From a marine gamma proteobacterium HTCC2148 (GTDB taxonomy: Bacteria; Pseudomonadota; Gammaproteobacteria; Pseudomonadales; Halieaceae), in the NCBI GenBank assembly GCA_000156295.1, contig DS999222.1, positions 462,349 through 515,253 of the forward strand: DNA of 52,905 nt, in the 5' to 3' direction. Under the pieces are notes generated by a model, which searched no databases, had not been told where the DNA came from, and worked only from the letters and a program-made list of their open reading frames with translations. The position numbers and the translations under genes are program-made. Of this stretch, positions 1 through 52,905 are shown piece after piece (position 1 is the stretch's first letter; the number at the start of each line of letters is the position of its first letter).

Positions 1-825
1 CTGGACCCCAAGCGGGGCGTGATGTACGTCGGCACGGGCACCAACTATTCCTCGCCAGCCAACGATACCAGCGACGCTATTCTGGCGCTTGATCTCAAGG
101 ATGGCCGGATTCGTTGGCATCAACAGATGACGAAGGGTGATGCCTGGAACATGGGTTGTGAAACTGAGGAAAAGATTAATTGCCCGCCCGAAAATGGACC
201 GGACTATGACTTTGGTGCGGCTGTTGTTATTGCTACTACGGCGCAAGGTAAAGATATTCTGATTGCAGGACAAAAGTCCGGTGACGTTTACGGTCTTGAT
301 CCTGATGCGGGCGGCAGGGTGTTGTGGCACCAAAAGTTGGGCCGGGGTGGTATACAGGGCGGCGTGCATTTTGGCATGGCAGTGGATGGCGATACTGTTT
401 ATGTGCCCATGTCAGATTTTGATGGCGGACCGCGGTGGCCGGGTAAGGCTTATCCAGGCATGTATGCGCTTGATGTTGAGACCGGGGAGCAGCGTTGGTA
501 TACGCCGGCTCAAAATGTCTGTAACGACCGTGATTTCTGTCAGCCTGGATTGTCAGCCCCGGCTTCGGTGTTCCCGGGTGGGGTTCTCGCCGGGGCAATG
601 GATGGACACGTGAGAGCCTATCGCGCGAAGGATGGTGCAGTGGCCTGGGACCTGGATTCAGCGATCAGCTTCAAGACAGTTAACGGGGTCGAGGCGATGG
701 GAGGATCATTTGGTGGCGGCACGGGCCCGATCTTCAAGGGCCGTAGGCTTTTCATGAACAGCGGATACGGTATTTACTTTCATATGCCCGGTAATGTGCT
801 GCTTGTCTACGAGTTGGAAGAGTAA
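1..825 (+). CDS. PQQ-type beta-propeller dehydrogenase-like protein, C-terminal part (5' end outside window)
   Basis: The frame is open from the first base, so the gene begins upstream; 274 residues of its C-terminus are visible. Repeated blades of the form GxVYALD...G...W (for example YALDVETGEQRW and VRAYRAKDGAVAWD) are typical of the PQQ/pyrrolo-quinoline beta-propeller fold, as in polyvinyl-alcohol dehydrogenase-type enzymes. These are normally periplasmic quinoproteins oxidising alcohols. The cysteines in CETEEKINC and CNDRDFC are compatible with an exported protein. No haem-binding CxxCH motif occurs in this part, and the N-terminal signal and quinone ligands cannot be checked. Substrate unknown. 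Confidence 0.8.
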   Translation: MDPKRGVMYVGTGTNYSSPANDTSDAILALDLKDGRIRWHQQMTKGDAWNMGCETEEKINCPPENGPDYDFGAAVVIATTAQGKDILIAGQKSGDVYGLDPDAGGRVLWHQKLGRGGIQGGVHFGMAVDGDTVYVPMSDFDGGPRWPGKAYPGMYALDVETGEQRWYTPAQNVCNDRDFCQPGLSAPASVFPGGVLAGAMDGHVRAYRAKDGAVAWDLDSAISFKTVNGVEAMGGSFGGGTGPIFKGRRLFMNSGYGIYFHMPGNVLLVYELEE

Positions 826-897
826 TTCGGGCTGTGGCAGTCTTATAAGGGCGTGGCAGTATTGTTTATGCGTTGTTATTACTGTATCTAAACAGTC

Positions 898-1905
898 ATG
901 AATCCTAACTATCTACACATGGACCCGTTTCTTCTATCAGAAGAGGCGGAGGTCATGCTGGGTATTGCCGAATCTTTCGGTAGTTTTGGTACCTATGCCG
1001 AAGAGGCCACTAGTGATGGCCTGGGCGAGTCATTACCCCAGCGCTTTGATGTCGGCCTCAATTATGTCGCTCATGGTCTCGACGGCGGTGTTAATGATGA
1101 CGACGCCGAAACGGCCCAAAGCCGCACCAATTACTTCCGGGAAACTTACATCTACGGTAACGAACAACGCGTCGCTGGTGTGGAGCCTTTCCTGGCGCAC
1201 CCAAGGTTGGAGCGTGCGGCACGAGAAATTTCCGGTTGTGAGGAAGTTATTCCCGCTATTGTTTATGCAAACTTATTGGTTCCCGGACAAGAACTCGCAA
1301 TCCATACAGATGTGCCAGAATTTCGTGGGGCTAACCGTAAGAATGCACCTCAATGGCTGCTGGTGTGTATGCTGCACTCAGGACTATTCGACCGCTGGCG
1401 AGTCAGAATTCTCACTTGCGTGTCCTGGTTTGGTGCCGCTAAGGGCGGTGCATTTACGTTCTACCCAGATGGTCCCAATAGCGCCAGTGAATCCATTCCC
1501 GCACAGCATAACTCGGCAATTCTGATTGACACCGATAAAGTGTTTCATGGCGTCGAAAGAGTCGCCCAGCGACTGCCTGAACTTCCTGTCATTCAAGCAG
1601 GAACTCGCCTTTATTATTTGGGCGAAGATAATTGGGAGCTTCGTGCCGGCAAGCAGGCTCTCGCTCGCTATAGTTGGTCTCAGATTAGGTACTCCATTTC
1701 CTGGAAGGGTTATTGTTTTACAGATCACGAGGAGCGTTCACTCTGGGATTCAGGTAGCGAGGACCTGACACTGGATCAGATCATAGTCTTGTTTGAGCAA
1801 GACCTGCGTCAGTCCGGTCGAATCAGTGGAGCACGTCCCGAGCCGGATGATTTTGCCCGGCTGATGGTGGAGACTTATATTCACTACCCCGGAGCAGGAC
1901 ACTAA
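898..1905 (+). CDS. 2-oxoglutarate/Fe(II) oxygenase-like protein
   Basis: A 335-residue soluble protein. It carries HTD at residues 136-138 and a second histidine at 217 (VFHGVER), followed by arginines at 221 and 225. This is the spacing of the H-x-D...H iron triad and downstream arginine of the double-stranded beta-helix dioxygenase fold. The central part (VYANLLVPGQELAIHTD) resembles prolyl-hydroxylase-type enzymes that hydroxylate small molecules or proteins. No clear ribosome binding site precedes the ATG at 898; an in-frame ATG at 919 is an alternative start. It stands alone between the quinoprotein gene and the aminotransferase. Substrate not predictable. Confidence 0.6.
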   Translation: MNPNYLHMDPFLLSEEAEVMLGIAESFGSFGTYAEEATSDGLGESLPQRFDVGLNYVAHGLDGGVNDDDAETAQSRTNYFRETYIYGNEQRVAGVEPFLAHPRLERAAREISGCEEVIPAIVYANLLVPGQELAIHTDVPEFRGANRKNAPQWLLVCMLHSGLFDRWRVRILTCVSWFGAAKGGAFTFYPDGPNSASESIPAQHNSAILIDTDKVFHGVERVAQRLPELPVIQAGTRLYYLGEDNWELRAGKQALARYSWSQIRYSISWKGYCFTDHEERSLWDSGSEDLTLDQIIVLFEQDLRQSGRISGARPEPDDFARLMVETYIHYPGAGH

Positions 1906-2033
1906 AGTTCCCCCTTCGCTTTGGCCCACATTCAGCTATACTTGCCCCGTTTTTTCGACCGGGCTCACCAAAAAGTATTGGGGCTTGGTCGTTTGATATT
2001 GTTAATGACCGTCATTTCGAAGGTACTCGACCC

Positions 2034-3221
2034 ATGTTCTCAGAGTTAAGTCAGCGCCCGGCCGACCCGATCCTCGGCCTTTCCGTGAAATTCAAGGCGG
2101 ATGCAAACCCCGATAAAATTGATCTGGGCGCCGGGATTTACAAGGACGAGCAAGGCAACACACCAGTGTTGGCCTGTGTGAAAGCTGCTGAGCAGTTTCG
2201 CGTTGATCTGGAAACTACTAAAACCTATATCAACTCGGCCGGTTCAGCCTTATTCAATGAGAAAATCACCGCATTAAACCTGGGTGAGCATCGGGTGATT
2301 GATGAAAATCGCATTCGCACCATTTCCACACCAGGCGGCACCGGCGCATTGCGCATTGCCGGCGAGTTCATCAAGGCCTGCAAACCCGGAGCTACCATTT
2401 GGGTCAGCAATCCAACCTGGGCCAACCACGATGGAGTCTTCACGGCCGCAGGTTTAACCGTAAAGAGCTATCCCTATTACGACTACGAGAACAAGTGCCT
2501 CAACTTTGACGGCATGCTGGAAGCCCTGAAACAGGTGTCGGCAGACGATGCAGTACTGATTCACGCCTGCTGCCATAACCCCAGCGGTATGGATTTGAAT
2601 CATGCGCAGTGGCAGCAAATTGCTGAACTGGCAAAAGAAAAAGGCTTTTTACCGGTTGTTGATATGGCCTACCAGGGGTTTGGCGAAGGGCTGGAAGAAG
2701 ATGCCCGGGGCCTGCGCCTGCTGGCAGATGCAGTCGATGAACTGATCATCTGTAGTTCATGTTCTAAAAACTTTGGACTCTACCGTGAACGCATCGGCGC
2801 ATGCTCAGTGATTGGCAAGAGCGCAGCTGCGGCCGATATCATCAGCTCAGTGCTCATGCCGACGGTGCGGGTGAATTACTCCATGCCGCCCGCTCATGGC
2901 GCTGCGATTGTTGAAACGATTTTGAGTTCAGATGAACTGACCGCGCAGTGGCATGTCGAGCTTAAGGAAATGCGAGACCGAATTGGCGGGATGCGCCAGT
3001 TGCTGGTAGATACGCTGGTGGCCCACGGTGTTACCCGAGACTTCAGTTTTATCGCTAAACAGAACGGAATGTTCTCATTCCTGGGTATCGATAAGGACCA
3101 GGTCCAGCGATTACAAGACGAATTCAGTATCTACATTGTGGGCTCCAGTCGTATCAGTCTTGCAGCGGTCGCGCCGGATAATGTTGACTATTTAGCGGGC
3201 TCTATTGCAAAGGTTTTGTAG
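2034..3221 (+). CDS. Aspartate/aromatic amino acid aminotransferase (class I)
   Basis: At 395 residues it is full length for the AspC/TyrB family, and it starts with the family-typical F-x-x-L-x-x-x-P-A-D-P-I-L-G-L. The PLP-binding lysine is K245 in SSCSKNFGLYRERIG, the cofactor aspartate/tyrosine pair is in VVDMAYQGFG (about 208-217), and NPSG (182-185) is also present. These cytoplasmic enzymes transfer amino groups between aspartate or aromatic amino acids and 2-oxoglutarate, giving glutamate. It lies just before the glutamate mutase operon (rraA intervenes on the other strand), so it could feed glutamate to it, but this is only contextual. Confidence 0.9.
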   Translation: MFSELSQRPADPILGLSVKFKADANPDKIDLGAGIYKDEQGNTPVLACVKAAEQFRVDLETTKTYINSAGSALFNEKITALNLGEHRVIDENRIRTISTPGGTGALRIAGEFIKACKPGATIWVSNPTWANHDGVFTAAGLTVKSYPYYDYENKCLNFDGMLEALKQVSADDAVLIHACCHNPSGMDLNHAQWQQIAELAKEKGFLPVVDMAYQGFGEGLEEDARGLRLLADAVDELIICSSCSKNFGLYRERIGACSVIGKSAAAADIISSVLMPTVRVNYSMPPAHGAAIVETILSSDELTAQWHVELKEMRDRIGGMRQLLVDTLVAHGVTRDFSFIAKQNGMFSFLGIDKDQVQRLQDEFSIYIVGSSRISLAAVAPDNVDYLAGSIAKVL

Positions 3222-3303
3222 GGTCTCGACCGGGCTGCTGTATGTCACACGCCGGCACCTGCGCGTTTGATGGTACTTTGGAGCGATCGCCGGGGAGTGT
3301 CGA

Positions 3304-3783
3304 CTAAACCAGCTTTTCGGAACACACAATCACTCCGTCCGCATCTGCATAGAGGTAATCGCCGCTGGTGAACTGGCAGCCGCCAAACGATAGGGTGATA
3401 TTTCGCTCACCGGCGGTTACCGGGATGTACTTGCGAGGGCAGGTGCCTAGTGCATAAAGCGCGACGGGAATGTTTTGGATCTGGGAGGTGTCGCGAACGT
3501 AGCCGTTGATGACAATGCCGTTGTAGTTGTTTTGGTGGGCAAACTTCATCAGGTTTTCACCTACCACTGCGTAATAGGCCTGATCAACATCGACCACTAC
3601 CACTTTGCCGGTGCCGTCTTCATCCCTGAGCAATGAGATCAGGTCCGAGTTGTTAAGGTTCAGCTTTATGGTGATAATCTCGCCCTGACATTTTTCGGCG
3701 CCACCATAGTTGAAGTATCCGGGCCCCAGTACGTCGGTTTGGTTGCTGTGGTCATCGCAGATATCGGCGGTAAAAAAGGCCAT
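3304..3783 (-). CDS. rraA: RraA, regulator of RNase E activity
   Basis: At 159 residues it matches the E. coli RraA length. The sequence begins with the family pattern T-x-D-I-C-D and contains G-x-V-I-N-G-x-V-R-D (within GIVINGYVRDT) and a C-terminal YADADGVIV. RraA proteins are trimeric, lack the methyltransferase activity first proposed for them, and in E. coli bind RNase E and reduce its activity. Some members act as 4-hydroxy-4-methyl-2-oxoglutarate aldolases, and sequence alone does not fully separate these. The short N-terminus and lack of neighbouring protocatechuate genes favour the regulator. It is divergent from the glutamate mutase operon across 161 bp. Confidence 0.88.
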   Translation of the reverse strand: MAFFTADICDDHSNQTDVLGPGYFNYGGAEKCQGEIITIKLNLNNSDLISLLRDEDGTGKVVVVDVDQAYYAVVGENLMKFAHQNNYNGIVINGYVRDTSQIQNIPVALYALGTCPRKYIPVTAGERNITLSFGGCQFTSGDYLYADADGVIVCSEKLV

Positions 3784-3944
3784 GAAACTTTCCCTCAGTT
3801 AAATTTGCCCGAGAATTCTAGCATTATGACCCCGATTTCGGCATAAACTTTTGATATCATTGCCTTTTTCGGGAAATTAAGCGTTGGCCCATGTTCCCCT
3901 AATGGTGCACATGAGCCCTTTTATACGATCAGGTGTAAACAAGC

Positions 3945-4358
3945 ATGAAAGTAGTAACAGGCGTGGTGGGTAACGATATCCACGTGGTCGCCAATCGACT
4001 TATCGACCTGTCTCTGAAAGCCAGGGGCTACGAGGTCTACAATCTGGGTGTAAATACACACCTGGAAGAATTTTTCGATGCGGTTGTCGAAACGGGTGCG
4101 GAAGTGCTGATGATCTCCTCTCTCAATGGAGAGGCAGAGGGCTGGGGCCGTGAAGTCAAACTGCTGAAATCCAAATACAAGAATCTGGACGACGTCATCA
4201 TGATGATTGGCGGCAACCTGGTGGTAGGTAGCGGTAACACCGAGGACATCGTGGCGCGCTACAGAAAATACGGTTTCGATCTTGTCTGCCATCAAATCGA
4301 CCTGAACACTGGTTTGGATATGTTGCAAAGCACAATAGAAGAGAGATTTCCCTCATGA
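3945..4358 (+). CDS. glmS: Glutamate mutase (methylaspartate mutase) sigma subunit, B12-binding
   Basis: At 137 residues it has the size of GlmS/MutS, the small cobalamin-binding subunit that with GlmE interconverts L-glutamate and (2S,3S)-3-methylaspartate using adenosylcobalamin. The lower-ligand motif lies at residues 11-16 with D11 and the cobalt-ligating H13 present. The usual final glycine of DxHxxG is alanine (A16). The SSL element appears as SSLNGEAEG, and the nucleotide-tail loop as IGGNLVVG. First gene of a tight operon: its TGA overlaps the ATG of the next gene (ATGA at 4355). Confidence 0.9.
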   Translation: MKVVTGVVGNDIHVVANRLIDLSLKARGYEVYNLGVNTHLEEFFDAVVETGAEVLMISSLNGEAEGWGREVKLLKSKYKNLDDVIMMIGGNLVVGSGNTEDIVARYRKYGFDLVCHQIDLNTGLDMLQSTIEERFPS

Positions 4359-5722
4359 GCCTGTTGCAGGAAGAGCGAGAAATTATCCTCAGTAATGAGT
4401 ACGTGGATAGCTTCGATTTCGCCGAGGTGTCCGAGTTCGTCAGCAATGCCAGTAAAGACCTGTTCATTTCGCATCACTTTGCTAAACGCGAAAAGATGTT
4501 GGTACAACCCAGGGGTGGTTTCCCAACCTATCAGCAGCAATATGCCCTATATGAGTACTTCGTTGACGCCAACGTCGATGTCTTGCCGCTGACTATCGAT
4601 TCCAACACGCGACTGAACGATTACGCTACGGCTAAGAAAATGCTGCGCCTGAGTGAAGAAAACGACATGGATATGCTCAACGGCTATCCGCTGGTTACTC
4701 ACGGTTATCGCACCACCCGCAAGATGATTACGCATTTCGACAAACCAGTAAGTCTGCGCCACGGGACGCCAGATGCCCGTTTGCTGATTGAGACGGCTAT
4801 TGCTTCGGGCATATTCGAAATCGAAGGCGGTCCTATTACCTATCTGCTGCCGTACTCAAAAAACTTTCCATTGGATAAAGCGTTTCTCTATTGGAAATAC
4901 GTGGAACGCGTCTGTGCAAATTACTCTGAGTTGAATGAGCCGATTAATCGCGAGTCCTTCGGGCCATTAACAGCAACCCTGGTGCCGCCGTCCATCACTA
5001 TCGTGATTCAATTGCTGGAAATGCTGCTGTCCCTGGAAGAGGGCGTTAAATCGTTCTCAGTGTCGTTTGCGCAACAGGGTTCGATGAATCAGGATATTGT
5101 TACCGGTGCGGTGCTCAAAAAAATGGCCAAACACTATGCAGAGGAAATTGACTGCGGAGACGCGGCGATCAACCTGGTGTATCACCAGTGGATGGGAGCT
5201 TTTCCGACCAATCAGGACTTTGCGGATCAGTTGATCAATCTCTCTACGGTCATTGCCTCGATGGTGGGTGCCGATAAAATCATTACCAAGACCCGTCAGG
5301 AGGCGACCGGTATCCCAACCAAGGAAGCCAATGCCAAAACTGTAGCCGATACGCAGTACTGCCTCAGGATTCTGAATGGATTACCCAGTGTGGTCGATGA
5401 GGAAGAAGAGGAAATGCTGACCTTGCAGGTAAAGGCGATCATGGAAGCGGTATTTAACGATCCTGCAGACACCCTGTGGCGCAAAGTGTTTAATTCGATA
5501 AAAAATGGCGTCATTGATGTGCCGTTTTCACCGCATATCATTAACCAGAATGAAATGATCACTATCAGGGATGCGGGTAAAAATATTCGCATTATTGAGC
5601 GAGGCAATGTACCCATTCCAGATCGATGTTATGAGTATGAAAAATCCCAATGTGACCTGAGCAAAGATACCACCAGTATCGTCAACGACATCATCCACGA
5701 TATAGGTATCATGCAATGGTAA
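4355..5722 (+). CDS. glmE: Glutamate mutase epsilon (catalytic TIM-barrel) subunit
   Basis: 455 residues against about 480 for Clostridium GlmE. Recognisable family blocks are LVQPRGGFPTYQQQ (about 50-63), DSNTRLNDY, the substrate-binding arginine region RHGTPDARLL, EGGPITYLLPYSKN, NRESFGPLTATLVPPS and the repeated KTRQEATGIPTKEAN. This subunit holds the radical chemistry at the interface with GlmS. It overlaps the glmS stop by 4 bp and the next gene by 7 bp, so translational coupling is likely. No methylaspartase or mesaconase gene, the partners in glutamate fermentation, occurs nearby. Confidence 0.92.
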   Translation: MSLLQEEREIILSNEYVDSFDFAEVSEFVSNASKDLFISHHFAKREKMLVQPRGGFPTYQQQYALYEYFVDANVDVLPLTIDSNTRLNDYATAKKMLRLSEENDMDMLNGYPLVTHGYRTTRKMITHFDKPVSLRHGTPDARLLIETAIASGIFEIEGGPITYLLPYSKNFPLDKAFLYWKYVERVCANYSELNEPINRESFGPLTATLVPPSITIVIQLLEMLLSLEEGVKSFSVSFAQQGSMNQDIVTGAVLKKMAKHYAEEIDCGDAAINLVYHQWMGAFPTNQDFADQLINLSTVIASMVGADKIITKTRQEATGIPTKEANAKTVADTQYCLRILNGLPSVVDEEEEEMLTLQVKAIMEAVFNDPADTLWRKVFNSIKNGVIDVPFSPHIINQNEMITIRDAGKNIRIIERGNVPIPDRCYEYEKSQCDLSKDTTSIVNDIIHDIGIMQW

Positions 5723-6903
5723 GCCAGGCAGAAAAACTGCTGATTGATGTGGGCAGCACTTATTTCAAGGTGTGCACGCCTACCTCGATAGAGCAGCACT
5801 TCAGGGACTTTAATCAAGATATCCTTGACGACCTGATGAGTAAGTGTGGGGATACTATTTCGCGCTTTGACAAACAGGATGTGCACATTTGCTCTTCGGC
5901 AAACGGTGGATTAAGTACTCTCATTATTGGGATAACCAACTCGTTCTCGCTGAAGTACGCGACCAATATCGCGTTCAACTCTGGGATTAACATCATCGAT
6001 ACCATTCTGTTCCAGAATATCGAGGACTACTCGGTGCCCAGCGATCTGATCGATGTGGTTATTGTGGTGGGTGGTGTCGATTCACACAGTAACCTTTACT
6101 CTGAAAAAATCTTCAGCTATCTGGACCAACTGAATTACAGCAATGCTGTCTTTGTGGGTTCCACTCAAGATTCGCAGTCTATGCGTGACAACATTGAAAA
6201 TCTCGTCGTGCTTCCAAATATTATTGATGACAAGTTACATATTGTTGAAGAGCACTTGAAAGACTACCTCACAAACCTCTATCAGCAGGACATAGAAGGT
6301 AAGGAAGAAATTAAGCATCTCTACGAGATTACCTCAAACCAGATACTGTCCACTCCCTATGTCGTTAACAGGGCGCTGCCTCACATAGAGACCAGAGTGT
6401 CGGTCGCAAACCCGTTCATCTTGTTAGATATAGGCGGCGCGACGACGGATATTCATTACTCCAAGGACCTGGTGGACGAAAATATTGTTACTGAGAATGA
6501 GTATGACCGTCTGGTCTTTAAACGCCTGGGCGTTTATAAGTCCAGGCAGTCTTTGATTCTAGCGGCACAGAGCAATGAGTTTGTTTATGAACTGCTTCTG
6601 CATTTGGGTGTGACGGAAAATATTTACAACGAACAGACCGATAAGGCGACGAAAATTCTGATGCAGCTAGCCATTTTTCTAGTGCTTTGCAAGATGTCCC
6701 ATTATCGTCAGTCTTACGTAAATCTTCGACTGCTGCAGATTAATTCTATTGTTCTGACCGGTGGTATTACTAAGGTTCTGAGCCAGGATGAAGTAGAAAC
6801 AATCATCGCTTTTTTTTATCGTAAAATTTTAAGCTCTGGTCATAATCCAGTTGCTGTCATGGACAGCAACTACGATATTTGGACACTAGGCACAAAGGTA
6901 TAA
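5716..6903 (+). CDS. glmL: GlmL/MutL-type reactivating factor for glutamate mutase (ASKHA ATPase)
   Basis: At 395 residues it is shorter than clostridial MutL (about 460). Two phosphate-binding loops of the acetate kinase/Hsp70/actin fold are visible: LLIDVGSTYFK (8-18) and ILLDIGGATTDIHY (about 235-248). A C-terminal SIVLTGGITKVL gives the adenosine loop. The family is thought to exchange damaged cobalamin on glutamate mutase using ATP. Its start lies inside the last codons of glmE (7-bp overlap), and it sits between the mutase and the ligase gene. Confidence 0.85.
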   Translation: MVSQAEKLLIDVGSTYFKVCTPTSIEQHFRDFNQDILDDLMSKCGDTISRFDKQDVHICSSANGGLSTLIIGITNSFSLKYATNIAFNSGINIIDTILFQNIEDYSVPSDLIDVVIVVGGVDSHSNLYSEKIFSYLDQLNYSNAVFVGSTQDSQSMRDNIENLVVLPNIIDDKLHIVEEHLKDYLTNLYQQDIEGKEEIKHLYEITSNQILSTPYVVNRALPHIETRVSVANPFILLDIGGATTDIHYSKDLVDENIVTENEYDRLVFKRLGVYKSRQSLILAAQSNEFVYELLLHLGVTENIYNEQTDKATKILMQLAIFLVLCKMSHYRQSYVNLRLLQINSIVLTGGITKVLSQDEVETIIAFFYRKILSSGHNPVAVMDSNYDIWTLGTKV

Positions 6904-6908
6904 CAATC

Positions 6909-8477
6909 ATGTCTATTAACTGTATCAGGTCAATACTCGAAGATGCTGTTCAAGGCGACAGTGAGAAAACTGCCTTGCTGCTTAATGGCAAGGCGATGTC
7001 TTACGCGGAATTGTTTAGTCGCGTCAACCAGGTTGCCTGTTACCTGAATGAGTTGGGTCTGCCAAAGAACGCGCGTATCGGTGTTTACTCTAACAAGGGT
7101 TTGGAGCAGGTTATTGCTATTCTGGCGATACTTTCTACCGACTATGTGCTGGTCCCTTTGACCCGCCTGCTCAAGCCAGAGCAGGTCGAATATATTATTA
7201 ACGACTGCGACATAAAGTGCATCATCACTGATAGGATCAAGCTGGAGAGTATCGATGAGATCCAGTTTGACGGTCACGTCATCTCCTTTGAGAGCGCCGC
7301 TAAAGATGTCGCTTCATTCGATGAGATCTACAAGTACTATAATAAACCTTACAGCTGCGATATCAGCGGCCACAACAATGCGGTAATCACCTATTCATTC
7401 GGTCTGACCGGAACACCTAAGGGGATCGTGATTTCTCATCGCAATCTGGTTGATTCAGCGCGTGTCGTTTCTCAGTACCTCAAACTAGAAAGCGACGATG
7501 TTCTTTCCGGCATCCTGATGTTCAATTTGGACTACGGCCTCAATCAGATTTTTTGTTCACTTTACAAGCGCGCAACCCTGGCCTTGCATCGCTTCATTTT
7601 ACCGGAGGACTTTTTCAATCACTTGATTGATGACGAGGTTTCTGTTCTGGCATTAATGCCAGTCACCATTTCCCAGATGTTTGACGAGGGGAGTCAGCGA
7701 GTACCCAGCCCGGAACTGTTCGACAAGCTCAGAATTATCACTTCTTCTGGCGGTAATGTGACAGAGAGAATGATTAGTGATTGCCAGAGCGCTTTCCCGC
7801 AGGCCAGTTTTTACTCGATGCATGGCCTGACAGAAGCTTTCCGATCCACCTATCTGGATCCTGCCCAGGTGCAGATTCGTCCCGACTCTATCGGTAAGCC
7901 GATTCCCGATGTCGAACTCTATGTGCTAAACGAAGAGGGCAAAGAGTGCGCACCCCGTGAAGTGGGAGAGTTGATTCATCGCGGTGGGTATATCTACCGA
8001 GGGTTCTGGAATGGTCCCGAGGAAAATAAACAGCGCTTTAAGTCTATTGAAATTCTGAAGGATGTTATTGACCTGGAGGGCCAGTTAACCGACGAGACCG
8101 TGGTTGCCACTGGAGATTACGTCTACAAAGACGAGGAGGGTTATTTCTACTTCGTTTCCCGGCATGACGATATGATTAAGACGCGCGGCTTCAGGGTGTC
8201 GCCTTTTGAGGTCGAGTCGGTGGTTCGAAAAAACCTGCCCCAAATCGGCCAGTGTGCTGTGTTTTCGATAGAGAATGAGCTGATTGAAGAAGAAATCGTG
8301 TTGGTATATTCGGCGGCCCATGAAATTCCAGAAGAAGAGATTCTTTTTGAGCTTAAGAAGCACCTCGCTTCCTATATGATTCCCAGCAAAGTCGTCTATA
8401 AAAAGTCGCTGCCGCTAGTGCAGAGCGACAAGAACCAGGTCAATAAGGATGAGCTGAAACAGGAATTGACCGCTTGA
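6909..8477 (+). CDS. Stand-alone AMP-forming acyl/aminoacyl ligase, fourth gene of the glutamate mutase operon
   Basis: ATG at 6909 directly follows the glmL stop and gives 522 residues; an upstream TTG would only add ten unlikely residues. ANL-superfamily motifs are present: the phosphate loop as SFGLTGTPKG (canonical SGSTGxPKG), SMHGLTEA, GDYVYKDEEGYFYFVSRHDD, the hinge IKTRGFRVSPFEVE, and a C-terminal lysine in LPLVQSDK. LDYGLNQIF in the A4 region resembles free-standing acyl/aminoacyl ligases rather than fatty acid ligases. Given its operon it may activate 3-methylaspartate, as VinN does beside the glutamate mutase of vicenistatin biosynthesis. That is inference; no carrier protein gene is visible. 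Confidence 0.85.
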   Translation: MSINCIRSILEDAVQGDSEKTALLLNGKAMSYAELFSRVNQVACYLNELGLPKNARIGVYSNKGLEQVIAILAILSTDYVLVPLTRLLKPEQVEYIINDCDIKCIITDRIKLESIDEIQFDGHVISFESAAKDVASFDEIYKYYNKPYSCDISGHNNAVITYSFGLTGTPKGIVISHRNLVDSARVVSQYLKLESDDVLSGILMFNLDYGLNQIFCSLYKRATLALHRFILPEDFFNHLIDDEVSVLALMPVTISQMFDEGSQRVPSPELFDKLRIITSSGGNVTERMISDCQSAFPQASFYSMHGLTEAFRSTYLDPAQVQIRPDSIGKPIPDVELYVLNEEGKECAPREVGELIHRGGYIYRGFWNGPEENKQRFKSIEILKDVIDLEGQLTDETVVATGDYVYKDEEGYFYFVSRHDDMIKTRGFRVSPFEVESVVRKNLPQIGQCAVFSIENELIEEEIVLVYSAAHEIPEEEILFELKKHLASYMIPSKVVYKKSLPLVQSDKNQVNKDELKQELTA

Positions 8478-8614
8478 TGAAAAACAGCGAACCCGGGCAG
8501 CGCCGCTTATTTATCTGGCTTGGCCGTGGTTACCGCTCTGATTATTGCTGGCGACTGAACGCTTTGCTGCGCCCGCTGTCTATGACTACACGATTTACTG
8601 AAGAGATCTATTTG

Positions 8615-9193
8615 ATGAAGCACCTCGTTCTTTCAGCCCTGCTTATGCTGGGTAGCTATCAGGCCTTCGCAGAGACGGCTACCGCCCATTTTGCTGGAGG
8701 TTGCTTTTGGTGTATGGAATCCGATTACCAGGGGCGCGATGGTGTCATTGACGTTGTTTCCGGCTTTACTGGGGGCACCCTGAAAAATCCCACCTACAAA
8801 GGCAGGCACGATGGGCACTTTGAGGCTATTGAGGTTACCTATGACCCGGCAATAGTGAGCTATCAGGAGTTGCTTGACCGATTTTGGGTGAATGTTGATC
8901 CCTTTGACAATAAGGGGCAGTTTTGTGACAAAGGGTTTAGTTACCGCAGCGCTGTTTTTCCTGCTAACACGGCAGAAAAAAAGCTGGCGCAAGAGTCGCT
9001 TGCCGCGGTAGCAGCGCGTTTTCCTGATCAACAGGTATACACCGAGATTCGGGACGCCAATGAGTTTTGGCCGGTCGAAGAGTATCACCAGGACTATTAC
9101 CTGAAGAACCCTGTGCGCTATAAGTACTATCGCTGGAACTGTGGTCGCGATCAGCGGCTGGAAGCAATCTGGGGCGAAAGGGACGCGCACTGA
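8615..9193 (+). CDS. msrA: Peptide-methionine (S)-S-oxide reductase MsrA, exported form
   Basis: From the ATG at 8615 the protein has 192 residues: a signal peptide (MKHLVLSALLMLGSYQAFA) and then an MsrA domain with the catalytic motif GGCFWC (C30). GHFEAIEVTYDP, YRSAVFP and EEYHQDYYLKNP are also present. MsrA reduces methionine-S-sulfoxide in proteins; the leader suggests a periplasmic repair role. The frame is open upstream to a TTG overlapping the ligase stop, which would add 47 residues without MsrA similarity, so the signal-peptide start is preferred. A C-terminal WNCGRD may supply the resolving cysteine. Confidence 0.9.
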   Translation: MKHLVLSALLMLGSYQAFAETATAHFAGGCFWCMESDYQGRDGVIDVVSGFTGGTLKNPTYKGRHDGHFEAIEVTYDPAIVSYQELLDRFWVNVDPFDNKGQFCDKGFSYRSAVFPANTAEKKLAQESLAAVAARFPDQQVYTEIRDANEFWPVEEYHQDYYLKNPVRYKYYRWNCGRDQRLEAIWGERDAH

Positions 9194-9263
9194 GTTCGGT
9201 GGCACGATAGTTGATTGACCAACTCTAAACGTTTCTATGACGTGGCGAGATTTGCCCACCTGG

Positions 9264-9291
9264 TTGGCTATGCGTTTAGATAGTGTAAAAT
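9264..9291 (+). promoter_or_regulatory. Candidate sigma-70 promoter for the small membrane protein gene
   Basis: TTGGCT at 9264-9269 and TAAAAT at 9286-9291 are separated by 16 bp, about 30 bp upstream of the ATG at 9322. This is a moderate match to the consensus, judged by eye. Confidence 0.35.
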
Positions 9292-9321
9292 ACGGTTGCT
9301 CTTTCGGCTTGGTAAAAAGTT

Positions 9322-9645
9322 ATGCCAGAACGTAAATTTGAGTACGGCCCGATCGCGGGGGGTGTCTATAGCGCCCTGATTTCCCTTACTTTTTTGGTCG
9401 CCATACTTTGGCCATCGTGGCTGCTTGCTTATGTTAGCGGGCTTTTATTTCTGGGCCTTGGGCTCAGGCCTTTGCTGGAGTGGAGTGGTCTGCTGGATCG
9501 ATACTCTGATATGGAAGCGACACTGGAAGAACGCTTTCATCGTAAGCACGTTAATAAAAGACGTCTCCAAATAGAGCGAAAAGAGCGAGACAAGAAGTAC
9601 AAGCACTCCCATTATCGTGATCCGCGCCTTCCTCATAATTGGTAG
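9322..9645 (+). CDS. Small two-helix membrane protein, unknown function
   Basis: 107 residues. Two adjacent hydrophobic segments (about residues 14-31 and 33-47) form a helical hairpin. A strongly basic C-terminal tail follows (HRKHVNKRRLQIERKERDKKYKH), presumably cytoplasmic and possibly RNA- or lipid-contacting. No family recognised. It stands alone with its own likely promoter between msrA and the SDR gene. Confidence 0.6.
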   Translation: MPERKFEYGPIAGGVYSALISLTFLVAILWPSWLLAYVSGLLFLGLGLRPLLEWSGLLDRYSDMEATLEERFHRKHVNKRRLQIERKERDKKYKHSHYRDPRLPHNW

Positions 9646-9748
9646 CTAACGGCTTCTCATCGTCATAAATGTTGGCCACTAATGACCATTGGAAACGTAT
9701 CCAGCTTGGTTAGACTGCAGTTGTTTTTTTAAAAGCCGAGCTAACTCA

Positions 9749-10501
9749 ATGTTTGATTTTATCGGAAAAGTTGTCCTGATCACCGGCGGAAGCCGTGGTC
9801 TGGGCAAGGCCATGTCAGAGGGTTTTGCGCGGGCAGGGGCCAAGGTGATTGTCTCCAGCCGCAAGATAGAAGCGTGCAAGGCAGTCGCCAAAAGCATCAA
9901 CGAAGCCGGCGGGGAAGCGATTGCACTGGCTGCTAACGTGGGTTCAACGCAAGACCTCGATCAATTGAAAGACGACGCGCTTGCACATTATGGGCACGTC
10001 GACATTCTGGTGAACAATGCTGGTATCAACATCGCAATGGGCGCGCTCACCGACCTGTCACCCGATGCCTTCGATAAGATGTACCAGGTCAACCAGCGTG
10101 GCCCCTGGTATCTGGCTTCAAGGCTGGCGCCTCACATGGCGGAAAACGGAGGAGGGGTGGTGATTAATTTTCTCTCGGTGTCTGCTCTTAAGCCACCTGC
10201 ATTCATGGGCTTTTACGCGGCGACAAAAGCAGCACTGGAAGCGCTGACTAAAGTAATGGCCCAGGAGTGGGCTCCAATGAACATTCGAGTCAATGCTATC
10301 GCACCGGGAAGTTATCACTCGGATCTCACTGATGGCGCTATTGCCGCCATTCCAGGATTTGAGGAAGGCATTATTGACGCCAATCTGATTAAGCGTATTG
10401 CTGCCAGCGATGAAATCCTCAATCCGGTTTTTTATCTTGCCGGTGAGAGCTATACCACGGGTATTACTTTGACCGCAGATGGGGGCATGATGGTTAAGTA
10501 G
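9749..10501 (+). CDS. SDR family NAD(P)-dependent oxidoreductase
   Basis: The ATG at 9749 gives 250 residues, the classical SDR length; the longer open frame upstream lacks similarity. Cofactor motif TGGSRGLG is at 12-19, NNAG at about 88, the catalytic serine region is LSVSALKPP, and YAATK carries the catalytic tyrosine and lysine. The C-terminal TADGGMMVK is typical. Such enzymes oxidise hydroxyacyl-CoA, alcohols or sterols; the substrate cannot be read. It converges on the serine hydrolase gene with only 16 bp between stops. Confidence 0.88.
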   Translation: MFDFIGKVVLITGGSRGLGKAMSEGFARAGAKVIVSSRKIEACKAVAKSINEAGGEAIALAANVGSTQDLDQLKDDALAHYGHVDILVNNAGINIAMGALTDLSPDAFDKMYQVNQRGPWYLASRLAPHMAENGGGVVINFLSVSALKPPAFMGFYAATKAALEALTKVMAQEWAPMNIRVNAIAPGSYHSDLTDGAIAAIPGFEEGIIDANLIKRIAASDEILNPVFYLAGESYTTGITLTADGGMMVK

Positions 10502-10517
10502 CAGGCCCTGTTTACTG

Positions 10518-11732
10518 CTAGTCTGTCATGGACTGTGCCATGTCCTGCATGTAATCGATGTACGCCAACTTGATAGTCGGATCGAAGTTTTTTTGGTCGG
10601 CAGCCAGCTTCACAATGACGACGCGATTTTTAGGGTGAACGTAAATGTTCTGGCCCCATATTCCGCGTGCAAGAAAGTCCCCATCCCAATCGCGGGGTGT
10701 CCACCACTGGTATTGATAGCCCGACTCGTTAGACGAGTTGGTATTTGCGCCGGGCATCAAGTGAGGTTCATTGGGCGTGACGGACTCGCTGGTCCAGCCG
10801 GGTGGTAAGATTTGCAGCTTTTCACGTTTGCCGTTATCCAAATATAGCATCCCCAGCTTCGCGTAGTCGCGGGCCGCTGCGGCTAGACCGCCCATGGCCA
10901 ACTCAAACCCCTGTTCATCAAGAGTCCACAGCCCGCTGTATTCCATTCCAAGAGGATGCCACAGCCGATTAGTCATATAGTTAGTTAAGGATTCGCCAGT
11001 GACTCGTACCAACAAGATGCCCAGCAGCTGGGTGTTAATGCTGGCGTAGTGATTAAACGTTCCGGGGGTATGCTCTTGTCCTAGCGTATTGATGTATTCG
11101 AGATAGCTCATGGGTGGCACCATGCCGGCCATCTTGTTGATGTCGGAGTTCGGGTCTGTATAGGCTTCGTTGAAGCGCATGCCCGATGACATCTGCAGGA
11201 CATGCTTCACGCTGACGCCATCGAACGTTTTACTGGTCAGTTCTGGCAGGTATTGACGAATAGGGTCATCGAGACTACCAATCTTGCCTTCGTCCAGAGC
11301 GATGCCCAGTAACGCGGAGGTGAATGATTTAGCAACTGAGAAAGAGGCGTGAAGGCTTTTGCGGCTATCTCCGTGGGCGTACTTTTCATAAACCACTTGG
11401 CCATCTCTGATCACCAGAAAAGCGGTGGTGTCAGATAAGCTGATGAATTCTTCAAGGCTGGTGGGGTTGCCCATAAAGTCAGCCTGGTACCTGAGACTGT
11501 CATTGCTTGTTCCCAGATCCCACGGGTCAGGAGAGGGTGTCATTTCAGCTGTGGCGACAAATTGATCTATATTGCGGAAATTTGAAAAGCGGTCACCTGT
11601 GAACAAAGCCATCATGCCGCTGACCTCGCCCTCTGCGACAGTGCCGCCGATGGTGACGCCCTGGGCGAGGCTCGTCATAGAGAAGATCGTTAAGCCACTG
11701 CACAGCAGGGTTGTTAGGGATAGTTTCAACAT
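10518..11732 (-). CDS. Secreted class C beta-lactamase-family serine hydrolase
   Basis: Starting at the ATG at 11732 it has 404 residues with a signal peptide (MLKLSLTTLLCSGLTIFSM). The S-x-x-K nucleophile motif is SVAKSF, and a Y-A-S motif (HYASIN) and a C-terminal RGIWGQNIYV follow. This is the pattern of serine hydrolases (EstB, 6-aminohexanoate-dimer hydrolase type) in the beta-lactamase/transpeptidase-like fold. Likely a periplasmic esterase or amidase; a true beta-lactamase role is unlikely. Divergent from the deazaflavin-type reductase gene. Confidence 0.85.
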   Translation of the reverse strand: MLKLSLTTLLCSGLTIFSMTSLAQGVTIGGTVAEGEVSGMMALFTGDRFSNFRNIDQFVATAEMTPSPDPWDLGTSNDSLRYQADFMGNPTSLEEFISLSDTTAFLVIRDGQVVYEKYAHGDSRKSLHASFSVAKSFTSALLGIALDEGKIGSLDDPIRQYLPELTSKTFDGVSVKHVLQMSSGMRFNEAYTDPNSDINKMAGMVPPMSYLEYINTLGQEHTPGTFNHYASINTQLLGILLVRVTGESLTNYMTNRLWHPLGMEYSGLWTLDEQGFELAMGGLAAAARDYAKLGMLYLDNGKREKLQILPPGWTSESVTPNEPHLMPGANTNSSNESGYQYQWWTPRDWDGDFLARGIWGQNIYVHPKNRVVIVKLAADQKNFDPTIKLAYIDYMQDMAQSMTD

Positions 11733-11864
11733 TGTCACGCGAACACCTCTGCGAAAATTTATTATCTCACGGTCACTAAACCACATTTGGCAGTGTTGAT
11801 GCAGCGTTATTTAAACCGATCGTTTATAGTTCAAGTCCCATCAATAAAAGAGAGACTCGACGTC

Positions 11865-12299
11865 ATGACAGATTACATACCGCCAACGCTGGACTGGGTG
11901 CGCAAACAAGTAGAGCTCTACGAAAGCAGCGGCGGTCTTGAAGGTTACCTGCTGGAGGGTACTGATATGCCTTGTGTCCTGATTACCCATAAAGGGGTTA
12001 AAACAGGCGCTGTGCGTAAAATTCCGGTAATGCGGGTTGAGGTTGACGGTAATTATGTGCTCATAGGATCCATGGGCGGCCAGCCCAAAAACCCAGCCTG
12101 GGTGGCTAACCTCCGAGCCCATCCCGATGTTACGGTGCGCGACCGAACAGAGGTTACCTCGATGCGTGTTCGTGAGATAAATGACCCCCAAGAGAAGGCC
12201 AAACTTTGGGCCGCCGGGGTAGAGGCCTATCCTCCTTACGAGGAGTATCAGGCTAAAACGAGCAGGGTCATTCCTGTTTTTTTGGCGGAACCGAGTTAG
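11865..12299 (+). CDS. Nitroreductase / deazaflavin(F420)-dependent oxidoreductase, Ddn-like
   Basis: The ATG at 11865 with AGAGAG upstream gives 144 residues. The family pattern is clear: L-x-T-x-K-G-x-K-T-G-x-x-R (ITHKGVKTGAVRKIP) at about 47-61, GSMGGQPKNPAWVANLRAHPD at about 71-91, and RVIPVFLAEP at the C-terminus. Members are small split-barrel proteins, best studied in mycobacteria, binding F420 or other flavins. Whether this organism makes F420 is not visible here. The product is probably a monomeric cytoplasmic reductase of unknown substrate. Confidence 0.85.
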   Translation: MTDYIPPTLDWVRKQVELYESSGGLEGYLLEGTDMPCVLITHKGVKTGAVRKIPVMRVEVDGNYVLIGSMGGQPKNPAWVANLRAHPDVTVRDRTEVTSMRVREINDPQEKAKLWAAGVEAYPPYEEYQAKTSRVIPVFLAEPS

Positions 12300-12510
12300 C
12301 GCATAAAAGCCTGGGGCCGAGTTGAATATCACGATGGTAAGTCATGTGAATAAGCTTTGTATTGCGGTGGCCAGTTGTCCAAGAGATCAGCCAGGCATTC
12401 AAGTGCCGGGGAAGCTGCTGAAAAAGAGTTATTGTGAATTACGAGATTCTTGGTAGCGCATTAAGCTTAAAGCATCGGTGTGGTGATGGTTAAGAGCAGG
12501 CAATTTCGAC

Positions 12511-12539
12511 TATAATTACGGTTTTTTCAGGAGTTCAGC
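12511..12539 (+). promoter_or_regulatory. -10 box and ribosome binding site of the yeeN-type gene
   Basis: A perfect TATAAT lies at 12511-12516 and CAGGAG ends seven bases before the ATG at 12540. No good -35 hexamer is seen at the usual distance. The rest of the 240-bp gap from 12300 shows nothing else. Confidence 0.5.
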
Positions 12540-13253
12540 ATGGGCAGAGCCTACCAGAACCGCAAGGAATCCATGGCCAAGACCTCGGACCAGAAGGCTC
12601 GGGTTTATAGCAGGCACGCAAGAGTGATCTATGTGACTGCGAAACAGGGCGGTGTGGACCCGGATGGCAATCTGGCCCTGCGCAGTGCTATTGAACGCGC
12701 CAAGAAGGACCAGGTGCCGGCGCATGTTATCGACAAGGCAATTGACAAGGCCAAAGGTAACGCAGGTGAGGATTTTGCCACCGCCCGCTATGAGGGCTTT
12801 GGCCCTGGTGGCTGCATGGTGATCGTAGACTGCCTCACCGACAATACTAATCGCACCATTGGCGATGTCCGTCAGTGCTTCACCAAAACCAAGTGTAAGA
12901 TTGGCACCCCCGGCAGTGTCAGCCACTCCTTCGATCACAGTGCCATATTTGTATTCCCGAGCGATGATGAAGAAGCCGTGCTGGAAGCGCTGATGATGGC
13001 CGATGTGGATGTGGAAGACATTGAGAGCGAAGAAGGTAGTATCACTGTCTTTGCACCGCACACAGAATTTGCCAAAGCTCGACAGGCGTTACATGAGGCT
13101 TTGGGTGACATTGAGTTTGAGGTAGAAGAAATCCAGTTCGTGCCGAAAGACACCGCTCCCATCCCCGCAGATGACGAGCCCATGTTTGAGAAGTTTCTCG
13201 AAATGTTGCAGGACGTGGAAGACGTGCAAAAGGTTTATCACAACGTCGGTTAG
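12540..13253 (+). CDS. YebC/PmpR-family protein, YeeN type
   Basis: 237 residues starting [15 protein letters not shown], with the conserved [24 protein letters not shown] block and YEGFGPGG at about 82-89. The C-terminus [10 protein letters not shown] is nearly invariant. YebC-type proteins bind DNA as regulators and have been linked to ribosome function (TACO1, polyproline stalling). The N-terminus and YHNV ending match E. coli YeeN better than YebC. A strong ribosome binding site supports the start. It converges with the amidohydrolase gene. Confidence 0.9.
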
Positions 13254-13306
13254 GCGTTGTCGTGAATCAGGCCCGGCGCTGCAACATAGGGGCCAGGCGT
13301 TTGATT

Positions 13307-16300
13307 CTAAAATATCTCGCTCTCGGGTTTCCCCTGCCAGTAGAACGGTTTGAGTTCGCTTTCACCGGTGTGCACTTCTTTGAGCGATTTCGCTTCATAC
13401 AACCTACCGTTGGCCATGATGTGGCTGATTTTGTCGGTATTGCGAATATTTTCCAGCGGGTTAGCATTCAGGATTAATAAATCGGCAAGCTTTTTCTTTT
13501 CAATAGAGCCCAGGTCTGCATCCATTTTCAGGTAGCGAGCGGGATTGATCGTCGCTGTCGATAGCGCTTCCATCGGGCTGAAACCACCGCGAGCAAAGCT
13601 CCATATTTCCCAATGGCTGCCCAGGCCTTCGCGCTGGCCGTGGGCGCCAATATTGACGTTGATGCCGCGGTCCAGCAGCTGCTTGGCTGCCGCCGCAGCA
13701 TCATCGTCCCTGAACTCATCCTCCGGCGCCATTATCCGACGCACTGAGCTGGCGCGCAGCAGGGTAGGCGGTACGAATTTCGACAGAATCGGGTGCTTCC
13801 AGACCTCGGTATTCTGATAGTAATAATTCTCTGCCGTCAGCCCGCCAAAGGTAACGACAAGCGTTGGCGTGTAAGCCGCTCCCGACTGCGCCCAAAATTG
13901 ATTAACGTCAGAATACATTTTCATCGTAGGTACGTTGTGCTCAATGCCTGTAATTCCGTCAGCGAGGAAGCTCATGTCCTGATGGTACAGAGCACCTCCC
14001 TCGGCCACAGACATTAAACCTTCTTGAAAAGCAGCTTCGTTGACTTGCTGGCGCTGTTCACGGCGAGGTTGGTTGTAATTTTTTACACTGATTGCGCCTT
14101 GTGCCTTCAGTCGCCGAACGTGAGCGAGAGCGTCATCAAGATTATTGATCATTGAAAAAGCAGTGCTTTTTGCCCCATAAATTATTTCTCCGGTAGAAAA
14201 TATCCTGGGGCCAAGAATTTTTCCTGCGCGTGCATATTCGGCTGCAGCAAAAACCTGAAACGCTCTGCTGGATGGGTTGTGGACTGTTGTTACACCCAGC
14301 GCCAAGTGCGCCAGCAAGTCCCAGTTTTGTTGCGGAACTATCTGGCCTTCACCGTAGGGACCATGAGCGTGAATATCGATGAACCCCGGCAATATTGTCT
14401 TGCCGAAGAGGTCGATTACCTCGTAGTTTTCTGGCACCAGAATGTCAGATGATCTGCCCAGCACTTCAATACGGTTACCGCGTATCAGAATAGTGCCATG
14501 CCTGATAACTTCGCGATCCTCATTCATCGTAACGATGCGCGCATTAGCGAGCGCTATTCTGGTCTCGGGTATATCCGTCTTGACGGATATAGACAGGTTT
14601 TCGCTGGACACCCTTGGTTGCGCTGTGGGCAGCGTTGCGCCGGCGATCTCAACGGTCTTCAGCAGTGGTCCTGTAGACCAACTAATACTGTCCCCATTCG
14701 CAGACCAGTGCATATAAGTTCCTCCGACCGCGGACAATTTTTTCGTCGGAAATGTGGTACCCAGGCCACCGTCTGTAGTTAGCGAGAGTGTTTTTCCTGT
14801 ATTAATTGCGGGCTGCAGGTACACATGATGCCCCTCCAGAAAAGCAATGTGACTCCCTGTTGGCGACCGCTCTATTCTTGTCGCTCGTTCGGATTGCGCA
14901 AAGATACGGACGTCGTTGCCGTTTGGGGTCATTGATAGCAGTAAGGTGCTCGCAGTTTTGCTGCCGCGGCCGATCGCGGTTTCGGCGCGCTCCTGTGAGT
15001 AAATACGATCGTCTGCGCCGAAGTGCGGGTAGGTACCGCGCTTGCTTACGAAGTGGGTAATCTCATCGCTTATATCGTAGAGGTAAATACCAGAGTCCAC
15101 TGTATGCAGTGAGCCCAGCAGAGCGCTAGCAGCGATTTTGCGAAACAGTAGTTGGTCTCCTTTTGGGGAAACGGAAAGCTCCGTGTATTGTCCCGTGGGC
15201 ACTGTCAGCCTTTTAGACTTGCCGCCGTTTGCGTTAACCCTGCGAATACTTGTCAAAGACTGATCGTTCCAGCGCATGAAGTACAAGGACTTGCTGTCAG
15301 GACTCCAAACCGGACTGTAATCGAAGCCCTCGTTTTTATCGCTGGTTAGCCGCTTGGCATCTTTGTCGCTGTGTTTGATGTAGAGTTCGCCCAATGATTC
15401 GAAGACTACGGCTGAGCCGTCGGGCGAGCGACTGGCAAATCGCACCATTCGGGTATCAAATTCATCGGGAGCAACATCCACAGCAAATTGTATGGGCGGA
15501 TAGAACTCTCGTTTGTCGACCACACTAAACGGTATTTCGCTTAAGCCTTCGCCGTTCGCGTTAATTTTCCAAATTTTTCCCTGCGCCCAAAAAACAATAT
15601 TCTGGCTGTCTGGCGTCCAGTCCATATTCGGGTAGACACCATGCACCGCCCAGATCTCCTGCATGTCTTGGTCCAGTGCATCGAAAATCATGCGTTCTTC
15701 ACCAGTGGCCAAGTCCATGACGAACAGTCGCGAGCGCGCACGCACGCGTTTGACATAGGCAAGTTGCTTACCATCAGGAGAGGGAGCCGGTCTCGCGGCA
15801 CCGCCGGGCCCGCCGGCCACGGTATCGATGCTGCCATCGTCCAGGTTAACCCGGCGTATTTGGAATAATTCCTTGTTACTGTCCTGGTGATAGACAAACG
15901 TGTTCCCGGGACTGACGTCTCGGCTGAAATAAATGCTGTTACCATCCGCCGAGAAAGTAGGCTCACCTTGCTCCTTCTGGAAGGTCTCGTTGGGACGTGC
16001 AACGATCTGCTGGCCTTTTTGGCTACGATTACCATCAACGTGATAAAGCCAAATTTCGCCAGTACCCAGTGACCGAGACGTGGTGAAATGCTTACGCGCA
16101 GCAATGTATTGTCCGTCGGGGCTCCAACTCGGGTTGTTGAGTAGGCGGAAGCTTTCAAAGGTCAGCTGACGGCTATCTCCCGAGCCTAGGTCCTGCAGCC
16201 ACACGTTATCGCCCCCATCACGATCAGAAATGAAGGCGATCTGACTCCCATCTGGACTGAAGCGCGGCTGAATATCCCAGGCCATGCCTTGGGTAATGGC

Positions 16301-16555
16301 AGTCGCTTTGCCACCCTCGATAGGAAGGCTGTAAATGTCGCCTAGCAAATCGAATACGATGGTGCTGCCGTCTGGTGAAACGTCAAGGCTCACCCAGGTG
16401 CCCTCAGTCACATTAATACTGGCGGACCGGGGCTGGGAGCTGAAATCAGGGTTATTCACTTCCCAGCCAGTTTTGTCACCTGCCTGTGCAATCGCCGAGA
16501 TAGGCATTGATAACAGTGTGATGGCGAACATAAGTCGCAGGTTTTTAAAGCTCAT
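13307..16555 (-). CDS. Exported amidohydrolase with N-terminal TolB/WD40-like beta-propeller
   Basis: 1,082 residues from the ATG at 16555, beginning with a signal peptide (LMFAITLLSMPISAIAQA). The N-terminal 600-odd residues hold repeated PD40 motifs such as FSPDGSQIAFISDRDG and WSPDGQYIAARK. The C-terminal third is an amidohydrolase: LPGFIDIHAHGPYGEG carries the HxH metal site, and the ending KKKLADLLILNANPLENI is typical. Such fusions are putative periplasmic peptidases/amidohydrolases. The start is 26 bp after the AbgT gene stop on the same strand, so the two probably form one unit: a hydrolase releasing a product and a transporter moving it. Confidence 0.9.
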   Translation of the reverse strand: MSFKNLRLMFAITLLSMPISAIAQAGDKTGWEVNNPDFSSQPRSASINVTEGTWVSLDVSPDGSTIVFDLLGDIYSLPIEGGKATAITQGMAWDIQPRFSPDGSQIAFISDRDGGDNVWLQDLGSGDSRQLTFESFRLLNNPSWSPDGQYIAARKHFTTSRSLGTGEIWLYHVDGNRSQKGQQIVARPNETFQKEQGEPTFSADGNSIYFSRDVSPGNTFVYHQDSNKELFQIRRVNLDDGSIDTVAGGPGGAARPAPSPDGKQLAYVKRVRARSRLFVMDLATGEERMIFDALDQDMQEIWAVHGVYPNMDWTPDSQNIVFWAQGKIWKINANGEGLSEIPFSVVDKREFYPPIQFAVDVAPDEFDTRMVRFASRSPDGSAVVFESLGELYIKHSDKDAKRLTSDKNEGFDYSPVWSPDSKSLYFMRWNDQSLTSIRRVNANGGKSKRLTVPTGQYTELSVSPKGDQLLFRKIAASALLGSLHTVDSGIYLYDISDEITHFVSKRGTYPHFGADDRIYSQERAETAIGRGSKTASTLLLSMTPNGNDVRIFAQSERATRIERSPTGSHIAFLEGHHVYLQPAINTGKTLSLTTDGGLGTTFPTKKLSAVGGTYMHWSANGDSISWSTGPLLKTVEIAGATLPTAQPRVSSENLSISVKTDIPETRIALANARIVTMNEDREVIRHGTILIRGNRIEVLGRSSDILVPENYEVIDLFGKTILPGFIDIHAHGPYGEGQIVPQQNWDLLAHLALGVTTVHNPSSRAFQVFAAAEYARAGKILGPRIFSTGEIIYGAKSTAFSMINNLDDALAHVRRLKAQGAISVKNYNQPRREQRQQVNEAAFQEGLMSVAEGGALYHQDMSFLADGITGIEHNVPTMKMYSDVNQFWAQSGAAYTPTLVVTFGGLTAENYYYQNTEVWKHPILSKFVPPTLLRASSVRRIMAPEDEFRDDDAAAAAKQLLDRGINVNIGAHGQREGLGSHWEIWSFARGGFSPMEALSTATINPARYLKMDADLGSIEKKKLADLLILNANPLENIRNTDKISHIMANGRLYEAKSLKEVHTGESELKPFYWQGKPESEIF

Positions 16556-16580
16556 TAGCGTTCCAATTGGTAGTACAGAC

Positions 16581-18119
16581 TTAATAGGTGTAGCTGGATT
16601 GCAGGCCAAGAGGGAAGCCAAGCGCCCAATAGCTTAGTAAATAGAGCGTCCAGAGGATCAGGAAGCTAACCGAGTAGGGCAACATCATCGCTGTGACAGT
16701 GCCGATACCGGTGTCTCGCATGTAGCGTTGGCAATACACGACCACTAGCGGAAAATAAGGCATCAGCGGTGTAATAATATTAGTCGTTGAGTCGCCTACC
16801 CGATAAGCGGCCTGGGTCAGGTCGGCTGAAATCCCTAACTCCATCAGCATGGGCACGAAGATGGGTGCCAGTAGCGCCCACTTGGCACTTGCCGAACCGA
16901 CGAACAGATTGAGTATCCCGGTTAGCAGAATGATGCCAACAATGGTGAGCGCACTGGGCAGAGCTGCCGCTTCGAGCGCAGCGGCACCTTTGAGCGCTAG
17001 CAGCACGCCCAGATTAGATTCTGAAAAGGCAAAAATGAACTGGGCGATGAAGAACATGATCACCAGATAGTACGCCATGGTCTCCATGGACTTACTCATT
17101 CCGGTAATAATGTCTTTCGCGCTATCCACTGTGCCCGCGGCGTAGCCGTAAACCACGCCGGGTATCAGAAAAAGCACGAAAATCAGGGAGACGATAGAAC
17201 CCATTATCGGCGCACCGAGCTCAGTAAGAGAGCCGCCTTTGCCGCGCCAGGCGGAGGTTTCTGGCCAGGCGGTTGCCACTAAAATCCCTATGGCAAAAAC
17301 CATCGCCCAGAGTGCGAAGCGCAGGCCGCGTCGCTCGCTTTGTGAGAGTTCGCTCATGGTGGGCAAGTCTTCGAGATCCTCATCTATGGCAGATTGCTGT
17401 AAGCGGGGCTCTACCCACTTGTCAGTAATAAACCAGCCTGCGAGTATGATTAGGAGTGATGAGGAAGCGGTAAAGAAATAATTATTCAATGGATTTAGTG
17501 TGAGTTCAGGGTCGATGATCTGAGCTCCTGACTGTGAAATGCCTTGCAACATGGGGTCAATGGCTGACGGAATAAAGTTAGCTGAAAAGCCGCCGGAAAC
17601 ACCGGCGAAGGCGGCAGCGATCCCCGCCAGTGGATGTCGACCTGCTGCGTAAAAAATAACACCGCCCAGGGGAATTACGAGTACGTAGCCTGCGTCCGCC
17701 GCAGTATGGCTGACGATACCTACCAGGATTAGCATGGGGGTCAGCAACCAGCGCGCTGTCAGCCCCAGCATGGCTCGCAACGCGGAGTTGATAAACCCAG
17801 TGTGTTCGGCGACACCAATACCAAGCATAGCCACCAACACAACTCCAATGGGGTGGAAGTGAGCGAATGTCTTCACCATCGAAGAAAAGAACAGTACCAG
17901 TGATTCACCGGACAGTTGGTTAACTATCAGCAGAGGCTCTCCGGTGCGGGGGTCTGCCACGCCCCAGTCCACGTAAGATGCTAACCAGGACAGTACCCAC
18001 ACCAAAAATAGCAAGGCGATAAAAAGCAAGGTGGGATCGGGCAGTTTGTTGCCGACACGCTCTACCGTGGCCAGGGCTCGCTGAGTGATGCCCTGCTGTC
18101 CGATCCGGGTGTTTGCCAT
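16581..18119 (-). CDS. AbgT-family transporter
   Basis: From the ATG at 18119 the protein is 512 residues, close to the 508 of E. coli AbgT; an upstream extension in the same frame is not credible. The N-terminus GNKLPDPTLLFIALLFLVWVLS is family-typical, as are SHTAADAGYVLVIPLG, GFSANFIPSAIDP, FVGSASAKWALLAPIFVPM and GDSTTNIITPLMPYFP. About a dozen membrane segments are evident. AbgT imports p-aminobenzoyl-glutamate in E. coli, while MtrF/YdaH homologues export antimetabolites, so direction is open. First gene of a likely two-gene unit with the propeller-amidohydrolase. Confidence 0.92.
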   Translation of the reverse strand: MANTRIGQQGITQRALATVERVGNKLPDPTLLFIALLFLVWVLSWLASYVDWGVADPRTGEPLLIVNQLSGESLVLFFSSMVKTFAHFHPIGVVLVAMLGIGVAEHTGFINSALRAMLGLTARWLLTPMLILVGIVSHTAADAGYVLVIPLGGVIFYAAGRHPLAGIAAAFAGVSGGFSANFIPSAIDPMLQGISQSGAQIIDPELTLNPLNNYFFTASSSLLIILAGWFITDKWVEPRLQQSAIDEDLEDLPTMSELSQSERRGLRFALWAMVFAIGILVATAWPETSAWRGKGGSLTELGAPIMGSIVSLIFVLFLIPGVVYGYAAGTVDSAKDIITGMSKSMETMAYYLVIMFFIAQFIFAFSESNLGVLLALKGAAALEAAALPSALTIVGIILLTGILNLFVGSASAKWALLAPIFVPMLMELGISADLTQAAYRVGDSTTNIITPLMPYFPLVVVYCQRYMRDTGIGTVTAMMLPYSVSFLILWTLYLLSYWALGFPLGLQSSYTY

Positions 18120-18319
18120 GGTCTGTCTCCGCTTATCATTCGGTGGGCTGGCGTTTGCGAGAATTGCCGTCCAGTTTAATGGTCTACAGTTGTGGTAACA
18201 ACGTACACAATATGGACATTGCAGGGTAATGGTGACGGAGAAACGCCGGAGTGCGACGTAGCCGCTCCGTTGCAATGGCTATTAGGGTAGCTAACGATAA
18301 ATGATGAGAGGGGAAATTC

Positions 18320-19198
18320 ATGAAATTTGCATATCACGCGACCATGTGTCCGCCAGACCAATACTTGCCGCTGACTCAGGCGGCTGAAGCTGCAGGCTTT
18401 GATACTTTTACGTTCCCAGACAGCATCTGCTATCCGCAGGAGGGAAGCGACGTCTACCCTTATAACGATGACGGAACACGAGATTTCCTCGATGGCGTGC
18501 CATTTTTAGAACCCTTTGTCGCTATTCCTTACCTGGCGGCCCGCACTGAGCACATTCGGTTTACCACCTCGGTGATTAAGCTGGCTGTGCGCCAGCCCGT
18601 GGTGGTCGCCAAGCAGCTGTCGTCGCTTGCCGTAATGATCGGTGATCGCTTGGGACTGGGGGTGGGCATTAGTCCATGGCCAGAAGACTTTCTGGCTTGT
18701 CAGATTCCGTGGGAAAAGCGGGGCAAGCGCATGGATGAAATGATGGAAATAGTGAACGGTCTAATGTCCGGTGAGTACTTTGGATATGACGGTGAGATAT
18801 TCCAGATGGATCCGATCAAGCTATGCCCCGTGCCCGATCACCATATCCCACTGCTCGTGGGCGGGCACGCGAAACCAGCTCTGCGGCGAGCCGCGAGGCT
18901 TGGGGATGGCTGGATATCTGCGGGGTCCTCACTGCAGGAGTTGCAGAGTATGATTTCCCAGATTGAAGGTTTTCGCAAAGACTACGGTCGAGAGGGTGGT
19001 GCGTTTGAATATCACGCCATGACCGAAGCTGCATACTCTGTAGAGGGATTGGGAGACCTTGCCGCTGCAGGTGTAACAGAGGTTATCATCGCGTTTCGTA
19101 ATCCGTATTCGGCAGAACCAGATACCCAGAGCGTCGAAGAGAAGATAGGGATGATCAACTGGTACGCTGACAACGTGATTAAACCCTACCGTTCCTAA
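18320..19198 (+). CDS. LLM-class flavin/F420-dependent oxidoreductase
   Basis: 292 residues with a good GAGGGG-type ribosome binding site. Luciferase-like monooxygenase features are LGLGVGISPWPEDF at about 112-125, the block KRMDEMMEIVNGLMSGEYFGYDGE, and PLLVGGHAKPALRRAARLGDGW at about 179-200. The last is characteristic of the F420-dependent branch (TIGR03619-like). Members are TIM-barrel enzymes oxidising or reducing small organic substrates. Divergent from the AbgT gene across 200 bp. Confidence 0.87.
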   Translation: MKFAYHATMCPPDQYLPLTQAAEAAGFDTFTFPDSICYPQEGSDVYPYNDDGTRDFLDGVPFLEPFVAIPYLAARTEHIRFTTSVIKLAVRQPVVVAKQLSSLAVMIGDRLGLGVGISPWPEDFLACQIPWEKRGKRMDEMMEIVNGLMSGEYFGYDGEIFQMDPIKLCPVPDHHIPLLVGGHAKPALRRAARLGDGWISAGSSLQELQSMISQIEGFRKDYGREGGAFEYHAMTEAAYSVEGLGDLAAAGVTEVIIAFRNPYSAEPDTQSVEEKIGMINWYADNVIKPYRS

Positions 19199-19201
19199 TG
19201 C

Positions 19202-19732
19202 TTATGAGGGTTGGCGGGCGATGACGAGCAGTAGCTCGCCGACCACAAGGCCAAACTTTTTCAACTTGGACTCGTTAATCAACAGGTCCGGTGTCAACAG
19301 GTACATGCGATCGTCCACGCGTACCTCAATAACGCTATCATTATAGGGAACTTGGAGCACGTAATCGAGAAATACGCTGTTGCCCGATTGTTGCAGCAGC
19401 CCTTCGCCGGTGACATCGCCAGCCGTGCCGATATAAGTGCCATCAGGCCGGGGCGTTAAGGTCCAAATCCGTTTTTGCTGTTCGCCATCATTAAACACGA
19501 AGTCCTCGTCCAGGGTACCTACACCGTCCCGCCATGTGGCAGCGATGGTGGCATCGAAGGTCCTGATGACTTTTCCACCCCGGTTTTTCACGACTCCGTG
19601 AGCGGTTAGTTGCCCCTCGAAGAACTGCTCCACCTTAAAGGCAGGTTGCATGTCCTGGTAATCGGTCACCTGAACTTGAGAGCAGGCTGTCAGGCCCAGC
19701 ACTATGGTCAGGTTGATCAGTAAACGCAGCAT
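19202..19732 (-). CDS. DUF3833-type lipoprotein
   Basis: The ATG at 19732 gives 176 residues with a lipoprotein signal ending in LTAC (C17). The body (FFEGQLTAHGVVKNRGGKV, then a beta-rich TW-RDGVGTLDEDF-FNDGE stretch) matches DUF3833, a lipocalin-like periplasmic family of unknown function common in gammaproteobacteria. It converges with the LLM gene (3 bp between stops). Confidence 0.8.
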   Translation of the reverse strand: MLRLLINLTIVLGLTACSQVQVTDYQDMQPAFKVEQFFEGQLTAHGVVKNRGGKVIRTFDATIAATWRDGVGTLDEDFVFNDGEQQKRIWTLTPRPDGTYIGTAGDVTGEGLLQQSGNSVFLDYVLQVPYNDSVIEVRVDDRMYLLTPDLLINESKLKKFGLVVGELLLVIARQPS

Positions 19733-19825
19733 GGTCAATCTCCTATTTGAATTGTGTACGAAATATCGACAAAATCCGATCATTCGTCCGGCGCCCCGGC
19801 TTCATGAACTTTTGCGAGAGACAAG

Positions 19826-20479
19826 ATGTTAAATATGGATTTTTCTGAGCAGATCGTTATCAACACGCGAGACCGGGAATGGCTCCCTAGTCCGAGGGAG
19901 GGTGTCTGGAGAAAGCCATTAGCCCGCGAGGAAGCGGAGCAGGGGCATGCCACCAGTATCGTGCGCTATGATCCCGGTTCTCATTTTCATGCTCACGATC
20001 ATCCTTTGGGAGAAGAAATCCTGGTGTTGGAAGGGATTTTTTCTGATGAAACCGGGGATTACCACGCCGGCACCTATTTTCGTAATCCCGAGGGCTTTCG
20101 TCATGCGCCTTTCAGTGTGGAGGGCTGTGTCATTCTGGTGAAGTTGCATCAATTTCAGCCCGGCGACACTGCGCATGTTGTTCTAGACACTGAAACCAGT
20201 GCCTGGAGGCCGGGGCAGGGCAGTCTGCAGGTAATGCCCCTGCACGAATGCCAGGGTGAGTTTACCGCACTGGTAAGGTGGCCAGCAGGGGAACAATTCC
20301 AGCCGCACCAGCATTTTGGGGGCGAGGAGATTTACGTCGTTAGTGGAGAATTTATCGATGAATTTGGCCGTTACCCGGCAGGCACGTGGATGCGCAGTCC
20401 TCATCTAAGTCAGCATTGCCCCTACGTCGAGCAGGAAACTGTCATTTGGGTGAAAGTAGGTCATTTACCGCTAAACTGA
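19826..20479 (+). CDS. Double-cupin ChrR-like protein
   Basis: 217 residues made of two cupin repeats. The first carries GSHFHAHDHPLGEEILVLEG (histidines plus glutamate of the metal site) at about 52-71. The second carries FQPHQHFGGEEIYVVSGEF at about 154-172, each followed by a distal histidine (RHAPF, QHCPY). This matches the ChrR cupin domain, which in anti-sigma factors binds zinc; here the N-terminal anti-sigma helices are absent, so it is likely a metal-dependent enzyme or sensor. No sigma factor gene adjoins. Confidence 0.82.
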   Translation: MLNMDFSEQIVINTRDREWLPSPREGVWRKPLAREEAEQGHATSIVRYDPGSHFHAHDHPLGEEILVLEGIFSDETGDYHAGTYFRNPEGFRHAPFSVEGCVILVKLHQFQPGDTAHVVLDTETSAWRPGQGSLQVMPLHECQGEFTALVRWPAGEQFQPHQHFGGEEIYVVSGEFIDEFGRYPAGTWMRSPHLSQHCPYVEQETVIWVKVGHLPLN

Positions 20480-20500
20480 TCGCCCGGCAGACGTGTTGCC

Positions 20501-20659
20501 TTATTGCGGTGTCTGTCCGGGATTCGTCCAGGGTGTTCTCCACAGTTTGCCCTCACAGTGTTGCCGGTTCTTGCAGTCTGGCATACAACCTCTACAGGGA
20601 AGCGGGCGCTCACCTTTGGGGTCGCGGATTTGGCTGTAGGTTGGGGGAGAAGTTCGCAT
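20501..20659 (-). CDS. Possible small cysteine-rich protein in a gene-free gap
   Basis: In the 320 bp between the cupin gene and the HsaA-like gene, a minus-strand frame reads about 52 residues from an ATG at 20659 (67 from 20704). It contains PCRGCMPDCKNRQHCEGKLW. The C-x-x-C-x-x-x-C-x-x-x-x-x-C spacing and charged C-terminal pattern look protein-like and could bind metal, but I do not recognise a named family and see no clear ribosome binding site. Treat as tentative. Confidence 0.35.
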   Translation of the reverse strand: MRTSPPTYSQIRDPKGERPLPCRGCMPDCKNRQHCEGKLWRTPWTNPGQTPQ

Positions 20660-20799
20660 CGTTAAAGCCCTGTGGTTTAGCTGGTTATACGCAAGCCGAG
20701 ACAATCAGGACCAATGCCGGTCTCAGAAGTCTGTGTTCCGCAACCGTGCGTAATCAGGTTATGACCTGACAGTCGCGAAATTAAACAAGGAGAGATCCA

Positions 20800-21987
20800 A
20801 TGACCGTAGTCGTGAACGAAGAAGCTGTCGCCAAGGCGCAGGCCGGCGAGGAAATGTACCAGAGAGTGCTTGCCCTGCAACCGCAGTTACGCGCAAATGC
20901 TGCCAGCGCCCGCGAGGCGCGGCGTGTGCCGGAAGACAACATCCAGGCTTTGCAAGATGCAGGGTTTTTTCTGGCCCTGCAGCCAGCGGCGTGGGGCGGA
21001 TCGGAACTGGACCCCCAGGACTTTTTCCGCATGCAAATGGCGATTGCGGAATCGTGCATGTCGACTGCATGGGCTGGCGGAATTGTTGCTGTTCATGCCT
21101 TTCAAATCGCTCTTATGGACTGTCGTGCCCAGCAAGACGTTTGGGGTGATGACATTCACACCCGGATTTCATCTTCTTACGCTCCTATGGGTAAGGTGGA
21201 GGAGGCCGAAGGTGGTTTCCGCTTTAGCGGCAGATGGGGTTGGAGTTCTGGCTGCGATCATTGTAGCTGGGTGCTACTGGGAGGCATTTTGCCGGACGGC
21301 AGCTATCGCACCTTCCTGGTGCCTCGCGCCGATTATGAGATCGTCGACACCTGGAACTCCATGGGACTGCAGGGCACCGGCTCTAATGACATCGTGGTGG
21401 ACGATGTTTTTGTGCCAGATTACAGAACGCACAAGCAAACCGATGGATTCGCGGGCACCAACCCCGGTGTCACTGAACGCTCCCCTGCGCTCTACCACAT
21501 GCCCTGGGCGCAGTTGTTTATTCGCGTAGTATCCACCCCCGCCATTGGTGCCGCACGCGATGCACTGAATTTATACGCTGGCCTGGTCACTAAGCGCGCC
21601 AGTGGTGACGTGACTAAATTAGCAGGGGATGTTACGACTCAGACCCGCATTGCCGAAGCAACAAATCAGCTGGAAGAAATGTCTGCCGTGCTGTTTGGAA
21701 ACTTCGACCGAATGATGTCGGCTTTGCGTGATGGTCGAGAAGTCGAACTGCAAGACCGCATTCTTTATCGCTACCAGGCCTCGTTAGTGATTGAGAAGTC
21801 GATAGAGGTGGTGGACTCGCTATTTTCGTCTGCCGGTGGATCATCTGTTTTCGACGGCAGTGACATTCAGCAGCGATTTCTGGATATTCATACCGCCAGA
21901 GCCCATGTTGCAAACAACCCCACATCATTTGCACGTAACCTGGGAGCGGTTGCACTGGGGGCAGATAACTCGGATTTCTTTGTCTAA
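20800..21987 (+). CDS. HsaA-like flavin-dependent monooxygenase (acyl-CoA dehydrogenase fold)
   Basis: 395 residues with a strong AAGGAG ribosome binding site. It has the acyl-CoA dehydrogenase fold but the signature of the oxygenase branch: FSGRWGWSSGCDHCSWVLLGG (about 140-160), GLQGTGSNDIVVDDVFVP and the C-terminal DIHTARAHVANNP. HsaA hydroxylates 3-HSA in steroid ring-A degradation with a flavin reductase partner (HsaB), and related enzymes act on phenols or indole. No reductase, HsaC or HsaD gene is near, so the substrate is open. Its stop is 12 bp from the convergent lipoprotein gene. Confidence 0.85.
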   Translation: MTVVVNEEAVAKAQAGEEMYQRVLALQPQLRANAASAREARRVPEDNIQALQDAGFFLALQPAAWGGSELDPQDFFRMQMAIAESCMSTAWAGGIVAVHAFQIALMDCRAQQDVWGDDIHTRISSSYAPMGKVEEAEGGFRFSGRWGWSSGCDHCSWVLLGGILPDGSYRTFLVPRADYEIVDTWNSMGLQGTGSNDIVVDDVFVPDYRTHKQTDGFAGTNPGVTERSPALYHMPWAQLFIRVVSTPAIGAARDALNLYAGLVTKRASGDVTKLAGDVTTQTRIAEATNQLEEMSAVLFGNFDRMMSALRDGREVELQDRILYRYQASLVIEKSIEVVDSLFSSAGGSSVFDGSDIQQRFLDIHTARAHVANNPTSFARNLGAVALGADNSDFFV

Positions 21988-21999
21988 GGAGTCCGCCTG

Positions 22000-22443
22000 T
22001 TACTGCCATTGGAGTCGAGTCAGCTTCCAGTCGCCATCAAAGTTACGCCACTGGGAGGTGACCTGATAGAAGCCGGCAGCGTTAGGCAGCAGGTTTTCGC
22101 CACCGGCGAGGGCAACCCTGGCCGAAGCACTGGCTAAGAAATGCTCGTCAGGATAAATTTTGACCTCAATGTGAGTGACTGCCACACGAATCCGATGGTA
22201 GCGCAGGAAATAGACCGCTAGCATTTTTCTGGCCGCTTCCTTATCGGTGTCTAGTTGCCCTGACCTACCCCCCAGGAACGATTCCGCCAGGGTCGCCATA
22301 AACGTCATCGAGCTGCGCTTTGCCAGAGCGTCCTCCATACCAGTAATTTGGCCTTTTATAGCTTGCTCCGGTCCCTGCGGCTCGGCGCATGCTGTCAGTA
22401 ACACGTTGGATATCAAAACTACTGCAATAAGTGTGCGAGTCAT
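22000..22443 (-). CDS. Small lipoprotein, NTF2/SnoaL-like body
   Basis: 147 residues from the ATG at 22443, starting with a lipoprotein signal (VVLISNVLLTAC, lipobox LTAC). The body has an alternating helix-strand layout with QITGMEDALAKRS, then strands ending YQVTSQWRNFDGDWKLTRLQW, reminiscent of small NTF2-like domains. No catalytic residues recognised. Divergent from the DUF2868 gene with 50 bp between starts. Confidence 0.7.
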   Translation of the reverse strand: MTRTLIAVVLISNVLLTACAEPQGPEQAIKGQITGMEDALAKRSSMTFMATLAESFLGGRSGQLDTDKEAARKMLAVYFLRYHRIRVAVTHIEVKIYPDEHFLASASARVALAGGENLLPNAAGFYQVTSQWRNFDGDWKLTRLQWQ

Positions 22444-22493
22444 GGTGTATTTTGTCCGTCTACAATGGGCAGCGTTTAATTTATCATGGGGCA

Positions 22494-23870
22494 ATGAAAA
22501 TTAAGAGAAAAGGCCCTGGGCCTGCCCGCGGCCTGATGCCGGCGCTGGACCACCTTTATCGCCTCGATGAACAACTGCGGTCTGATCGGGCCAGCAAACT
22601 CGAGGATTTGCGTGAGCGTGATCACGCCATTGGAAAATCCTTATCGCAGGCTGAAGACAGGCAGTGCCTGATGCACTGGCTGGAGGAGGTGAACCCACCA
22701 GACGGCAATAAAGCGCCGCGCTGGCTGAGTGAAGCCCATGCTGCCCTGATCATGCGATTGGCCGCGATTCTTTTCGGGTTACTTGCCATGTCTGGCTTCT
22801 TGCTGGCCAGTGACCGTGCCCTGGTCAATGTGTTCCTTTTATTGGCTCTGTTTGTGTTTCTCCCACTGGCTACGTCGTTGATTGCCGCCTGGGCAATTAT
22901 TCGTTCCTTACGCGGCAGTACGGCGAGTGTTTTTCCTCTTAATCCGGCTCGGTTTGTCATTCGCTATGCGTTGCCAGACTGGCGCTACCTGCAAGAGAGC
23001 AGTTCGGTGGTTCGCCTGTTGCTGTTTAAATACGGACAGGAATTTGGTGCCCTGTTTGCGGCCGGTGCGATGATTTCATTTGTAGGCTTGCTGGCGTTCA
23101 ACGATTTCAGCTTTATTTGGGGTTCCACTTTTGCTTTCAGCGATGCGATGGTGACCCGATTCGCAGCAATATTGGCATTGCCGTGGTCAGCATTGTTGTC
23201 TTCGGCTGCTGTATCACCCGAGATTATTGCCGACACTCGCTATTACGCTGCGCAGCTTGACCTGGGACAAATATCTGCTGACAGTCGCCGTGCCTGGTGG
23301 CCTTTTCTATTTATGTGCTTGTCATTTTACTCATTGCTACCTCGCCTACTGCTCTGGTTGCTATCAACACGAGCCTACCGCAATGAAGTCAGCAGAGCTT
23401 TTCTATCAATGCCTGGCGCCAGCAGCGTGCTCACTCGTATGCGAACGCCAGTTGTTTCTACCCAAGCGGCGGACGAAGATCATGTGGACGCCCAGGTTCA
23501 ACCTGTTGTCTGTGAGGCAGGAACAGTGTTGTTGGAATGGGCAGGTGCAATGGCATTGGCAAGTGGACTCATTGAGGTGGAAAACAGCTTTCAGGCTGGA
23601 TTGGGTTCTCCCGCCGATGATTTAGACGCTATTGAAGGCATAAACCGGCTGCAGCCGTCACATTTGTTAGTTGCGGTGAAGGCCTGGGAGCCCCCTATGG
23701 CTGATTTAGCGGATGTGCTTGCCGAGGTTCACGGTGTCTCAAGGTGCAGTTTGCAATTGGTATCCTTGCCCGGTCGAGAGTTGGGAGAAGCCTCGCTGCG
23801 AGACTGGCAGGCATTCGCCAGCGCACTGCCTTTTGCTGCCACGGCACTGGCGCCTTTGGGGGTAAAGTAA
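22494..23870 (+). CDS. DUF2868 membrane protein (partner of the DUF3482 GTPase)
   Basis: 458 residues from the ATG at 22494. Four or so hydrophobic segments (about 87-105, 110-131, 180-200, 215-235, plus one near 275) match DUF2868, an inner-membrane family almost always encoded next to a DUF3482 GTPase. Only 3 bp separate its stop from that gene here. Function unknown; the pairing suggests a membrane-anchored GTPase complex. Confidence 0.8.
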   Translation: MKIKRKGPGPARGLMPALDHLYRLDEQLRSDRASKLEDLRERDHAIGKSLSQAEDRQCLMHWLEEVNPPDGNKAPRWLSEAHAALIMRLAAILFGLLAMSGFLLASDRALVNVFLLLALFVFLPLATSLIAAWAIIRSLRGSTASVFPLNPARFVIRYALPDWRYLQESSSVVRLLLFKYGQEFGALFAAGAMISFVGLLAFNDFSFIWGSTFAFSDAMVTRFAAILALPWSALLSSAAVSPEIIADTRYYAAQLDLGQISADSRRAWWPFLFMCLSFYSLLPRLLLWLLSTRAYRNEVSRAFLSMPGASSVLTRMRTPVVSTQAADEDHVDAQVQPVVCEAGTVLLEWAGAMALASGLIEVENSFQAGLGSPADDLDAIEGINRLQPSHLLVAVKAWEPPMADLADVLAEVHGVSRCSLQLVSLPGRELGEASLRDWQAFASALPFAATALAPLGVK

Positions 23871-23873
23871 CTA

Positions 23874-25298
23874 ATGTCTGCTGGGAAAGAGGTAGAGTTG
23901 CTGCCTAGTTTTGCTGTCGTTGGCAGACCTAACAAGGGAAAGTCATCCATTGTTGCGACTCTGGCGCGAGATGACTCGGTGCATATCGCGGCGCGGGCGG
24001 GTTCTACCCGTGCTACCCGTCGTTTTCCATTGCAAGTGGATGGAACAACGTTATACGAATTGCTTGATACGCCGGGAATGCAGCGAGCCAGACAGATGCT
24101 GGCATGGTTAAAGACTGACTGTACTGACGCGGCGGCAAGGCCCGCAGCGGTTAAGCGTTTTCTGGAAGCACACAGTGATGACGATCAGTTCGCCGATGAA
24201 TGCCTTGCCTTGCGGCCTATCGTTGATGGTGCAGGCATTATTTATGTGGTCGATGGTTCCGTGCCCTTTGGTGCGGACTATGAAGCAGAGATGGAAGTTT
24301 TGCGTTGGACCGGGCGGCCTAGTCTCGCCCTGGTAAATCCGATTGGGAATTCTGAGTTTGTGGCGCAATGGTCTGCCGGTTTGGGGCAGTATTTCCAGAC
24401 GGTTCGCGTTTTTGATGCGCATCGCGCTGAACACGGCAAACAGTTGGATTTATTAACGCTGTTTGGTCACCTGGACCCCGAGTGGCAGCAGCCTTTGCAG
24501 CGCGCGGTAGAACTGCTCGAGGCAGACCGACATCGGCAGCATCAGGAAGCTGCAGAAATTATTGCAGATCTTATCTACGAAGGCCTCACCTACACAGTCG
24601 ATCAAGCTGTGCCTGAAGGGGCGCCTGAAACCCCAGTGCGCAAGCTATTATTTGCGCGCTATCAACGACATCTAATAAAGCGTGAGCGAGAAAGTCGCAA
24701 TCGGGTGGAAGAGCTTTTTTACTATCGGGATTTGCATAAATCGGAGCAGGGAATTGATTTTGCCGAGGAAGATTTATTTCATCAGCAAAACTGGTATCTC
24801 TGGGGTTTAAACAGGCGGCAACTGCTGATTGCAGCGGGGGCCGCAGGTGGCGTTGCCGGAGGTGGAGCGGGAGTATTGGTCGACGGCATGACTGGCGGAT
24901 TGCTGGGGGGACTGGCAACTCTCGCGGGAGGTATTGGCGGTGCCCTTGCCTCAACCCGAAGTGCGCTCAAATATTCTGATGATATTGCTCGATGGTCGGT
25001 CAGTGGCGTACCCACGGGAGGTAATCGTCTTTTTTATGGTCCCTCACGTAATGCCAACTTCCCCTTTGTCATATTGGGTCGAGCGATGCAGCATCATCGT
25101 TTAATCAGCCAGCGAACCCACGCGGTGCGCGCGGCTTTGACCTTAACCCAGCCCGCGCTGGATTGGTTGGCTGAAAAAGAGCGCCGTCAGTTGGCACGTA
25201 TCTTCGACTCCATTCGCAGTAACAAGCGCGTGACTGAGCAGCGTGCTGAGTTGAAGCGACTGATTCAAGCCTGGTGCTTTCAAGTGGACGCGGGTTGA
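23874..25298 (+). CDS. GTPase with DUF3482 domain
   Basis: 474 residues. The P-loop is GRPNKGKSS (residues 17-25), G3 is LDTPGMQRAR, and the G4-like segment reads ALVNPIGN, so the usual NKxD is altered as in this family. A glycine-rich hydrophobic stretch at about 316-360 (AGAAGGVAGGGAGVLVDGMTGG and following) is likely a membrane hairpin. DUF3482 GTPases resemble Era/EngA-type G domains; the role is unknown. Confidence 0.85.
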   Translation: MSAGKEVELLPSFAVVGRPNKGKSSIVATLARDDSVHIAARAGSTRATRRFPLQVDGTTLYELLDTPGMQRARQMLAWLKTDCTDAAARPAAVKRFLEAHSDDDQFADECLALRPIVDGAGIIYVVDGSVPFGADYEAEMEVLRWTGRPSLALVNPIGNSEFVAQWSAGLGQYFQTVRVFDAHRAEHGKQLDLLTLFGHLDPEWQQPLQRAVELLEADRHRQHQEAAEIIADLIYEGLTYTVDQAVPEGAPETPVRKLLFARYQRHLIKRERESRNRVEELFYYRDLHKSEQGIDFAEEDLFHQQNWYLWGLNRRQLLIAAGAAGGVAGGGAGVLVDGMTGGLLGGLATLAGGIGGALASTRSALKYSDDIARWSVSGVPTGGNRLFYGPSRNANFPFVILGRAMQHHRLISQRTHAVRAALTLTQPALDWLAEKERRQLARIFDSIRSNKRVTEQRAELKRLIQAWCFQVDAG

Positions 25299-25323
25299 TG
25301 TGGTTCAAGATTGCATCAGCGCT

Positions 25324-26322
25324 TTAGCGGAACAGTGTCAGCAGGCGTTGGTCAATCCAACCATCCATTTTCCAGTTCATCAAAAAACCACAGTGACCGC
25401 CGTATCTCGGTGTTTCGATAGTAAGCGCATCGGTTCTGGCGATGCGTTCAATATCGTCACAGGGAATCATGGGGTCGTCCTGACTGAGAATCAGGTGGGC
25501 CGGGATGGATAAATTGGCGAGGGTGTTGCCGGTTAAAGCATAGGCGTCATAGTAACTCTCCGGGGTCTCAAAACCGGTGAAGTGGGGCACGAAATACTCG
25601 TTCATGTCCGCCAGAGTCTGCATGTCCAGCAAGGTATCGCCGTAGCCGAGTTCCGGGTAGTGCTCTAGTTTTATTTTAAGGGAGCGTTTCCAGCGATGAA
25701 CAAAGTACTTGTGATAAATAGGGTTGCCTGTTTCCAGTTCCTGCATTGTGCGCCAGGGATCAAGTACCGGACAAACGGCTACCACCTTATCGATTTTGAG
25801 CCCTTGCTCCGGTGCTTTAACAGCCAGGCGTAAAGAAAAGTTGCCACCCAGAGAATGTCCGGCCAGAAAAGTTTTCTCGTGGGGATACAGGGTTTGGATT
25901 TCGCTCACTGCATCTATAACTTCCTGCAAACGAGTGGAGTTATAAAGTTCCGGATTGAGTGCGTGGCTAGGCCCGTGATCTCGCAGGTGCAGGCGAAATA
26001 CGTCGAATCCTGCGTGCAGCAGAGAGTGGGCGTTAGACAATTGATAGCTGGACTCGGCATCGCCCTCCCAACCGTGCAGCAGAATGGCCAGGCCACGAGT
26101 AGGGGAGGGATTGGCGTTGTAATAACCGTGCAGTCGAATACCGTCGCTGCAGTTTAAAACCACACTTTGGGCCGCAGCCTGCAGTGCTTTCGTTCGTCGT
26201 TTAAGTGGCCAACTGCGCAGCGGGGTGCTGGAGATGAGTGTTTGCACATGCGGATTGCGCAGCACCGGAGGTGGATTAAATTCGAGTGTTGGATGGGTGC
26301 CGGCATTTAATGGCTTTGACAT
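25324..26322 (-). CDS. YheT-type alpha/beta hydrolase
   Basis: 332 residues. Features of the YheT/AB hydrolase 4 family are NPHVQTL near residue 24, ILLHGWEGDAESSYQ with the oxyanion region at about 80-94, RDHGPSH, and the nucleophile elbow AGHSLGGNFS. The C-terminal GGHCGFL gives the catalytic histidine and an aspartate lies in SQDDPMIP. These cytoplasmic esterases act on short-chain acyl esters. It follows kbl by 17 bp on the same strand and is probably cotranscribed with tdh-kbl. Confidence 0.9.
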   Translation of the reverse strand: MSKPLNAGTHPTLEFNPPPVLRNPHVQTLISSTPLRSWPLKRRTKALQAAAQSVVLNCSDGIRLHGYYNANPSPTRGLAILLHGWEGDAESSYQLSNAHSLLHAGFDVFRLHLRDHGPSHALNPELYNSTRLQEVIDAVSEIQTLYPHEKTFLAGHSLGGNFSLRLAVKAPEQGLKIDKVVAVCPVLDPWRTMQELETGNPIYHKYFVHRWKRSLKIKLEHYPELGYGDTLLDMQTLADMNEYFVPHFTGFETPESYYDAYALTGNTLANLSIPAHLILSQDDPMIPCDDIERIARTDALTIETPRYGGHCGFLMNWKMDGWIDQRLLTLFR

Positions 26323-26339
26323 GTCGAGTCAGTGGGCCG

Positions 26340-27524
26340 CTAGCCCAGCTCGTCCTTGGCTCGCCCGAACGCCTCAATCGCCATTTCCAGGTCATCGTCG
26401 TTAAGTGCAGCGGACATCTGAGTTCGAATGCGAGCCTTTCCTTTAGGTACTACCGGGAAAGAAAAAGCCACAACGTAAACTCCCTGTGCCAGCATAAGTT
26501 CAGCAAACCTGGCAGCCTTCGCCGCATCGTGCAGCATCACTGGCACAATGGGATGTTCGCCGGGCAGAAGCTCAAATCCAAGCCGATTAAGGCCTTCCCG
26601 GAACACCGAAGTGTTGTGCTGTAGACGATGGCGAAGTTCGGGCGACTCACTTACCAGGTCAATGGCCTTGATTGCACCGGCGACCACCGGTGGCGCCACG
26701 GTGTTAGAAAAAAGATATGGACGGGAGCGCTGGCGTAGCAGAGCTACCACTTCCTTGCGGGCCGAGGTATAGCCGCCGCTAGCACCTCCCAGAGCTTTGC
26801 CCAGTGTTCCTGTGATGATATCGACCCTGTCCATGCAGCCGCGCAGTTCGTGGGTGCCGCGACCACCCTCACCGACGAAACCGGTGGCGTGGCAGTCATC
26901 AAAGTGCACCAGTGCATTGTATTTTTCTGCGAGGTCACAGATCTCATCCAGCCTCGCAATGTAGCCATCCATGGAAAATACGCCATCACTGGTAATCATT
27001 TTAAAGCGGGCGCCTGCTGCATCGGCTGCTTTGAGTTGTTCTTCCAGGTCTGCCATATCATTGTTTTTATAACGGTAGCGCTTCGCTTTAGAGAGCCGCA
27101 CGCCATCAATAATGCTGGCATGATTTAATTCATCGGAGATAACAGCGTCATCAGCGCCCAGCAAGGTTTCGAATAAACCACCATTGGCATCAAAGCAGGA
27201 CGGATAAAGAATAGTGTCCTCGGTGCCCAGGAAATCACTGAGTTTATTTTCCAGCTGCTTGTGCAAGGTCTGGGTGCCGCAAATGAACCGAACCGAGGCC
27301 ATGCCGTATCCCCATTCCTCCAAGCCTCTTGCCGCTGCGGCGTTGACCTCTGGGTGTTGCGCCAGTCCAAGATAATTATTGGCACAGAGGTTCAGTACCT
27401 CGCCCTCTTTTACGCTGACATGAGCGCCTTGGCGTGTGGTAATCAAGCGCTCGTGTTTGTAAAGGCCCGCTGCTTCAATACCGTTAAGCTCATTCGACAG
27501 GTGCTCGCCAAAACGATCGTACAT
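26340..27524 (-). CDS. kbl: 2-amino-3-ketobutyrate CoA ligase (glycine C-acetyltransferase)
   Basis: At 394 residues it has almost the same length as E. coli Kbl. Signature elements are [33 protein letters not shown] and the PLP lysine in [16 protein letters not shown]. The enzyme cleaves 2-amino-3-oxobutyrate with CoA to glycine and acetyl-CoA, completing threonine catabolism begun by Tdh. The gene starts 10 bp after the tdh stop, so tdh and kbl form one operon here in the order tdh-kbl, the reverse of E. coli. Confidence 0.96.
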
Positions 27525-27534
27525 TTTTTACTCC

Positions 27535-28563
27535 TCAGACGTCCCAGTTGAGGACGACCTTGCTGGCTTCCCCCGTGTTCATTGCATCGAAACCGGTTTG
27601 GAATTCGGTGAACGGCAAGCGGTGAGTAATTACCGGAGAAATATCCAGGCCGGAATCAATCATCACCGACATTTTGTACCAGGTTTCGTACATCTCCCTG
27701 CCGTAAATGCCTTTGAGCGTAAGCATATTGAAGATCACTTTATTCCAGTCTATAGCCGTATTTTCTGCAGGAATACCCAGAATAGAAATCTTGCCACCGT
27801 GACACATATTGTCGATTAATTCGTTAAAGGCCTGAGGATTCCCAGACATTTCCAGGCCAACATCGAAGCCTTCGTACATTCCCAGCTCTGCTTTAACGTC
27901 AGCTATACGCTCACGGGTAACATTCACCGTGCGAGTGGCGCCCAGAGTTCTGGCAAGGTCCAACCGGGAATCAATGACGTCGGTAATGACAACATGACGA
28001 GCCCCCGCGTGCTTGCATACTGCGGCCGCCATTGCGCCAATGGGTCCGGCACCGGTAATGAGTACGTCTTCTCCCAGCAGGTCGAATTGCAAAGCAGTGT
28101 GTGTCGCATTGCCGAAAGGGTCGAACAGAGAGGCCACGTCGAGGTCTATACCCGGGCTGTGCTCCCAGACATTGGACATGGGCAGGGCAACGTATTCTGC
28201 GAATGAACCAGGGCGATCTACACCGATTCCAGAGGTCTGATTGCAAAGATGACGGCGGCCTGCCATGCAGTTACGACAGCGACCACAGACGACATGTCCT
28301 TCACCAGAAACGATTTGCCCAGGTCTGAAGTCGTTAACATTGGCACCGACATCAGCGATTTCACCGACGAATTCGTGCCCTACGACCATGGGTACCGGGA
28401 TGGTTTTTTGTGCCCAGGCATCCCAGTTGTAGATGTGCATATCCGTACCGCAAATCGCGGTGCGCTTGACCTTGATGAGTACATCGTTGATGCCGAGTTG
28501 TGGCTCGGGCACGTCTTCCAGCCAAATGCCTTCGCGGGATTCTTTTTTGACCAGTGCTTTCAT
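27535..28563 (-). CDS. tdh: L-threonine 3-dehydrogenase (zinc, NAD)
   Basis: 342 residues, one more than E. coli Tdh. Catalytic zinc ligands lie in [13 protein letters not shown] (C38 region) and GHEFVGE, the structural zinc cysteines in [15 protein letters not shown], and the NAD loop in [13 protein letters not shown]. It oxidises L-threonine to 2-amino-3-oxobutyrate. First gene of the tdh-kbl-hydrolase unit; the roughly 100 bp before it carry no obvious regulator site. Confidence 0.96.
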
Positions 28564-28660
28564 GCGTGTTTTTCCGCCAGATTCAGACCGGGGAGTTTAG
28601 ACGCAAATGGGAGTGAATAGGTGGGGAGTTAAAAAAATATTTTCGCGGGGCCCAAAAACC

Positions 28661-28972
28661 CTAGTGGGTGTTACCAGCGGTACGGGCTTCTTCCACGCGG
28701 CGGTTATGGCTGTTTAGGTTGTCTGTCCCGGAGACACTGGTATCGCGATCGCTGGACCAGGTGCCTTGGCCGTGGGCTGGTTTGCTGCCCTGACCGAAAT
28801 TGGTGGGTTGCACTTTCACTTTTTTGCGCTCACCCACAGTCGGACAGGCCTTGTCAGTGAAGGTTTTTTTGCCGCTGTCAGGGTCGACACACATGAAAAC
28901 TTCAGCTGATGACAGGGGCGGCGCCAGTAATGTGGCAGCCAGTAGCAGGGCTATAAAAACGGTCTTTTTCAT
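28661..28972 (-). CDS. Small exported DUF4124-like protein
   Basis: 103 residues with a signal peptide (MKKTVFIALLLAATLLAPPLSSA) followed by EVFMCVDPDSGKKTFTDKACP. This is the pattern of DUF4124, a short periplasmic domain with two cysteines (YKCxDxxGxxxFTDxPC). The C-terminal half is low-complexity and charged. Function unknown. It begins shortly before, and divergent from, the PGPGW-like gene. Confidence 0.7.
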   Translation of the reverse strand: MKKTVFIALLLAATLLAPPLSSAEVFMCVDPDSGKKTFTDKACPTVGERKKVKVQPTNFGQGSKPAHGQGTWSSDRDTSVSGTDNLNSHNRRVEEARTAGNTH

Positions 28973-29101
28973 CCGTGAACGTCTCAAACTGGGTCTGTTT
29001 TGAGTAGATTAATGCTATTGAGGATAATCGGTCGACAAAATACTCGACTTTTAGCCAGAAAACCTGAGAATTTGGCGTCTACAGGTAGTCGAATCAAGTG
29101 C

Positions 29102-29515
29102 ATGGTCGAATTAATCTCAAGTTACCTTCCAGAATTAATACTCTGGGGCTCAGGACTATCGCTGGTAACGCTGGCGGCTGCGGTCTTCGCGGTGCCATGG
29201 GTAGTGGCCCATTTGCCGGTAGATTACTTCAGCGGCCCACGCCGACATGCCTTGCGAGAGCAACTGGGTCTTGGAGCCTGGATGCTGGTGCTATTAAAGA
29301 ACGTAGCTGGTGGTCTGTTGGTTATGATTGGTTTCATACTTTTGTTCATGCCCGGGCAGGGTGTGCTGATGATGCTGGTTGGGCTGTTGATCATGAACTT
29401 CCCCGGAAAATACCGCCTAGAGCAATTGCTGGTGGCCAGACGGGGAGTATTTCGTGCCTTGAACTGGCTGCGCGTAAAGCACTCACTCCCACCGTTTGAA
29501 AACCCCAGACAGTAA
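29102..29515 (+). CDS. PGPGW-like membrane protein
   Basis: The ATG at 29102 gives 137 residues. Two or three hydrophobic segments surround ILLFMPGQGVLMMLVGLLIM, which resembles the PGPGW transmembrane family; the signature is PGQG here. The preceding open frame back to 29000 lacks membrane-protein character and is not used. A basic C-terminus follows. Function unknown. Confidence 0.65.
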   Translation: MVELISSYLPELILWGSGLSLVTLAAAVFAVPWVVAHLPVDYFSGPRRHALREQLGLGAWMLVLLKNVAGGLLVMIGFILLFMPGQGVLMMLVGLLIMNFPGKYRLEQLLVARRGVFRALNWLRVKHSLPPFENPRQ

Positions 29516-29593
29516 ATTTAGGGCAGTATTGAGATACCAAAGATCTTGCTCTGGTTTTATAATTGACTCCTTCACCGACAGGAGATGAATCCA

Positions 29594-29968
29594 ATGATCG
29601 GCAAAATGATGTCCATGGGCTTTGAACTCGCCACAATGCCCGCCCGATTGACCTGGCGAAGTGCTCGTGCAATGTCTATGAGTGCCGCTGAGTTCCAGCA
29701 GTTTTCTGATGAATTACGAGATGCCTCAGAAGAAGTGGCGCGCGAAATTCAGTTCGTTATCTCGGGCGTCGACGCCGAGATGTCTGCGAGGGCCGGTCAT
29801 TTGAGCGGAGAACAGAAAGCCCAGGCAGCCTCGCTGGCACTGCAAGCCGCCGAACAGCATCTGAGTATGGCGGCGGTGAACCTGTTGCGTGCGCTGTGGC
29901 TTTCTTCTGCCGCCGGGCGTGAATTAGCACACGACAAGAACGACGTTATTATTGAGCACGAGTCCTGA
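29594..29968 (+). CDS. Hypothetical alpha-helical protein
   Basis: 124 residues from 29594, chosen because the CAGGAG ending just before 29585 leaves proper spacing only for this ATG. The sequence is alanine- and methionine-rich, mostly helical, and without a membrane segment. It has an amphipathic look (ARLTWRSARAMSMSAAEFQQ) loosely like phasins. No family recognised. Confidence 0.6.
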   Translation: MIGKMMSMGFELATMPARLTWRSARAMSMSAAEFQQFSDELRDASEEVAREIQFVISGVDAEMSARAGHLSGEQKAQAASLALQAAEQHLSMAAVNLLRALWLSSAAGRELAHDKNDVIIEHES

Positions 29969-30018
29969 ATTTCACACTATTTCAACTAAGCTGATAGTCG
30001 AGAGGATAATTATCCAAG

Positions 30019-30438
30019 ATGAGTAACACCCCCATGAATCTGATCAAGTGCATGCTGGCATCGATGGCGCTGCTGTCCCTGTATTCCCTGGCCCAGGAGG
30101 GCACATCACTGGAGTCTGACTGGATAGAGCTCGTGAAAGGGCACAAGGGCGAGACAATGGGTGTGGAAGTGACCGACATCCAACCTGGCGACACCGAGGG
30201 CAGCACCAAGCTTTATATTGCAGTGCCTAAAGTATCGATGGGACACCCCGACACCATTGAAGAGGTTCTCGTCGTTGGGCAGGCGCCGGAGGAGTTGGAA
30301 CCACTGGATATCGAGTATGAATGGGTTTATGACTACGATGACGATAACTACGGTCTCGTTGTCCACCTGGGAGAGAGCAACTGGCCCATTCGCCTGTACA
30401 TGAATTCCTCTCCCGGCTATATTCGCCAGGATAAGTAG
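30019..30438 (+). CDS. Small exported acidic protein, unknown function
   Basis: 139 residues. An N-terminal signal (LIKCMLASMALLSLYSLAQ) precedes an acidic domain with EEVLVVGQAPEELEPLDIEYEW and YDYDDDNYGLVVHLG, followed by a C-terminal RLYMNSSPGYIRQDK. The composition suggests a periplasmic beta-rich domain. No family recognised. Its stop lies one base before the TTG start of the CoA-transferase gene, implying coupling. Confidence 0.6.
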   Translation: MSNTPMNLIKCMLASMALLSLYSLAQEGTSLESDWIELVKGHKGETMGVEVTDIQPGDTEGSTKLYIAVPKVSMGHPDTIEEVLVVGQAPEELEPLDIEYEWVYDYDDDNYGLVVHLGESNWPIRLYMNSSPGYIRQDK

Positions 30439-30439
30439 C

Positions 30440-31723
30440 TTGGCTTGCTTTACTGAGACGGCTCTCGATGCCGTTTCCATTATTGGCTCCGGCGAGAATA
30501 TCTGGTGTCATTCCATGGCTGCCACACCCACTGTTCTGTTAGAGGCCCTGGCGCAACATGCTCAGTCACTTTGTGGGGTGACCATGATGCAGCTGCACCT
30601 TGAGCACGCTGAGTCTATTGCTGACCCAGCCCTTGAGGGCCATTTACGCAATCGCTGCTTTTTTGCCGGTAAAACAACTCGTAACCTGATCAACGAAGGC
30701 AGGGCCGATTATGTGCCTATGTTTTTGTCTGAAATCCCCAAACTTCTTCGTCATGGCGAGCAGCAGGTAGATACCGCGCTGGTGCAGGTATCAACCCCGG
30801 ACCAGCATGGAAATTGCTCGCTGGGTATATCGGTCGAAGCGACTGCAGCCGCCTGTGATGTGGCCAAACGGATCATTGCTCACGTTAATCCGAATATGCC
30901 GCGCACCCACGGTGATAGTTTCATCAACATACGCGATATCGATTACGCTTTTGTGGCCAAGACGCCACTGATCACAATAGAAAGAAAGGATATTTCGGAT
31001 ACCGAGCGGCGTATCGGAGAGATCATCGCTAGTCGGATTAAAGATGGCGATTGTCTGCAAATGGGTATCGGCGCAATTCCCAATGCGGCGCTTTCATTCA
31101 TGAAAGACCGTCGCGATCTTGGTGTGCATACCGAGATGTTCTCTGATGGCGTGCTGGACCTGATTGAAGCTGGCGTAATTACGAACTCCAACAAAAAGGT
31201 TGCTCGCGGACGAACCGTTACTGGCTTTACCATGGGGAGCGATCGTCTGTATCGTTTTGTAGATGACAACCCGGAAGTGACCTTTCTCGATATCGAATTC
31301 GTAAACAATCCGGTGGTGATCGCCAAGAATCCTCAAGTGACCGCGATCAATAGCGCTATTCAAATCGATCTGACCGGGCAGGTTTGCGCTGACTCCATGG
31401 GGCACAAAATTTACTCGGGGGTAGGGGGGCAGGTAGATTTCGTGCTTGGTGCTAATTTCTCTGAACATGGAAAATCGATTATCGCTTTGCCGAGCACCGC
31501 CAAAAAAGGTGCATTTAGCCGCCTTGTACCGGCTCTGGAACGAGGCGCAGGCGTTGTAACAACGCGGGCCCTGGTGGACTATGTCGTGACTGAATATGGC
31601 ATCGCTGAACTGCGGGGGCGCTCGATTGCTGAGCGGGCCCGGGACTTGATTAATATCTCCCACCCAGACTTCCGTGAGGAACTGGCGCGGGAGGCCAGGG
31701 ACACGTTGGGTTTGTCTGTTTAG
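30440..31723 (+). CDS. Acetyl-CoA hydrolase/transferase family (4-hydroxybutyrate CoA-transferase-like)
   Basis: 427 residues, read from a TTG at 30440 because no ATG occurs before the conserved N-terminal region; a weak AGGATAAG precedes it. Family motifs are QVSTPDQHGNCSLGISVE, GIGAIPNAALSFM (CoA loop), HTEMFSDGVLDL, GVGGQVDF and EYGIAELRGRSIAERARDLI near the end. Such enzymes move CoA between acetate, butyrate, 4-hydroxybutyrate or succinate. The substrate is not determined by these motifs. Last gene before the tRNA. Confidence 0.88.
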   Translation: MACFTETALDAVSIIGSGENIWCHSMAATPTVLLEALAQHAQSLCGVTMMQLHLEHAESIADPALEGHLRNRCFFAGKTTRNLINEGRADYVPMFLSEIPKLLRHGEQQVDTALVQVSTPDQHGNCSLGISVEATAAACDVAKRIIAHVNPNMPRTHGDSFINIRDIDYAFVAKTPLITIERKDISDTERRIGEIIASRIKDGDCLQMGIGAIPNAALSFMKDRRDLGVHTEMFSDGVLDLIEAGVITNSNKKVARGRTVTGFTMGSDRLYRFVDDNPEVTFLDIEFVNNPVVIAKNPQVTAINSAIQIDLTGQVCADSMGHKIYSGVGGQVDFVLGANFSEHGKSIIALPSTAKKGAFSRLVPALERGAGVVTTRALVDYVVTEYGIAELRGRSIAERARDLINISHPDFREELAREARDTLGLSV

Positions 31724-31749
31724 CAACCAATATTAGCCTGCAAGGGCGC

Positions 31750-31778
31750 TTGACGAATAACAGCTTCATCCTTATAGT
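31750..31778 (+). promoter_or_regulatory. Promoter of the tRNA-Arg gene
   Basis: TTGACG at 31750-31755 and TATAGT at 31773-31778 are separated by exactly 17 bp, and the tRNA begins 14 bp after the -10 box. This is a near-consensus sigma-70 promoter. Confidence 0.75.
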
Positions 31779-31791
31779 ACGCCTCCTCAAC

Positions 31792-31868
31792 GCGCCTGTA
31801 GCTCAGCTGGATAGAGTACCTGGCTACGAACCAGGCGGTCGCACGTTCGAATCGTGCCAGGCGCGCCA
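31792..31868 (+). tRNA. tRNA-Arg (anticodon ACG)
   Basis: A 77-nt cloverleaf. Acceptor strand GCGCCTG pairs with CAGGCGC before discriminator G and an encoded CCA (31866-31868). The anticodon stem CCTGG/CCAGG closes a loop CTACGAA with anticodon ACG at 31826-31828 (A34 read as inosine). The T-arm TTCGAAT is present. Its 3' 48 nt recur at 34170, marking it as the attachment site of a genomic island. Confidence 0.96.
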
Positions 31869-31950
31869 TATTTTTCAAAGACTTACACATTCGCGTGAGT
31901 CGTCTCCTCAAAATAACGTCGAGTTTTCGTAGAGTTTGGTCCTACGATCT
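31821..31950 (+). repeat. 130-bp direct repeat, left copy (tRNA-Arg 3' end plus downstream sequence)
   Basis: These 130 bp match 34170-34299 with five mismatches (96%). They include the 3' 48 nt of tRNA-Arg and about 80 bp beyond. On the minus strand the part beyond the tRNA reads as the end of an integrase coding sequence, so the repeat spans an att site and the adjoining integrase 3' end. Confidence 0.92.
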
Positions 31951-32067
31951 AAAGCGGCTTTCGCATTTCTAGATTAAGCGTAACAGTGATTGGTTGCTGC
32001 TGATACGCATTCATCGAGTCTTAGCATGGGGGCCTCCGTCTGCGCGAGAGCGTGCCTCGCGGGACTC

Positions 32068-32913
32068 TCAGGTGGCCTCGGGAAGAAACGAAGGCACGTC
32101 GAGGAGCCCGAGCTCCTCCGCCATCGCCGGCCCGCGCATACAGGGCTGGCCCTGCCATTCTTCGCTGGGATCGTTGTCTGCGAGCCAGGCGATCACGGCG
32201 GCGATACTCGACGCCGGCGTTGGAGAGAACCTGCCGAGGACCCCTTCGTCTATTCCGCTCGCCTTCATCAACTCTGTCACAACAAGGCCGGGCTCGGTGT
32301 TGAGAATGCGAAGACCAGACTCAGGATACTCCGAGCGCAGTGCGCCAGCCAGGCGTTGGAGAGCAGCTTTCGAGGAGGGATAGGCGAAACCCCAGCCACC
32401 CTGGTCGGCCGGTGCCGGTGGATCGATGAAAGCGGTCCCAGAGAGCATGTTGATAATCGTTGAGCCGCTCTGTTTGAGCATTGTCGGCAGGAATCGCTGG
32501 ACGAGCGCGAGTGGCGTCAGGACATTGCCCTGGTAGATCGCCCGCAGTTGGCCCGGCGTGAGTTCGAGTACGCGCTCCTGATTGCCGGCGCCCTGATAAA
32601 TGGCGTTGTTGAACAGCAGATCGATCCGTCCGAACTCCTCGAGTGCCGACTGCGCGGCCTGGTCGACTGCGGCGGGATCCAGGATGTCCGCCTGCAGACA
32701 AAGCGCCTTGCCACCCTCGGCCTCGATCGCCGCCGCCGTTGCGCGAAGGCTGCCCGGGAGCGGCGCAACCTTACCGACGTGGTCGTAGGCCTCACCCGCG
32801 TCGAGGGTTCGTGCGGTAATCGCGACATCGAACCCAGCTCTAGCAAGCGCAACGGCAGACTCGGCGCCTATGCCTCGGCTCGCGCCACTTACAAATGCAA
32901 CTCTGCGGCTCAT
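32068..32913 (-). CDS. SDR family oxidoreductase, island cargo
   Basis: 281 residues. The cofactor motif is SGASRGIG (9-16), a variant NNA is in LLFNNAIYQG, the serine region is MLSGTAF, and YPSSK is the active-site pair. The C-terminal part has a LADNDPSEEWQGQ segment seen in SDRs of steroid or terpenoid catabolism and in mycobacteria. A ribosome binding site AAAGGAGACACC precedes the ATG. Second gene of the two-gene island operon. GC-rich third positions set it apart from the neighbours, consistent with transfer. Confidence 0.88.
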   Translation of the reverse strand: MSRRVAFVSGASRGIGAESAVALARAGFDVAITARTLDAGEAYDHVGKVAPLPGSLRATAAAIEAEGGKALCLQADILDPAAVDQAAQSALEEFGRIDLLFNNAIYQGAGNQERVLELTPGQLRAIYQGNVLTPLALVQRFLPTMLKQSGSTIINMLSGTAFIDPPAPADQGGWGFAYPSSKAALQRLAGALRSEYPESGLRILNTEPGLVVTELMKASGIDEGVLGRFSPTPASSIAAVIAWLADNDPSEEWQGQPCMRGPAMAEELGLLDVPSFLPEAT

Positions 32914-32925
32914 GGTGTCTCCTTT

Positions 32926-32960
32926 ATGATTCGGATCTATGATTCGGATCTATGATTCGG
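32926..32960 (-). repeat. 13-bp tandem repeat between the two island genes
   Basis: Two full copies and one nine-base partial copy of ATGATTCGGATCT (plus-strand reading) span the last codons of the dehydrogenase gene and the intercistronic gap. Probably replication slippage; it moves the SDR ribosome binding site away from the upstream stop. Confidence 0.8.
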
Positions 32961-33999
32961 TTTTAGGAACGTAGTGGCCGGTGATGAGTGGCAAATCGGC
33001 GTAGGTCCGGATGCCTGCGGCGGCCGCGCAGACGGTTGGAATCGCCGATACGATTGGCATGGAAGTCACAGTATTTGACATATCGATATAATCCTCGAGC
33101 CGCTCTGCGACCTGCGGACTGAAGGTAACGCGCGTCTCCACGTTCGGATTGCCTTCCACCTTCATGGTGTAGCCATGGTGGATTGGCCACTCGGGCTCAA
33201 GCCCTGCTCCGGCCACCCAGCACACGTCGAGCTCGATTACCGGCTCCGCCTGGCCCGCGGTGAACGCTTGCCAAGTACACTTTTGGCCCGCGATCGTGCC
33301 CGCTTTCATCTCAAACCCGAAGTACTCGCGATCCTCTGGTGTGATTGCAAATTCGATGTTGAATCGGCGTTCCGAGATCGGCACCCTGAGCATATCCGCC
33401 ATCACGTCGAGGCATTCCTCGTAGAAGCTGAGAACCTCACGGTTCACCTGTTCCCACTTGGGTTCGGGCTTCTGGCCCCATCCGAGGTTGTCGTAGTTGT
33501 AAAGGGCGTGATAGTGCGAGACGTCGACGGACTCAAGGAAGCGCACACACGAAAAGTTCTGGCTGACCGTTGCCATGTTGGCGGCGATGTAGTTTGCAAA
33601 GCCGGGGAAAATCCCGGTGCCAAAGAAGCTGGCGCCTCCGGCCTGTGCGGCCGCTTCGACGCGCGCACGCTCGGCGTCGCCTAACGCACGAAAGTTCGTC
33701 ATGTTACTGGCTACAACGTTGAGCCCGCCTTCGAGCAGGCGACAGACCACGTCGGCGCCCTCAAATTGGTGCGGCGTAAAGCAGACGCAATCGGCACCAA
33801 GCGCGATCAGGGCGTCGATGTCATTCGTGGCTTTGATCCCAAGAGGAGCGATTCCGCATAGTTCGCCGACGTCCTGCCCGTCTTTCTCGGGGCTCCACGC
33901 ATAGGCGCCGACTAACTCGAGTTCGGGGTGGGAGAGAATTCCCTTCACTGCCTCGCGACCAACGAAGCCGGTGGTCCATTGAATAACCTTGTATGTCAT
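32950..33999 (-). CDS. Dihydrodipicolinate reductase-like NAD(P)H dehydrogenase, island cargo
   Basis: 349 residues from the ATG at 33999 (GGAG upstream). The Rossmann N-terminus YKVIQWTTGFVGREAVKGIL is the mark of the DapB-N-like/NAD(P)H-dependent amine dehydrogenase family common in actinobacteria and in steroid- or terpene-degrading proteobacteria. Also visible are ASNMTNFRALGDAE, FFGTGIFPGFANY and the C-terminal PIVSAIPTVCAAAAGIRTYADLP. Reaction not established for this group. First gene of the two-gene island operon; GC-rich like its partner. Confidence 0.8.
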   Translation of the reverse strand: MTYKVIQWTTGFVGREAVKGILSHPELELVGAYAWSPEKDGQDVGELCGIAPLGIKATNDIDALIALGADCVCFTPHQFEGADVVCRLLEGGLNVVASNMTNFRALGDAERARVEAAAQAGGASFFGTGIFPGFANYIAANMATVSQNFSCVRFLESVDVSHYHALYNYDNLGWGQKPEPKWEQVNREVLSFYEECLDVMADMLRVPISERRFNIEFAITPEDREYFGFEMKAGTIAGQKCTWQAFTAGQAEPVIELDVCWVAGAGLEPEWPIHHGYTMKVEGNPNVETRVTFSPQVAERLEDYIDMSNTVTSMPIVSAIPTVCAAAAGIRTYADLPLITGHYVPKTES

Positions 34000-34169
34000 C
34001 TTGTCTGATCTCCGATTCATGTACTGCTGTTCCACTGATCTACTGTTCTATAAAGGCCATCGTACCTTGGCCTCTACGAATTCGACTATGCCGCCATCGG
34101 ATACGGGGTGTTTTGAGGGCGGTCCGTATCTAAGTGATTGATTTATAGGGGTCTATATTCTAACTGTTT

Positions 34170-34299
34170 TGGCTACGAACCAGGCGGTCGCACGTTCGAA
34201 TCGTGCCAGGCGCGCCATATTTTTCAAGGACTTACACATTCGCGTGAGTCGTCTCCTCAAATTAACGTAGAGTTTTCGTAGAGTTTGGCTCTACGATCT
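34170..34299 (+). repeat. 130-bp direct repeat, right copy (tRNA-Arg 3' fragment)
   Basis: Copy of 31821-31950 with five mismatches. The first 48 bp (34170-34217) equal the 3' part of tRNA-Arg from the anticodon arm on, including CCA. No 5' tRNA half precedes it, so this is an att site and not a second tRNA. Confidence 0.92.
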
Positions 34300-34387
34300 T
34301 CAGCACCCGTGCAATTTTCGCTGCGGTATGGCTTAAATGATCCGTTGCCAAATGCGCATAGCGCAGCACCATCTCATACGACTTCCA
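34262..34387 (-). pseudogene. C-terminal relic of a tyrosine integrase
   Basis: The minus-strand translation reads WKSYEMVLRYAHLATDHL and continues about 23 residues to a TAA at 34262-34264. The RYAHL box is the conserved end of phage-type tyrosine recombinases, with the catalytic tyrosine region. Only about 41 codons survive. The stop lies inside the 130-bp repeat, so the integrase gene ended next to the tRNA att site, the standard arrangement for tRNA-integrated islands. Confidence 0.75.
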
Positions 34388-34388
34388 G

Positions 34389-34599
34389 TCATTCCAACTT
34401 GGTGACGATAACATGGTCGCCTTTGCTGGCCTTGGTTAGAAGGAGCTGGAGACCCTTCCGGTTATCGTTCTTGCCGCTGGCCCTATCTTTAAATAGGAAG
34501 TCGCTGTGATCTTGTACTCCGGCCTATTTCAGTGCAGCTAATTGCGCGGTGAGGTCGTGCTGGTGTGTCGACACTCTGGCATAGCCTATGCTTCACCAT
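34389..34599 (-). pseudogene. N-terminal relic of a serine recombinase (resolvase/invertase)
   Basis: A minus-strand frame reads GYARVSTHQHDLTAQLAALK, a stop, then AGVQDHSDFLFKDRASGKND followed by GDHVIVTKLE and another stop. This is the resolvase N-terminal domain with the catalytic serine in ARVST and the typical region DRASG. A one-base frameshift separates the likely ATG (34599) from this frame, and the domain is cut just where LDRLGR should follow. It abuts the integrase tail. Confidence 0.75.
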
Positions 34600-34863
34600 A
34601 GTTACTCCTCGAAGTGTAAATTAAATCGGTTACCTGACAGTGAGTGTCAAAAAAGTGTGGTTAGAGATTTAATGTACATTGCAATGGCGCAATTCTAGAG
34701 TGTCAATTAATTCATAAATAACTAGACATCTATTGGACCGAGTTTTATTAGTTGTCCACACACGCCCGAATGGTGACGACCACAACACTTCTCATAGTCT
34801 GCTCTTCTTGACCTGGGGCTACAGTGTTACCGATTGGGTAGTGTCTACGGGTAATTTCTATTG

Positions 34864-36750
34864 TTAGGTCTGCTCCTCCACCGACCTCCAGGCCGCATCA
34901 AATGCCGCATCCATCAGCGCGATGGCTTCCGAATCTGTGTTGGCGATAGAGATACGCCCGAACTGGGCTCTGCCGATTTCGTGGGGCGCCTGACCATCTT
35001 CCCACTCGGGGTCGTCCAGAGCGAGGTAGGGATAGGAGTAGCCGTGGGGAATGCGGTTGACGGTGATGGCGCAAATATCCCGCTCGTGTTTGAAACCGTG
35101 CTGGCCGAGCATGGATTGTAACTGCTCACGAATCTGCTGCTCGTAAGTGGCGAAAGGTGTGCTGTACACGCGGTGGCGTCCCATCCGCAGCTGGTCGCGA
35201 CCTAAACCCTGCTCTTGGGTCTTAGTCATGGGGGAGTTCATCATGAAGACCACCATGGGGTCGTCTGGCCCCCGTGGGGGCTCGTAGCCACCAACGCTCA
35301 TGCCGGGTGCACTGCTCACCCATTGAAACGGGTCATGGGGGCACTGGAATATCTGTGCGCCCAGCTTGTCGTAGGCTAGGCCATTATCCAGTTGCACGTT
35401 GGCATAGACGAAAGGGGTTTTTACACCGTATTGGAGGCCTTCTTTCTGGGCCTCTGGCAATTCCGGGCAGAGGTGTGGGATCAGTGCATTGTAGCATGCC
35501 ATGATACAGTGGTTGGCGGTGATACGCAGTGCCTGGCCCTTTTGCACGTAATCGACCTCCACATGCTTTCCATCAATCTCGCGTGCACCCACCACGGTGC
35601 TGTTTAAGCGAATACGGGTGGGCTGGTTGGCGCGATCCAGAGCATCGTAGTTAAATCGCGCAACAGCAACGTCCTCTGGGCCCTGCATGTCTGTCGCAAC
35701 TGCAGGCACAAGATTCTTCACGATAAGGCGGGCCACGGAGGCATTGCCATCGGGAAACATTTTGACGTTCAGCAGGCTGTCGATGAATGCACCGGCGATG
35801 GATGCAGAGGTACGGGCCAGCCAGCCTAGCGATTTTATGCCGGGGCCACCCTGGGTGATGGCCTCCAGTACGCTGAGGTTCCAGCCGGACATGCCTGTAT
35901 TGTGCACCAGTATTGAGTTCATCACCGGCAGCGATGTTTCGTCGAGCTTAACGCGATCAAGCAGGAAGCGGTTGTAACTAACGGTGTTGATGTATGTCCA
36001 CGTTTTGCTGAGTGACATGTCATCTAAAAAGTCGCGCTTGCCGCCAAAGAAGTCGATGAACTTATCCTGTTCGCTACTGGGCAGGGGCAGGGTGCGCACA
36101 TATTTTTCGTAGCCCTCGCCGCCGAATATCGTGGCTAACCAGTTGCCGGCCAATGTCGTATGACCATCAGGCCCGGGAAGCGAGATCCCATTCGGCTCTG
36201 TCATTTCACCTCCCAGAAATTGGTCAGCTGGTGTATTCGCGCCCATGCTGGTAACGAATCCCTCATCGATACCGATAGCGCGCATTAGGCTAGAAGCCGC
36301 TTTGCTATAGCTCTCCGGATTCATAAGGTTTTGTGCGCCCCCCAGGCTTAACATCATTCTGTCGCCCTGGTGGAACTCGTTGCGCTTGGCGTGGCCGCCG
36401 AAATCGTCGTGATTATCCATTATCACGATTCTGGCATCGGGCCCCATTTTCTTCTGGTAGAAATGGGCAGCGGCCAGGCCGCTCATGCCAGCGCCAACAA
36501 CGACCAGATCGTAGTGTTCATCCAGAGGCTTGTATTGGGACGGCTTTTCACCGCGCCAGGCAAGCGCATGCGCCACTTCGAATGACCCCTCGTGGCTGCC
36601 CCGCATGCCGGTCAGAGTGGGTGGATAATAGGTTGGGGTCGTTGTCCCTGTGCTGGCATGCAGGCTCGCCCCATGGCTCTGCAGCAGCATGCCGCCTGCA
36701 CCAATCGCAACACCATTCAAAAAATCCCGCCGCGTTACCTGTATGGCCAA
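34864..36750 (-). CDS. Tat-exported FAD amine oxidase-like protein (spermidine dehydrogenase-like)
   Basis: 628 residues from a TTG at 36750 placed seven bases after GGAG; an ATG at 36774 in frame has no ribosome binding site. The N-terminus has a twin-arginine signal (TRRDFLNGVAIGAGGMLL), then YPPTLTGMRGSHEGSFEVAH. The FAD-binding VVVGAGMSGLAAAHFY lies at about 84-99 and ends in an IVIMDN acidic strand. This resembles SpdH-type spermidine dehydrogenases of Pseudomonas, although substrate identity is unproven. The gene is driven by copy 1 of the shared 60-bp promoter. Confidence 0.82.
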   Translation of the reverse strand: MAIQVTRRDFLNGVAIGAGGMLLQSHGASLHASTGTTTPTYYPPTLTGMRGSHEGSFEVAHALAWRGEKPSQYKPLDEHYDLVVVGAGMSGLAAAHFYQKKMGPDARIVIMDNHDDFGGHAKRNEFHQGDRMMLSLGGAQNLMNPESYSKAASSLMRAIGIDEGFVTSMGANTPADQFLGGEMTEPNGISLPGPDGHTTLAGNWLATIFGGEGYEKYVRTLPLPSSEQDKFIDFFGGKRDFLDDMSLSKTWTYINTVSYNRFLLDRVKLDETSLPVMNSILVHNTGMSGWNLSVLEAITQGGPGIKSLGWLARTSASIAGAFIDSLLNVKMFPDGNASVARLIVKNLVPAVATDMQGPEDVAVARFNYDALDRANQPTRIRLNSTVVGAREIDGKHVEVDYVQKGQALRITANHCIMACYNALIPHLCPELPEAQKEGLQYGVKTPFVYANVQLDNGLAYDKLGAQIFQCPHDPFQWVSSAPGMSVGGYEPPRGPDDPMVVFMMNSPMTKTQEQGLGRDQLRMGRHRVYSTPFATYEQQIREQLQSMLGQHGFKHERDICAITVNRIPHGYSYPYLALDDPEWEDGQAPHEIGRAQFGRISIANTDSEAIALMDAAFDAAWRSVEEQT

Positions 36751-36780
36751 CTGTGATCTCCAAATGCTTTGCATGCTCTG

Positions 36781-36798
36781 TCATGTCACCCGACATGA
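36781..36798. promoter_or_regulatory. Inverted repeat in the 5' leader of the flavoprotein gene
   Basis: TCATGTC and GACATGA form perfect 7-bp arms around a 4-bp loop. It lies between the predicted -10 box (36818-36823) and the TTG start, so it could be a leader hairpin or an operator. Confidence 0.4.
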
Positions 36799-36817
36799 CA
36801 TGATCTCTCTACCCTAT

Positions 36818-36877
36818 ATTATCGTGGGCGGAAAGTGGCCACCATGATGAAAGAGGCAGAACTTAATCAAAGCGGAC
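36818..36877 (-). promoter_or_regulatory. Shared 60-bp promoter module, copy 1 (flavoprotein gene)
   Basis: Reading towards the flavoprotein gene it begins GTCCGCTTTGATTAAG and ends in GATAAT. 57 of 60 positions match copy 2. Box 1 and box 2 have the same 19-bp period as in the other copies, and the -10 hexamer is 39 bp after TTGATTAA. It is divergent from copy 2. Confidence 0.8.
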
Positions 36878-36888
36878 GCGGGTCTGTA

Positions 36889-37047
36889 TTAACGATAGTT
36901 TAATTGCCAGTACTTACGGCCCATTTTGGATGCTTCCAAGCATAGGTCGCGCTCATTGTTGGGGCTGAACATTACAGCAATCTCCGGATAAGTACGTTCA
37001 ATGATTGAGAGGTGGTAGTGGCCTGATGATGAATGGCCGAACTCCAT
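36889..37047 (-). pseudogene. Short unrecognised ORF or gene remnant between divergent promoters
   Basis: 52 codons from an ATG at 37047 to TAA, with stops closing the frame upstream. The reading (MEFGHSSSGHYHLSIIERTY, later ASKMGRKYWQLNYR) looks like the C-terminal end of a protein rather than random frame, but I do not recognise the family. The rest of the 585-bp divergent region contains promoter copies 1 and 2 and nothing else I can name. Confidence 0.3.
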
Positions 37048-37198
37048 TCGTTTACAAAGTTAATTTGTCATACCTGTACCTAAAAAGTGTAAGCGAACCT
37101 AATAATTACTATTGGTAACCGCAATGCGTTGATCTGTTTTTATGCGCCTTTGGTCGTGCAAATTAATATTTCGGACCATGCTGTGTCGATAGAGGCGC

Positions 37199-37258
37199 GT
37201 CCGCTTTGATCAAGTTTTGCCTCTTTCATCATGGTGGCCACTTTCCGCCAACGATAAT
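37199..37258 (+). promoter_or_regulatory. Shared 60-bp promoter module, copy 2 (TonB receptor gene)
   Basis: Begins GTCCGCTTTGATCAAG; box 1 is 37202-37214 and box 2 (CTCTTTCATCATG) is 37221-37233. The -10 hexamer GATAAT lies at 37253-37258. Box 2 overlaps the place of the missing -35 hexamer. The TonB receptor starts 78 bp downstream. Confidence 0.82.
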
Positions 37259-37335
37259 ATTGAGTATCCGCAGTGTCGTGATCATGAACATTGCAGCCGA
37301 TTATTAATAATTATTTCAATAGAGGTTATATCCGT

Positions 37336-39486
37336 ATGAAAAATAAGATAAACGGCCTACAAAAATCTTTCATTGCCATTGCCGTATCCAGCGTGATGGC
37401 GCCCATGTCGGCGTATGCACAACTAGAGGAAGTCGTAGTTACCGCACAAAAACGCGAGCAGAACCTCCAGCATGTGCCCGTTGCTATAAGTGCAGTCACT
37501 GGAGAAATGCTTGAGAAAACCGGTATCAATACCATTACCCAACTCATACCCATGGTGCCCGGGCTCACTGGGTCGGATTACGGGCTTGCGCAAAATTCGT
37601 GGGCGATTCGCGGTATTAGCAGCAATGACGGGACCATTGGTTCAGAGCATTCGGTAGGTGTGTTTTTTGACGACGCCTATGTGGGCCGCAACATGTTTGC
37701 CACCGGTACGTTCTTCGACCTCAACCGTATTGAAGTGGTTAAGGGCCCGCAGGGCACTCTGTTTGGTCGCAACTCTTCTGCCGGGGCCATTAGTTTGATA
37801 AGTAACAAGCCCGGTGATGAGAATGATTTAAGGCTTGGAGTTGCCCTGGGTGACGAGGGGCAGGTACGGTATGAGGTTGTGGGTAATCTTGCTGTCAGTG
37901 ATTCCTTTGCGTTGCGTCTCGCCTATCAGGGGCAGAAATGGGAAGGGATGTGGAAAGAAATCAACAGTGGTGAAGATATGTACACGGAAAGCGATACAGT
38001 GCGCCTTATGGCTCGCTGGAACGTAACTGATAACGTTGAAGCCCTATTTCGTGCCAACTACAGCAACGCCGAGACGAACTATACCAGTGCCGCGAACATT
38101 GCACTCAACGTCGCGGCGCCTGGGGTGGAGTATCCCGACAAGTTTGCACTCAACAATCCAAATTATGAGGAAGTCGAGGATGACGGTTTTGGGATACGTC
38201 TTATCTGGGATATCAATGATTCGCTGACATTGGTTTCTATTACTGATGCGCGCAGTGGAGAGGCCAGCTTTCATGAAGACGCCGATGGCACTGCAGATGA
38301 TGCTGGCTTTGATGCCGCTTTTGGCCCGGTCACCGGCGGGCTCACAGTCCCCTTTGACAGTGAAGATAGCGCGGACACTATGTATCAGGAATTTCGGCTC
38401 TCTGGTGGCTCAGATTCTCTCTCCTGGTTCGCGGGGGTGAGTTATTACTCTGAAGATATGGAGGCCCCAGATTATAGAACCGAAATCATTGATACCGCCC
38501 TTGGCCTCGGTACTCTCCTAGCCACGCATATCGCGAATAATGCCGACAACGAGTCTTATGGCGTATATGCAGATGCCACCTGGAACGTGAGTGAAAAGTT
38601 AGCCCTGATAGGTGGACTGCGCTGGAGTTACGATGACAAGGACTGGTGCTCCAATACACTGCAAGACAGTATAGGACTCGGAGGTGGGGCGACAGACGGC
38701 AAGTTGTGCAGTAATGAAACCTGGGATGAATGGACACCGCGCGTTGTAGCGCAGTACGACATTGGCGACGATGCGATGATTTTCGCAAGTGTAGCAAAAG
38801 GCTATAAAGGTGGTGGTTTTAATCTCGGCGCAGCAGACACCAACGACGATCGTATGGGCGACACGATCGTGCCCTTTGATCCCGAAACCAGCATCGCCTA
38901 TGAGCTTGGCCTCAAATCGACATTGTTAGACGGCCAGGCTCAGCTGAACGGCTCGATATTCTACACCGACTACGACGACTTACAGATGCAGAGCTTAACG
39001 CTTGCGTACGGACAGGTGATATCTAACGCCGGGACTGCTGAGTCCAAGGGCCTTGAGATGGAGTTCTCCTATTCACCGGTGGAGAATCTGGTGCTGATGG
39101 CCAACTTTGCCTATCTCGATGCCGAGATTACCGATGGTGATTTGGAGGGCAATAAACTGGCCTATGCACCGGAGAATACTTTCTCAGCCGGGGTTAACTT
39201 CGACCACAGCTTCCTGGCCGGGGATCTCAATTGGTTCGCTCAGTACACTTGGACGGATGACTTTGCCCACCAGGCAGATGACGTTATTAACTTGGAAGAC
39301 GCTTACGGCTTGCTCAATGGCAAAGTGACTTACACGGCCGAAAGCGGCCGCTGGGACCTGGCGATCGCGGCGGACAACATCACCGATGAGGGCTATGCAG
39401 CTGTTCGTTACGATCTCGGCGCGGGAGAGCAAATTCACTGGGGCTTTAAGCGCATGGTAAGGGCGGAGTTTAATATCCACTTCTGA
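37336..39486 (+). CDS. TonB-dependent outer membrane receptor
   Basis: 716 residues from the ATG at 37336, with a signal peptide ending SAYAQ. The N-terminal LEEVVVTAQKREQNLQHVPV is the TonB box plus plug start, and VEVVKGPQGTLFGRNSSAGA is the plug signature. The C-terminus ends in MVRAEFNIHF, a typical terminal beta-strand. This subfamily is common in Sphingomonadales and marine gammaproteobacteria with sterol or aromatic catabolism. It heads a run of same-strand genes and has promoter copy 2 directly upstream, suggesting substrate-inducible uptake. Confidence 0.95.
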   Translation: MKNKINGLQKSFIAIAVSSVMAPMSAYAQLEEVVVTAQKREQNLQHVPVAISAVTGEMLEKTGINTITQLIPMVPGLTGSDYGLAQNSWAIRGISSNDGTIGSEHSVGVFFDDAYVGRNMFATGTFFDLNRIEVVKGPQGTLFGRNSSAGAISLISNKPGDENDLRLGVALGDEGQVRYEVVGNLAVSDSFALRLAYQGQKWEGMWKEINSGEDMYTESDTVRLMARWNVTDNVEALFRANYSNAETNYTSAANIALNVAAPGVEYPDKFALNNPNYEEVEDDGFGIRLIWDINDSLTLVSITDARSGEASFHEDADGTADDAGFDAAFGPVTGGLTVPFDSEDSADTMYQEFRLSGGSDSLSWFAGVSYYSEDMEAPDYRTEIIDTALGLGTLLATHIANNADNESYGVYADATWNVSEKLALIGGLRWSYDDKDWCSNTLQDSIGLGGGATDGKLCSNETWDEWTPRVVAQYDIGDDAMIFASVAKGYKGGGFNLGAADTNDDRMGDTIVPFDPETSIAYELGLKSTLLDGQAQLNGSIFYTDYDDLQMQSLTLAYGQVISNAGTAESKGLEMEFSYSPVENLVLMANFAYLDAEITDGDLEGNKLAYAPENTFSAGVNFDHSFLAGDLNWFAQYTWTDDFAHQADDVINLEDAYGLLNGKVTYTAESGRWDLAIAADNITDEGYAAVRYDLGAGEQIHWGFKRMVRAEFNIHF

Positions 39487-39541
39487 GAGTCTGCCAACGC
39501 AACTCATGAACAGGAGAATTGCTCATAAGGAGTAACTCGGC

Positions 39542-40330
39542 ATGAAAAGCACTATTACCAGTCGCTACTTTTTGAACGGCTGGCCTCTTTTTTTCCTGAT
39601 TGCAGCGCTGACTTTCGCCTGCATGATAGCTGGCTTGGTTTTGATTGGTACCTCCACGCCAGAGGCCACCGTCGAGCTGATTCGGCTGTCGGTACAGCTC
39701 GCATCTCCCTGGGTCTTTATCGCCTTTGTCACCTCGCCCTTGCAACAACTTTTTCCCGGTAGCGTATCAAAATGGCTTGCTCGCAACCGCCGTTACACGG
39801 GATTATCTTTCGCTGCTGGGTTCGGTTGGCAGGCGGTATGCATCGCTGCGTTATTTGCATTGCACCCTTCCTATTATGGGGAGCAATTACACAACACGGT
39901 CGACCTGATTGGACGCATTGCTAGCTATATTTTTTTGATCGCTATGACTGTCACTTCATTTTTTTCGGTGCGCCGAAAAATGCGCCCTGAGCATTGGCGC
40001 TGGCTACATTTGGTGGGCATATGGTATTTCTGGGCGGTAATTTGGACGACCTATGCCGAGCATGCGTTGAGCAGTGCAGTTAGAACGATTGACGTGGTGT
40101 ACACGGTCATGGGACTGCTTGTGCTTTTTCTTCGTATTGCCGGCTATCTAAAATTCCAGGCCGGCCAGCGCATTCAAAAAACTGGCGGCCTAGCACATAA
40201 AAGTTTTTTTCATAACAGTAGAGATGGTTGGCTAAGTGTTAGAGTATATCCACTCACAGCAGTTTCTATTTGCACTGGCGTGCAGCCCTTGATGGGTTTA
40301 CCTGCTCACCTTTTTAGAAAAAAATTTTAG
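39542..40330 (+). CDS. Ferric reductase-like integral membrane protein
   Basis: 262 residues with a strong AAGGAG ribosome binding site 55 bp after the TonB receptor. About six hydrophobic segments are seen. RNRRYTGLSFAAGFGWQ and WRWLHLVGIWYFWAVIW resemble the YedZ/ferric reductase-like transmembrane domain, although one of the usual haem-ligating histidines (in the GLSFAAGFGW segment) is not evident. Possible role: a cytochrome b-like partner in electron transfer for the exported flavoprotein or for oxygenases. This is contextual inference. Confidence 0.6.
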   Translation: MKSTITSRYFLNGWPLFFLIAALTFACMIAGLVLIGTSTPEATVELIRLSVQLASPWVFIAFVTSPLQQLFPGSVSKWLARNRRYTGLSFAAGFGWQAVCIAALFALHPSYYGEQLHNTVDLIGRIASYIFLIAMTVTSFFSVRRKMRPEHWRWLHLVGIWYFWAVIWTTYAEHALSSAVRTIDVVYTVMGLLVLFLRIAGYLKFQAGQRIQKTGGLAHKSFFHNSRDGWLSVRVYPLTAVSICTGVQPLMGLPAHLFRKKF

Positions 40331-40340
40331 AGAGATTACT

Positions 40341-41129
40341 ATGACTTTTAAATGTATTAAGTTCGATAGGCAGGACGGCGTAGCTCATATCGAATTGATC
40401 CGACCTGAAAAAGCCAACGCTATCGATCCGACCCTTTCTGCAGAGTTACATGAGGTGGCAAAACAGTGTAGCAACGACGTGGAAACTCGCGCGGTTTTGT
40501 TGTCCGGTGCCGGGCCTATATTCTGTGCGGGGGGAGACCTTGAGGCCTTTGCTGCTTTCGGAGCAGCGCTTCCCAGTGCCATGGAAGATATGTTGCAGGA
40601 CTTCCACCCGGCGATTGAGCTTTTGTCTGCTATGAATGCCCCCGTAATCACTGCAGTGACCGGCGTGGCCTTCGGAGGAGGTTTGTCCCTGGTTCTTGCC
40701 AGCAGTTTCGTTGTAGCCGCCAGCGATGCGCGCTTTTCCGTGGCCTATACCGGAGCAGGACTAACCCCGGATGGCGGCGCTACCTATTACTTACCACGGA
40801 TAGTGGGGTTGCGCCGGGCGGAGGAGATGATGGTTACCAATCGCCAGCTGTCTGCAGAAGAAGCCATGGATTGGGGTATCGTCAATCAGGTCGTAGAAAC
40901 CTCAGATCTTATGGAGAAAGCTCAGGCTATGGCTGCAAGACTGGCCAAAGGACCAACAGCTGCGTTTGGCGGTGTCCGTAGGATGTTGCTGCAAAGCTTT
41001 GACAATGACCTGCACTCTCAGCTTGGACTAGAGGGGAAGTCTATTGTCGAGCTGGCCGCCTCCAAAGATGGCCAGGAAGGGATTCGCGCTTTTAGCGAAA
41101 AGCGCAGACCTGTCTTTACTGGCAATTAA
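40341..41129 (+). CDS. Enoyl-CoA hydratase/isomerase
   Basis: 262 residues, starting 10 bp after the membrane protein. Crotonase features are LIRPEKANAID, the oxyanion-hole segments AGPIFCAGGDLEAF (about 57-70) and VTGVAFGGGLSLVLA (about 107-121), and GLTPDGGATYYLPRIVG with an aspartate in place of the usual catalytic glutamate seen in some isomerase-like members. Likely beta-oxidation of a ring or side-chain CoA ester. Probably cotranscribed with the TonB receptor. Confidence 0.9.
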   Translation: MTFKCIKFDRQDGVAHIELIRPEKANAIDPTLSAELHEVAKQCSNDVETRAVLLSGAGPIFCAGGDLEAFAAFGAALPSAMEDMLQDFHPAIELLSAMNAPVITAVTGVAFGGGLSLVLASSFVVAASDARFSVAYTGAGLTPDGGATYYLPRIVGLRRAEEMMVTNRQLSAEEAMDWGIVNQVVETSDLMEKAQAMAARLAKGPTAAFGGVRRMLLQSFDNDLHSQLGLEGKSIVELAASKDGQEGIRAFSEKRRPVFTGN

Positions 41130-41155
41130 CCCCCGCTCAGAGCAGCCGCGTCTAC

Positions 41156-41220
41156 TAGACAGCTGATTACCAGACAACTGCCTACTAGACAGCTGCCTAC
41201 TAGACAGCTGCCTAGTAGAC
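41156..41220. repeat. 15-bp tandem repeat (4.3 copies)
   Basis: Units 41156-41170, 41171-41185, 41186-41200 and 41201-41215 are variants of TAGACAGCTGCCTAC, followed by a five-base partial unit. Each unit carries a CAGCTG or near-palindrome. It fills the gap between the hydratase stop and promoter copy 3. Confidence 0.85.
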
Positions 41221-41224
41221 GCGT

Positions 41225-41284
41225 GTCCGCTTTGATCAAGTTTTGCCTCTTTCGTCATGGTAGCCATTTTCCACTCAAGATAAT
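41225..41284 (+). promoter_or_regulatory. Shared 60-bp promoter module, copy 3 (nitronate monooxygenase gene)
   Basis: Begins GTCCGCTTTGATCAAG, identical to copy 2 over the first 29 bases; 53 of 60 positions match overall. GATAAT lies at 41279-41284, again 39 bp after TTGATCAA. The coding region starts 88 bp downstream. Confidence 0.82.
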
Positions 41285-41371
41285 ATTAAGTAAATAAATC
41301 ATGAATCGATGGAGTGTTGTCATTCTGATTGGTGTTGATTTACCTTCTCACTTTGACGCAAGGATATTGAA

Positions 41372-42340
41372 ATGAAAACACGTATTACAGAGTTGTTGGG
41401 CATCGAGCATCCGATTATTCAGGGTGGCATGCACCATGTGGGTCTTGCCGAGTTAGCGGCTGCGGTTTCCAATGCGGGCGGTCTGGGTATTATTACCGGC
41501 CTAACGCAGGGCACTCCGGAAAAGCTGTCGGCAGAAATTGCTCGCTGCAAAACCATGACCGATAAGCCGTTTGGTGTGAACATCACTTTTCTTCCCACTA
41601 CGACACCTCCCGATTATCCCGGCCTAATTCAGGCTGTGATTGACGGCGGCGTGAAGGTTGTTGAGACAGCAGGTAATAACCCAGCGACTTATATGCCAGC
41701 CTTAAAAGAGGCAGGCATTGTTGTGATTCATAAGTGCACTGCGGTACGTCACGCGCTTAAAGCTCAGTCAGTGGGCTGTGATGCCGTGTCTGTGGACGGT
41801 TTTGAATGTGGCGGTCACCCGGGTGAAGACGATATTCCCAATTTTATTTTGTTGCCAAGAGCGGCGGATGAGCTGAGTATTCCGTTTGTATCCTCTGGCG
41901 GTATGGCCGATGCACGTAGTCTGGTTGCCTCGCTGGCAATGGGTGCTGAAGGCATGAATATGGGTACGCGTTTTATAGCGACTCAGGAAGCGCCTGTCCA
42001 CGAAAATGTGAAGGCAGCGATTTTAGCGGCGACTGAATTAGATACTCGCTTAGTGATGCGTCCATTGCGCAATACCGAACGCGTACTTAACAATGAAGCG
42101 GTTGGGCGCTTACTTGAAAAAGAAAAAGCTCTAGGTGCGGATATTAAAATTGAAGATATTCTTCCTGAAGTGGCCGGCTGCTATCCAAAGATTATGAAAG
42201 ACGGTGATATGGATGCGGGTGCCTGGTCTTGCGGTATGGTGGCGGGTCTGATTCACGATGTACCTACGGTGAAAGAATTAATTGACCGTATTATGTCTGC
42301 AGCGGATACCCTGATTAAGGAACGTTTGGCCGGCTTGTAA
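41372..42340 (+). CDS. Nitronate monooxygenase-family FMN oxidoreductase
   Basis: 322 residues. LGIEHPIIQGGMHHVGLAEL at the N-terminus, VSNAGGLGIITG, DGFECGGHPGED (catalytic histidine region, about 142-153) and SSGGMADARSLVASLAMGAEGMNMGTRF show the FMN-binding TIM barrel of the 2-nitropropane dioxygenase/enoyl-reductase group. Many such genes in degradation clusters act as enoyl-CoA reductases or quinone reductases rather than on nitronates. First gene of a unit with the acyl-CoA dehydrogenase. Confidence 0.9.
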   Translation: MKTRITELLGIEHPIIQGGMHHVGLAELAAAVSNAGGLGIITGLTQGTPEKLSAEIARCKTMTDKPFGVNITFLPTTTPPDYPGLIQAVIDGGVKVVETAGNNPATYMPALKEAGIVVIHKCTAVRHALKAQSVGCDAVSVDGFECGGHPGEDDIPNFILLPRAADELSIPFVSSGGMADARSLVASLAMGAEGMNMGTRFIATQEAPVHENVKAAILAATELDTRLVMRPLRNTERVLNNEAVGRLLEKEKALGADIKIEDILPEVAGCYPKIMKDGDMDAGAWSCGMVAGLIHDVPTVKELIDRIMSAADTLIKERLAGL

Positions 42341-42404
42341 TAGAGCGCGTATACCTACTTAAATAAAAAAACTGGCCAGCTATTTAGAGTCGATCAGGTG
42401 CAAT

Positions 42405-43565
42405 ATGCGAACATTTACTGAAGAACAAAACATGTTTCGGGATACTTATCGCAAGTTTCTTGAAGTCGAGATTGTTCCCAATATGGAAAAATGGCAGGAA
42501 CAGGGCATTGTTGATCGTGAGGCTTTCAAAAAGGCGGGCGATCGCGGATTTCTGATGATCTGGCCTGATGAGCAATACGGTGGTGTGGGTGATACGGATT
42601 TTCGTTTTGAGCAAATCATCATTGAGGAAACCGCCAGAGTTGGGTGTGCATCATGGCTAAATACGTTGCACAGCCGTCTGGTCGGTAATTATATTCAGCA
42701 TTTTGGAAATGACGAGCAGAAACAGCGTTTCTTGCCCGGATGCATAACGGGTGAAAAAATTCTGGCTATTGCTATGACTGAGCCCGATGCCGGTAGTGAT
42801 TTGGCAGGTATGCGCACAACCTTGTGTGAGGATGAGAATCATTTTATTTTGAGTGGCTCCAAGACCTATATTTCGAACGGTATCAATGCGGATTATGTTG
42901 TGGTTGCGGGCAAGTCTGACCCTGAAAATAATCCACACGCGATGACTCTTTGTATTGTTGAGCGAGGCATGGAAGGTTTTGAGCGTGGACGAAATCTCGA
43001 TAAGATGGGCATGAAAGCTCAGGACACGGCGGAGCTATTCTTTAGTAACGTCAAGATTCCTAAAGAGAATATTCTTGGCGAGCCGGGCAATGGTTTTTTC
43101 TATCTGATGCAGGGTCTCGCAGAAGAAAGGTTGATCGCGGCTGTGGGTTCCATTGCCACTGCGCGCCGAGCCTTTAATCTTACTCGTGAATTCGTTATGG
43201 AAAGGCAGGTATTTGGTAAGCCTCTGTCCTATATGCAGAATACACAGTTTAAAATGGCAGAGATGGATGCCGAGATTGAAATTCTGGAAATCTTTATTGA
43301 TCATCTTGTGGCGGAACACAATGAAGAAAGGCTAACGGCTAACATGGCCGCCAAGGCGAAGCTTCAATCAACTGAAATTGAATGGAAGATGCTTGATTTA
43401 GGTGTACAGCTGCACGGAGGTGCGGGTTACATGAAGGAATACCCTATCTGTAATATGTTCACCGACGCGCGTATAAACCGCATCTTGGCGGGCAGTTCCG
43501 AGATCATGAAGCTGATTATCAGTCGTGACATTTTTTCTGAAAACTATAGTAGTAACCTTGACTGA
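42405..43565 (+). CDS. Acyl-CoA dehydrogenase
   Basis: 386 residues, standard length. Motifs are AMTEPDAGSDLAGMRTTL (about 124-141), the FAD loop YISNGINAD, GEPGNGFFYLMQGL, and the C-terminal LGVQLHGGAGYMKEYPICNMFTDARINRILAGSSEIMK. The region before RIGxxY-type residues (YMKEYPI) carries the catalytic base in this class. It oxidises an acyl-CoA to the 2-enoyl form with electrons to ETF. It follows the nitronate monooxygenase by 64 bp. Confidence 0.93.
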   Translation: MRTFTEEQNMFRDTYRKFLEVEIVPNMEKWQEQGIVDREAFKKAGDRGFLMIWPDEQYGGVGDTDFRFEQIIIEETARVGCASWLNTLHSRLVGNYIQHFGNDEQKQRFLPGCITGEKILAIAMTEPDAGSDLAGMRTTLCEDENHFILSGSKTYISNGINADYVVVAGKSDPENNPHAMTLCIVERGMEGFERGRNLDKMGMKAQDTAELFFSNVKIPKENILGEPGNGFFYLMQGLAEERLIAAVGSIATARRAFNLTREFVMERQVFGKPLSYMQNTQFKMAEMDAEIEILEIFIDHLVAEHNEERLTANMAAKAKLQSTEIEWKMLDLGVQLHGGAGYMKEYPICNMFTDARINRILAGSSEIMKLIISRDIFSENYSSNLD

Positions 43566-43580
43566 TAAGAGAATTGATTA

Positions 43581-43640
43581 ATGGATATTAACGGTAAAGT
43601 TGCCATCGTCACGGGTGGTGGCAAATGTAATAGAGTATAA
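43581..43640 (+). pseudogene. N-terminal fragment of an SDR gene
   Basis: Fifteen bases after the dehydrogenase stop, an ATG opens MDINGKVAIVTGGGKCNRV and then a stop. The first 15 residues are an SDR start with the TGGG cofactor loop; the remaining 230-odd residues are missing. A deletion relic. Confidence 0.7.
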
Positions 43641-43644
43641 AACC

Positions 43645-43815
43645 ATGACTGATTTTGAGAGAATCAATTACACGGTGACCAACAGTGTTGCCACTATTCA
43701 GCTGAACCACCCTAAAGCCATTGCGGGGACGGGGACGCCGATGACGTTGTCGGCCAACGAAGAAACTTCCGCTTTGCTGGAGGAAATTGTTGTTATCCTC
43801 AGGAGCGCAGTCTGA
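43645..43815 (+). pseudogene. Enoyl-CoA hydratase N-terminal fragment fused to an unrelated tail
   Basis: Reads MTDFERINYTVTNSVATIQL then NHPKA, the start of a crotonase. It then continues as 30 residues (TLSANEETSALLEEIVVILR) that do not fit the family. The TGA overlaps the ATG of the next gene. A chimeric deletion product; it may still be translated and couple translation of the LLM gene. Confidence 0.6.
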
Positions 43816-44864
43816 TGAAACTAACCATTGGAGTTGGTGACTATCGAAAAATAGGCATTGAAGAAACGATAGAATATATCCAGTTTGCAGAAAAAATAGG
43901 CATCGACAGCGTGTGGTCTGCCGAGGCATGGTCCACCGATGCGGTGACATCTCTAGCGTTTATTGCCGCGCGTACCAGCAAGATAAAGTTAGGCAGTGGT
44001 GTAATGCAGGTGGGGCCCAGGGCACCCAGCATGATAGCGATGACAGCCCTGTCTTTAAACGCGCTGTCAAAGGGTCGCTTTTTGTTGGGTCTAGGTGCTA
44101 GTGGCCCGCAAGTTATTGAAGGCTTGGTCGGTGTACCTTATAACGAGCCATTGACGCGTCTCAGGGAAACCGTTGAAATCTGCCGTATGGCCTTTGCCGG
44201 TGAAAAAATCATTTATGAAGGTAAGCATCATGTGTTACCCCGCCCCGGCGGAGAAGGTAAAGCCTTGCGTCTGGACTTTGCACCCGCTGAAATCCCGATC
44301 TATCTAGCAACGCTCGGCCCTCGTTCACTTCAATACACCGGTGCCGCAGCGGATGGCTGGATGGGCACAAGCTTCTCACCGATTCATGCCGGCGCTCACC
44401 TGGACTATATAGCGCAGGGCGCGGAGGACGCCGGCCGAGAACTGTCGCAGTTAGACCTTGGTGCCGCGGTAACGATCGGTATCAGCGATAATATCGAAGG
44501 GTTAATTGCCAGCAGAAAACCGGGCTTGGCTTTTCAGATAGGTGCCATGGGTTCAGCGGACACTAATTTCTACAATAAGGCCTTCGAGAGAGCGGGTTAT
44601 ACAGAAGATACCAAGGCGGTACAAGCACTTTGGCTGGCAGGAAAAAGGGAGAAAGCTGCACTGCGTATACCCGATGCAATGATCAACGAATTCCAGGTAC
44701 TGGGAACGGCGGAGATGGTGCGCGCAAGGCTAATGAGCTATAAGCAGGTCGGTATGAAAAGCCTTAATCTGCGCCTCGATATTGCAAAAACAATGAAAGA
44801 AAGAATGGCGCTACTGGAACAAATCGTCGATATCGTAAACAGTTTACCCAAGGTTGGCCATTAG
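43815..44864 (+). CDS. LLM-class F420-dependent oxidoreductase (Mer-like)
   Basis: 349 residues with AGGAG upstream of the ATG. Features are IGIDSVWSAEAWSTDAVTSL at about 29-48, KIKLGSGVMQVGPRAP with its cis-peptide region, GRFLLGLGASGPQVIEG and PIYLATLGPRSLQYTGAAADGW. These match the F420-dependent glucose-6-phosphate dehydrogenase/Mer-like branch. Substrate unknown; catabolic neighbours suggest reduction or oxygenation of a ring compound. Whether the cofactor is F420 or FMN cannot be decided here. Confidence 0.88.
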   Translation: MKLTIGVGDYRKIGIEETIEYIQFAEKIGIDSVWSAEAWSTDAVTSLAFIAARTSKIKLGSGVMQVGPRAPSMIAMTALSLNALSKGRFLLGLGASGPQVIEGLVGVPYNEPLTRLRETVEICRMAFAGEKIIYEGKHHVLPRPGGEGKALRLDFAPAEIPIYLATLGPRSLQYTGAAADGWMGTSFSPIHAGAHLDYIAQGAEDAGRELSQLDLGAAVTIGISDNIEGLIASRKPGLAFQIGAMGSADTNFYNKAFERAGYTEDTKAVQALWLAGKREKAALRIPDAMINEFQVLGTAEMVRARLMSYKQVGMKSLNLRLDIAKTMKERMALLEQIVDIVNSLPKVGH

Positions 44865-45060
44865 TCGAAAAGTAAAGAATGCAAGTATGACCAGCGAGGC
44901 ATAAAAAACTTGAAGGTGTGATGATTCGTGGCAAGTCGAACTCAACCCTATTGAGTGTCATGGAGCTATCGGAGTGATTATTATGAAGTGTATTTATACC
45001 TGATTAGTAAGACATATTTTATAAAAATACTTAGATAGTTTTATTAAATAGAGGTGTAAT

Positions 45061-45770
45061 GTGCCAATAAAAAGATGGTCTTTTAGCCGCGAGTTGGCGT
45101 TGATGGCTAGTATTTCATTGACTTCGACCTCAATTGTTTCCACCGCGGCTGTTGGTGATTTTGCCGATTTAATTTTTACTAATGCAAAGATATATACGGT
45201 AGATACGTCTAAACCGTGGGCGCAGGCTGTCGCAATAAAGGACGGTCGTTTTGTGTATGTCGGTGATAATGAAGGTGTAGAGAAATGGATAGGTTCAAAA
45301 ACTGAGAAAGTAGATTTGGGCGGCAAGTTTGTGTTGCCCGGCCTAGTCGATTCACACACCCACCCTGGGATGAGCGCAGTTTATTCCGAGATGACCACCA
45401 TGCCTTTTACCGATTTAACTGGCATGCCCTACACGAGCCGACAAGACACGGTAGCATGGCTTAAAAAATTCTCCAAAGAAAATCCTGATCGAACTGCCAT
45501 AGTTGCTGGTTCTTGGCGAGTTGCAGACTTTGGCCCCGAAGGCCCCAATAAAAGAGAACTAGATGAAATTGTTAGTGATCGCCCTGTGATTCTGATGGAG
45601 CAATGGGGGCACAGCCAGTGGAAGATCAGCTCGGCTCTATTGAGGCAGGGAAGAAGGCGGACATGGTGGTGTTAAGTGATAATCTGTTTGAAGTAAATCC
45701 TTATGAGCTATACAAAGTTAAAGTTGAAACGACATTGTTGGAGGGTGATGTAGTATTTAATTTACATTGA
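45061..45770 (+). pseudogene. YtcJ-like amidohydrolase with large internal deletion and frameshift
   Basis: From a GTG at 45061 the frame gives a signal-like segment, then the N-terminal part of an amidohydrolase (LPGLVDSHTHPGMS holds the HxH site) up to GHSQWKISSALL. From about 45629 a different frame continues as LGSIEAGKKADMVVLSDNLF and the family C-terminus, ending at 45770. Some 350 residues of the catalytic barrel are missing between, so the product cannot work. Confidence 0.8.
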
Positions 45771-45959
45771 AAATAGTGCTACCACAGCTATTGGTACCGA
45801 TGCAGTAATGCGCCACCTTAGTGAGTGTGGGATTTTTGGAGTGGATTAATAATCCGTCTAGCCACTTAATATAGATTGGATAGGCACTGGCGTGAGGACA
45901 ATTTTCATATGAATACAGTTAGACGTAATTACGCTCAGTTGTTAAGCCGATTGCAGAAT
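45771..45959 (+). other. Short stretch with possible gene scraps
   Basis: No gene is supported here. Short protein-like scraps (NSATTAIGTDAVMRHLSECG near the start; DRHWREDNFHMNTVRRNYAQ near 45879) hint at further decayed genes but are too short to name. Confidence 0.3.
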
Positions 45960-46538
45960 ATGAATAAATATAATTTTAAAAAAATTTTTTTTTCAGCTTT
46001 ACTGCTAGCTATAGCAGGTCAAAAAAATGTTGTTTATGCCCAAGATTCATTCTGTTCTAAAAATAATTTCGTTCAACACCTAGAGGGTAATTAGAAATCA
46101 ATTTTTTACGCTCCTGATGAGGGTGAAGTGTTGGGTTACTCGGATACTTACATTACAAATATAATAAGCGTTTTAGATAGTAGAGGGAGTCAATCCAATG
46201 AGATTTTAAGGGCCAATAATTGGACTCAATTTCAAACATACACGATGATGTGTGATCCCGCTAATAGAGGTTACAAGCTCTTATTTATGGATATTGTATC
46301 TAATGTTTTAAGCGTAGATCTATATGTGGGAACACCTAAGGATAATGTATTCTCGTTTGAGAATATGACAACTTAAATTGATCCAAAGTCTATAGAGAAA
46401 AACGAATTCTGGAAAATTAGAGCTAATATTATGGATAATGATCACTTTCAGCTGTATGGGGCCTCAACTATTGATGAACGGAAAAACTGGATTCCTGCTG
46501 CCAAAATTGAATATTTTAGGGAGGCTCTTATTGATTAA
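45960..46538 (+). pseudogene. AT-rich secreted protein interrupted by two in-frame stops
   Basis: From ATG 45960 a signal peptide (FKKIFFSALLLAIAGQ) leads into one continuous frame of 192 codons broken only by TAG at 46092-46094 and TAA at 46374-46376. The reading on both sides of each stop is protein-like (YKLLFMDIVSNVLSVDLYVG; later NWIPAAKIEYFREALID). No frameshift is needed, so the inactivation looks recent. Base composition is clearly more AT-rich than the surroundings. Family unknown. Confidence 0.6.
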
Positions 46539-46711
46539 GTATGATCCTGCCCACCAACAGCGTACACCTCGCTAAGCGGCTTTTTTACCTCAAATGCTTC
46601 TGGGCTGATAACGACAGCAAAAGAGAAAATACCATCCATGAGCCCCCGCCTTATACTTACATCTGCTGTACGTAATTTATCTCCATGGCCATAGGGTCGT
46701 TTGTACGCCTG
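46535..46711 (-). pseudogene. C-terminal remnant of an unidentified gene
   Basis: A minus-strand frame without an early ATG reads 58 codons, including YGHGDKLRTADVSIRRGLMD and FAVVISPEAFEVKKPLSEVY, ending in TAA at 46535-46537. The composition is protein-like but I do not recognise it. Probably another deletion relic in the decayed stretch. Confidence 0.3.
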
Positions 46712-46740
46712 CTATCTTCAATTCATCAGTTTGCTATCGT

Positions 46741-49293
46741 TCACCCTCTTAAAAAATGCTTAAGTTCATGGTACTTTAGTAAAACTTTCATGGCTGAATT
46801 TATGGCCAATGTTCTTCCCTTCTGTTGAATAGCACCTGCTTCTTTTTTCCTTATCTCTAGATCGCCACTCGCGATTAATGTGTCAATCTCAATATCTGAC
46901 AGGTCAATAAGCGTACTCATTAATTCGCGAGTATGTTCAGCAAGGGCGGGGGCGGGCTGAATTTGAGGTGGCGGAATGTTGTCACTAAAAGCGACGGGGC
47001 CATTTTCGGTCTCAATTGTTCGTCCGACTGTGGGTTGGTGCAGCTTCTGAAAGAAATTCCGAGCATTGTAGTGGGGATTTTCTATGAACTCTGACAAACG
47101 AAGCATGTTTCCTGCTGGTACTTCCTGGTTCTGACAAAGATTCATAACCTCATAGGGGGATCTCGGCTTGCACCATCGGGTGACGATATCCTCAATATCG
47201 ATACGATGTTCGAGTCGACCTTCCGTAGTCTGGTAATTCGTATTGTCGGCAAGGTCGGCCCTGTTCATAGCGCGGCATAACCCCTGCCATTGATCATCAT
47301 TGGTTACCGAAATTACGCACCACTCATCATTGCCTGCGCAGGGATAAAGGCTGTTTGGTGCATCAAATGCAGACTGATTTCCCGTTGACTTTAATGAGCC
47401 AGGTGCAATGGATTCACCAAGGAATTCGCTGGCAAGCGCGTTGATTATGCATTCTGCCTGAGATGTATCAATAAATCCGCCCACTGCTGTTGTCTTTCGC
47501 TGAATAAGTTTAGCCAAAATAGCTGTTGCACTGACTCTTGCGGCGAAGTGATCCGGAAAGATGGTTACACAGTCACCAAAGCCCATTTCTTTTTCAGGGT
47601 ATCGCCAAAGGCCCGACAGAGCGGTGCTTGCCCTCACCAAAGGCCCATAACCCATGGTCCTGGCTTGAGGGCCGGTACTGCCCATTGCGCTGCTTTCGGC
47701 GCAAATAATACCAGGGTTGATCTCTCTTAATGCCTCATACCCTAAGCCCAGAGATTCCATAGTGCCGGGTTTGAAGTTGGAGATAACTACGTCGGCATCT
47801 TTGGCCAAGCGTAAAAAAATTTCTTTTCCTTTATCGCTACGCAGGTTGAGCCCTAACGATTTTTTATTTCGATTGGCTTGAGCAAATGAGATGGGAACGG
47901 GATTGTTGTCAAGACTCTGGCGAAGTCCATCAGGGTAGGCCTTGTTTTCGACTTTGATCACGGTTGCGCCCTGATCGGCAAACAGCCGGCCCAGATCACC
48001 ACCTGCGATGATAACACCAATGTCCAATACTAATATTCCCCCTAAGGGTCTTCTCGACTCTCCCTCGGTTACCCGTAAAGGGTCTTTCATCTTCGCGCTC
48101 GACAATAGGTCTTGAGTATTGGCACCGAGTTTCGGTGCCAGAGTATTGATACCTATTCGCCGTCCATCGATACAGAAATAACCCGAAGGGGCTTTAGCCT
48201 TTTTTCCTCCGATGTCGATTTTAGTGAATAAGTTGCGCTGGTCGAAGTGATCGTTATCAAATACTTCACTGGGAAGTTTGATCGATGCAATGGGTATGCC
48301 TCGTTTTTGTCCTTCGGCGACTAAATGCTCACGGGTCTGATTCTCGAAGAGGCTGGCCATTAATTTATTGACGGCACCAATATTCAGAACACGGTTTGCA
48401 GCGACCCCAAACTTGGGGTGTGTAAACGGGTGATCAGGGCCAAGCCACTCAGACATACTTCGCCACTGCCTTGGGTTTAGAACACAGGTTCTGATATGGC
48501 CATCAGTACATTTGAATATCGGGTAGAGCAGGGCCGCAGACGGCAGTTTTCCGGGAATGAAGTTAACTTCGGGTCTGCCATGAGGCGCGACCTCTATGGC
48601 TGTGCGTCCAGCGGATACGTTCCCGGTTGCGCCGACACCTGGATCGAAGGTTTGCGCTATTGCATCATTGATCGAGAAATCCAGTAAATCTCCCTTGCCA
48701 TTGTGTGATCTCTGCCAGTATGCCAGCAACGCAACCCAGGCCGCTTGAATGGCGGCGGTTTCCAGCGCTAGCTCACCAGGTGGCAATAGGGGAGGGGAGC
48801 CGTTAGTTCCAGATCGGGATAGAACGGTAGACATCGCCATATGAACAGATTCAGTGGCAGTGAAATCTTTATAAGGACCTTTTAGCCCGAAATCCGTGAT
48901 CGAAAGTAAAATAAGGTCAGGATAAATGCTTCGTAGCTCAGAATGACTTGTACTCAGCATTTCCCAAATACTTTTGTCACCGCCATCAATCAGCATGTCA
49001 CTGTTTCTAACAAGCTTGAGAAAATCCTTTTTTCCTTCCTGACTTTCAAGGTCTAGCTGCACACTGAATTTGTTGGCATTATGTGTGGCGAAATACAGAC
49101 TCTGTGAATCGACAACTGGTGCTCTAAGTCGAGATAACATACCTTCAGGAGGTTCTACAAGAATGACTTCTGCGCCCAGGTCGGCCAATATGCGACCACA
49201 GCTTTGCCCTCGAAGATCGCAAAGGTCGAGTACACGAATACCGGTTAATGGCAGTTGACTGTCTGGCGGGGGGGGGGGTCTGCTGAGTTGCAC
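46741..49293 (-). CDS. Double class III CoA-transferase (CaiB/BaiF), two fused domains
   Basis: 850 residues, about twice a single CaiB. Both halves start alike: LTGIRVLDLCDLRGQSCGRI near residue 17 and LGGILVLDIGVIIAGGDLGR near 412. Both keep an aspartate in the expected catalytic place (LLDFSINDA, FIDTSQAE). Such pseudo-dimers move CoA to carboxylic acids. The GTG start at 49293 is supported by AGAGG six bases upstream. Immediately after it comes an 11-C tract encoding RPPPPP. It follows the monooxygenase gene by 67 bp and is probably in its operon. Confidence 0.9.
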   Translation of the reverse strand: MQLSRPPPPPDSQLPLTGIRVLDLCDLRGQSCGRILADLGAEVILVEPPEGMLSRLRAPVVDSQSLYFATHNANKFSVQLDLESQEGKKDFLKLVRNSDMLIDGGDKSIWEMLSTSHSELRSIYPDLILLSITDFGLKGPYKDFTATESVHMAMSTVLSRSGTNGSPPLLPPGELALETAAIQAAWVALLAYWQRSHNGKGDLLDFSINDAIAQTFDPGVGATGNVSAGRTAIEVAPHGRPEVNFIPGKLPSAALLYPIFKCTDGHIRTCVLNPRQWRSMSEWLGPDHPFTHPKFGVAANRVLNIGAVNKLMASLFENQTREHLVAEGQKRGIPIASIKLPSEVFDNDHFDQRNLFTKIDIGGKKAKAPSGYFCIDGRRIGINTLAPKLGANTQDLLSSAKMKDPLRVTEGESRRPLGGILVLDIGVIIAGGDLGRLFADQGATVIKVENKAYPDGLRQSLDNNPVPISFAQANRNKKSLGLNLRSDKGKEIFLRLAKDADVVISNFKPGTMESLGLGYEALREINPGIICAESSAMGSTGPQARTMGYGPLVRASTALSGLWRYPEKEMGFGDCVTIFPDHFAARVSATAILAKLIQRKTTAVGGFIDTSQAECIINALASEFLGESIAPGSLKSTGNQSAFDAPNSLYPCAGNDEWCVISVTNDDQWQGLCRAMNRADLADNTNYQTTEGRLEHRIDIEDIVTRWCKPRSPYEVMNLCQNQEVPAGNMLRLSEFIENPHYNARNFFQKLHQPTVGRTIETENGPVAFSDNIPPPQIQPAPALAEHTRELMSTLIDLSDIEIDTLIASGDLEIRKKEAGAIQQKGRTLAINSAMKVLLKYHELKHFLRG
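49268..49278 (-). repeat. 11-base C homopolymer at the 5' end of the CoA-transferase gene
   Basis: Eleven consecutive G on the plus strand (C on the coding strand), starting 15 bases inside the coding region. A one-base slip would shift the frame near residue 9 and abolish the protein. Confidence 0.9.
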
Positions 49294-49360
49294 TACCTAC
49301 CTCTGACTTGGCTGCGTGAAAATATCCAATAGAATTAGATTTGTATTTTGTATATAAAGG

Positions 49361-50893
49361 TTACGCGACCGCAGCAACTTTCTTCTTTTTATTAGTATTT
49401 TCCGTTTTTATAGGAAATTTTTTAGTTATAAAGTCACCCATTTTCGGTTCTTTCATTTCCTTTTTCCACTGCTGCCAGCTGTATGGCCAAAGGGCAGGGT
49501 CGCCATCATCATCTAGGTACCAACTTTGGCAACCTCCCACCCAAACCGTTTTCGACATACCCGCTTTTAAGTATTCATTAAAGCTTTTAAATGCCGATGG
49601 CTTAACATCAATTTCGTCGAAATCTCCCTGCTGCCAGCGACAGATAATCTTGAGAATATAGGCGCATTGCACTTCACTCATGGCAATGACGGAATAGTTG
49701 CCAATAGGGGTGTTGGGTCCCAGCATTAAAAAGGAGTTTGGGAAATTAGGTAAAAACATAGAGCGGTAGGCCTGAATCTTTTTTGACCAGGCGTCGTCAA
49801 TTTTCAAGCCTCCCTTGCCGCGCATGTCCATAGGTCGCATAAAGTTAAAGTTCTGGAAGCCAGTGGATAAAACTAATGCGTCCAGTTCATGTTCTTTACC
49901 ATCGCGTGTTTTAATGCCTTTCGGTGTGATTTCAGCAATGCCCTCGGTGACTAAATCTACATTGTTACGCTGGACAGCCTTATAAAAAGTTTTATTAACA
50001 ACAAGACGCTTACAGCCTACCGCATAGTCAGGGGTTAATTTCTTGCGCAGCGATTTATCTTTAATACTCAGTTTGAGGTTTAACTGACAGGTTACGCTCA
50101 ATAAGGCGCGCTGAGGTTGGTGACCAGCCGTTGCTTTGGTGAGTAAATTCGCCATCATCCAGACGTAAAGGCCTCTTAGGCGTCGTACGCGGTTTGGGTT
50201 GTCACGCAGCTTTTTTTTAGATTTTTCCGAAACAGTTTTATTGGCCCAAGGAAAAATCCATTGTGGTGTTCGCTGGAAGACCGATAGCTTACTTGCGGCT
50301 TTCGCTACTTCAGGAATAACTTGTGCTGCTGTTGAGCCGGTACCAATAACGCCAACCCTTTTACCTGCTAAATCAACAGTGTGATTCCACTCGGCGGTAT
50401 GAAACATATCACCATCAAAGGTTTCTATGCCTTTGATATCTGGTTTTGCAGGGTGGTGCAGAATGCCGGTGCAATTAATTATAAAATCGGCTATATAGGT
50501 GTTGCCCTTGGACGAGGTGACTGTCCATTGGCCCTCGTCATAAATGCTACGGGTGACCGCTTCATTGAACAGTACCTTTTCTGTCACGCCATACTTGCGA
50601 CCCACACGCTCGAAGTACTCCCTTATTTCTGAGCCATGAGCACACAGGTGAGACCATTCAGGGTTGGGCTCGAAGGAGTAGGTATACATGTGTGACGGTA
50701 CATCACAGGCAAGACCTGGGTAGGTATTTTCTCGCCAGGTGCCACCGAGGCTTTCCTTCTTCTCCAGAATGGTGATGTCGGTGATGCCAGCTTCTCTGAG
50801 CTTGATGGTCATCAGGATGCCGGTCATACCAGCACCGATAAGAATCACTTTAGGGCTTCGAAGTGGGAGCTTAGGTGGAGATAGGATAGTCAT
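49361..50893 (-). CDS. Flavin-binding Baeyer-Villiger-type monooxygenase
   Basis: 510 residues from the ATG at 50893, which has GAAGG seven bases upstream; the ATG at 50911 has none. Two Rossmann motifs (GAGMTGILM near 19; GVIGTGSTAAQ near 185) flank the Baeyer-Villiger fingerprint FDGDMFHTAEWNH (F-x-G-x-x-x-H-x-x-x-W). Further blocks are YPGLACDVPSHMYTYSF and FQRTPQWIFPW. It inserts oxygen next to a ketone using NADPH, fitting ring cleavage of a cyclic ketone. The C-terminus is lysine-rich (TENTNKKKKVAAVA). Under promoter copy 4. Confidence 0.92.
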   Translation of the reverse strand: MTILSPPKLPLRSPKVILIGAGMTGILMTIKLREAGITDITILEKKESLGGTWRENTYPGLACDVPSHMYTYSFEPNPEWSHLCAHGSEIREYFERVGRKYGVTEKVLFNEAVTRSIYDEGQWTVTSSKGNTYIADFIINCTGILHHPAKPDIKGIETFDGDMFHTAEWNHTVDLAGKRVGVIGTGSTAAQVIPEVAKAASKLSVFQRTPQWIFPWANKTVSEKSKKKLRDNPNRVRRLRGLYVWMMANLLTKATAGHQPQRALLSVTCQLNLKLSIKDKSLRKKLTPDYAVGCKRLVVNKTFYKAVQRNNVDLVTEGIAEITPKGIKTRDGKEHELDALVLSTGFQNFNFMRPMDMRGKGGLKIDDAWSKKIQAYRSMFLPNFPNSFLMLGPNTPIGNYSVIAMSEVQCAYILKIICRWQQGDFDEIDVKPSAFKSFNEYLKAGMSKTVWVGGCQSWYLDDDGDPALWPYSWQQWKKEMKEPKMGDFITKKFPIKTENTNKKKKVAAVA

Positions 50894-50996
50894 AGGTACA
50901 CCTTCAATCATATGGGCTGGTTATTAGGCTTGAATAAGATATTAGGCCATATCGCCTACGTAGATCATTCGAGTTCATTACCGGACATTCAGAAAT

Positions 50997-51056
50997 AGTA
51001 TCCCGATCACAGGCTTGTTAACATGATAAAGGTGGTCTTACTTGATCAAAGCGGAC
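50997..51056 (-). promoter_or_regulatory. Shared 60-bp promoter module, copy 4 (monooxygenase gene)
   Basis: Reading towards the monooxygenase gene, the first 17 bases equal copy 2 (GTCCGCTTTGATCAAGT). Box 2 is CACCTTTATCATG in the same register, and GATACT stands exactly where the other copies have GATAAT. The bases between are diverged (38 of 60 match overall), so conservation is confined to the boxes and the -10. Confidence 0.75.
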
Positions 51057-51105
51057 AGCTTTGATGCCGTTTATGTCGAACATAAGAGAAGATATATTCG
51101 GGGTA

Positions 51106-51258
51106 TTATCGATTGTTGAGGCGATAGTCTTTTGGCGAAAGCGATTCCCAGGTCTTGAAGGCGTAAGAAGGCTCGGATGTCTCACTAAACTCGAGCATCC
51201 CAGCGATCTGATCGTTCGGTAGACTGGATTTTAGGTAATCTTTGGCAACCTCTGAAAA
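51106..51258 (-). pseudogene. C-terminal relic of an AraC-family regulator
   Basis: A minus-strand frame of 50 codons reads VAKDYLKSSLPNDQIAGMLE, then FSETSEPSYAFKTWESLSPK and DYRLNNR before TAA. This is the second helix-turn-helix of AraC/XylS regulators (IAxxLxFSexSxFxxAFKxWxxxSPxxYR). A TAG lies directly upstream in frame and no start is present, so the gene is broken. Confidence 0.75.
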
Positions 51259-51349
51259 CTAGGTTTCGCTGCGCCGAGTAACTTTTACGGCGCGTTTAAA
51301 AATTGGACCGAAATATCAGCCGGTGAATATCGCAATTGAAAGCGAGTAT

Positions 51350-51373
51350 AAAAAAAGGCTGCAACCTGCAGCC
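51350..51373 (-). terminator. Rho-independent terminator of the right TonB receptor gene
   Basis: On the minus strand GGCTGCA and TGCAGCC form a perfect 7-bp stem with a 3-base loop, followed by seven T. It lies 22 bp after the receptor stop codon. Confidence 0.88.
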
Positions 51374-51394
51374 CTTAGTTTTTGCTCTTTAAAA

Positions 51395-52905
51395 CTAGAA
51401 GTTATATTTGACCTGAACCGCTACATTGCGCGGCCGGTTAACAAACGCGTAATAAGAATTACCGGTTCCACTTGTTAACGTCCCTGCTAATGGACTGTTA
51501 CCACCAAAGTTTAAAATCTCTTCATCGGTTAGGTTACGGCCAATTAAAGCAACTTCCCAGACATTATCAACTTCTGCTAGCGCTATACGTGCATTAACAA
51601 CCGTGGTTGCCTCTTGACGAGTTTCCTCATCAAGTGTTGTGGAATACAAATAATCATCCATGTAATTCGCGTCGGCAGCTAATTTAAGTACTAGCTCGTT
51701 CGTAATTGGAGTTTGCCACTTGGCACCAATATTAAACTGATATTTAGGGGTATACTCTTTGCGCTCACCTGACTGATCACATAATCCAGGAAAGTCTGGC
51801 GAGTTAGGTACTTGGCCAAAAGCACACTGCGAGTTTGGAAATTCATCAAAGTTAAAGTCTAGGTAGGCGCCCGATGCGGTTAGCACTAAGCTCTCAGTTA
51901 CTGCCCAACGACCATCTACTTCAAGGCCCTGTACCGTTGCTTCACCAGCATTAGTTACATTAAAGCCTAAAGTACCGTCAAACTGAGAAGTTTGTAAATC
52001 AGTAAACTCGGTGTGATACAAGGCAATATTAAGTTCGGCAGCGCCGTCAGCAAGAGACATTTTCGAACCCAACTCAATGGTTTCTGCTTCTTCGCGGTCA
52101 AACTCAAAACTACCGGTAATGGTGCTGTCACCTCCGCCTAATAACGCTGCAATGTTTTGCGCATTATTAACATTTTCATCAGGATGGCCATTTGATCGAG
52201 CATCAAAACCGCCAGATTTAAAGCCCTTAGTCCATGTTGCATACAACATTGTCTCATCGTTCATATCCCATTGCCCGGTAATAACCGGGCTGAATGAGGT
52301 GTCGTCAAGGTCACCCTTAATTTTTTCATAAGGCTCTATCGAGAAAAGACCAAACAAATTTTCATAGGTTCCTAAGTTGGTTACATCTAATGCCCACGGT
52401 GTGGTTGGAGCGGGAACCGCAACACCAGCTGCAGTGAAATGAATTTGTTCACGCGAGCCTTCTTTAGTTTCATCTGTATAACGACCACCGACGGTTAAGC
52501 GAAACTCATCAGTAATATTCCATGTAACTTGCAAAAAGGCTGCCCAAAGATCACTATCATTCTCATAATTACGTCCAGTTGCTGTGCCTGGTGCAAGTGC
52601 GGCAATAGGGGCTGCCGCAGGGCTTAAACTATTAATCGCTATCGGTGCAATTCCGTCTACAGGTAGACCAATAGAATCGCTAAAATCCATCTCGCTACTT
52701 TGATAAAAAAAGCCGCCGATGTAGTCAAAAGTATTACCAAGTTCAGAGGTAAATCTGAATTCTTGACTAAATTGCTCATATTCTTCAGCTACTCCGATGC
52801 TGATTATTATTGCGCCAGAAAAGTCACAGTCACATAGCGTTTCGTAATCGTAACCAACCATTGCGGTTGTAGATGATATGGTTAGGCCTTCTAATGCCCA
52901 CTCCA
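51395..52905 (-). CDS. TonB-dependent receptor, C-terminal part (5' end outside window)
   Basis: The frame is open to the window edge beyond the first internal ATG (the codons before it read EWALEGLTISSTTAM), so the gene starts outside; 502 residues are visible. The barrel features include TWKGFKSGGFDARS-like TWTKGFKSGGFD, AETIELGSKMSLADGAAELN and the terminal strand PRNVAVQVKYNF. Same broad subfamily as the receptor at 37336 but clearly a different sequence. The N-terminal TonB box cannot be seen. Confidence 0.93.
   Translation of the reverse strand, partial: EWALEGLTISSTTAMVGYDYETLCDCDFSGAIIISIGVAEEYEQFSQEFRFTSELGNTFDYIGGFFYQSSEMDFSDSIGLPVDGIAPIAINSLSPAAAPIAALAPGTATGRNYENDSDLWAAFLQVTWNITDEFRLTVGGRYTDETKEGSREQIHFTAAGVAVPAPTTPWALDVTNLGTYENLFGLFSIEPYEKIKGDLDDTSFSPVITGQWDMNDETMLYATWTKGFKSGGFDARSNGHPDENVNNAQNIAALLGGGDSTITGSFEFDREEAETIELGSKMSLADGAAELNIALYHTEFTDLQTSQFDGTLGFNVTNAGEATVQGLEVDGRWAVTESLVLTASGAYLDFNFDEFPNSQCAFGQVPNSPDFPGLCDQSGERKEYTPKYQFNIGAKWQTPITNELVLKLAADANYMDDYLYSTTLDEETRQEATTVVNARIALAEVDNVWEVALIGRNLTDEEILNFGGNSPLAGTLTSGTGNSYYAFVNRPRNVAVQVKYNF

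Follow-up and report, generated by a model that had tools for sequence, protein, structure and literature searches.

Why does one short promoter-like module recur in front of gene after gene in a small part of the chromosome of the marine gammaproteobacterium HTCC2148, and which protein would read it? The question arose in a window of 52,905 nucleotides (the whole stretch analysed, on contig DS999222.1, here C31, ending at C31:515253), where the initial annotation had described four copies heading four transcription units. All four are present at the positions and on the strands it gave, but the count of units has given way to nine: nine copies lie in a single 35-kb stretch, all within C31:499163-534045, with sites 1-4 inside the window and five further copies just to its right.

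Window 36816..36878, minus strand: site 1, half-site 1 at 36861-36878, half-site 2 at 36842-36859, -10 TAATAT at 36816-36821; into the SpdH-like gene
Window 37198..37260, plus strand: site 2, half-site 1 at 37198-37215, half-site 2 at 37217-37234, -10 TAATAT at 37255-37260; into a TonB receptor
Window 41224..41286, plus strand: site 3, half-site 1 at 41224-41241, half-site 2 at 41243-41260, -10 TAATAT at 41281-41286; into the nitronate-monooxygenase-family gene
Window 50995..51057, minus strand: site 4, half-site 1 at 51040-51057, half-site 2 at 51021-51038, -10 TACTAT at 50995-51000; into the Baeyer-Villiger-type monooxygenase
C31:516370-516433, minus strand: site 5, outside the window; into a second TonB receptor
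C31:517580-517643, plus strand: site 6, outside the window; into a second acyl-CoA dehydrogenase
C31:524323-524386, plus strand: site 7, outside the window; into GST-like and SDR-like fragments
C31:532511-532574, plus strand: site 8, outside the window; into an intact SDR
C31:533983-534045, plus strand: site 9, outside the window; into a thiolase-hydratase fusion

The geometry of the module, 18+1+18+20+TANNNT, is fixed in all nine sites. Two 18-bp half-sites form a direct repeat with 1 bp between them (period 19), and the self-identity of the boxes, on average 0.65 at shift 19 and never above 0.37 at the other shifts between 10 and 39, bears out the two boxes of 19-bp period originally described. 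Half-site 1 follows the pattern [TC]GTCCGCTTTgATcAAGT with the bipartite core GTCCG-N8-AAGT; half-site 2, the weaker match of the two, follows ..gCC.C.TTcaTCATG. with the core CC-N7-TCATG. The 39 bp from TTGATCAA (TTGATTAA in copy 1) to GATAAT or GATACT likewise hold in each of the first four copies. A -10 hexamer does stand at a fixed distance, as had been claimed, but its register is different: GATAAT or GATACT is exact in six of the nine sites (site 7 has AATACT, site 9 GATACC and site 8 neither), and the element conserved in all nine is TANNNT, two bases downstream (TAATAT, TACTAT, TACCCT or TATTAT). By inspection, none of the sites has a good -35 at the expected distance, and half-site 2, which ends 20 bp before the -10, thus covers the place of the missing -35. 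Every site has the layout of a class-II AraC-type promoter: bipartite half-sites in direct repeat, the second covering the -35 place at a constant distance from the -10. Each site also lies upstream of a reading frame in its own orientation: counting frames of 90 aa or more, the earliest possible start codon comes 32-248 nt after the GATAMT position ends. Site 8 overlaps an ATG frame above that minimum length (100 aa, opposite strand); the other eight sites overlap none.

The module appears to be confined to this stretch. A profile made from five copies and run over the whole 4.33-Mb genome, with 150 of 663 first-look candidates scored, recovered the nine sites at E ≤ 1.6e-10, all in C31:499163-534041, and the next match at E 0.41. 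Box 1, searched genome-wide with no or one mismatch, gave 15 matches, namely the nine sites and six elsewhere, and by eye no second box stands beside those six; 66 further matches carry two mismatches, the first few of which were read. The genome-wide scan suggested along with the first four copies has in this form returned promoter-positioned copies only. An extra match of the genome pattern search, on contig C27, has a different spacing and no second box and was rejected as a module. Across 330,270 bases of other HTCC2148 sequence (22 loci) the best pseudo-pairs reach 18 of 22 (three, all of period 21), and the nine sites 20-22; a looser half-site pair pattern was unspecific, with nine pairs in 314,270 background bases, one of them the true site on contig C24. 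Scanning related genomes, also suggested at the outset, came back empty: the module was found neither in 139 other genomes of the family (seven of the same genus included) nor in 368 others of the class, with part of the first-look candidates scored in both sets. Ten other family genomes gave one weak profile match each (17.3-19.6 bits), which we took as chance because seven of the ten have one coding-like string in common (by eye). Viral contigs contain no exact match.

The sites in the window, and the edge of the unit behind site 5, lead into the following genes.

34864..36774, minus strand: unit 1, flavoprotein like spermidine dehydrogenase SpdH (PDB 7d9f, E 3.1e-122; Tat-like N-terminus by eye)
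37291..39486, plus strand: unit 2, TonB-dependent receptor (mechanical TTG start; ATG at 37336 likelier)
39542..40330, plus strand: unit 2, membrane-type protein without Pfam match (weak MsrQ-like match, E 1.4e-4, below cut-off)
40341..41129, plus strand: unit 2, enoyl-CoA hydratase/isomerase family
41372..42340, plus strand: unit 3, nitronate monooxygenase family (closest PDB entry PA1024, 2gjl)
42405..43565, plus strand: unit 3, acyl-CoA dehydrogenase
43815..44864, plus strand: unit 3, luciferase-like monooxygenase family
46741..49293, minus strand: unit 4, CoA-transferase family III, two stretches in one 850-aa protein
49361..50911, minus strand: unit 4, Baeyer-Villiger-type flavin monooxygenase (best PDB matches cyclohexanone monooxygenases)
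51395..52903, minus strand: unit 5 (part), C-terminal part of the second TonB receptor, whose site 5 lies outside the window

The unit of site 9 encodes the thiolase-hydratase fusion, then a CoA ligase, an iron-type alcohol dehydrogenase and an aldehyde dehydrogenase. Operon extents in all nine units are inferred from spacing and strand. Our guess from the protein families (outer-membrane receptors, an amine-dehydrogenase-like flavoprotein, a Baeyer-Villiger-type enzyme, CoA chemistry) is that a lipid-like compound, cyclic or carrying an amine, is taken up and oxidised step by step.

Some genes and intergenic stretches of the island have features of their own. Downstream of site 7 (L009:4424-5474, C31:524423-525473), GST-like and SDR-like fragments lie in several frames, through either gene decay or errors in the sequence. 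The TonB receptor behind site 5 (L008:13744-16180, C31:513743-516179) is split into two frames at a short run of Ns, and since the break coincides with the Ns it is no evidence of decay. A 204-aa frame at window 45061-45675 matches part of Amidohydro_3 (profile 3-111 of 472) and is a fragment or a broken gene; L009:7681-9558 holds a longer amidohydrolase. A 15-bp tandem repeat (CTACTAGACAGCTGC-like, about five units) immediately precedes site 3, at window 41152-41226. Between the -10 of site 1 and the SpdH-like gene, window 36779-36800 is a perfect inverted repeat, TGTCATGTC-ACCC-GACATGACA, possibly a second, repressive control. Similar palindromes occur at an SpdH-like paralog on contig C27 (L094 4154 and 4180), adjoining a reading frame that by eye looks TetR-like.

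A candidate reader of the module is encoded in the midst of the island. The AraC-family gene at C31:516482-517516 (minus strand, 344 aa) is flanked by sites 5 and 6; site 6 points away from the gene, and 64 bp separate its half-site 1 from the gene's start codon. The protein matches Arabinose_bd (PF12625, E 4.5e-25) and HTH_18 (PF12833, the AraC-type C-terminal double helix-turn-helix, E 5.3e-15), both over cut-off, and stays below those of the NCBIfam models QhpR, CypR and GliR (159, 122 and 118 bits versus 250, 500 and 570). The genome holds 21 PF12625 matches, of which this is the sole one in the 35 kb; in the same search only two of 14 control genomes had matches, versus the 21 in this 4.33-Mb genome. 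Compared with 27 of 28 aligned paralogs, the regulator has one residue less between its two helix-turn-helix units. Among 389 other genomes of the order it had no match at E ≤ 1e-80, and a plasmid search matched 713 records, all below 60% identity. Two distant relatives from a scan of genome contigs had no half-site pairs. A TetR-family gene also lies in the island (C31:529569-530216), not adjoining a site; the domain search covered part of the island frames.

A counterpart of the operator exists in relatives. The regulator and the monooxygenase were each searched in 140 family genomes (own included), and genes of the two kinds turned up as divergent neighbours. Fifteen such loci were taken, 14 from relatives and one from contig C24 of HTCC2148; a sixteenth, in G025, was not included, its regulator being at a greater distance. 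The regulators are 34-39% identical to the island regulator and the monooxygenases 56-62% identical to that of the window. All 15 intergenic regions hold TGTCC[GT]-N8-AAGT (0.02 expected per set by shuffling), a second TG[TG]CC 21 bp on and TANNNT at offset 59. Between half-site 2 and TANNNT these loci have the same 20 bp as the window, whereas the half-site period is 21 versus 19 and the half-site tail differs (ATAAGT versus TCAAGT in the window). This footprint appeared only once the AraC and monooxygenase loci were paired; tandem-repeat scans around AraC paralogs with the window-type half-site were mostly empty.

A block search of the 140 family genomes, one mismatch allowed, gave one match in each of 17 genomes, and the reversed pattern none. 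Matches at the 15 loci arise by construction, and the new information is that none of these genomes has a second site. The other two genomes are G025 and G128. The AraC-monooxygenase locus of G025 has the boxes, with a TGACC head, and no TANNNT at the expected place; in G128 the block stands beside an AraC-like gene that is 25% identical. Three further AraC-paralog loci (G050, G045 and G128) have the same 21-bp geometry. AraC-paralog loci at L068 2559 (plus strand), L080 1197 (minus strand) and L148 4031 (plus strand) show 18+3+18+20+TANNNT with GGCC or GACC heads, and since they share the architecture, the operator code reaches beyond monooxygenase pairs. Across the sequences compared, half-site 1 is followed by the next NGNCC after a gap of 1 or 3 in 93 of 98 cases. 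Since some loci enter this set more than once, as overlapping copies, and most were picked for an AraC gene or the module, it is a description and not a test. Locus L072 of G026 (period 20) resembled the module, fits neither geometry and was dropped.

On sequence evidence we consider it probable, at roughly 0.85, that the module is a class-II AraC-type activator promoter and that the nine units form a catabolic island under one predicted AraC activator. A dimer of the AraC-family protein (C31:516482-517516) most likely binds both half-sites when a substrate or an intermediate is present, and would recruit sigma-70 RNA polymerase at the TANNNT promoters. The nine units would then be co-induced, among them two TonB receptors, the SpdH-like flavoprotein, the Baeyer-Villiger-type monooxygenase and CoA-transferase, acyl-CoA dehydrogenases, hydratase, thiolase and CoA ligase. 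With a common landing site and a probable activator encoded in their midst, uptake and breakdown genes could switch on together. In its spacing the operator is a variant of one that occurs a single time in each relative, where it lies between the paralogous regulator and the monooxygenase. Binding and activation, like the inducer and substrate of the regulon, are here what we infer. The initial annotation's view of tandem direct AraC-type boxes over the -35 place is strengthened by the AraC gene between two sites and by the paralogs' loci with the same architecture; these, together with a genome-wide scan returning promoter-positioned copies only, also favour its proposed regulon for uptake and oxidation; that all nine units act on one substrate, as it further proposed, would be conjecture.

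Could the same protein work the other way, mainly as a repressor, or as a repressor without and an activator with ligand, possibly looping between sites? Both modes are possible for AraC-type proteins, according to the portion of PMC8151288 consulted, and the regulator gene is flanked by sites 5 and 6. We nevertheless consider this unlikely, since half-site 2 stands at the class-II activator position and the lack of a good -35 at every site, as judged by inspection, would leave little unaided promoter activity to repress. Still less probable is that another regulator reads the tandem boxes, be it a global regulator encoded far away or the island's own TetR-family protein. Palindromes are the usual targets of TetR proteins, and box 1 by itself includes the palindrome TTGATCAA; box 2, however, is not palindromic, the repeat is direct, and the AraC-linked loci of relatives have the same architecture. 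A global regulator would be expected to have sites elsewhere in the genome, and the profile found none among the candidates scored.

That the module is a small mobile or freshly duplicated element without regulatory function we judge very improbable, even though copying is evident. Sites 1-3 and sites 4-7 plus 9 form two subgroups with near-identical modules and differing flanks, and a 300-nt duplication, 83% identical, takes in sites 4 and 5. Against such an element, MITE-like scattering regardless of gene starts was not seen: nine of nine copies stand at gene starts, co-oriented with a reading frame, within 35 kb, and the profile found none elsewhere in the genome among the candidates scored. 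Across subgroups mainly the half-sites and the -10 persist, the 20-bp spacer being conserved in position and not in sequence, and one conserved locus in relatives has a counterpart. The remark that copy 4 keeps only the boxes and the -10 is right relative to copies 1-3, but sites 4, 5, 6, 7 and 9 have most of the module in common. Selection had been set against recent duplication, and of the two only the exclusion of duplication fails: duplication and selection are both visible among the nine sites.

How did an AraC activator come to serve nine promoters? In 4-kb steps, G+C content is 44-48% from 504 to 540 kb versus 53.1% (s.d. 1.7) over 69 other steps. Two values speak against a clean island border: the steps that contain sites 1-3 have 51-52%, and a step at 468 kb, outside the regulon, has 47%. 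A paralogous cluster at G000:C27:16979-26122 holds two more SpdH-like genes, a TonB receptor and the same Pfam-less protein as unit 2. The two SpdH-like genes of the cluster have 84 and 49% identity. For the island genes, C27 paralogs match at 81% (SpdH-like), 67 and 64% (two parts of the TonB receptor) and 70% over 194 aa (third protein), and no module precedes the C27 copies. The search of 368 further genomes of the class gave no SpdH-like match at E ≤ 1e-100. The simplest order of events would be growth of the nine-site regulon from a single-site locus. We keep this conditional because a tree with long branches gives the island regulator no settled place, and its kinship with the 15 relatives' loci accordingly rests on 34-39% identity. 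More tentatively, and somewhat against the odds, the half-site spacing may act as an address: an ancestral period-21 operator could have come to serve the acquired catabolic island, lost 2 bp between its half-sites and multiplied to nine promoters while the regulator diverged, its shorter stretch between the helix-turn-helix units being a trace of this. If so, the island regulator and its C24 paralog would read a near-identical half-site without cross-talk, and the module-less C27 paralogs of units 1 and 2 would mark gene-by-gene capture into the regulon.

Among described systems, SphR, an AraC-family activator of P. aeruginosa, offers a close comparison, here based on parts of its paper (PMC3900636). 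It uses two direct 15-bp half-sites, TGNCCSNNRNNSNCC, with 6-8 bp between them; once the first TG is replaced by AA, induction is lost and binding falls strongly. Its operator and promoter share with ours direct half-sites with the head TGNCCS and a -35 far from consensus; SphR is divergent from a target, and its targets include a porin and a flavin oxidoreductase. In the island the TGNCCS head is complete in half-site 1 of seven of the nine sites (sites 1 and 2 begin CG) and incomplete in half-site 2. The SphR spacing of 6-8 bp (period 21-23) differs from the 4 bp (period 19) here, while the period of 21 in relatives does fit; its tail NNRNNSNCC is unmatched in the island half-sites, and it serves three promoters with sphingosine as inducer, against nine promoters in the island (PMC3900636). 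XylS at Pm resembles the module in its direct bipartite repeats, its proximal site over the -35, which the second repeat overlaps by two bases, and its role as catabolic-gene activator, but has the sequence TGCA-N6-GGNTA and belongs to another subfamily, according to sections of PMC4225500. GliR of P. aeruginosa is also AraC-type, with a site over the -35, and its NCBIfam model matches the island regulator below cut-off (E 7.1e-34); its motifs, in the portion of PMC8151288 consulted, are different (YYGGCGHTDTYSGMC and GGAYAWCGCCG). Direct repeats in excerpts of PMC5806209 are of a different sequence, and the site terms searched in PMC11784139 were not found. In open-licence PMC literature, the matches listed for TTTGATCAAG look unrelated by title, TTCATAAGTTTTTG has no match, and no such operator appeared among the papers listed on AraC with Baeyer-Villiger, VirS/mymA and ChnR, which is weak evidence of novelty because only open-licence PMC papers are covered.

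The principle of shared AraC-type operators is known, while this regulon and its unusual spacing appear new. The half-site code GNCC[GT]-N8-AAGT, with TANNNT 20 bp after the second half-site, would apply to a large, little-mapped AraC group and could be used to predict targets and build inducible promoters. Like the island, the AraC-monooxygenase loci of relatives combine a paralogous regulator, a homologous monooxygenase, GTCC[GT]-N8-AAGT and 20 bp from half-site 2 to TANNNT; unlike it, they have period 21 and one site per genome, versus period 19 and nine sites. A one-promoter operator in relatives, an altered spacing at nine promoters here and module-less paralogs together make the island a compact case of regulon growth.
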